IMG/VR virus record: IMGVR_UViG_3300024247_000011
Location: 1 to 31,643 of that record
Direction: 5' to 3' (one strand)
Length of the DNA: 31,643 nucleotides
Source: a virus
The translations under genes and the position numbers were made by a program. Within the stretch, counting starts at the first letter, position 1. Each line of letters starts with the position of its first letter. Shown piece by piece: positions 1 through 31,643 of the stretch. The notes beneath the pieces were generated by a model. It did not search any database. It had not been told where the DNA came from and saw nothing but the letters and a program-made list of their open reading frames with translations.

Positions 1-578
1 TGTAATGAATCAACATCAATGATAACAGCTCTATCTGCAACATCTACGATTCTTTTTACACTAATAAGACCAGTTCCTTGATATCCTTTATTTGTCTTAT
101 TAATACCTATAGTTTCTTCGCCTCTTTTCTTATCTGTTGCTAAACTCCTAGGACTAAGATATTTTCCTGACATTCTTTGGTGTTTAGGAAGATCTTTGTA
201 AGATAAACTTCTATCGATAAAGAATTTATTATTTTCATCAGCAACACACAGCACGTATTCATTTCCTGGGATAATTTGATCGCTTTTCGATGACTCGGGA
301 TCTGCGTATGGGTTAACCTTTTCGTTATCAGAAATGTAGAAAGTAATTGTGTTTTTACCTTTAGCGTCATACGCGTCCTTTGGTGTTGTTACAATTAAAT
401 CATCATCTTGTATTTTATCTAGTGCTATTTTAGTTTTACCATATACTGCTTTAGGCAACGTACTGTGTACACCACCTCCGTTGAATAAATCTCTAAGTAT
501 TTGTGAGCTAAATGCCTCGTTTAATTTCTGTGAAGCTACAAATGCTTCAAACAATTTTACGTGTTTCATTTTTGCCAT
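1..578 (-). CDS. Putative capsid-targeted protein, C-terminus cut by window edge
   Basis: This open frame runs off the window with no stop, so only about the first 192 residues are present. It starts at ATG 578 (MAKMKHVKLFEAF) or ATG 569 (MKHVKLFEAF); the second matches the starts of the next two genes exactly. Residues up to KLNEA resemble a T4 capsid-targeting sequence with a gp21-type cut at L-N-E|A. The rest is a diverged paralogue of the C-terminal part of the protein at 2083-3684. They share LFEAF/IYESF, (S/G)SQ, the VALDK(I/V)QD(D/E)DL block, FYISDNEK(V/E)NP, IGI.K..KG and the ADRA(V/I).DVD region. I do not recognise the enzymatic function, if any. A strong late-promoter-like motif lies 18 nt upstream of ATG 578. 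Existence of the gene is well supported; the packaged-cargo role is inferred. Confidence 0.8.
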   Translation of the reverse strand, partial: MAKMKHVKLFEAFVASQKLNEAFSSQILRDLFNGGGVHSTLPKAVYGKTKIALDKIQDDDLIVTTPKDAYDAKGKNTITFYISDNEKVNPYADPESSKSDQIIPGNEYVLCVADENNKFFIDRSLSYKDLPKHQRMSGKYLSPRSLATDKKRGEETIGINKTNKGYQGTGLISVKRIVDVADRAVIIDVDSL

Positions 579-596
579 TTTAATTGTTTTGTTTTT

Positions 597-606
597 ATTA
601 TATATC
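597..606 (-). promoter_or_regulatory. Late-promoter-like motif GATATATAAT
   Basis: Minus-strand GATATATAAT followed by AAAAAC, 18 nt upstream of the ATG at 578 and just after the stop codon of the gene at 614-1057. One of seven copies in the window, all in the same orientation upstream of gene starts. It resembles the T4 late promoter TATAAATA, and the spacing would give a leader of roughly a dozen nucleotides. Confidence 0.6.
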
Positions 607-613
607 TTTAAAA

Positions 614-1057
614 TCAATCTAATGATCCGTGCTTTCCTGATGACATTGCTTTTCCAAAATTATCACTACGTTCAGTTCTATATGAAATATATGCAGGATC
701 AGAGTTGTGGTTTTTACCACCTGCTCCATAATAAGACGATAACAAATACGTGTGTATTTTTTCATCTTGTTTACCAAATGATTTATCTGCGTCTTTGACT
801 AATTTAATTATTTTATTTATTTTAGAAGAATTAAATGGTCCATTGATTTCTGTTGATTCTGGATTAAAAGAACTAGTTCCAGTTTGAACTTTAATAGATT
901 GTAAAGTTTCAGGTATCCCTTTTATTAGTTTGATAAAATCTTTAAGGGAATCTGCACTACCTGACCATGAAGATTCTATCTTTTTACCATTAACCGTAGA
1001 ATATGAATATTCTATTTTCTCATTAATATATTGTTTAAATAACTTTACGTGCTTCAT
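614..1057 (-). CDS. Small putative capsid-targeted internal protein (147 aa)
   Basis: Unrecognised protein of 147 residues. It begins MKHVKLFKQYINEKIEYS, which has the T4 internal-protein targeting pattern, although the residue after the expected cut (I-N-E|K) is Lys rather than Ala, Ser or Gly. The rest is Ser/Lys/Gly-rich, with a predicted helical stretch around SLKDFIKLIKGIPETLQSIK and a basic, Gly-rich C-terminus (YYGAGGKNHNSD, SSGKHGSLD). No catalytic motif was seen. Its ATG follows the TAA of the upstream gene by one nucleotide (TAA-A-ATG), so the two are probably translationally coupled. The start is fixed by that junction and by homology of the first ten residues to both neighbours. 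Function is unknown; an injected or head-packaged protein is the best inference. Confidence 0.75.
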   Translation of the reverse strand: MKHVKLFKQYINEKIEYSYSTVNGKKIESSWSGSADSLKDFIKLIKGIPETLQSIKVQTGTSSFNPESTEINGPFNSSKINKIIKLVKDADKSFGKQDEKIHTYLLSSYYGAGGKNHNSDPAYISYRTERSDNFGKAMSSGKHGSLD

Positions 1058-1058
1058 T

Positions 1059-1715
1059 TTAGTGATTGTTCATTATATCTATTAAACTGTTAGCTGTTCC
1101 ATTATTAAAAGAATAGCTTGAGTTTGCTAATCCAATTGTACTATAATTAGTACCTGATGAATGATCAAACATAATTCCACCGTCTGATGAATTATATTCA
1201 TCTAATACAAACATTAATTCGTAAATTTCTTGAAACATTTTATCTTTAACCTTTGAGTCAATTCCACCGCCACATGTAACTGCGATTAAAAATGTTCTTC
1301 TACCTCCTGGATTAAAGTTTGCTCTTCCTTCAATTTTGCCGCCAACAGTAGATCTCATTGTACCTGACCATCCACCTGCTGCAGGAACTGAAGATTGTTC
1401 AATTTCATATTTCTTATATTTCTTAATTACTTTAGAAATAGCTTCTGCAAGTTTTACAGCATTTCTTCCTTGAAATATATCATAAGAATCTTTTGCAGTA
1501 TCACCTTGTACCATTAATGGTTCTTTATAACTTGGTAATTTGCCTGATTTTAAAATAGATTCAACGTCGTTTAAAACTCCGCTATATGAATCTCCCCATT
1601 TTTCTACTGCTATTTTGGCAAGTCTAAGTTTGTCTTCTAGTTTAACTTTAATTCCTTTTTTATTAAAAGAAATTGATTCATTTAAAAAAGATTCAAGTAA
1701 TTTAATATGTTTCAT
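1059..1715 (-). CDS. Putative capsid-targeted internal protein (218 aa)
   Basis: The first residues, MKHIKLLESFLNESIS, fit the capsid-targeting pattern with a clean L-N-E|S prohead-protease site after residue 13. The mature part has a charged helical segment (about residues 20-60), then a Gly/Ser-rich region with VPAAGGWSGTMRSTVGG and FNPGGRRTFLIAVTCGGG, which suggests a compact beta-rich fold. It ends in a Ser/Asn-rich tail. I recognise no family. The ATG is preceded by AAAAACATTTATAAAA, and the same 16-nt leader precedes the gene starting at 2063. This suggests the two units were duplicated together with their translation signal. Coupled to the downstream 147-residue gene by a 1-nt gap. Confidence 0.78.
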   Translation of the reverse strand: MKHIKLLESFLNESISFNKKGIKVKLEDKLRLAKIAVEKWGDSYSGVLNDVESILKSGKLPSYKEPLMVQGDTAKDSYDIFQGRNAVKLAEAISKVIKKYKKYEIEQSSVPAAGGWSGTMRSTVGGKIEGRANFNPGGRRTFLIAVTCGGGIDSKVKDKMFQEIYELMFVLDEYNSSDGGIMFDHSSGTNYSTIGLANSSYSFNNGTANSLIDIMNNH

Positions 1716-1745
1716 TTTTATAAATGTTTTTATTTTTAGTTAGAG

Positions 1746-2063
1746 TTATTTAGTCAGGATCCAGCCAATAGCCACATCACCAATAGTCTCTTCAATGTCT
1801 GCACTATTTTCCCAGAATTTTGGATCTGCTATACCATGGCGAGTACCTGATAAATACGTAATCACATATACTGGATATGAACCGTCTTTAACTAATTCCC
1901 ATTGATATTCTTTTTTATAGTCAAGATCTTCTAGTTCTTCACCGATTTCTTCAAAAGAATCTGCTTTCTTTACTACCTTCTTTAAGGCCTTGAGCATTTT
2001 CGTAGTTTCTACGATTGTAGAATACTCATTTACAAATGACTCAAATGTTGGTATGCGTTTCAT
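1746..2063 (-). CDS. Small putative capsid-targeted protein (105 aa)
   Basis: The open frame extends upstream to 2240, but that part overlaps the end of the preceding gene. The start at 2063 is preferred because it gives MKRIPTFESFVNEYSTIV, the targeting pattern of the neighbouring proteins, and is preceded by the same AAAAACATTTATAAAA leader as the gene starting at 1715. The product is 105 residues: a possible cut at V-N-E|Y, a Lys-rich helix (MLKALKKVVKKADSFEEIGEE uninterrupted by prolines) and a C-terminal part rich in beta-forming residues (YPVYVITYLSGTRHG, DVAIGWILTK). It has no recognised domain. It lies 19 nt after the stop of the 533-residue gene. Confidence 0.75.
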   Translation of the reverse strand: MKRIPTFESFVNEYSTIVETTKMLKALKKVVKKADSFEEIGEELEDLDYKKEYQWELVKDGSYPVYVITYLSGTRHGIADPKFWENSADIEETIGDVAIGWILTK

Positions 2064-2082
2064 TTTTATAAATGTTTTTTGA

Positions 2083-3684
2083 TTACCAAGCGTAATCGAA
2101 GGTTTTGATTTTATTAATTCTATCTTTGATATTCTTAGCGTAGTTTTTAGTTTCTCTTTCGTACCAACTCTCAGCTGAACCATATCTTTCTTTAGATTCT
2201 TCACCTTGTCTAACATAATCACAATATCTAGAATAGTCATCTAATATATTTGACATGTGATTAGAAGCATCTCTTAATTTAACAACAGATCCTCTTTTGT
2301 TTGTTCCGATCATGATTTCACCATATTTGGTTTTCTCACCTTTTTTTAATCCATTTTGAATTTGTGCAGTTAATTCGTCAATTGCATCCGAGACCATTTT
2401 ATCTAGTGGTAATTTAGCTGCGTTGTTCGCTAAAATAGTTTCGTATCTTTTCTTGTTTTCAGATTTAAAATCATCATGTGATTTAAATGCTGTAGCTCCT
2501 GATTTTGCAGCGTGTCTATCATTTCTTTTGTTTACAGTTGAATACTTTTGTTGTAATAAATCAACATTAATGACAATAGCTCTATCCGCAACTTCTGCAA
2601 TTCTCTTTACGTTATAAAGTCCAGTTGCATCCCATCCTTTGTATTTTTTACCAATACCTATTGAATCTGTTGGGTTATTATCTACTTGTTTAAGATTTCT
2701 ATCCCTGTTTTTTGAGCGGCCATATCTACTAGATGAAGACCAAACTTGATCATAGAATTTATTACCACCAGAAGTAACAGCTAATAAATAACCTCCACCT
2801 GGAATAACTTTATTGCCTTGATATGCATCATAAGGTGCATGTGGATTTTCTTTTTCATTGTCTGAAATATAGAAAATAATAGAATTTGATTGTTTTGCTT
2901 TATACGCGGTTTGTGGATCAGTAGTAATAAGATCTTCATCTTGTACTTTATCTAATGCTACTTTAGTAGAACCATAAAATGCGCTTGCTAAGTGTTTGTC
3001 TAATTTACCAGATTTTCCTCTAAATAGCTCAGCAAGTCTTTGTGAACCAAATGCTTCAGTAACTAATTCGTTAGATAATGAATTTACGAATTCACTAAAG
3101 CTTTCATAAATAAATATTGTTTTGTTTTTTGGTGTTTCCATTTTTATATTTGATGTATTTTCTTTTACTAATTTTGGATTTTTATTCAAAAGCTCTTCCA
3201 TGTCTATTTCAGTTAATGACATAAAACTATTTTCTCCATACTTTTTAGATAATTTATCTGCTTTTTTAATATCTATCACTCTAGTTAAATCATCGTAATC
3301 TAAAGTTGCTACTCCAAATTCTCCAAACATTTCTTCTGCCATTGCATTTGCAATTTTAAAAGGAGTTGCCTTTTCATTAAGTGTAACTTCTGTTGATGGA
3401 GTAATTGATTTTAAGATTCTCATACCTGTTTTAGAAAGAGAGATACCATCTTCGCTTACATTAAAATATGGTGTGTTTCTTCTTAACCATCTTGTAGAAT
3501 CAGTTGTCATTTCCTTAACAATACTTTTAAATTCTTCTTGGGAAATTTTACCATCTTTAATAGCTTCTAATACTTTATTTCTAATTTTAGCTGCTTTACC
3601 AACAGTTTTTGCAGGATGGTTTTCAGTATATTTTCTCTTAACTGTGATGTTTCTTTCTTCTAATGGTTCTTCGTTAATATCCAT
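2083..3684 (-). CDS. Two-part protein with internal capsid-targeting-like segment (533 aa)
   Basis: Residues 1-180 are a charged, mostly helical region of unknown family. Around residue 182 an in-frame ATG (position 3141) opens METPKNKTIFIYESFSEF, followed by a L-V-T-E|A-F-G-S-Q site. From there to about residue 400 the protein aligns with the paralogue at 1-578 (VALDKVQDEDL, FYISDNEKENP, ADRAIVINVDLLQQKY). The C-terminus continues with RNDRHAAKSGATAF, ENKKRYETILA and a basic, Tyr-rich helical tail. ATG 3141 is preceded by AAATATAAAA, much like neighbouring starts, so a 352-residue product from an internal start is possible. The full-length start at 3684 is supported by a late-promoter-like motif 21 nt upstream. 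No catalytic residues could be assigned. Confidence 0.78.
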   Translation of the reverse strand: MDINEEPLEERNITVKRKYTENHPAKTVGKAAKIRNKVLEAIKDGKISQEEFKSIVKEMTTDSTRWLRRNTPYFNVSEDGISLSKTGMRILKSITPSTEVTLNEKATPFKIANAMAEEMFGEFGVATLDYDDLTRVIDIKKADKLSKKYGENSFMSLTEIDMEELLNKNPKLVKENTSNIKMETPKNKTIFIYESFSEFVNSLSNELVTEAFGSQRLAELFRGKSGKLDKHLASAFYGSTKVALDKVQDEDLITTDPQTAYKAKQSNSIIFYISDNEKENPHAPYDAYQGNKVIPGGGYLLAVTSGGNKFYDQVWSSSSRYGRSKNRDRNLKQVDNNPTDSIGIGKKYKGWDATGLYNVKRIAEVADRAIVINVDLLQQKYSTVNKRNDRHAAKSGATAFKSHDDFKSENKKRYETILANNAAKLPLDKMVSDAIDELTAQIQNGLKKGEKTKYGEIMIGTNKRGSVVKLRDASNHMSNILDDYSRYCDYVRQGEESKERYGSAESWYERETKNYAKNIKDRINKIKTFDYAW

Positions 3685-3705
3685 GTGATAATATTATTGT
3701 TTTTT

Positions 3706-3716
3706 ATTATATATTC
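3706..3716 (-). promoter_or_regulatory. Late-promoter-like motif GAATATATAAT
   Basis: Minus-strand GAATATATAATAAAA, 21 nt upstream of the ATG at 3684. It is a one-base-longer variant of the window-wide GATATATAATA motif. The TAA stop codon of the upstream ligase/adenylyltransferase gene lies inside it. Confidence 0.55.
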
Positions 3717-5554
3717 TTGATAAATTGATCGAATGTTAATGTTGCTATTTCAGCCTCTTCTAAAACCCCCATAGAATCTTCCAGTTTAGATTTTAATTCA
3801 TTATACATATCATGTACTGGCTTAGGCGTTAGCTTCTTAAATAGCTTCTCATCGCCATCTAACATTGCGTTTCTTACTTGTGTTGCTGATATATTCTTAC
3901 CAGTTCTTGGTATTTCATAAAGTCCAAAATCAGTTCTAACACCAAGATCTTCTCTATATTCTGGTTTATCTACTTGAAATCCATAAGTTTTCATTCTATC
4001 GCTTCCGGTTCCCCATAATACTGGTTCATATTTTGGCCTCATTGCATTAAACATAGTGTCAATACCACCTGTTGGAATTACGAAAACTTCTTCAATTGGA
4101 TATTTAGATTTTAATCTATTGATCATTTCAACTTGAGTTTCCTCATCATAAGGTCTCTTAAATGCATCTTCTTTTTTCTTGTTCTTGGCTTTTACTAATA
4201 AGATTACAACCGGGTGGCCATTTTGCTTATGAATAGTTTCAACTACTTTAGCATGACCCAATGTAAAGGGCTGGAATCTACCAACAAACATATTTACTAA
4301 TTTCTTACCATGTTCTGGATAATCTACCTTTAACGCTTCTAAAACAGGAGATTCATTATATTGTAATTTTTGATTTAACAAATATGATTTAAAGTTAAGA
4401 ACATCATTTTCATTTGTTTTTGCCATTACTATTGCATCTATACTATCAACTATTTCATTGATCTGTGACATTAAATCTTTATTAATAATATCTGTTTCTT
4501 TGTTTCTCTTTTTTCTAAAACTACCTAAAGCTATTTTATACAATTCTGATAAAACTTTATTTTGTATTAATGATAGTGTTTTTTCATTTGTGATAAAGGC
4601 TGGGTTTAATTTAAAACCTTTGTTTTCTGAAAAATCTGCAGAATTAAAGCTAGCTCCTACATATTTAGAAGCATTCTTTTCAATGTATGCATTGAAGATG
4701 TGTGAAATTAATTCAATATATCTTTCTGCTGAATCTTCTGATTCTAAAGAAATTTCTTCAAGATTAAACTCTGTAATATACTCTACTAAATCTAATATAG
4801 CGATCTGATACATGTCAGATGGCTCTCTTTTTTGAATATCCTTTCTGTCAAATCTTTCAAGTTTAAAACTTTTTGGATTTTTACCTTCATAGAAGTTTAC
4901 TATTAAACCGTCTATGTCATTATCTAAATTAGAATTTAAAGTTGGATTATTAAGACCTATGTTGAATATATTAAATATGGCTCTTGTAAAAGATTGATCT
5001 TTGAATTTGATTTTAAAATCAGAATCAGAAAGTTCTAGTAATCTAATTAAGTCATCTTTTTGATTTGATTGTAAAACTCCTTGAAATATAACAGGTGGTT
5101 TTTGTACCCCTAATAATTCTGCCCACTTATTTAAGATCTGTGGATCTCTAATAACTTTTTTAATTTGTGTAGGGTTTTTAGGATTTAATATTTGTATGTG
5201 TGTTAGTATTAGATGGTTTTTAGGAAGACTTTCGTATTCGATATCTACTGTTTTGTTGTCTATCATGTAGTCAAATCCGAATTTCCAATCATGTGGCATA
5301 TCTTCTTTTACATCTTTAGGAATAGCCTTAAAGTAATTAATACCATTTTCATAGTATCTTACCATAGTTCTATCTACTTTATCCATTTTATGTTTAGAAC
5401 CGCTTTTAAAATATTCATAACCGGTACTAGTACTTTTAACATGAAACGAAGATGCTTGTATTTTTTCCGATACAACACATGTTAATTTCAACATTGAATT
5501 AAAGTCATTAATGTTAGTTGATTGAAAATATGTTCTTAAATTTTGTAATGCCAT
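3707..5554 (-). CDS. RNA-ligase-like / NMN adenylyltransferase-like fusion protein
   Basis: A 615-residue two-domain protein. Residues 1-240 look like an Rnl2-type RNA ligase adenylyltransferase domain: motif I EKIQASSF (30-37, compare EKIHGTNF in T4 Rnl2), a motif III-like DIEYESLPKNHLIL (104-117), motif IV DGLIVNF (215-221) and motif V FKLER (230-234). The usual motif I Gly is Ala34. Residues 240-400 are helical and unassigned. Residues 420-600 are a HIGH-superfamily nucleotidyltransferase: MFVGRFQPFTLGH (422-434) and ISATQVRNAM (555-564), typical of NMN adenylyltransferases making NAD from NMN and ATP. The last 12 residues (TLTFDQFIKNI) resemble the N-terminal targeting sequences of the neighbours. 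Coupled to the upstream ligase-like gene by a TAATG overlap. The NMNAT substrate is inferred; another nucleotidyl transfer is possible. Confidence 0.75.
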   Translation of the reverse strand: MALQNLRTYFQSTNINDFNSMLKLTCVVSEKIQASSFHVKSTSTGYEYFKSGSKHKMDKVDRTMVRYYENGINYFKAIPKDVKEDMPHDWKFGFDYMIDNKTVDIEYESLPKNHLILTHIQILNPKNPTQIKKVIRDPQILNKWAELLGVQKPPVIFQGVLQSNQKDDLIRLLELSDSDFKIKFKDQSFTRAIFNIFNIGLNNPTLNSNLDNDIDGLIVNFYEGKNPKSFKLERFDRKDIQKREPSDMYQIAILDLVEYITEFNLEEISLESEDSAERYIELISHIFNAYIEKNASKYVGASFNSADFSENKGFKLNPAFITNEKTLSLIQNKVLSELYKIALGSFRKKRNKETDIINKDLMSQINEIVDSIDAIVMAKTNENDVLNFKSYLLNQKLQYNESPVLEALKVDYPEHGKKLVNMFVGRFQPFTLGHAKVVETIHKQNGHPVVILLVKAKNKKKEDAFKRPYDEETQVEMINRLKSKYPIEEVFVIPTGGIDTMFNAMRPKYEPVLWGTGSDRMKTYGFQVDKPEYREDLGVRTDFGLYEIPRTGKNISATQVRNAMLDGDEKLFKKLTPKPVHDMYNELKSKLEDSMGVLEEAEIATLTFDQFIKNI

Positions 5555-6828
5555 TATCTTCCGTATTTTATGATACCCATTAATTGATTAATGGCTGCAA
5601 ACGTACCTGTTAATTTCATTGTTTTTCCTTTGTACACAAAAACTATTCCTTCAGTTGGTATAATAGATTCTATTCCTCCAATTCTATCTAATCTGGCAAG
5701 TTCAGCTTCTACTCTTGCAATTTGAGATTCACCTCCGGTTTTTTTAATAGCTTCAGCTTCTGTTCTTATTTGATTATGTAATCTTTGCATTTCCTTGTCT
5801 GGATTTGCTGCTACAAAATTAGAAGCATTTTTAAGAATTATAGATCCTAGTTCTAAGAATAAATCTTCAAACGGTCTAATGTTTTCTTTATATTTCTTTT
5901 TAACATCTTCTTTGTCAAATTTCTTAATAAGAGATGCTTTATCTTTACCTAACGATTTGTCTAAAGATCTCATGTTTAAAGTCTTCTTATCACCATAAGC
6001 CCATCTTAATAATAAACCTTCTTTATAATCTTGTTCTGTATCTGGAAAGTTTCTATCTATAGTTTCTCTCCACCACATTTCGTGATATCTTGAAACTGAA
6101 TCAGTATCTAATAAACCATAACGATCTCTTAGTGCTTCAATCTTTTTGATGAATTTAGATTGATTTTTTTCGAAATCAATATCTTTTCCTAATTTTAATA
6201 TTTGAGGGGGAATTATTGTAAATGTTTTTTGAACATCAGCATCAACTTCTTTTAATGCGGAAACCAGCTCTCCTGCTATTTTTTGCTCTCCAATAATATT
6301 TCCATTTCCATCAGTTTCCTTAATATCATGGAATTGTAAAACATCTCTTTCATAATAAATAACATTAGGATTCTTAGAGTAAATTAATTCCATATTAATA
6401 AAGTTCTTACCTTCATTAAATATAGACTGATCCTTCATCTTTGGAAGAGCTTCATTTAGGTCTTTAGCAGCAAACACGTATGTTTCTCTTACTAAGGGAA
6501 CTTCATGCTGTTCAAACATTTTTATAATACCGGCTAAATCGACTGGGCTAATTAATTGGCCTTTATTTCTAGAAAATAGAGTAACTCCGTTTCTTACGGT
6601 GGCAAATAAATTTTGGCCGTCTGTTTTTTCTGTTGCAACCTCTTCAAAGTTTAATTCTCCTTGAAGACCAGCTTCAACAATTTTTTTAAAGTCACCGAAT
6701 GTTAAATCTTTTTCATCAAATGGATGTGACATATGGCCCGCTGCTCCACCTTCTAAAATAAGGGACTCAGTTGTACTAGTACGTACACTCTCAGTTATAA
6801 ATTCATTGAAATTAGTAAAGATCTTCAT
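5554..6828 (-). CDS. RNA-ligase-like nucleotidyltransferase with capsid-targeting leader
   Basis: A 424-residue protein of the covalent nucleotidyltransferase (ligase/capping enzyme) superfamily. Visible motifs are motif I EKTDGQNLF (67-75) with K68 as candidate adenylated lysine, a motif III-like INMELIY (144-150), motif IV EGIVFVY (393-399) and motif V MKLTG (404-408). Before the catalytic domain sits MKIFTNFNEFITES, then TTES and LILEGG. These are possible prohead-protease cuts at I-T-E|S, T-T-E|S and I-L-E|G, so a mature enzyme starting near GGAAGHMSHPF is plausible. The segment MSHPFDEKDLTFGDFKKI marks the start of the conserved enzyme. It shares a TAATG junction with the downstream ligase/NMNAT gene. 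Whether it seals RNA, DNA or another substrate cannot be told from sequence. Confidence 0.75.
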   Translation of the reverse strand: MKIFTNFNEFITESVRTSTTESLILEGGAAGHMSHPFDEKDLTFGDFKKIVEAGLQGELNFEEVATEKTDGQNLFATVRNGVTLFSRNKGQLISPVDLAGIIKMFEQHEVPLVRETYVFAAKDLNEALPKMKDQSIFNEGKNFINMELIYSKNPNVIYYERDVLQFHDIKETDGNGNIIGEQKIAGELVSALKEVDADVQKTFTIIPPQILKLGKDIDFEKNQSKFIKKIEALRDRYGLLDTDSVSRYHEMWWRETIDRNFPDTEQDYKEGLLLRWAYGDKKTLNMRSLDKSLGKDKASLIKKFDKEDVKKKYKENIRPFEDLFLELGSIILKNASNFVAANPDKEMQRLHNQIRTEAEAIKKTGGESQIARVEAELARLDRIGGIESIIPTEGIVFVYKGKTMKLTGTFAAINQLMGIIKYGR

Positions 6829-6832
6829 AAGG

Positions 6833-6840
6833 TATTTATC
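6833..6840 (-). promoter_or_regulatory. Weak late-promoter-like site GATAAATA
   Basis: Minus-strand GATAAATA differs from the T4 late consensus TATAAATA only in its first base. It ends 4 nt before the ATG at 6828, so a transcript from it would have almost no leader. This makes promoter function uncertain. Confidence 0.3.
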
Positions 6841-6848
6841 TTATTTTA

Positions 6849-9146
6849 TTATTGTCCTAACGAGCTAGTTAGCATACCAACTGCAGTACCATAATCTCCA
6901 TCTGCTTTAGATAAAATACCGTCTATAACTTTTTTAGATTTAGCTTCGTCAAAATCTTCTCCAAATGCTTTTTGTAAAACAGTTACCGCATATTCTTCAA
7001 ATTCTTCATCTGAATTAACTTCAGCTTCAGTAACTACTGATTCTGCAACGTTGCTTTCCCACCATGATTCAAGTTTTTCAAATTCTGAAGTGCCCATATT
7101 AGATCTCATAAAATCTTCCACATCATCATAATCATCTTTTTCATCTTGATAATAACCAGGAGTATCGATATAATCTTTACCCATTATCTTTTTAATTTGA
7201 GCTTCTCCCATTCCATCAATTTCTATTAAGAATTTTTCGAAATCTGTTGTGTTTTTAAAGCCTTTAGCTTCAGTAACTACTGATTCATTATATAAGTGAA
7301 CATAGTTACTGTTTTTTTCAGAATAAATTGACTTGATTTCAAATTCTTTTTGTCCTTTGGTATAATATGCTTTAAAGAATAAATTTTCATCAAACTCTCC
7401 AAAGAAATGATCTGATTTGCCAATAAAGAATTCTGCGTTTGGATAAATTTCAAGAACCTCTTCTTGTGTAGTTGCTTTTAAAACAGCCTCGTCAAACTCT
7501 TTAACAAATTTAGCTTCAGTAACCTCTGATTCACTTAATGAATTTCTTAAACCACAATATTCACATTCTACAGTTCCGTCTTTGTCAATTTCTTTGTATG
7601 CATGTCCTTTTTTATTTGAACATTTTGGGTGTGATTCAGTAACTACTGATTCTTCAATATATTCTTCTAGACCAGCGTCGTCCCAACCATCTTCAGATGC
7701 TAAAACTGCTTGCAGATCTTCTCTTGAACCTGTCATTTCAACCTCTGGCCAACCACTTGGTCCACTAGGATCTAAAACTTTCATTTTAACGTTATGTTTC
7801 TTTAAAAGTTTTTTAAGTATCTTTGATTTAGGATCCATTGCATCCATTACTACAGTAGCTTCATTATAACTTACAATGTCAGAATATTTAATCTCATGTT
7901 CTTCTCCGTCTTGATCTAATCCAAAGATTGTTTTATCTCCCCACATATCATCATTGTTATCGTTGCCATTACCATATGCATAAATAACATACTCTTGTCC
8001 ATTTCCTAATTGAATCATGCCATCATCTGCTTTCATAGCTTTCATTAAAGACTTTTTATCATATGATTTCTCATTGATAGCATCTCCTTCGTCATACGCA
8101 AATGACTCAAACATGTTAAACGCATTTAATAAAGCTTGACCTGAAGCTTCTTCTTTAATACTCTCTAAATAAAGAGCAGTACCTTCAACAATTCCGATTC
8201 CTGACCAACCAGCTGCATTTGCAAGGTCACTATAATGTTTATCTAAAATTCTTTTTGTAGTAGTAGCACCTATTGTTAAAAAGTGATTACCTAAACCTGC
8301 TACTTTTAATTCAAATGAACCTATTCTACCTTTAATATTCTTAGATATAACTTTCTCTCTGTGGAAATTAGCATCTGTCATCGCTTCTTCAAAAAGATAC
8401 TTAATACAACCTAATGTACCTACTTTGTCCATTGCACCAAAATCTGTTAGTTTCTTAGTAAATAAATTTTTATAAACTGTTAAAACTTTTTTTGCGTCTC
8501 TTTTATATTGAACTGAAATAGCTTCATTTACTGAAGTAGTTAAAGATTCAAACGCTGGGTAAACATCATCATATCCTTTACCGTAAATGTCTGCCATTAA
8601 CCATTCTTTGTTGGCTTCATCCCATAAGTATACGAATTCAGCACCGCCGCCATCAGCAACATCCCTTAGATATTTAGATATATTAGCAACTTTACCCTTA
8701 GACGCTGTAAAGTTCCCGTAGAAATTAATCTTCTTAACATCTTTATCTAAACCCGAACTGTCTCCATTCTTAAGAATAAAATCTACATTTTTACCATCTT
8801 TAAAAGTTGAAGTTATAATAGGTAATATGTTTTCAGGATATGAATCATAATGCATATATACAGAAGTGATATTTCCTTTTTTATCGATTTTACCAATTTG
8901 TCCTCTAGTTCCTTCTTCAATTAAAACAGTTGCTTCGTTAATCTCAGCGCCTCTTAACTTAGTAAAAAATTCGATTCTTTGCTCTTCAGTTAATTCTTTG
9001 ATAGAAGTAACTTTAAATTCACCAAGTAAATTTTTATATGTTTCTGCTTCAGTACTTCTTTTAGTAGAGTTTTCTTCTTCTACTTGTCTAGATCTATTGA
9101 TTTGTGATTCAGTAGAAAACTGATCAAAAGATTTTAATTTATACAT
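6849..9146 (-). CDS. Putative capsid-packaged polyprotein with repeated protease sites
   Basis: A 765-residue acidic protein. It opens MYKLKSFDQFSTESQ, a capsid-targeting-like leader with an S-T-E|S site. A near-identical segment ESVVTE(A/S) occurs four times: cuts after E504, E544 (as SEVTEA), E626 and E707. Further matching sites are EINE|A (71), SVNE|A (208) and SYNE|A (429). Cutting at the four main sites would release a 40-residue zinc-ribbon-like peptide (C509, H515, C528, C531), two peptides of about 81 residues and a C-terminal one of 58. The N-terminal 500 residues contain unassigned globular regions, including a helical part around 210-350. No enzyme motif was recognised. A late-promoter-like motif lies 32 nt upstream of the ATG. 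The polyprotein reading is inference from T4 gp21 specificity. Confidence 0.75.
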   Translation of the reverse strand: MYKLKSFDQFSTESQINRSRQVEEENSTKRSTEAETYKNLLGEFKVTSIKELTEEQRIEFFTKLRGAEINEATVLIEEGTRGQIGKIDKKGNITSVYMHYDSYPENILPIITSTFKDGKNVDFILKNGDSSGLDKDVKKINFYGNFTASKGKVANISKYLRDVADGGGAEFVYLWDEANKEWLMADIYGKGYDDVYPAFESLTTSVNEAISVQYKRDAKKVLTVYKNLFTKKLTDFGAMDKVGTLGCIKYLFEEAMTDANFHREKVISKNIKGRIGSFELKVAGLGNHFLTIGATTTKRILDKHYSDLANAAGWSGIGIVEGTALYLESIKEEASGQALLNAFNMFESFAYDEGDAINEKSYDKKSLMKAMKADDGMIQLGNGQEYVIYAYGNGNDNNDDMWGDKTIFGLDQDGEEHEIKYSDIVSYNEATVVMDAMDPKSKILKKLLKKHNVKMKVLDPSGPSGWPEVEMTGSREDLQAVLASEDGWDDAGLEEYIEESVVTESHPKCSNKKGHAYKEIDKDGTVECEYCGLRNSLSESEVTEAKFVKEFDEAVLKATTQEEVLEIYPNAEFFIGKSDHFFGEFDENLFFKAYYTKGQKEFEIKSIYSEKNSNYVHLYNESVVTEAKGFKNTTDFEKFLIEIDGMGEAQIKKIMGKDYIDTPGYYQDEKDDYDDVEDFMRSNMGTSEFEKLESWWESNVAESVVTEAEVNSDEEFEEYAVTVLQKAFGEDFDEAKSKKVIDGILSKADGDYGTAVGMLTSSLGQ
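7024..7652 (-). repeat. Four dispersed 20-bp repeats encoding VTE(A/S) sites
   Basis: On the plus strand the sequence GCTTCAGTAACTACTGATTC recurs at 7024-7043, 7267-7286, 7513-7532 (one change) and 7633-7652 (two changes). All are in frame within the 765-residue protein and encode ESVVTEA or close variants. Spacings are about 243, 246 and 120 bp. Identity at DNA level suggests recent duplication or recombination between the units. Confidence 0.85.
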
Positions 9147-9178
9147 AGTGTTGTTATTTTTTTGTATGTTATTATTTT

Positions 9179-9188
9179 ATTATATATC
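9179..9188 (-). promoter_or_regulatory. Late-promoter-like motif GATATATAAT
   Basis: Minus-strand GATATATAATAAAA, 32 nt upstream of the ATG at 9146. It overlaps the final codons and TAA stop of uvsW (GGA GAT ATA TAA). It would drive the cargo-like genes from 9146 downward. Confidence 0.6.
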
Positions 9189-10688
9189 TCCTTCAAAATC
9201 TACATTTTTTATATCATACTTAAACTTCTGTTCCTTGTAGATCCTTTGTCTTTCTTTGGAGTGTCTTATTAGATAGTTGTCCCAATCAGGAGAACTTAAA
9301 TCATCTACAAAATCTATAATATTGACCGAGTCTTTAGAGCTGTGTTGCCTTAAACCTCTACCGATAGATTGTCTAATAATTACTTCCGATTTAAATGATT
9401 CTGTGAAGAATATGTTGTGGATTTTCTTGATGGATATACCAGTTGAGAATGTACCATATGAAGCGACAATGACGACTTGGTTTCCAGCTTCCATTTTCTT
9501 TTTGTGTTCTTCCCTAATATCTTTATCAATTCCACCATCAACATAATAAACAGATTTATCACTCTCTTGTCTGAGTTTTTCATATATTTTTTTACCATGT
9601 TCAATTCTATGAAAAAGAACTAAACTATTACCCTTAACCCTGGAGATAATACTTGTTATAAAATTAAGTCTTCCAGGTGAATTGATCACATAGTTTTGCT
9701 CAAATTTAAAAACGTCTTTACTTTCATATCTATTCTGGGACATTTCTCTAAATGCGTCTTTTGTAGATTGAGGTGCATAGTCCATTTTAATTACCTTTAC
9801 TTTACAACCTGCAATGTGCCCTTCGTTTTGTAAATAATGTGCACTTATTTCTGTAATTAATGGACCAGTATATGCCATTAAAGTTAATCTATCTAATGTG
9901 CCTTCTTTTGGAATAGTTCCAGATAAACCATATTTATAATCTGCATTAATACACTTTTGTAAAATAGTTTTAATAGAGGCTGATTTTGCTTTGTGTGTTT
10001 CATCAACAATTACTGCATCAAATTCTGCAAAATATGCTTTATCTTTTTTAACAAGTGATTGATATGTTCCAATAATAACATTCCTACCTGGCCTTAATTT
10101 TTGACCACTGTATATTTGCTGTACCTTAATATCTATTGCATTTCTATAATTATAGTCTAGAAAATCTTCACTCGCTTGTACAACTAATGATACATTGGGT
10201 ACAATAAATAAAATCTTTTTTGCTTTTTGTTGTTCTAGTAAATATGATACTGTTAAGAATGATATCAGTGTTTTACCCGCAGAAGTTGCAAGCTCACTTA
10301 AGCATCTTCTAAATTTTAGTATATTAAATGCTGCCTCTATTTGATAATCTCTTGGAGTTATCTCTGACTTTTCGAAAAAGTCTAAAGCCCATTTTGTAAA
10401 TTTTTCTTGATTAATATTGGTATCAAACATGTCAGTAATACCATTGAGTTTAAACTCAAATTTATATTCTTTACATATCTGCATGACTTCTCTCCATAAT
10501 CCTGAAGGAATCCATTTATCATCTTTTATATATGAAACATATCCATCCCATAAACCCTTTTTAACCAAAGGATTAAATCGCCATGAATCAATTCTTCTAT
10601 TTAAAGAAATATTGAGTTGTTCCAGTTCTAATTCAGTTGCTTCATCAATACGTAGCAACTGTTTATTTTCAGTTAAACTAAGCTCCAC
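9180..10688 (-). CDS. uvsW: UvsW-like superfamily 2 helicase
   Basis: A 502-residue protein, matching T4 UvsW (about 503). T4 UvsW unwinds branched recombination and replication-fork intermediates and dissolves R-loops, switching replication to the recombination-dependent mode. Helicase motifs are visible: Walker A ATSAGKT (134-140), DETH (229-232), SGT (256-258), and motif VI QSIGRGLRQ (440-448). The TPRDYQIEAA segment (111-120) is the Q-motif-like entry to the helicase core, preceded by a roughly 100-residue substrate-binding domain. The start is GTG at 10688; no in-frame ATG lies just upstream. It follows uvsY, the same pairing as in T4. A degenerate version of the late motif (GATCTATAACG) sits about 28 nt upstream. 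Identification is firm. Confidence 0.92.
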   Translation of the reverse strand: MELSLTENKQLLRIDEATELELEQLNISLNRRIDSWRFNPLVKKGLWDGYVSYIKDDKWIPSGLWREVMQICKEYKFEFKLNGITDMFDTNINQEKFTKWALDFFEKSEITPRDYQIEAAFNILKFRRCLSELATSAGKTLISFLTVSYLLEQQKAKKILFIVPNVSLVVQASEDFLDYNYRNAIDIKVQQIYSGQKLRPGRNVIIGTYQSLVKKDKAYFAEFDAVIVDETHKAKSASIKTILQKCINADYKYGLSGTIPKEGTLDRLTLMAYTGPLITEISAHYLQNEGHIAGCKVKVIKMDYAPQSTKDAFREMSQNRYESKDVFKFEQNYVINSPGRLNFITSIISRVKGNSLVLFHRIEHGKKIYEKLRQESDKSVYYVDGGIDKDIREEHKKKMEAGNQVVIVASYGTFSTGISIKKIHNIFFTESFKSEVIIRQSIGRGLRQHSSKDSVNIIDFVDDLSSPDWDNYLIRHSKERQRIYKEQKFKYDIKNVDFEGDI

Positions 10689-10713
10689 ATTGTTAGAGCA
10701 TTTTTATTTTTCG

Positions 10714-11136
10714 TTATAGATCTTTTAATGCTAGTCTATTACGAATGGCAAATCCCATATTATCTAGGGTTTTTACCGAATCTTTAAAAAACTCAACTTG
10801 ATTTTCTAGATGAGACAATATCATGTTTTCGTCTGCTAAGTCTGTCTCTATAAATCTTTCTTTTTGTTTTTCTCCGAGTTTATAATCATATTCATAGTAT
10901 CTAATATAGGCTTCTCTATATCTAATAGCTACTTTTGCTTTTTGTTCTTTTACTTTCATATTTAAATACGACATTTGTTCTACTAGAGATTGACGCGAAG
11001 ATAAAACTTCAGCAATTGTTTCTTCCATTAAATTTAAGTTTCTCAAACTCTGTGCCAACTTTTTTATATTGTTTGTCCACTCAGTTCTTTGTCTACTTAA
11101 TTTTCCGTCTAATGCTAGTATGTTTTCTTTAGTCAT
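10714..11136 (-). CDS. uvsY: UvsY-like recombination mediator
   Basis: A 140-residue, highly charged helical protein, close to the 137 residues of T4 UvsY. UvsY loads the UvsX recombinase onto gp32-coated single-stranded DNA. The similarity I can see lies in the central QKAKVAIRYREAYIRYYEY (T4: QKKVALKARLDYYSG) and the C-terminal ADENMILSHLENQVEFFKDS ... FAIRNRLALKDL (T4: SADKDVLKVETTLQYWG ... RSFALKHI). It lies immediately upstream of uvsW, as in T4, and 1 nt after the stop of a 73-residue gene. No UvsX is in the window. The call depends on this alignment by eye plus synteny and length. Confidence 0.82.
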   Translation of the reverse strand: MTKENILALDGKLSRQRTEWTNNIKKLAQSLRNLNLMEETIAEVLSSRQSLVEQMSYLNMKVKEQKAKVAIRYREAYIRYYEYDYKLGEKQKERFIETDLADENMILSHLENQVEFFKDSVKTLDNMGFAIRNRLALKDL

Positions 11137-11137
11137 A

Positions 11138-11359
11138 TTAAAATAATGATTTCTTGTTAGGATTTGGTTTAATAAATTTTGATGTTATTTGCCTCTTCTT
11201 AAATTTAGGTTTTGGCATTTCCATTTCTGGAGAATTGACGCTAAGATCTAATGGCTTGAAATCTATCAAAAGTTTCATACCCTTAAATCTATCACTGTCT
11301 TTTTGGAACTCATCAAAGTTATCCTCAACCATGTTGTTAATCGTTTCTATACATACCAT
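11138..11359 (-). CDS. Small unknown protein between primase and UvsY (73 aa)
   Basis: A 73-residue protein, acidic in its first third (INNMVEDNFDEFQKDSD) and basic with many prolines in its last third (MPKPKFKKRQ ... KPNPNKKSLF). It overlaps the end of the primase gene by 13 nt and ends one nucleotide before the uvsY ATG, so it sits inside a tightly packed recombination/replication operon. I do not recognise it. A charged, largely disordered accessory protein is plausible, and the short hydrophobic C-terminus (SLF) could be a docking tail. A T4 gp33-type sliding-clamp adaptor was considered but cannot be supported. Gene packing, not homology, is the main support. Confidence 0.65.
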   Translation of the reverse strand: MVCIETINNMVEDNFDEFQKDSDRFKGMKLLIDFKPLDLSVNSPEMEMPKPKFKKRQITSKFIKPNPNKKSLF

Positions 11360-12429
11360 AAATCTAATTGATTAGAAGTGAAATAATTATCGATCTTTTT
11401 GTGAGCATCGATTTTAAGCTCAAAACACTTCAATATTAAATCATTTAGATCCTTAATATTATATGTATCTAGTTTATTTTCGCTAAGAAATTTAGTCCAC
11501 ATAAAAACGGGACGTCCTTTCTTTAACTTTTCTGCCATTTTCTTTTTACCCGTTGCGTCATTATCAAACATATACCTAACAGTTGGTATCTCATCAAAAT
11601 CATCAGTTGATCTACCTGCAGTTGCTAAGGCCAACGAGTTATTCATGAATTTAGCATCTAAAGGACCTTCGAACATTGTTATTGGTCTTTGGAAATTTAA
11701 TTGCATAATTCCAAAAAGTGTTGATATCTTTGTAAGTGTGTTTAGTTCCTCATTGCTCATTTCTAATGGCTTACCCATTTCTTCATATAATTTTGGCAAA
11801 TCATAAGTTAAATATCTCTGTCCATACCCTTTCATCCTACGTGTCTGTGCACCTATAATTTTGCCATCTGTACTATAATTAAGAATCCACAAACGAAACT
11901 CTTTATCTGAATATAGAAATTCTTCAGATCGATTATGTAATAACCTATCTTTTAATTGAAACCAAATCCAATCACCTGGTTCTATTACTTTAGCTTTAAA
12001 ATGTTTCTTGAATTCTTCAACATCAATTGCTAGATTATGTATCTTTTCTAGCGCCTGGTGTTTCAATACAGACTCTGGGTTTACCTGTATTTTATTTTGT
12101 TTGATGTAATCGATAACCATAAAAGAGTCATTAGATGTGTCCATCTTAACATCATGATCCTTTAAAAAAGAATATAGATTAGTATGATAACTACAATTAT
12201 AACAATGATACTGTAGTGTATCCCAAAATATATTACCTCTTTTCTTGGTATCGTCCGAGTGAGAATCGCCACAATAGGGACATGCACAGGTTATTCGCCC
12301 ATGCATGTCCTTTAGTAGCTTCTTATTAGGAGTAGAATGTATTTGAGATACTACTTGCTTAAGTGCATATCTTATTTTATCCTTTAACTCTTCAGTAAGT
12401 TCTATATTGTTATTAGATGTCGAGGTCAT
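11347..12429 (-). CDS. gp61: T4 gp61-like DNA primase
   Basis: A 360-residue DnaG-type primase, near the T4 gp61 length of 342, that would make RNA primers for lagging-strand synthesis with the replicative helicase. The N-terminal zinc-binding domain carries CACPYCGDSHSDD and YHCYNC, with likely ligands C50, C53, C76 and C79. The TOPRIM core shows MFEGPLDA with E254 and MFDNDATG with D289 and D291 as metal-binding acidic residues. A C-terminal FMWTKF ... NIKDLNDLI block resembles the end of the TOPRIM region in gp61. The ATG lies within the last codons of gp32 (17-nt overlap), so translation is probably coupled to gp32. The partner helicase (gp41) is not in this window. Confidence 0.9.
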   Translation of the reverse strand: MTSTSNNNIELTEELKDKIRYALKQVVSQIHSTPNKKLLKDMHGRITCACPYCGDSHSDDTKKRGNIFWDTLQYHCYNCSYHTNLYSFLKDHDVKMDTSNDSFMVIDYIKQNKIQVNPESVLKHQALEKIHNLAIDVEEFKKHFKAKVIEPGDWIWFQLKDRLLHNRSEEFLYSDKEFRLWILNYSTDGKIIGAQTRRMKGYGQRYLTYDLPKLYEEMGKPLEMSNEELNTLTKISTLFGIMQLNFQRPITMFEGPLDAKFMNNSLALATAGRSTDDFDEIPTVRYMFDNDATGKKKMAEKLKKGRPVFMWTKFLSENKLDTYNIKDLNDLILKCFELKIDAHKKIDNYFTSNQLDLWYV

Positions 12430-13333
12430 TCAAGAAAGAATCTAGATCATCATCTGTTGATACACTTGAAGTTGATTCCGACGTTGAAGTCACTGGTGCT
12501 GCCGCTGGTTTTTCTTTTACTGCTGTTGCAGTTTTAGTTGCTGCCTTTGGAGCACTTGATGTCATCGATGCAATTGAATCACCCGGATTAAGATACATTC
12601 TTAATACATCATTTACAAATGATCTTGTATCTTCGTCCCATGCTTGATAATCATATCCTTTTAATGAAGGAGCTGCTTCTAACTCTTCTTTGATAGTAGT
12701 CATAGTTTCTTTACTACGTTCTGCCGGGGCATCGCCCATAATAATAGCTGACTTACTAGAAGAAAATTTAGATGTATCGTAGTTATTATATTCACCTTGT
12801 CTAGTGATAACTAACTCAAAGTTTTTACCTTCGAATAAATCGAATACTTGTGTTGGCTCACCAAAGTTTGGTTTTAATTCTGCGTCTATCTTTTCTTTAA
12901 TTTTATATCCAAATTTAAATACTTTGTAAGTACCTTCTAGTTCTGGATTTTGTGGATCTTTTACGATCTTTACTAAAGAATAGTATTGTTGGCGTCTTTT
13001 TAGTTTATCTGAAGATTTTCTATCTACAGCTGAATCTGATTTACGCAACTTCCAAAATACATCTGCGATAGGGCATTTTTCTCCGATTGTTGCTGGAGAA
13101 TCAACTAATTTACCATCGCCACTAGAGTTTGTTAACCAGTGTACATATTTTTGGATTAGGGAATTACGAGGGTTTTCTGGATTTGGCACAAAACGTATTA
13201 ATGCTTTGTAAGTTCCGTCTTTACCATCGTCTGCTGTTGGTTTGTAGATCTCGTTAGTAGAACTACTTGCTTGTACTTGGTGCGTTTCTACGTCTTCCAC
13301 GCCCAAGTTAAAAATGTCAAATGAATCACTCAT
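12413..13333 (-). CDS. gp32: gp32-like single-stranded DNA-binding protein
   Basis: A 306-residue protein matching T4 gp32 (301) in length and layout. Recognisable core segments are YYSLVKIVKDPQNPELEGTY (T4: ANILVVKDPAAPENEGKVF), KVFKFGYKIKEKI and NYDTSKFSSSKSAI. The C-terminus is a low-complexity Ala/Thr/Ser linker followed by the acidic tail DDDLDSFLNDLDI, the region that in T4 recruits replication partners. Two T4 hallmarks are altered. Of the zinc ligands His64, Cys77, Cys87 and Cys90, only H65 and C87 remain here. The basic N-terminal KRKST cooperativity motif is absent, since the first 16 residues are acidic. It protects and organises single-stranded DNA with primase, UvsY and UvsW encoded next to it. 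Confidence 0.9.
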   Translation of the reverse strand: MSDSFDIFNLGVEDVETHQVQASSSTNEIYKPTADDGKDGTYKALIRFVPNPENPRNSLIQKYVHWLTNSSGDGKLVDSPATIGEKCPIADVFWKLRKSDSAVDRKSSDKLKRRQQYYSLVKIVKDPQNPELEGTYKVFKFGYKIKEKIDAELKPNFGEPTQVFDLFEGKNFELVITRQGEYNNYDTSKFSSSKSAIIMGDAPAERSKETMTTIKEELEAAPSLKGYDYQAWDEDTRSFVNDVLRMYLNPGDSIASMTSSAPKAATKTATAVKEKPAAAPVTSTSESTSSVSTDDDLDSFLNDLDI

Positions 13334-13431
13334 ACCTTTAAATTGTTTAGTTTGTTAAAATTGTTAATTGTTTACCTTGAAATTACTTTAATGTTCTTTC
13401 GTTTCCTTATATTGTATAATAATAAATAGTT
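13334..13431 (-). promoter_or_regulatory. Long A/T-rich gp32 leader, candidate autogenous operator
   Basis: The 98-nt leader of gp32 is unusually long for this window. Its last 40 nt before the ATG contain repeated AACAAT units and no evident hairpin, ending AAAGG one base before ATG. T4 gp32 represses its own translation by coating an unstructured A/U-rich leader next to a pseudoknot, so this is a plausible equivalent. A TATACAATATAAGG segment about 80 nt upstream of the ATG could be a promoter -10 region. No pseudoknot could be identified by eye. Confidence 0.4.
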
Positions 13432-13602
13432 TCAATTAATTGTTAAGATTGCTCCAGAAGGTTCCTTCCATTTATTCTCCTTTAACTTAATCAGTCCTGA
13501 TTTGTGAAGTAACTCTGACGCTTGCTTTTCAGTAAGCTGGTTCGCTATCACCATTTTTTGTAGGATGCTTAATAAACGAAGGTAATCTGTTGTAACTAAC
13601 AT
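13432..13602 (-). CDS. Unrecognised 56-residue protein upstream of gp32
   Basis: A short frame from ATG 13602 to TGA 13432, with a product starting MLVTTDYLRLLSILQKMV and ending PSGAILTIN. It is predicted to be mostly helical with one compact hydrophobic face (SILQKMVIANQLTEKQASELL), then LHKSGLIKLKENKWKEPS, reminiscent of a small helix-turn-helix-like or protein-binding fold, though I recognise no family. Support comes from position: a perfect copy of the late-promoter-like motif lies 27 nt upstream, and the gene fills an otherwise empty gap between the RuvC-like gene and gp32. Codon usage looks like that of the neighbours. Role unknown. Confidence 0.6.
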   Translation of the reverse strand: MLVTTDYLRLLSILQKMVIANQLTEKQASELLHKSGLIKLKENKWKEPSGAILTIN

Positions 13603-13748
13603 GTAATTAATACTTTTGTTATTATACTTATTATATATCTAACCTTTAATTTGTTTCACCTGGGATTAATTTTAATTTTTTTTAAAATAAAATGAAACAG
13701 TTTTTCGGCAAGTGCATATAACAAATGTTAGTTAAGCCAGAAGTTAGA
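13603..13748 (-). other. 146-nt intergenic region, longest in the window
   Basis: Between the RuvC-like gene and the 56-residue gene. It holds the late-promoter-like motif at 13630-13639 and a run of A/T around 13670-13695 on either side of AAAATTAAAATTAATCCC. The inverted pair TAACATTTGTTA near 13720 is too short to call a terminator. No gene was seen in it. Confidence 0.4.
13630..13639 (-). promoter_or_regulatory. Late-promoter-like motif GATATATAAT
   Basis: Minus-strand AGATATATAATAAGT, 27 nt upstream of the ATG at 13602. It is a perfect copy of the shared motif in the longest intergenic region of the window. It would serve the 56-residue gene and possibly the gp32-primase-uvsY-uvsW run downstream. 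Confidence 0.6.
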
Positions 13749-14399
13749 TTAGGCTTGGAGGTTTGAAACGTATGCTGCGAGAAAATAAGCGTCAACTAAG
13801 TCATCCAAAGGCTTCGGGATCTTCTTCCCAATTTCTAGGTCTTTAACTATTTTCCACAAAGGGCTTTTAGCCAAGATTTGGTCTTCGTTCACATTTTTTT
13901 GGTAAGCTTCAAATAATTGTAGTTTATTCATATTACCTTTACCTGCAAACTTCTTAATTGTGGTAGGAGCAACAGTAAGTAAATCTTCTGGATTTAAGGT
14001 CTTTAAAAGTTTAAGCTTTAAGATTGCGGCTCCTGCTGCCATGTCAATCATATTATTAGTTCCCATCTTAGAACCATAAGAAGTACCTTCAAATGCTATA
14101 GTGAAACCATCACCTTCAAAAGAATTTTGTAATATTAGGTTGATTAAATCATCAGCCATTTTATCATATCTCTTTACCTTTAAGAGTTCGGCACTTGAGA
14201 AAGATTCATTGTTTGTAAAATCAGGTTGATTAACTAAAGTAACATCTTCTAATAAAGAAATCTCTTCTTGAAGTCTTTGTTCTGCTTTAGTTCCTGTTTT
14301 TGGTTTTATGTAACTAATAAAATGATAACTCTTTTTTTTATCATTATATATGGCTAAACCTGGAGAATTTAAAGAAAAATCTACTGCTAAGTAATTCAT
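13749..14399 (-). CDS. RuvC-like Holliday junction resolvase
   Basis: A 216-residue RNase H-fold nuclease of the RuvC type. The expected acidic residues are visible: D7 in YLAVDFS, E104 in IAFEG, and D200/D203 in PLDDLVDAYFLA. The segment APTTIKKFAGKGNMNKLQLFEAY (starting near residue 145) corresponds to the conserved basic loop and helix of RuvC. Such enzymes cut four-way DNA junctions symmetrically, here probably to resolve recombination and replication intermediates before packaging. T4 itself uses the unrelated endonuclease VII (gp49) for this step, so the phage may have a replacement. The ATG directly follows the TAA of the 122-residue gene (TAAATG), indicating coupling. Confidence 0.8.
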   Translation of the reverse strand: MNYLAVDFSLNSPGLAIYNDKKKSYHFISYIKPKTGTKAEQRLQEEISLLEDVTLVNQPDFTNNESFSSAELLKVKRYDKMADDLINLILQNSFEGDGFTIAFEGTSYGSKMGTNNMIDMAAGAAILKLKLLKTLNPEDLLTVAPTTIKKFAGKGNMNKLQLFEAYQKNVNEDQILAKSPLWKIVKDLEIGKKIPKPLDDLVDAYFLAAYVSNLQA

Positions 14400-14768
14400 T
14401 TACAGTTTTTTACCTAGAGCTGCACCTAATGCGGCACCTACAAGTCTAGAAGTTAATAAATCGTAAAACACACCTTTTTGAATACCAAGAACTTTTGCTA
14501 GCATTTTACCAATAGATTTCCCTAAAGCAAAACCGGTAAGTCCACCAATAATTGATCCAAAGAAACCTTCATTAGTCATCTCTTCATTAAGTCTCTCAAT
14601 ATCATAAGAACCATCTTCATTTTGATATTCTGAAGCAAAAGATTCTAATGCTGCATCTATTTTCTCTTCTAACTCCGGAGTCCAAGTTTCTTGAAGACCT
14701 TCATTAATAAGTTCCAAATCCTGTTCGTTAACAGCGTTTTCAATTAAATATGTATTAAATGTTTTCAT
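14400..14768 (-). CDS. Small glycine-zipper protein with capsid-targeting-like leader
   Basis: A 122-residue protein in two parts. The N-terminal half is strongly acidic and begins MKTFNTYLIENAVNEQ, with several prohead-protease-like sites: V-N-E|Q, L-I-N-E|G (after 23) and M-T-N-E|G (after 67). The C-terminal 55 residues form two hydrophobic glycine-zipper stretches, GFFGSIIGGLTGFALGKSIG (68-87) and SRLVGAALGAALGKKL (107-122), typical of membrane-inserting or helix-packing segments. A cut after E67 would release a small, basic, membrane-active peptide. A packaged peptide helping DNA entry is one reading; a holin-like or membrane-associated assembly protein is another. The gene lies directly upstream of the RuvC-like gene. 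Confidence 0.7.
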   Translation of the reverse strand: MKTFNTYLIENAVNEQDLELINEGLQETWTPELEEKIDAALESFASEYQNEDGSYDIERLNEEMTNEGFFGSIIGGLTGFALGKSIGKMLAKVLGIQKGVFYDLLTSRLVGAALGAALGKKL

Positions 14769-14770
14769 GT

Positions 14771-14780
14771 ATTATATATC
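14771..14780 (-). promoter_or_regulatory. Late-promoter-like motif GATATATAAT next to start codon
   Basis: Minus-strand AAGATATATAATACATG: a perfect motif ending only 2 nt before the ATG at 14768. Transcription from it would begin at or inside the start codon, giving a leaderless mRNA or none usable for this gene. It might instead serve the RuvC-like gene downstream. Confidence 0.45.
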
Positions 14781-14785
14781 TTATT

Positions 14786-15340
14786 TTATTCTAATTCTAA
14801 TCTAAGGTTTAATCTATTATAAAAGAACGTAACTTCAAATGTTTGAAAAGATGCAACGTTTTCTGCAAAATTTAAATTTAATTCATTAATAGAGTTCATG
14901 ATACAATCTGTGAATTCCATATATGCTACTGATGCTCCTTCTGCATCTAATATTCTTAAAGTTAATGGAGATTCTATATGAGATTGCTTAGTAGATCTAG
15001 CGTAATACCATAAAAGTGTATCCATCATAATCCAATAATTAATAAACCCATCTAGTAATTGCATACTAACTGTAAATTCTCTATTAATTGTGTTTTGTAT
15101 TGGAATAGCACCCCTGTGATATCTTATAGAACCGTCATTATCTTCTTGTGTTAACGGATTAAAAGAAACACCAGGTATATTAATACCTTGAATGCTATAA
15201 TTTATAAAATCTACAGGTTCAGATAATAAACCACCTGGCACATTATTAATATATTTTTTATATTTATCAGCAACTTCTTTAGGTACAAATCCTCTAGGAA
15301 ACCTAAAGTCGAATGAATTATTTCTACTATTTAAGATCAT
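14786..15340 (-). CDS. gp19-like tail tube family protein
   Basis: A 184-residue protein with features of the T4 gp19 tail-tube fold, shared by tube proteins and tube initiators. INREFTVSMQLLDGFINYW matches the central beta-strand/helix region (T4: RTFDDWTVTVMND), and the C-terminus LRILDAEG ... ELNLNFAENVASFQTFEVTF parallels T4 EIEIKGLWPTNVGELQLDW ... IQTFEVTLAL, including the QTFEVT signature. The N-terminal RFPRGFVPKEVADKYKKYI extension is not in gp19. It could be the major tube protein or a baseplate-proximal homologue such as gp48 or gp54. Its position next to other structural genes fits. Class call moderate; exact role open. Confidence 0.55.
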   Translation of the reverse strand: MILNSRNNSFDFRFPRGFVPKEVADKYKKYINNVPGGLLSEPVDFINYSIQGINIPGVSFNPLTQEDNDGSIRYHRGAIPIQNTINREFTVSMQLLDGFINYWIMMDTLLWYYARSTKQSHIESPLTLRILDAEGASVAYMEFTDCIMNSINELNLNFAENVASFQTFEVTFFYNRLNLRLELE

Positions 15341-15349
15341 TGTTTTTTA

Positions 15350-17413
15350 TTATTTCTTAAATTTACCAGACATGATCATATTCTCGTCAATGCCATTATT
15401 AACACTAATATAAAACTTATTGTTTTTCATACCTCTAATAGTATTAGCATTAGCTTCACTTATTTTAAACAAAACTTCACCTTCACCCATATCAATATCC
15501 TTGTTTGATATATGATTAAATTTTAATTTTTGTTTTCCATCACCGAATGTTAATATTACATTTTCTGCATTTGTAAAAGAAATAAATTCTACATCATCAC
15601 CTTTTCTTTTAGCAATCACAAATTTATAATATGAAGTAAATGGAGGTATATCAATATTTAGTTTAGTTTCATTCACAAACTCAGAAGTATCTACCTCAGT
15701 AATACTCTGTGTCATTATATTTTCATTAGAAGAATCAAACACTATTTTTGATTTTGATGCAATAACATTGTGTCTTTCTATAAATGTAGGAACATATTTT
15801 ATACTTTTGGGCAAGTTGTCTGTGAATATTCCTTCTATAATTTTATTAGAAGATAATTCAGGTAAAACATTATAAACTTCAGTTAACTGATTTGGGGAAT
15901 TAATTTTTAACTTGTTTAATCTTTTACCATACTTTGCAGCCTGTGTTAAAGTTAAACTAGCTCTTTTTACTATTTGTGTATTATCAGTTTGATTCCAAAT
16001 TCTCATAGTTACATCTACTGAAAAACTAGAAGCAGTATTACTATTAATAATCACTGGTCTAAAAACAATAGGTGTATTGAAATCTTCATATTGTGTATAC
16101 GATGTTTGGAATGTTTTAATATCAACACTTCCTATAGTTTCGAAAACATCAACATCAAACATTACAACTATATCATCTGAAGTCTTAGTTATTTGATTTA
16201 GTATGTACGCTTCAAAGGCTCCTATAGAATTATCTTTTTCTCCGTATATCTTAAAGTAATCACCATCAGTAGCATCTTCTACTACCACAGTAAAATCTTG
16301 AAATTCATCTTCTCTAGAAATAGTAAAACTATTCTCTTCACCTGTAAGGAAATAATCAAATCCATTAATAGTTTGTAATGTATCTATTAATTTAAATGTC
16401 ATTTCATAATTAGAAGTTGGATCTAAATCACTAGAACCTACACTTCCATCTCCATAAAATAAATCATTAAACTCTTCATTCTGTTCTACAAGAGTAGGAA
16501 TTTTAATATCAATAAATTTACTATATAATGTCTCACCTAAAATAAAAGGTTTAGGATTAGCGTATTCATAGTTACTAGTATTTAAGTATACTAATTGTGT
16601 TAAATTGTTCCTGACACCTGAATTTCTTTTAGTTGCTATTTCGAATAAAAACCCTTCATATCCTCTGGCAGCAAAACTATACCCACTTCTAAGATGTAAC
16701 CTAATACTATCGTATTTGATATAATTAATATTTGCAGTTGCATTAGTTTGGTTGTTTAAAAGATCAGTTTCATTTCCACCGGCCCACTCAACGTTATTAT
16801 TAACGTAATTAAACATTTCATAATCTCCTGTCGAATCATAGCCTAGTAGTGCATATTTAGTACCAGTATTACCAGATTTTATAGCGTGATATCTTCCAAT
16901 AGTTTGATTAATATCGTTTCCTGTATTTTCATCTGGATTTGCAAATAATGGATTTGCTCTTGTGTCTACTATTATTTTACCTCCAATTAAACCTTCGTAA
17001 GAATATTCAATTATCCCATTTTGATTAGGTGTAAATTGAGCAATCTTAGTTACATCAGAATAAGAGTATATCCCTAAAGCTCCACTGATTTGAAATAAAC
17101 TAGGATCTGTTAATAAACTTAAATTAAATTTATAAGTTTTTCCGTTTTGTAAAAGTAAAGTTCTTGATGCAAAGTTTTCAACTGATAAATATCCTGAAGT
17201 TTCTGTTACATCAAAGTTTACAACAGCACTACCTAATTCATTAATTAAGTGTCTTTTTTCTGAAGTAATTCCTTTTACTGTGTCTAAGAATTTTACCTCA
17301 CTACCATTATCGTCAACTTCTATTTGATATTTAGAAGGATTTCCTTGGTCATGATAAATAAATTCTAATAAAATATCAGAATCTAAGTAAAAATATCTGC
17401 TTGATTGAGCCAT
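15350..17413 (-). CDS. Large phage structural protein, probably tail or baseplate (687 aa)
   Basis: A 687-residue protein with almost no cysteine, rich in beta-forming residues, Asn and Thr, as is usual for tail-fibre and baseplate proteins. It begins MAQSSRYFYLDSDILLEFIY, with no signal peptide or membrane segment. Repeated beta-sandwich-like stretches occur (LLLQNGKTYKFNLSLL, FSVDVTMRIWNQTDNTQI, FTSYYKFVIAKRKGDDVEF). No enzymatic motif or known family was recognised. Its ATG lies 3 nt after the stop of the spanin-like gene and its end lies 9 nt before the tube-like gene, so it belongs to the tail operon. A baseplate or fibre-attachment role is the best inference. Confidence 0.65.
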   Translation of the reverse strand: MAQSSRYFYLDSDILLEFIYHDQGNPSKYQIEVDDNGSEVKFLDTVKGITSEKRHLINELGSAVVNFDVTETSGYLSVENFASRTLLLQNGKTYKFNLSLLTDPSLFQISGALGIYSYSDVTKIAQFTPNQNGIIEYSYEGLIGGKIIVDTRANPLFANPDENTGNDINQTIGRYHAIKSGNTGTKYALLGYDSTGDYEMFNYVNNNVEWAGGNETDLLNNQTNATANINYIKYDSIRLHLRSGYSFAARGYEGFLFEIATKRNSGVRNNLTQLVYLNTSNYEYANPKPFILGETLYSKFIDIKIPTLVEQNEEFNDLFYGDGSVGSSDLDPTSNYEMTFKLIDTLQTINGFDYFLTGEENSFTISREDEFQDFTVVVEDATDGDYFKIYGEKDNSIGAFEAYILNQITKTSDDIVVMFDVDVFETIGSVDIKTFQTSYTQYEDFNTPIVFRPVIINSNTASSFSVDVTMRIWNQTDNTQIVKRASLTLTQAAKYGKRLNKLKINSPNQLTEVYNVLPELSSNKIIEGIFTDNLPKSIKYVPTFIERHNVIASKSKIVFDSSNENIMTQSITEVDTSEFVNETKLNIDIPPFTSYYKFVIAKRKGDDVEFISFTNAENVILTFGDGKQKLKFNHISNKDIDMGEGEVLFKISEANANTIRGMKNNKFYISVNNGIDENMIMSGKFKK

Positions 17414-17416
17414 GTT

Positions 17417-18220
17417 TTAAAATTGTAAAAATTTAGGTGACCAATAAAGTCCTACACCAATAGATGGTCCAGTACTAATCACTTGGTTATTGTTTAAATT
17501 AATTCCATATCCAACACCAAAACCAACTAGCCATCTAGATTTCTTTTGGTCTTTTCTATTTAATCTGCTATTAACTAAGTTTATATTTTCAATATCTTTA
17601 ATCTCTAATCCAGGATAGCTTGTCGATAACTTTAATCTATCGGCTCCATTTACGTTCTCAATTGCAGCCATTAAACTTAAAGTTTGTGTCAATTCAAACT
17701 TAGTTTCCAATACTTTAAATTTTTCAAATTCATATTTAAAGGTAGAAAACCCTGTTAGTTTTCTAGAGTTACCATTACCAAAATCTTCTGATGATGCAAA
17801 CGTAACTTTAGTAGTTGTTGTGTCAATGGTCTCAGTTGTAGTAGTTACATCTAAACTATCTGTAATTTCTAGGTTAGCCGAAATTAATGAGTTAACTTCT
17901 TTTAAGTCATCATTAAGTGCTAGCACTTTCTTATATTTTTTAGTCAACTTAGTTTGGCTAGATTCCATATTTGATAAATCAAATTCATAAGATCTAATCT
18001 GAGCAAGCTGATCACCATTATCATTTCTTAATATAGTAACAGAATCTTGAGCCGCTTTAAAATTATTAAGCTGTCTACCAGCATCTTCTTGTGCTAATTT
18101 AACGTCTTGTTTCAAAGAAGATATACTGTCACATTGTTTTAAAAACATTAAAACAAAAAGAGCACCCAACACAAAAGTGAGGGTGTTCTTATTACTAATA
18201 ATTTTATTTATAATACTCAT
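17417..18220 (-). CDS. Membrane-anchored coiled-coil protein, spanin-like
   Basis: A 267-residue protein with one N-terminal membrane segment (LTFVLGALFVLMFL, about 14-27) followed by a long heptad-like region (31-125: SISSLKQDVKLAQEDAGRQL ... KKYKKVLALNDDLKEV) and a Thr-rich stretch. The C-terminal 41 residues (KSRWLVGFGVGYGINLNNNQ ... IGVGLYWSPKFLQF) look like two or three outer-membrane beta-strands ending in the aromatic residue typical of outer-membrane proteins. An inner-membrane anchor, a periplasm-spanning coil and an outer-membrane-seeking end is the architecture expected of a spanin that joins the two membranes in lysis. Similar proteins are common and mostly unassigned in Bacteroidetes phages. 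The ATG immediately follows the TAA of the Hint-containing gene. Confidence 0.6.
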   Translation of the reverse strand: MSIINKIISNKNTLTFVLGALFVLMFLKQCDSISSLKQDVKLAQEDAGRQLNNFKAAQDSVTILRNDNGDQLAQIRSYEFDLSNMESSQTKLTKKYKKVLALNDDLKEVNSLISANLEITDSLDVTTTTETIDTTTTKVTFASSEDFGNGNSRKLTGFSTFKYEFEKFKVLETKFELTQTLSLMAAIENVNGADRLKLSTSYPGLEIKDIENINLVNSRLNRKDQKKSRWLVGFGVGYGINLNNNQVISTGPSIGVGLYWSPKFLQF

Positions 18221-19585
18221 TTATTGCATAAATTGTTTTTCGCGATCCTCTTCAAGATTCTCAACGTTGTGTACTATTATACCATTTGCAAAATAAACAT
18301 CAGCTTCTTCTACGTTAAAGGAATATGTTGTAAATCTCTCAGGTACCGCTATCAATTCTATAGATGTAATATCTACCCATTCATTGTCTTCATTTAAGAG
18401 CCAATCAGAATTAACAATATCTCTTACTTGTTTGAAGTAAATATCTCCTACAGTATCTTTTACTAGGACAGGATGTTCTTCTGTGATTTTTAATAATCCA
18501 TTATTGAAGTCATAATATTTATCGAATTCTAAAACAGTAACATTAGTAACAGTCGTGTTTGTATACACAGATCCAAGAGTTTCTTCTCTTCTTTTCCATG
18601 ATTTCCACTCTCCATCTAAACTAAATCCATCAAAATTAACAGATAATAAGTTATCTCCTACAACTACATCTTCTACTAATTTAGTTTCACCATTAGCTAA
18701 CGTAAGTAATTCTCCAGCTACGTGACATCCGCCTCCGCCGCCTCCGCCACTATACGATGGCGTTGAAGATGGAACTGGTGTTGCAGTTGGATTAGGAATT
18801 GGTGTTGCAGTTGGTCCCGAACCTGAACCAGAGCCTGAACTATTAGTTGGACTTGGCGTAGCTGTATTTTTAGGACCTGAATCTGCTTCAAGCGTACAAT
18901 ACCAAGTATCTGATGTGCCATATGGTGCACTTACTGTACAGTTAACATTCAGATCAGCAATTGGTGAAAAAGTTTTTGTAAACCTATAAGTTCCAGTAAA
19001 TACGTTCGAATTGTTTGTTACAGTTGGTCCAGTTTGATTTGAACCACTAACACCATTGGTACTAAAATTACTTGGCGCAGCTGGACTAGTGTTACCATCT
19101 GCTACGATTGTATATGATACATCAGTATTAAGACTACTAGGTGCAAATATAAATCTATTACCAGACGTTGTATTAGTTGCAAATGTAAACGTTGGGTTTG
19201 GACCAGGTGTTGGTTGAACAGTTGGAACTGGCGTTGCAGTTGGTGGAACTGGCGTTGCAGTTGGTGGAACTGGCGTTGGATTTGGTACGTTCGTCGGAGC
19301 TGGCGTTGCAGTCGGAACCGAAGTCGGAACTGGCGTTGCAGTTGGATCAGGCACACCTACACCCTCAGCTTGATTCACAGTTATAGTGTCAACCGTTGTT
19401 GAATTAGCATGTCTAACAGTAAGTGTCGCACTACGTGCATCACCTGTGTTTTCTTGAAGTGTAATTGTCCAGTCATCGGAGTTAACAGAAACTCTTGTTA
19501 TAGTAATCCAATTAGGAGTAGCATCCCATGAATAGGATGTACTTACCGGTGTAATTGAGACAGTTCTTGTATAATCGTAGCTCAT
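18221..19585 (-). CDS. BACON-domain fibre protein with C-terminal Hint (intein-like) domain
   Basis: A 454-residue modular protein. Residues 15-75 (SWDATPNWITITRVSVNSD ... ARSATLTVRHANST) match a BACON domain, thought to bind carbohydrate or mucin. A (PTATPVP)n proline-rich linker follows (80-130), then a beta-rich domain (130-235) and a Ser/Gly/Pro linker ending in seven glycines. C287 opens a Hint domain: CHVAGELLTLANGETKLVED, VVVGDNLLSV, ITEEHPVLV (block B, H371), and TYSFNVEEADVYFANGIIV (block F) ending in H439-N440. The residue after Asn440 is Val, not Cys, Ser or Thr, so full protein splicing is unlikely; cleavage or ligation is expected, leaving a 14-residue tail. Probably an adsorption protein that processes itself. 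A GATAAATATA promoter-like site lies 17 nt upstream. Confidence 0.85.
   Translation of the reverse strand: MSYDYTRTVSITPVSTSYSWDATPNWITITRVSVNSDDWTITLQENTGDARSATLTVRHANSTTVDTITVNQAEGVGVPDPTATPVPTSVPTATPAPTNVPNPTPVPPTATPVPPTATPVPTVQPTPGPNPTFTFATNTTSGNRFIFAPSSLNTDVSYTIVADGNTSPAAPSNFSTNGVSGSNQTGPTVTNNSNVFTGTYRFTKTFSPIADLNVNCTVSAPYGTSDTWYCTLEADSGPKNTATPSPTNSSGSGSGSGPTATPIPNPTATPVPSSTPSYSGGGGGGGCHVAGELLTLANGETKLVEDVVVGDNLLSVNFDGFSLDGEWKSWKRREETLGSVYTNTTVTNVTVLEFDKYYDFNNGLLKITEEHPVLVKDTVGDIYFKQVRDIVNSDWLLNEDNEWVDITSIELIAVPERFTTYSFNVEEADVYFANGIIVHNVENLEEDREKQFMQ
19224..19279 (-). repeat. 21-bp tandem repeat encoding PPTATPV units
   Basis: Two complete copies (19224-19244, 19245-19265) and one partial copy (19266-19279) of GGAACTGGCGTTGCAGTTGGT on the plus strand. 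They encode seven-residue Pro/Thr linker units in the BACON/Hint protein. Near-identical DNA occurs in the fibre genes at 19624-20964 and 20966-29041. Confidence 0.85.
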
Positions 19586-19602
19586 TTTATTATTTATGTT
19601 TT

Positions 19603-19612
19603 TATATTTATC
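19603..19612 (-). promoter_or_regulatory. Late-promoter-like site GATAAATATA
   Basis: Minus-strand AAGATAAATATAAAAA in the 38-nt gap between the collagen-like and BACON/Hint genes, 17 nt upstream of the ATG at 19585. It contains seven of the eight bases of the T4 late consensus TATAAATA and a spacing that suits a promoter. Confidence 0.5.
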
Positions 19613-19623
19613 TTGTTTTTATT

Positions 19624-20964
19624 TTAATAACTATTAGTTCCCGAACCTGTTCCAGAGCTAGTTCCTCCGCTTCCAGTTCCCGAACTAGTTCCTCCTCCGC
19701 CTAAGCTTTCACCATCATCTTCGATAATTTCGTTATCACCACCTGAACCTGTTCCTGATCCTGTTCCTGAACCACCACCACTAGTTGGCGTTGCAGTTGG
19801 ATTTGGCCCTGATCCACTGCCTGATCCACTAGTTGGCGTTGCAGTTGGATTTGGCCCTGATCCACTGCCTGATCCACTAGTTGGCGTTGCAGTTGGATTT
19901 GGTCCCGAACCACTACCCGATCCACTAGTTGGGGCTGGGGTTGGTTGTGCCGTTGGATTTGGTGTTGCAGTCGGATTAGGCACACTTGAACTTGGTGACC
20001 CGTCACTATTTGCATTAATGTTTCCACCTCCAATAGAAATAGTGTCAGTTACTACTGGACTTCCATCAGCATATGCATCAATGTTTCCACCTATAATTCC
20101 AATACTATCTGCTACTCCGCTACCACAATCTGTACACAATTCTCTCCACTCTGGTGAACCACCGTTGTAATAATAAGCTTCAGCGATATCTAAATCACTA
20201 TTAAATCTTATCATACCTACTTGTGGATTTAATGGTCTTTGTCCAGTTCCACCATAAGGCAACCTTACGTAACCTTTAAATTCAGCATTTATATCTACAT
20301 CCAATATACCATTACCAGAAGTTTCTAAACTAAGGTTATTTGATCCAGTTGTTTTAATTGTTACGCCTTCACCTTGAAAATAAGCATTAGAACTTGTAGC
20401 AACTAAAGATATCTTATTAGTAGTTGCGCCGAACTCTATGTTACTGCTACCAAAATTATTTTTAAAAGCAAATCTTTTATAAGCTCCACTTTCTTCACTA
20501 GTTAATACTAAACCATGAACAGAGTCATGAAATAATTTTAGATAATTTGCAAAAACACCATCGGTTGCTATTGTTAATCTTGCATTTGTTGAAATATCAC
20601 CGTCATTAGAATCTTCTTCAAATGTAGAATCCCCTAACCAAATTATAGGAAGTTGTAAATCAGTTCCTCTTTTTGGTTTTAGAATAGTAACCTCATTTTG
20701 GCCATCTGAATTAGCATCTAATTCAACTTTATACCATGGACTATCAGTTGCCCCTGAATCTCCTTTTAAACCAGTATTACCAATCTCACCTTTTTCTCCT
20801 TTTTGTCCAGTAGAACCAACTTGACCTTGATCTCCTTTTTGTCCCTTGGGACCGACAGGTCCACCTCCATTTGCCAATATTTGGTCAAAGTTATAGTTGA
20901 TTTTTTCAAACTTAATAGAGTTCGAATCACTCGGGTGTAGTATCTCTTGAATGTTAATTGCCAT
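19624..20964 (-). CDS. Collagen-like tail fibre protein
   Basis: A 446-residue fibre protein. After the N-terminal INYNFDQILANGG come Gly-X-Y collagen-like triplets (about 34-71: GPVGPKGQKGDQGQVGSTG and onward), expected to form a trimeric stalk. Residues 75-280 are beta-rich. They include GGTGQRPLNPQVGMIRFNSD ... YYNGGSPEWREL, a segment common near the ends of phage fibres where structure repeats meet a tip or chaperone, and a CTDC pair. The C-terminal third is low complexity: three 16-residue repeats of TSGSGSGSGPNPTATP, then Gly/Ser/Thr-rich sequence ending GTGSGTNSY. A short adhesin or a fibre with a flexible, variable tip is likely. The ATG follows the end of the 2691-residue gene by 1 nt. 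Confidence 0.75.
   Translation of the reverse strand: MAINIQEILHPSDSNSIKFEKINYNFDQILANGGGPVGPKGQKGDQGQVGSTGQKGEKGEIGNTGLKGDSGATDSPWYKVELDANSDGQNEVTILKPKRGTDLQLPIIWLGDSTFEEDSNDGDISTNARLTIATDGVFANYLKLFHDSVHGLVLTSEESGAYKRFAFKNNFGSSNIEFGATTNKISLVATSSNAYFQGEGVTIKTTGSNNLSLETSGNGILDVDINAEFKGYVRLPYGGTGQRPLNPQVGMIRFNSDLDIAEAYYYNGGSPEWRELCTDCGSGVADSIGIIGGNIDAYADGSPVVTDTISIGGGNINANSDGSPSSSVPNPTATPNPTAQPTPAPTSGSGSGSGPNPTATPTSGSGSGSGPNPTATPTSGSGSGSGPNPTATPTSGGGSGTGSGTGSGGDNEIIEDDGESLGGGGTSSGTGSGGTSSGTGSGTNSY
19780..19930 (-). repeat. 48-bp tandem repeats encoding TSGSGSGSGPNPTATP
   Basis: Units begin at 19780, 19828 and 19876 with a partial fourth at 19924, each opening ACTAGTTGGCG on the plus strand. 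The first two are identical over their length by eye; the third differs at a few positions. The 48-bp period keeps the frame (16 residues per unit), so copy number can vary without breaking the fibre gene. Confidence 0.88.
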
Positions 20965-20965
20965 T

Positions 20966-23900
20966 TTATGACTTTATTTTTATCATAGGTTTAATGTCGT
21001 AAGAATATCCTAATCTTTTATTATATATCAATCTAAAATTCATAGGCTTTTGTTTATGAGATTTAAATCTAAAATTGTTGTCTGGTGTAAACCCACCAGC
21101 ACGAATATCTTCACCTATATTTATTATTGATGAAGGTCTTCCTTTAAAGTCTCTAGTATATAACGATATAGAATCTACTACAAATTTTTCAATAATATTA
21201 TTATTAATATAGAAATTTGCGTCATCGATCAAAGTTGTTTTATCCCCAGCTGAATCTTCAGCATTCACATACTTATTTATTACATCAAACACTCCGTCAT
21301 TTCTTAGTAATCTAGTAGCAGCATCAGTAATATAAAAATCTGCAACTATTTGTTTTTCATCCTCAAATACAGTTACTTCAGCCTTATTTATACCATTCTT
21401 TAAAATAAAATCTAAATCTTCTTGACTATCTACATTTTCATATGTAAAAGAAGTAACATCATACTCGTTTTTAATCTTCATCGTAGTAGATCCAAGATAA
21501 GATTTTTCCTCTGTATTATCTAATGTACCTGGTATATCTTCAGATTTTCCACCTGATAATGCTCTAGTATAATAATTTGCATCCCATGAAGATCTAAATA
21601 CGTTTACATCTTTTTTAGAAATAGCGATTTCATTAATACGAGGGTACAATGGTAATTTATCAGAAGATTCTGAGAGTTTGGTAATACCGTTTGGATTTAT
21701 TTCATTTACTTTATGATAAAAATGATTTTTTATAATGCCCCAATTAGAATCATGTATATCATTATCTATAATAAGACCTACATTGAACGTAGTACCACAT
21801 CTATTATATCTATTATAATATGATTTGGCAGTTTTTAATTCATATGAGTTATTCATGGCATGTTTGTATAAAAATGACTCAAATACAGACTCTCTGTTAT
21901 CTACAGTGGCTTGTACTCTATTAGATTTAAAATGAGCATACATGTCAGTAAATGTAACAACTGGTTTAAATCCTACAGTATATGATCCACTGTGTCTTAT
22001 TAAGAATGGATAATATTCAGCCTCACTTGATTTAATTAAATTATAACCAATAATACCTTTAAACAATTTAAAACTTTTCGGTTTATCATTATCTTCTTCT
22101 ACAGAAAGTGTTGCATATTTTACAATTTCATTTCCATCTTCAAAATTAATAGTAAATCTATTTGCATTTATTTCTCCATTTTCTTCTACCGTAGTATACT
22201 TAACACTATCATCATTTAAGTTTATCATTTCAGCAACACTGTTAATAGATAACTTTTCTAGAAGAGCTTTGTGTATGTTTGTACCTCCGTCCTTATAGTA
22301 ATACTTTATTTTACTTTGTAAATAGTTAGGTAAAAACTCAACATCTAAAACATCATATGGATCATTTACGTTTACAGGTTTCCCTTGTACTTTAATTGAA
22401 TTATCATCTTCTACTGTATAAATTGAAAACTTATAAATTGTATTTCCAGGTGTTTCAGGATATAAATCCATTAAAACCTCACCATATAATCCATTCTCTC
22501 CCAATAAAATTTGATCATCAAACTTAGGTATACTTCCATCAATATGTGTAATGCCATCTATTGTATATGGTAAATCCCCTGAAAAATCAGCTTGATTCCA
22601 ATTCAATGCACCGTCAAATGACGTATTAGCATAAATATAATCTTCATTAGTATGATCATATACTATTTTATGATTTAGTTCATATAACAATTTTCTATTC
22701 ATATTTCCTTTTACCCAATAATCACTAAGATTCATTGTGATAAAAAATATTACAAATTTAAACTTCTTATTTTGAATAACCTCAAACTCTATATCATTGG
22801 TTTCAGTATCTGTATTTGTCTTTAATAAAACACTAAATTTATAACCATTAAACTCACTACTTTTAACAAAATCAAGTGCAGTTTTATTGGCAAATTCCTT
22901 TCTATTTTTTAATACAACCTTTAAACCCTTAAATATAGTGTTAGCAAACGCATTTGTATCACCGCCATCTATCAATGTATACTTCTTCTTTAATTCTGTT
23001 TTAAAGAATGTATTATTAATATCATCAGGATTTAAGTAACCCTCTGTGTACTCTCCGAATTTTTGAAATATAGAATCGAGATCTTCTTTATTTAGATTTT
23101 TTTCAAATCCTTCAGAAATCATAAATTTATCAAAGTAATTGTTTTTAGTACTTTTAAATAAATCAGATGTTAATTCAAAATCTTCAATGAAGTTTACATA
23201 TGAAAATCCTTGGTTTAATTCATCATATCTTAAATACTTTGGATTTTTATCCATATAAAACCATTCATGTGTCATATCGTTTTTACTACGACCGACCGCA
23301 CTTAAATCAGGGGAGAAATTAGTTCTACCAAAGGCTTCATTAATATTCAAATAATATGGCTGTTCTTTAATATTTAATGAATCTTTTAAAACCCATTTGT
23401 TAATATTAGGAACTACTCTAGATTTAGTAGCAAATTCTTTTAACTCGTTTTCTTTTAGTCTATCAAATTCACTTGTAATATTTTCAGATAACTCTTCATC
23501 TATAGTTTCTTCAGATAATATTCCGGATAAATTAGAAAAATAATCAATCGGCTCTAATGCATAATTATCATCAAATATGTCACTCGCAGCTAATACTGAA
23601 TTAAACTCAGAAGTAATTGGATCTATGTTTAATATAGCATTTTCATATGGTTCGTAATTTATATTCTCTCTAGTTTCTAAAGATAACTCTTTTAGATCAG
23701 AATTTGAAGTGTCATAAAAATCAAAATCCATATCATATAAATTATATGCTGAGAATAAACCAACATGTACTATATTATTATTAAAAACTCTTGTTTCTCC
23801 ATCATTAATATCTGAATCTAAAGATAATATTATTTTAGATTTAGTAGAATCAATAGAATCAATATCTTCAACAATATCTAATACCTTATTGTAAATACCC

Positions 23901-26900
23901 TCATAATTGGTTTCTAAATAATCTCCGGTAGATATTTCACTTAAAGTAGTATTATCAACAAACACTGATCTATTACGTGTGTTACCACCACTTAAATAAT
24001 GAGATCTCCAATTTTCTTTTATAGAATTACTACTTTCTTTAAGATTTAGTATATTATTTAAATCTTCATTTTCTACTTTGATAAAATCAGTAACGTTCTC
24101 TTTGTTAACCAATATAACATGTTGATTTAATCTATAACCAGGTATCTTTGTTTTTACAAAAATGTCTGAACCTACGTTATACGAATCTAATTCACTATCA
24201 TCATCATGTATTGCAGATGCCAACGCGGATGCTATATCACCTGTAGTCCCTTGATTAGAAAACTGCTGTCCTTTATAAGTACCCTTTGGTAATGTGTAAT
24301 TAGAAACATATGTTCTGTCTTGTAAATTAACATTAGACTGAAGTTGATCAACCCTAACAATAGAACTAATAGCACCCGTGATTCTCATGTTAAGATCACC
24401 TAAATTTGTTTTGATTTCGGTTATAATTACAGATTTAGTATTATAATCAAATGTAATATTTAAGTTTGCATCTTTTGGTGTAGATATAATGTTAGCTGCA
24501 GTAGTCTCAAAATCAACACCTAATTGTACATCATTATTAAACAAATTAGATATCACACCATTGTCTTCTATTTCAATATTAATTAGTTCTCCAGGTGTGT
24601 GTTTAACAAACGTAAACTTGTATGATTCTTCTCTTGATTCTAATACCGCTATTTTATCAGCACCATCAGGTGTTCCTATTATTGTCATTTTAACAAAATC
24701 AAAACCTTGATCTTCATTTCTGGTTAAATTGACAGATCTACCAACATGTGAAATACCTATAGTATTTGATATAATTTCATTATCACCGTCTACTTTAACC
24801 TCTAACTTAAATGGATCATAAAGACCAGTGTTTGATATCTTATAAAAAATATCATTTATCTTCACGTAACCTAAAGTTGGTGATGTAGACATTTGTTTAT
24901 AACTAGGGATTGCCGTAACTGGATTTGTACTATCAACTAATGAATCAATTTTACCAAAAGTAATTACATTGTTATTATTAATAGAACTAATCTCACCTAC
25001 ACCCGAATCTATTGTGTCAACATATAATCCAAAATATCTACTAACACTATAATCTGCTCCACTATCATCATCGAATAAGAATTCTAAATTCAATAAATTG
25101 GCACATAACATGTCGTTTCTTTTAAAACCATCAGTTATAAAATCATTAGCCTCAATAAGAGGTTTGTCAGTTTCTACAAAATCCTTGTAAATATATTCGC
25201 CCTTACTTGTTAATTCACCCGATTTTAAATCTATACCGTTGTAATTAGTATTTTCATTTTTATTAAACGAAACAGTTAAAGGTGCTTTAGGGAAAGTTTC
25301 CTGTTGTACATGAGTTCTGATATATTTTCCTAAATCTGATTCTTTTGATAAATCAAATGATTTAATTATCTCAGCATTTTTCAACATACTGGAAATTCTT
25401 TCAGCATTACTACTATTTGTATGAGTAGAATCCAATAGACTAGGATCTTTTACTTTAAATATTACAAAATTATTTGGCATATTGTTATCTGCCCATATAG
25501 GTGCAAACATTTTATAGCCTTCATCATAATTTTTAGAATAATTATAAGTTGTTCCATATTGATATTCCTCTTCTACTTGTTTATTATAAGAATCATGAAC
25601 CGTTAAATCAGAATTAGCCCTTTTAGTTAAATAAATTAAATCAGATGGAGTTCCAGTGGCTCTAAAAAAAGAAGCCACATCTTTAGCGTAATTTCCATTT
25701 GGATTAATAGGATGTTTTTTGTACTTTATTCCTGCTAGTTTTTCACTTGCATTTATACTCTCTAAATATACTGTACCACTAGAATCTGTAACTATTTTTA
25801 TATTTCCAGATAATTTAGGATTAGTTCTTAATAAAGGCTTGGCGACATTATCTAACTTGTAATTAGTTTCTGTGTTAAAATTTGGACCTGCTTTAACAGA
25901 ATCATAATCACTAACAAACGGGAACGTGTATGTACTAATAATTTCAGCTTCATTACCGAGAACACATTTAGTAGCTTCGGAATCTTCATAAACCTTAATA
26001 ACCTCTTCACTAGCAAAACCTAGTTGAATTCCACTAGAAACAACTGGCCTTTGCCTAGAATCTAATAAATTATTTTTTAGTAATAATACAGCATCATCTA
26101 TGTCTTCGGCTACAATATTAGAAACATATGCCAAACATTCTCCAGTGTTATTAGATGTAACTACATTTCCTATCGTTAAATTATCTATAAAATCTTTTAT
26201 ATAACTACCAGTGTCTCCTGAACTAATCGTATGTAGACCATCTATTACATATATTGGCCAAAATATATCTTCTGAATCATTTTGATCACTACCTTCGGGT
26301 CCTTCTATTTCAGGCATATAAGAGTAGAATGCGTAAAACATATTTACATCATTATTACCACTTGTTATATCATTTAGACCATTAATCTCAGGTCTATCAT
26401 TATATGTTGAACACGAGCCCCAACTTACAATATCAGTTCCAACAACTAGCCTATTATTAATATCATATCCATACCAATTTAAATTTTTACCATCACCAAG
26501 ATTATCCCACGCTAAATGTCCGTCACCACCTTGTGCAAATATGTTAGATTCAAATAAATCTAAAGGATCTTGTGATTGTGCACCTAATTGAGATTTGTAT
26601 ATGGCAATATTTGACTGTGCTAATTCTAACAAGTTACTAATTGCTGACGCACCTAAATCTCTACTAAACCATAGAGTAACATTTGTGAGTTCATTATCAA
26701 TTTGACCCGCACAAAATTCATTTAAATTTGGATCCTCAAAGTTTGGTAAATACTGAACAGTTATTGGAAACGTTTCCTGTGGCACTTCTTCCTCACACTC
26801 AAAATCAAACCCACCTGAGTTTGCCTCATTGTTTTCTCCCCATGTATTAATAGATGATCTTTTATAAAATTTATTCAAAGTAATATCTACATCTCCATAA

Positions 26901-29041
26901 ACTCCGCTTTCTATAGAACTCTGTACTGTATTAGTAACAGTAAATAAATCTGAGTCATATTCGTTAGAAAATACATTTACAAAACCGTTTACTAATTCAA
27001 GTAAAGTTTTTGAACCACTTCCATCATCATTATACCAAAGATTTGTGATTTGTACATCATTATCACAGAATGCGTTTTCACTACTTGCATATCTAACTGG
27101 TGTAAATACAGAATTAGCATTACTTTCACATTCTTTAATACTTGTAATTGCTCCATTGGCATTAATACCTAATACTCTGGTTTTACTAGAATCAGAAACC
27201 TTTATGTATATTGCAGTATTACTAGGTCTTGTAACTTTATTAGTTAAATTTTGATCATAATAAACCGTATCACCTATTGATAATTCACTAACATTATTTG
27301 CGTATGTTGTTCCACCGTAAACATTTGTAGTTTTAGGTGCAATACACATGGCATCTGGATCACTACCAAATGATGAAGCATCCATTTCAAAATACGGAAC
27401 GGCCTCAATAGCAAAGTTAATAGTTAGTGGAATTGATTGCTCTGATTTACTATCCTCACCTATGATGACCCATGTGTCTCCACCAAAATGACCAAGATTA
27501 GGTGTATATGTTACCTCTAAGTTGCTAGACGTTTGTATAAGTTGAATTGTACCATTTGAAACAGCAGTATCTTCAATAATTGTTATTGCGTCGCCATCAG
27601 CATCCTGTATACCAACATTAAATACAACGCTTGAATTTTGTTGTAATTGTATTGATCCAGGATCTGTTAAAACAGGTGCACTGTTTATTGGATTTATTGT
27701 TATTGTGCCAGGAAGAGAAACGTTCCCTTCTGAATCAGTCGCTGTAAAAGTAAAAGAATCTTGTCCGTATACTGTTGCAGTGTGAGTATATGTAAAGAGA
27801 TCACCTCCATCTGCATTTAATTGTCCCTTAGTTGGCTGATCTACTATAGTATATGTTAAACTACCAGAAGAATCTACGTTATCTGAAGCTTCTAATATAA
27901 TAGCGAGCGTTGCATTCCAAGCCACATCATATGTCTCGTTTTCTGGAATTGGAGCTGAAGTGTCGTTTACATTAACAACGCGAATTACCTCTACTGCATT
28001 ATTATTACTTGAATCAGTTACATTATATGTTATATTATATTGACCAACTGTTGAGTTATCCACAGTATCACCTCCTACAACTACAGCACCAGTAAGAGTT
28101 GCATTGTCGTCATAATTATCAGTTGCGGCGAAACCAGGTTCACTATATGCAGCACCAATATTAATGTTTAAAGGATTATCCCCTTGAAGTACAATTACAG
28201 GTATTGTAGTATCTACAACTTGAATTTCTCTAGTAACTTCAACTGCGGGATTTCCTGCGGTATCACTAACATTATATGTAATCGTGTAAACGCCAACGTT
28301 AGTTGGATCTACATTATTTAAATTTCCAATTACTATGAGCGATGAAATGTCATTATCTACATCATCCAATGCCGTAGCACCATCTTCAATATATGGACCT
28401 GTAAAAGATGGATCTACCTCGATAGTTATTATAGCATTTCCAGTAAGCGATATTACCGGAGGCGTTGTATCTGGCACGGGTGTTGGCACAGGCGTTGCTG
28501 TTGGTGGAACTGGTGTCGGAGCTGGAACCACATTTACAGTTCTAATTTTATCTACTGCGTTAGGATATGTATATGTTATAGTATAATTTCCAACTGTCAT
28601 GCCATCGGGTACACCTGTTACCGTTATACTACCACCAGATGGGCACTCTTCCTCTAAAGTAGCACCTTGGTCAGTATATACTGTACCTTCTAAGTGATCA
28701 TCAATAAGATTAGGACCTGTTACAGTAATTACAGGAGTACACACTGGCACACCTGTACCCGTGTCATTTGAAAATAACTCCATTACTTCACCGGCACTGG
28801 ATATTCTTAATATATTACAACCTAACTCATCAATGTACAATTTATTCTGTCCATCCCATGGAGTGGGGTTAGCACTATCGGTATTTAATATTGTTCCTGT
28901 GGCTGAACTTCCACCATTTGCAGTTAATGTACCAGTGTAATATAAATCTAATATACCATCTAGGCCACTAAAACATAAACTATTAGCTCCATTGGCTGGA
29001 TCTGCTCCCGTATTAGAATTTCTTAATGTAATTTGTGACAT
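20966..29041 (-). CDS. Giant Ig-repeat tail adhesin or baseplate-associated protein (2691 aa)
   Basis: The largest gene in the window. Residues 1-100 form an N-terminal module with no signal peptide. Then come Ig-like repeats: DUF5011-type units at about 100-172, 192-277 and 278-358 (TTPPVISLTG ... GATALDD, VGVYTITYNVSDTAGN), and two cadherin-like or Big-like units at about 360-545 (DSFTFTATDSEGN, INSAPVLTDPGS). A PAPTPVPPTATPVPTPVP linker (173-190) separates the first two. The remaining roughly 2140 residues are beta-rich, Asn/Asp-rich and unassigned, with cysteine pairs around 560-850. The Ig repeats suggest host-surface binding; the long C-terminal part may be a baseplate or fibre body. 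Two late-like promoter motifs flank it: one upstream of its start and one inside its 3' end serving the next gene. Confidence 0.8.
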   Translation of the reverse strand: MSQITLRNSNTGADPANGANSLCFSGLDGILDLYYTGTLTANGGSSATGTILNTDSANPTPWDGQNKLYIDELGCNILRISSAGEVMELFSNDTGTGVPVCTPVITVTGPNLIDDHLEGTVYTDQGATLEEECPSGGSITVTGVPDGMTVGNYTITYTYPNAVDKIRTVNVVPAPTPVPPTATPVPTPVPDTTPPVISLTGNAIITIEVDPSFTGPYIEDGATALDDVDNDISSLIVIGNLNNVDPTNVGVYTITYNVSDTAGNPAVEVTREIQVVDTTIPVIVLQGDNPLNINIGAAYSEPGFAATDNYDDNATLTGAVVVGGDTVDNSTVGQYNITYNVTDSSNNNAVEVIRVVNVNDTSAPIPENETYDVAWNATLAIILEASDNVDSSGSLTYTIVDQPTKGQLNADGGDLFTYTHTATVYGQDSFTFTATDSEGNVSLPGTITINPINSAPVLTDPGSIQLQQNSSVVFNVGIQDADGDAITIIEDTAVSNGTIQLIQTSSNLEVTYTPNLGHFGGDTWVIIGEDSKSEQSIPLTINFAIEAVPYFEMDASSFGSDPDAMCIAPKTTNVYGGTTYANNVSELSIGDTVYYDQNLTNKVTRPSNTAIYIKVSDSSKTRVLGINANGAITSIKECESNANSVFTPVRYASSENAFCDNDVQITNLWYNDDGSGSKTLLELVNGFVNVFSNEYDSDLFTVTNTVQSSIESGVYGDVDITLNKFYKRSSINTWGENNEANSGGFDFECEEEVPQETFPITVQYLPNFEDPNLNEFCAGQIDNELTNVTLWFSRDLGASAISNLLELAQSNIAIYKSQLGAQSQDPLDLFESNIFAQGGDGHLAWDNLGDGKNLNWYGYDINNRLVVGTDIVSWGSCSTYNDRPEINGLNDITSGNNDVNMFYAFYSYMPEIEGPEGSDQNDSEDIFWPIYVIDGLHTISSGDTGSYIKDFIDNLTIGNVVTSNNTGECLAYVSNIVAEDIDDAVLLLKNNLLDSRQRPVVSSGIQLGFASEEVIKVYEDSEATKCVLGNEAEIISTYTFPFVSDYDSVKAGPNFNTETNYKLDNVAKPLLRTNPKLSGNIKIVTDSSGTVYLESINASEKLAGIKYKKHPINPNGNYAKDVASFFRATGTPSDLIYLTKRANSDLTVHDSYNKQVEEEYQYGTTYNYSKNYDEGYKMFAPIWADNNMPNNFVIFKVKDPSLLDSTHTNSSNAERISSMLKNAEIIKSFDLSKESDLGKYIRTHVQQETFPKAPLTVSFNKNENTNYNGIDLKSGELTSKGEYIYKDFVETDKPLIEANDFITDGFKRNDMLCANLLNLEFLFDDDSGADYSVSRYFGLYVDTIDSGVGEISSINNNNVITFGKIDSLVDSTNPVTAIPSYKQMSTSPTLGYVKINDIFYKISNTGLYDPFKLEVKVDGDNEIISNTIGISHVGRSVNLTRNEDQGFDFVKMTIIGTPDGADKIAVLESREESYKFTFVKHTPGELINIEIEDNGVISNLFNNDVQLGVDFETTAANIISTPKDANLNITFDYNTKSVIITEIKTNLGDLNMRITGAISSIVRVDQLQSNVNLQDRTYVSNYTLPKGTYKGQQFSNQGTTGDIASALASAIHDDDSELDSYNVGSDIFVKTKIPGYRLNQHVILVNKENVTDFIKVENEDLNNILNLKESSNSIKENWRSHYLSGGNTRNRSVFVDNTTLSEISTGDYLETNYEGIYNKVLDIVEDIDSIDSTKSKIILSLDSDINDGETRVFNNNIVHVGLFSAYNLYDMDFDFYDTSNSDLKELSLETRENINYEPYENAILNIDPITSEFNSVLAASDIFDDNYALEPIDYFSNLSGILSEETIDEELSENITSEFDRLKENELKEFATKSRVVPNINKWVLKDSLNIKEQPYYLNINEAFGRTNFSPDLSAVGRSKNDMTHEWFYMDKNPKYLRYDELNQGFSYVNFIEDFELTSDLFKSTKNNYFDKFMISEGFEKNLNKEDLDSIFQKFGEYTEGYLNPDDINNTFFKTELKKKYTLIDGGDTNAFANTIFKGLKVVLKNRKEFANKTALDFVKSSEFNGYKFSVLLKTNTDTETNDIEFEVIQNKKFKFVIFFITMNLSDYWVKGNMNRKLLYELNHKIVYDHTNEDYIYANTSFDGALNWNQADFSGDLPYTIDGITHIDGSIPKFDDQILLGENGLYGEVLMDLYPETPGNTIYKFSIYTVEDDNSIKVQGKPVNVNDPYDVLDVEFLPNYLQSKIKYYYKDGGTNIHKALLEKLSINSVAEMINLNDDSVKYTTVEENGEINANRFTINFEDGNEIVKYATLSVEEDNDKPKSFKLFKGIIGYNLIKSSEAEYYPFLIRHSGSYTVGFKPVVTFTDMYAHFKSNRVQATVDNRESVFESFLYKHAMNNSYELKTAKSYYNRYNRCGTTFNVGLIIDNDIHDSNWGIIKNHFYHKVNEINPNGITKLSESSDKLPLYPRINEIAISKKDVNVFRSSWDANYYTRALSGGKSEDIPGTLDNTEEKSYLGSTTMKIKNEYDVTSFTYENVDSQEDLDFILKNGINKAEVTVFEDEKQIVADFYITDAATRLLRNDGVFDVINKYVNAEDSAGDKTTLIDDANFYINNNIIEKFVVDSISLYTRDFKGRPSSIINIGEDIRAGGFTPDNNFRFKSHKQKPMNFRLIYNKRLGYSYDIKPMIKIKS
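21020..21029 (-). promoter_or_regulatory. Late-promoter-like motif GATATATAAT inside gene 3' end
   Basis: Minus-strand TGATATATAATAAAA within the coding region for the last residues (LIYNK) of the 2691-residue protein, 55 nt upstream of the ATG at 20964. It would provide separate transcription of the collagen-like fibre gene. Confidence 0.5.
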
Positions 29042-29079
29042 CTATTAAAATCTTTTTTGCATACAATACTTTTGTCTGT

Positions 29080-29089
29080 ATTATATATC
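29080..29089 (-). promoter_or_regulatory. Late-promoter-like motif GATATATAAT
   Basis: Minus-strand GGATATATAATACAG, 38 nt upstream of the ATG at 29041, in the 80-nt gap after the upstream structural gene. A clean intergenic copy that would drive the 2691-residue gene. Confidence 0.6.
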
Positions 29090-29121
29090 CAGATTTATTA
29101 TAGACTATCGTATGTTGTGGT

Positions 29122-31643
29122 TTATCTAGCGAATCTAGTTAGCTTCGCAGCTCTAATAGAATTTAAGTTTTTACCTTTAGCTCTATATTTAGCAAACACT
29201 TCTAAATCAAATGAGAATTGTTGATCATATTTGTCAAAAATATCTAATCCTATTTTCTTAGTGTATGTAAGATTTGGGAATCTTAATTTAGCTTGACCAC
29301 CTACTCTACCGATATCAGAATCAGGATCGTTACCAAAATAATCAGTCATTCTATATTGGAATATAATATCAACTGAAAGAGCGCTAGAACTGTCTAAAGT
29401 ACCGACTTTCTTTTTAATACTTTTTCTACTTTGTTTAGCATCACCTTCAACTTTTAAAGTATCTAAATTAATAGGCGATAAAAATAAGAATGCACCACAT
29501 GAGCGTCCACCTAAAAGAAATTGGTCATTTGCATCAAATGACATTTTAAATGTTCTGTCGCCCGATTTGATGAAATTATTATCAGTTTTTTGAAACGCTA
29601 ATTGTTTTGTAGCTTTAACTGCATCCACCAGTGGAGATGAAAAGCTATTTCCTATTAATGGATTGTTATAAACAAACGTTGTTCCAGTTGCATATGTAGA
29701 AGGAATCGGCATTGTATAAAGTGCATTATCTACAACATCTTGTAAATTATCTTTTTGATCCGCGTCTGAAACACTACTTGAATTAGGCACAGCTTCAACA
29801 TATGATGAATATATGTTCTCTAAATCAGGATGATCCTTGTGAAGATATAAACCATTATTATAATTCGCAGCACCTATAGTTCCAACACTACATACATCTA
29901 TTTTGTCAGATTGAAAACCTCCACTTAAGTCTGCATTTGTAGAATTACCATGTGTACCGAACGTTCCAGTCCATATGAAATCTACCGAATCACCGTTACC
30001 TGTTGATGCTTTAATGTTAATTGCACTTGAATCACCTTCAAAAATAGCATACCCTAAACCATATTCATAACTATTAAAATCTACCGACCCACTACCAAGT
30101 AATGATTCAGTAACATATAGCGGATTTTGATTTGAAACATCCATAAATCTAGAATAAACAAATTGACCACGTCTTTGTGCTGATTGATACGGTGCTTCAG
30201 CTAATAAATCATAAGAATTAATAGAAGATGTACTTATATTTTGAAACTGAATAGGAACTAAATCGTATTTACCTTCAGATGTGTAATAATTGTCTGACGA
30301 AATTTTATTATCAGTGTCAGCAACTCCTAAATCATTTAATTTTACACCAAACCCATTATCAGCAATACTAGTACCTGATGCACTAGATCTGTATGCTGGT
30401 AAGTTTCTATCTCCAACTAATCTTGAAACTAATTCAAGTTTAGTAGCTTTTGTGTTTTCTAATAGAAGTTTAAACGTCTTTGTAACAATGTGACCTTTTT
30501 TAACAGTAAGACTTGCAACCTCATCTGTATAATAACCAGCAAATATTTGGTTTTTGGTGTCATTGTTAATAACGGTAATTGTACCGTCCTCATCCATTAT
30601 TTTAACAACTAATTCACCTATTTCAACTTCTACCGTACCCTTAAGCTCTGAAATTTGTAATTCTAACTCAGCAATTTTATCATATACTGAGATTGGTTTT
30701 TGTTCAGCTGATAAGAATCCTGATGCAATTGATGTTGCGTTATGTGCATAATATTTTTCGTTAGCACTAAATGAATCATCAATATGTGTAAACACACCTT
30801 TAGAGGTAAGTTCTTGTGATATTTTAACGGATGCTGTTTCAGCCGCATTTGACATTAACAATGCGTCAACATTAGTAGTATCGATTTCTGTAATAGGAAA
30901 ATCAATTGTAATTGATTCTGACCAATCAGAATATATTGGGTTTGCAGGATATCCAGCTTCAGATACTGATTTAACTCTAATTTCAACTAATTCACCTTCG
31001 TTAATTGCAAGATCTAGTTGGTTAAAGTTTACCTCTTGTGCATCCTCTACTAAACTATCTTTCCACTCAAATTTTCTAGTGATCGAGTTTCTATATCTAG
31101 ATCTAACTTTAGTTTCCATTTCATTCCAGTTAGAAAAGACTGCTGTTTTTTCTCTTGTTCCATCAGTAAACGGTAGTTGAGTAACTTCACTTGCTTTTCC
31201 GCTAGTTGACAAGTATCTATATTGTACAACAAATCTAACAATGTTTTGATCTAATGTATCAGCAACTTTCTTTGCCACTGGAATTTCCCAGAATCCTCTA
31301 ACCCTATACTTAGGGGCAATTTTTGGTGCATTGCTTCCAGAAGCTAATGATTGAATTTGATTTACAATACTATTGTATAAACTAGTTTCACTTGTTCTCT
31401 CTGTAATAAGTGAGTTTAATTCATTTTTATCTTTATCTTGTTGTATCGAAGATTCATATTTTTTAGTAGAAATTTCAGAACGTTTTTTAACTATAGTTTC
31501 ATCTAATTTCTTAATCTTCTCTTCTACATTAATTTTATCAGCAGATAGCTTCTTAATTTTATCAGCAGTATCGTTAGCCGTCAAATGAGAATTAATTTGA
31601 ACTACTTTAAAGTTGTTATTGTTTAAAGAAGGAGCATCGGGTG
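29122..31643 (-). CDS. Large tail/structural protein, N-terminus beyond the window
   Basis: The frame stays open to the window edge (upstream residues read PDAPSLNNNNFKVVQINSH), so at least 840 residues are present and the true start lies outside; a TTG at 31584 is internal. Near the visible N-terminus is a charged coiled-coil region (DKIKKLSADKINVEEKIKKL and onward, about 80 residues). It is followed by a fibronectin type III-like segment (FVVQYRYLSTSGKASE ... EIRVKSVSEAGYPANPIYSD). The remainder is beta-rich, with Gly/Ser/Asn loops and a basic C-terminus (SIRAAKLTRFAR). No enzyme motif was recognised. The size, the FnIII-like unit and its place at the head of the fibre genes suggest a baseplate or fibre component that contacts the host. 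Confidence 0.7.
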   Translation of the reverse strand, partial: PDAPSLNNNNFKVVQINSHLTANDTADKIKKLSADKINVEEKIKKLDETIVKKRSEISTKKYESSIQQDKDKNELNSLITERTSETSLYNSIVNQIQSLASGSNAPKIAPKYRVRGFWEIPVAKKVADTLDQNIVRFVVQYRYLSTSGKASEVTQLPFTDGTREKTAVFSNWNEMETKVRSRYRNSITRKFEWKDSLVEDAQEVNFNQLDLAINEGELVEIRVKSVSEAGYPANPIYSDWSESITIDFPITEIDTTNVDALLMSNAAETASVKISQELTSKGVFTHIDDSFSANEKYYAHNATSIASGFLSAEQKPISVYDKIAELELQISELKGTVEVEIGELVVKIMDEDGTITVINNDTKNQIFAGYYTDEVASLTVKKGHIVTKTFKLLLENTKATKLELVSRLVGDRNLPAYRSSASGTSIADNGFGVKLNDLGVADTDNKISSDNYYTSEGKYDLVPIQFQNISTSSINSYDLLAEAPYQSAQRRGQFVYSRFMDVSNQNPLYVTESLLGSGSVDFNSYEYGLGYAIFEGDSSAINIKASTGNGDSVDFIWTGTFGTHGNSTNADLSGGFQSDKIDVCSVGTIGAANYNNGLYLHKDHPDLENIYSSYVEAVPNSSSVSDADQKDNLQDVVDNALYTMPIPSTYATGTTFVYNNPLIGNSFSSPLVDAVKATKQLAFQKTDNNFIKSGDRTFKMSFDANDQFLLGGRSCGAFLFLSPINLDTLKVEGDAKQSRKSIKKKVGTLDSSSALSVDIIFQYRMTDYFGNDPDSDIGRVGGQAKLRFPNLTYTKKIGLDIFDKYDQQFSFDLEVFAKYRAKGKNLNSIRAAKLTRFAR

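Follow-up and report, generated by a model that had tools for sequence, protein, structure and literature searches.

The window analysed here is the whole stretch of 31,643 nucleotides of the viral record IMGVR_UViG_3300024247_000011. Several genes of its minus strand encode proteins that start with, or otherwise harbor, variants of one short leader. They are listed below, a slash marking a predicted cut.

3..569, minus strand: leader protein truncated at the edge of the window; its leader MKHVKLFEAFVASQKLNE/ is encoded at 516-569, next residue A
614..1057, minus strand: 147-aa leader protein; its leader MKHVKLFKQYINE/ is encoded at 1019-1057, next residue K; strict leader in 5/5 orthologues in other loci
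1059..1715, minus strand: 218-aa leader protein; its leader MKHIKLLESFLNE/ is encoded at 1677-1715, next residue S; strict leader in 8/8 family members including that of the window
1746..2063, minus strand: leader protein of 105 aa when read from the ATG at 2063; its leader MKRIPTFESFVNE/ is encoded at 2025-2063, next residue Y
2083..3684, minus strand: 533-aa cargo protein of two domains; it contains a leader-like junction, IYESFSEFVNSLSNELVTE/AF, that ends at 3055; strict leader in 30/67 family members
3707..5554, minus strand: 615-aa protein with a T4 Rnl2-like fold and an NMNAT/cytidylyltransferase-like domain; C-terminal tag copy LEE/AEIATLTFDQFIKNI, the final 15 residues being encoded at 3710-3754; N-terminal leader absent
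5554..6828, minus strand: ligase-like (KTDG) protein, 424 aa; leader MKIFTNFNEFITE/ at 6790-6828, next residue S
6849..9146, minus strand: polyprotein of small modules, 765 aa; N-terminal MYKLKSFDQFSTES at 9105-9146
14400..14768, minus strand: glycine-zipper-like protein, 122 aa; IPIII-register leader MKTFNTYLIE at 14739-14768; strict leader in 62/68 family members

The initial annotation had described one leader, M-K-(4-5 residues)-F-x-x-F-h-x-E-(S/A), at seven starts on otherwise unrelated proteins. Minus-strand in-frame ATGs are present at all seven, at the positions given. The full leader (F/Y/L-x-x-F/Y-h-x-E) is found at four of them, 1057, 1715 (with L instead of F/Y at the first position), 2063 and 6828. 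In the other three, the FxxF half is present, and an S/L/V-x-E site lies at or past it. At 9146, S replaces L/I/V at position -3; at 578/569, FxxF is followed eight residues later by LNE/A, reminiscent of T4 IPI; the ATG at 3141 is internal to ORF 2083-3684 (YESFSEFVN...ELVTE/A). Nor are all seven proteins unrelated, as 3-617 and 2083-3684 have a common domain (41% identity, E 6e-44), the second part of the latter being also homologous to a protein of relative G007 with its own full leader. Searches of Pfam, PHROGs and NCBIfam with small leader proteins from the window as queries yielded no credible family.

Taken literally, the initial wording matches only 1 of the 21 gene calls of the window. 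A relaxed form matches 4/21, compared with 0.04 on average and 1 at most over 200 shuffles; among 128 internal Met positions there is no match. In the contigs of four relatives it matches 9/299, 6/212, 8/172 and 7/203 (shuffle means 0.70, 0.46, 0.45 and 0.52, in the same order), the literal pattern matching 0, 2, 2 and 3. One match of G001, at 190415 (MRLDTGVDYLTLFLE), is apparently due to chance and was left in the counts. Phage Mel-JY01 shows no excess (9/230 vs 4.3 shuffled, maximum 9, with ~178 of 190 kb read), and its fused enzyme is devoid of the leader. A 25-kb part of LR756500 yields 4/29 (1.1 shuffled, maximum 4) and LR756508 0/21. The repeated leader of the window is real and far more frequent than expected by chance, and it reaches further than first described, to the leader at 14768 and the C-terminal tag copy of 3707-5554.

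The N-terminus of T4 IPII and IPIII is MKTYQEFIAEA, and the site of gp23 is LTE65/A. According to passages of PMC9026906, mutations of IPIII map targeting to residues 4 and 7 and processing to residues 8 and 10, while gp21 cleaves after L/I-X-E. The leader aligns in register with the IPII/IPIII propeptide at these four residues, which upholds the proposed likeness to capsid-targeting sequences. The features of the T4 propeptide (aromatics three apart, hydrophobic residue, Glu, IPIII register) are present in the ligase-like protein and the small cargo and partial in the polyprotein, the cytidylyltransferase having a C-terminal copy instead. As models, IPII and IPIII do carry the sequence, but the IPI version is split and the Alt propeptide, in the same passages of PMC9026906, is only 7 residues long.

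It is likely that the leader is a capsid-targeting propeptide acting in the way known from T4 internal proteins. Through its FxxF face, it would dock the freshly made protein onto the prohead core, itself partly bearing the same tag. A gp21-type protease would then cleave after (L/I/V)-x-E and release the cargo within the head, where it would be packaged along with the DNA and enter the next host upon infection. The tag might also function from the C-terminus, and a single tag might carry a string of modules separated by the protease. As the cargo can be parted from its leader, phages would swap cargo genes at the leader boundary.

The distribution of the leader was analyzed among protein families clustered without the first 25 residues of each protein. 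The strict leader is found in 62/68, 55/81, 17/17, 8/8, 8/8, 7/7, 6/6 and 5/5 members of cargo families, against 0/507 members of seven core families. As a looser pattern also matches core families (up to 24/74), the argument rests on the strict pattern only. Leaders are held by 24/86 clusters on the sense strand and 0/40 on the antisense strand; two of these 24 clusters (MRMESQIKPYLVYF, MKLLNYRLLMEQ) are apparent chance matches and were left in the counts. The residue following the leader Glu is frequently K, R or E. A degenerate DNA scan retrieved at least 120 leader stretches in viral contigs, a lower bound, and none with the codon-scrambled control or in bacterial genomes. Further analysis covered 80 loci among the matches listed, in which 113/116 leader matches lie at the start of ORFs encoding 50 aa or more, from 70 mutually unrelated families. 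By these sequence criteria, a large group of uncultured T4-related phages, probably of Bacteroidota, shares one short putative tag among dozens of proteins with no other relationship, and this tag very probably serves to load them into the virus head so that they reach the bacterium together with the DNA. The literature searched, outside which lie most subscription journals and all preprints, returned nothing on leaders of this kind in uncultured phages and no paper mentioning both a capsid targeting sequence and metagenomes. For relatives, neither a proteome of the virion nor a mature N-terminus was found, and the phage collection contains distant relatives only.

The cargo had been proposed to include a ligase-like enzyme, and two such proteins are in fact found in the set. 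The motif [FY]xx[FY][ILVM]xE is present in 81/81 orthologues of the 424-aa protein; K68-T-D-G71, E147 and E393-G394 are invariant in 28 aligned sequences. The structure model of this protein (pLDDT 68) retrieves only ligases in the first ten Foldseek rows, with E-values of 0.03 or worse, and a search with VIA places ligases in 20 of the first 21 rows (Z ≤6.3 over residues ~68-210, middling in the range of this tool). Neither Pfam, PHROGs and NCBIfam nor a profile search of solved-structure sequences provided a credible match.

The second enzyme, 3707-5554, combines two folds. Its first half matches T4 Rnl2 in Foldseek (E 2e-7, probability 1.0, TM by target 0.39) and the RNA ligase entry 1s68 (TM by target 0.51). 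The K-x-x-G of motif I is absent, the window reading EKIQASSF vs EKIHGTNF in T4 Rnl2: the Lys is invariant and the Gly is replaced by Ala in 24/27 sequences, while inspection by eye finds no Lys at this position in the LR756500 homologue. Because of this motif, assignment as an Rnl2 member was lowered to Rnl2-like. The second half matches PF01467 (38.3 bits, cut-off 21) and structurally NMNAT 4yp6, and it displays the HIGH-superfamily signatures, GRFQPFTLGH and ISATxVR being invariant in the 27 sequences. The strict leader opens 0/74 members of this family, while the C-terminal tag is found in 63/73 cytidylyltransferases vs 16/1372 other proteins; it is missing from the LR756500 cytidylyltransferase. 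Cut sites in the family amount to 19 vs 4.9 shuffled, mostly, as judged by eye, at the C-terminal site. This putative C-terminal copy of the tag is a new point of the analysis, as are the polyprotein of shuffled modules and the two ligase-like enzymes in the cargo. Tentatively, the ligase-like and cytidylyltransferase pair might act at an early stage of infection, sealing RNA (tRNA) that defence nucleases of the host have cleaved; this speculative role is the likeliest for the pair, albeit on the doubtful side.

The polyprotein, also named as cargo initially, is present with the targeting half of the leader, but the full leader is absent from its orthologues (0/59). Sites of the form [LIVM][STN]E/[AS] follow residues 71, 208, 504, 539, 544, 626 and 707. 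In a set of polyproteins cut down from 59 to 23 before counting, this junction motif occurs 106 times vs 8.1 shuffled; the same count gives 6 vs 2.3 for ssb. The architecture is modular, shuffled modules being joined by V-T/N-E/A-like sites, and most modules match no function.

A gp21-type (S77) protease gives no profile match in the window, which is compatible with its being only a 31.6-kb fragment. None was found in the searched contigs with a 100%-identical ligase, L027, L002 and L026, which end at most ~5 kb past this gene. The sibling contig L004 (ligase 91% identical) does harbor the protease; by set of records, it is present in 15/18 longer relatives, 1/5 and 17/20. It was unseen in 3/18, 4/5 and 3/20 records, including G016, G035, G040 and G041; the missing match in G004 is explained by its contig stopping within the portal gene. 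Any T4-like phage is expected to have an S77 protease, and its presence is therefore non-discriminating. The acidic core protein bears the full leader in G007, as does the gene following the capsid gene, and a full leader is found on the core protein of L172, L175 and L202. In L090 and L214, cargo domains are fused to the prohead core protein. The leader of the acidic core protein is only partial in G001 (MKVIKTIEAFAKE) and G002 (MKHLKTFKNYSNLTE). Searches by tblastn found no phage record for the acidic core protein or the polyprotein.

In a different reading, the tagged proteins would themselves be parts of the prohead core or scaffold, docked, degraded by the protease and leaving the head as fragments instead of being delivered as effectors. 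T4 gp22, gp67 and gp68 are the model for such degraded core parts. Besides the tag on the acidic core protein and behind the capsid gene, this reading would account for a polyprotein full of cut sites, whose EGNAF module reappears in the protease-scaffold fusion of G002. It is nevertheless unlikely: several tagged proteins are enzyme-like (ligase-like, cytidylyltransferase, ATP-grasp, PolyA_pol/CCA type, PGA_cap), cargo content differs between phages, unlike an essential scaffold, and the ligases are not strings of cut sites, as 23 of them carry 6 strict sites vs 3.4 (sd 1.8) shuffled.

Far less probable is that the leader acts uncleaved, as a localisation or partner-binding signal for a membrane, a replication site or a host protein. 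A short aromatic peptide can bind other partners, and the cleavage is predicted from sequence; the register, however, is that of T4 at the four mapped residues, the prohead core protein bears the same leader, the leader Glu is invariant in the 28 aligned ligases, and the cargo switches at its codon. Between the window and L004, DNA identity is 96% as far as the Glu codon, beyond which the cargo is unrelated; the leader of 3..569 occurs on an unrelated protein in L004. Among 264 homology breaks, counted with identical patterns collapsed, in non-independent pairs and with a leader search pattern that itself stops at Glu, 62 lie at -3..+6 nt from this codon and 8 within the following 84 nt. Breaks at the leader end are to be expected of any constant leader ahead of a changed cargo.

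Codon agreement within leaders (0.73) exceeds that predicted from codon usage (0.62), so that part of their likeness stems from DNA copying or a start-region bias, and homology of flank and leader could aid recombination; that the repetition merely reflects recent DNA duplication, or an element of translation or recombination devoid of protein function, is nonetheless the least credible explanation, as ligase leaders vary at most positions yet keep [FY]xx[FY]hxE in 81/81, and the tag also lies at C-termini (63/73) and internal junctions, where a start-site element would be senseless.

The capsid-targeting reading can be extended to an open-ended loading system, in which one short tag at either end, or ahead of a polyprotein, would put a rapidly exchanged arsenal of dozens of unrelated proteins into T4-type heads. 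Taken over the clade rather than for one phage, this arsenal would include a set for sealing RNA, made up of ligase-like enzymes, nucleotidyltransferases, a CCA-type polymerase and a 2H-like phosphoesterase, and acting on host defences before phage gene expression. The chances of this broader picture are about evenly balanced. Were the capsid-targeting reading right, the T4 system of four known proteins would become an apparently widespread delivery platform, and the tag by itself would predict which uncultured-phage proteins of unknown function are virion cargo. It would open a direct path to the proteins of host takeover and counter-defence in the first minute of infection, a long-standing gap, and yield a set of short signals, one of them C-terminal, for putting proteins into phage heads.

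Among known systems, the T4 internal proteins IPI-III and Alt share with the present one the leader register and residues, the (L/I)-x-E cut motif, the S77 protease (found here in the clade) and a variable cargo after a constant leader. They differ in number, four proteins in T4 against at least dozens of cargo families here; ligase-like and other enzymes, C-terminal tag copies, polyprotein strings and the fusion of the protease with an acidic, scaffold-like region are features of these phages, unlike T4. Each half of 3707-5554 resembles in fold T4 RNA ligase 2 or NMNAT-type nucleotidyltransferases, respectively, but here the two folds are fused and a putative C-terminal head tag is added. In SPN3US and phiKZ, sections of PMC5694885 and PMC10052503 describe head and ejection proteins that share S77-cut propeptides, cleaved after a short Glu-ending motif and some at multiple sites; many of those propeptides exceed 100 residues, and in SPN3US the motif reads A-x-E, as compared to ~13 residues and L/I/V-x-E here. 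Polyvalent proteins, as presented in portions of Iyer et al. 2017 (PMC5512222), are likewise phage proteins of several domains, believed to accompany the DNA into the host and to be cleaved into parts by proteases, a delivery that we infer for the present cargo. Their processing is thought to depend mainly on zincin-like metallopeptidase domains, whereas the polyproteins described here are composed of very small shuffled modules joined by sites of the prohead-protease type.

The 31.6-kb window carries T4-like genes, nearly all on the minus strand, in the order tail/fibre genes, 122-aa leader protein, RuvC-like gene, gp32, a gene read as primase-like, UvsW and the leader cassette. The leader is a short N-terminal tag of the [FYL]xx[FY]hxE type, with a predicted cut (↓) after Glu. 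The seven starts cited in the initial annotation are all present: four carry the full form, while the others are partial or internal, namely the leader with S at -3 (9146), its FxxF half followed by LNE↓A (578/569) and an internal junction of leader-like kind (3141). The features discussed here are:

3707-5554: 615-aa cytidylyltransferase, with no N-terminal leader
5554-6828: 424-aa KTDG protein, ligase-like ("the ligase" below)
6849-9146: 765-aa polyprotein
14400-14768: 122-aa protein with an IPIII-like leader, glycine-zipper-like by a Pfam match slightly under cut-off
18221-19585: fibre-like protein containing a BACON domain, a linker rich in PT and, at the C-terminus, a Hint/intein-like region (match to PF14890 under cut-off)
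19624-20964: collagen-like and SGSGSGPNPTATPT repeats, within the kilobase of highest GC content (0.448) in the window
20966-29041: 2691-aa protein with bacterial Ig-like domains, neighbour of the preceding one

The repetition of the leader, as initially proposed, holds: the pattern exceeds shuffled expectation in the window and four long relatives. In its relaxed form it opens 4/21 window genes (shuffled mean 0.04) and 9/299, 6/212, 8/172 and 7/203 genes of the relatives (shuffled 0.70, 0.46, 0.45 and 0.52), and it occurs at 0/128, 4/1151, 1/1002, 4/836 and 2/828 internal Met positions, respectively. Read literally, the pattern first described is narrower, matching 1/21 window genes and 0, 2, 2 and 3 in the relatives. 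A 39-base degenerate DNA pattern for the leader matched at least 120 stretches in viral contigs. A control with its codons scrambled had 0 matches, as had the leader pattern itself in a collection of bacterial and archaeal genomes. Among the matches listed (80 loci), 113/116 begin an ORF that is 50 aa or longer; for 3, an in-frame start exists over 20 codons further upstream. The encoded proteins form 70 clusters, 48 of them singletons, with no detectable similarity outside the leader at E 1e-4.

The distribution by family was examined at 81 ligase loci (the window and the best 80 of 232 relatives found; 1446 ORFs), with residues 1-25 of each ORF disregarded in the clustering. The strict leader is found in 0/507 members of seven families that we chose as core (UvsW 0/75, primase-like 0/76, 140-aa 0/76, 73-aa 0/71, gp32 0/74, RuvC 0/69, 183-aa 0/66), and in 62/68, 55/81, 17/17, 8/8, 8/8, 7/7, 6/6 and 5/5 members of the cargo families. 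It occurs in 30/67 members of the 2083-3684 family, in 0/59 polyproteins and at the N-terminus of 0/74 cytidylyltransferases. With the start codon left open, [FY]xx[FY][ILVM]xE directly precedes the conserved core of 81/81 ligases; one group has it as a junction within a longer protein. When families are merged by any similarity, 24/86 sense clusters have the leader, versus 0/40 antisense clusters, with the consensus MKH(V/I)KLFEQF(I/L/V)NE↓. The family of the 14400-14768 protein, a candidate packaged, membrane-active protein, is present in 68/81 loci.

The leader boundary also appears to be where cargo is exchanged. The DNA of the window and its sibling locus L004 (ligase 91% identical) is 96% identical (384/401 bases) until the Glu codon of MKHVKLFEAFVASQKLNE, past which the sequences are unrelated. 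Of 264 distinct homology breaks in the leader genes compared, 62 lie between -3 and +6 nt relative to the Glu codon, a further 6 within the 24 nt beyond and 2 in the following 60 nt; 112 are upstream and 82 far downstream. The compared pairs are not independent. One cargo domain stands behind the leader in three loci (L166, L181, L185), and in L214 it sits between a leader and a head core protein, where LSE↓A marks the join. This core protein alone follows a full leader in L172, L175 and L202, which are identical in sequence, and in L090 a different cargo domain is fused ahead of it.

In the cytidylyltransferase, a copy of the tag forms the C-terminal end in 63/73 orthologues (e.g. MTFDQFIKNI), behind a linker of variable length often harboring an L/V-x-E↓S-like site; all of 27 sequences retain T607 and F608. 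Other proteins match at the C-terminus in 16/1372 cases, 8 of which belong to one further family with ends like LLLFEQFIDK. C-terminal processing is also known for T4 Alt and gp21 (PMC9026906); the portions of the T4 literature examined contain no C-terminal targeting sequence.

In the polyprotein and its orthologues (59 found, of which 23 are non-redundant), small modules follow one another in an order that differs between proteins. Across these 23 we count 106 copies of the strict junction [LIVM][STN]E↓[AS], versus 8.1 (sd 2.9) after shuffling, and 0 in UvsW (4.5 shuffled) and primase-like proteins (1.3 shuffled). Where similarity is transposed, its ends are no more than 3 residues away from a junction in 20% of 985 cases (6% at random). 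FxxF is found within the first 50 residues of 58/59 polyproteins (core background 71/188), and the first strict junction lies between residues 71 and 99 in 57/59.

As to the nature of the cargo, KTDG is invariant in the 424-aa protein and an EG motif follows further on; its mediocre AlphaFold2 model (pLDDT 68) weakly matches RNA and DNA ligases best. In the 615-aa model (pLDDT 75), the first half matches T4 RNA ligase 2 (E 2e-7) and the second half NMNAT. The Lys of motif I is retained, but Ala replaces Gly in 24/27 sequences, which makes ligase activity uncertain. In Mel-JY01 the cytidylyltransferase and a 424-aa-type ligase are a single protein, suggesting that they act jointly. Of the first five ATP-grasp leader proteins tested, three score above the cut-off for a Pfam family of ATP-grasp type and a fourth above that for TTL; one more was found besides. 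Other leader proteins include a PolyA_pol/CCA-type enzyme (variant leader, 2.4e-32), a PGA_cap protein (partial leader, 4.5e-40), a CTP_transf_like protein, and GNAT and 2H/Acb1-like matches under curated cut-offs. These enzyme types make a role in RNA repair and counter-defence plausible. The leader protein at 3747-4292 of locus L151, matching anti-CBASS Acb1/2H phosphoesterase below cut-off, is possibly a pre-loaded anti-CBASS protein.

We tentatively infer a host among the Bacteroidota: A occupies position -3 at 91/116 leader-gene starts, only 6/116 show a Shine-Dalgarno-like match, a fibre-like protein carries a BACON domain, and the best portal matches among named phages are to phages of Sphingomonas, Prevotella and Tenacibaculum.

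An S77 (gp21-type prohead) protease passes the family cut-off in 17/20 records chosen among the larger census records; it was not seen in the searched contigs of the window's own species. Three long relatives (G001, G002, G007) have the same gene order: the portal is followed by an acidic small protein, an S77 protease to which a long acidic region is fused, the major capsid protein and a core-like protein. The fused protein has 686-820 aa; its N-terminal part is the protease and its long, acidic remainder is scaffold-like. Protease and scaffold apparently share one polypeptide:

G001, 147160-149622: S77 protease-acidic protein
G002, 132108-134168: S77 protease-acidic protein
G007, 111307-113367: S77 protease-acidic protein

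In G007 both the acidic small protein and the core-like protein have a full leader. In G001 and G002 the leader of the acidic small protein is partial, and the core-like protein has an aromatic start (YEEF and FEQW, respectively). In all three, INE↓S or INE↓A lies near the start of the major capsid protein. The EGNAF module of the G002 fusion also occurs in polyproteins of L059 and L062. Three 234-236 kb records (G027, G028, G029) contain a second, shorter S77 match, a 132-aa open frame that is possibly a protease paralogue.

Cleavage and packaging define membership of the T4 capsid-targeting system, whose sequence-level hallmarks the leader system displays. Judged on these sequences, it very probably works in the same way, a confidence slightly reduced because the searched contigs of the window's own species yielded no protease and because the motif I result weakens the enzyme reading. 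T4 IPII and IPIII start with MKTYQEFIAEA, IPI has MKTFKEF with ITE↓A further on, and gp23 has LTE at 63-65, its propeptide being 65 residues long (PMC5694885, PMC9026906). PMC9026906 places the gp21 cut after L/I-X-E and summarises mutational work that maps the targeting of IPIII to residues 4 and 7, and its processing to residues 8 and 10. The proposed likeness to T4 internal proteins is borne out, as the window leaders align at these four IPIII residues, and the 14400-14768 leader, MKTFNTYLIE, even equals that of IPIII in length.
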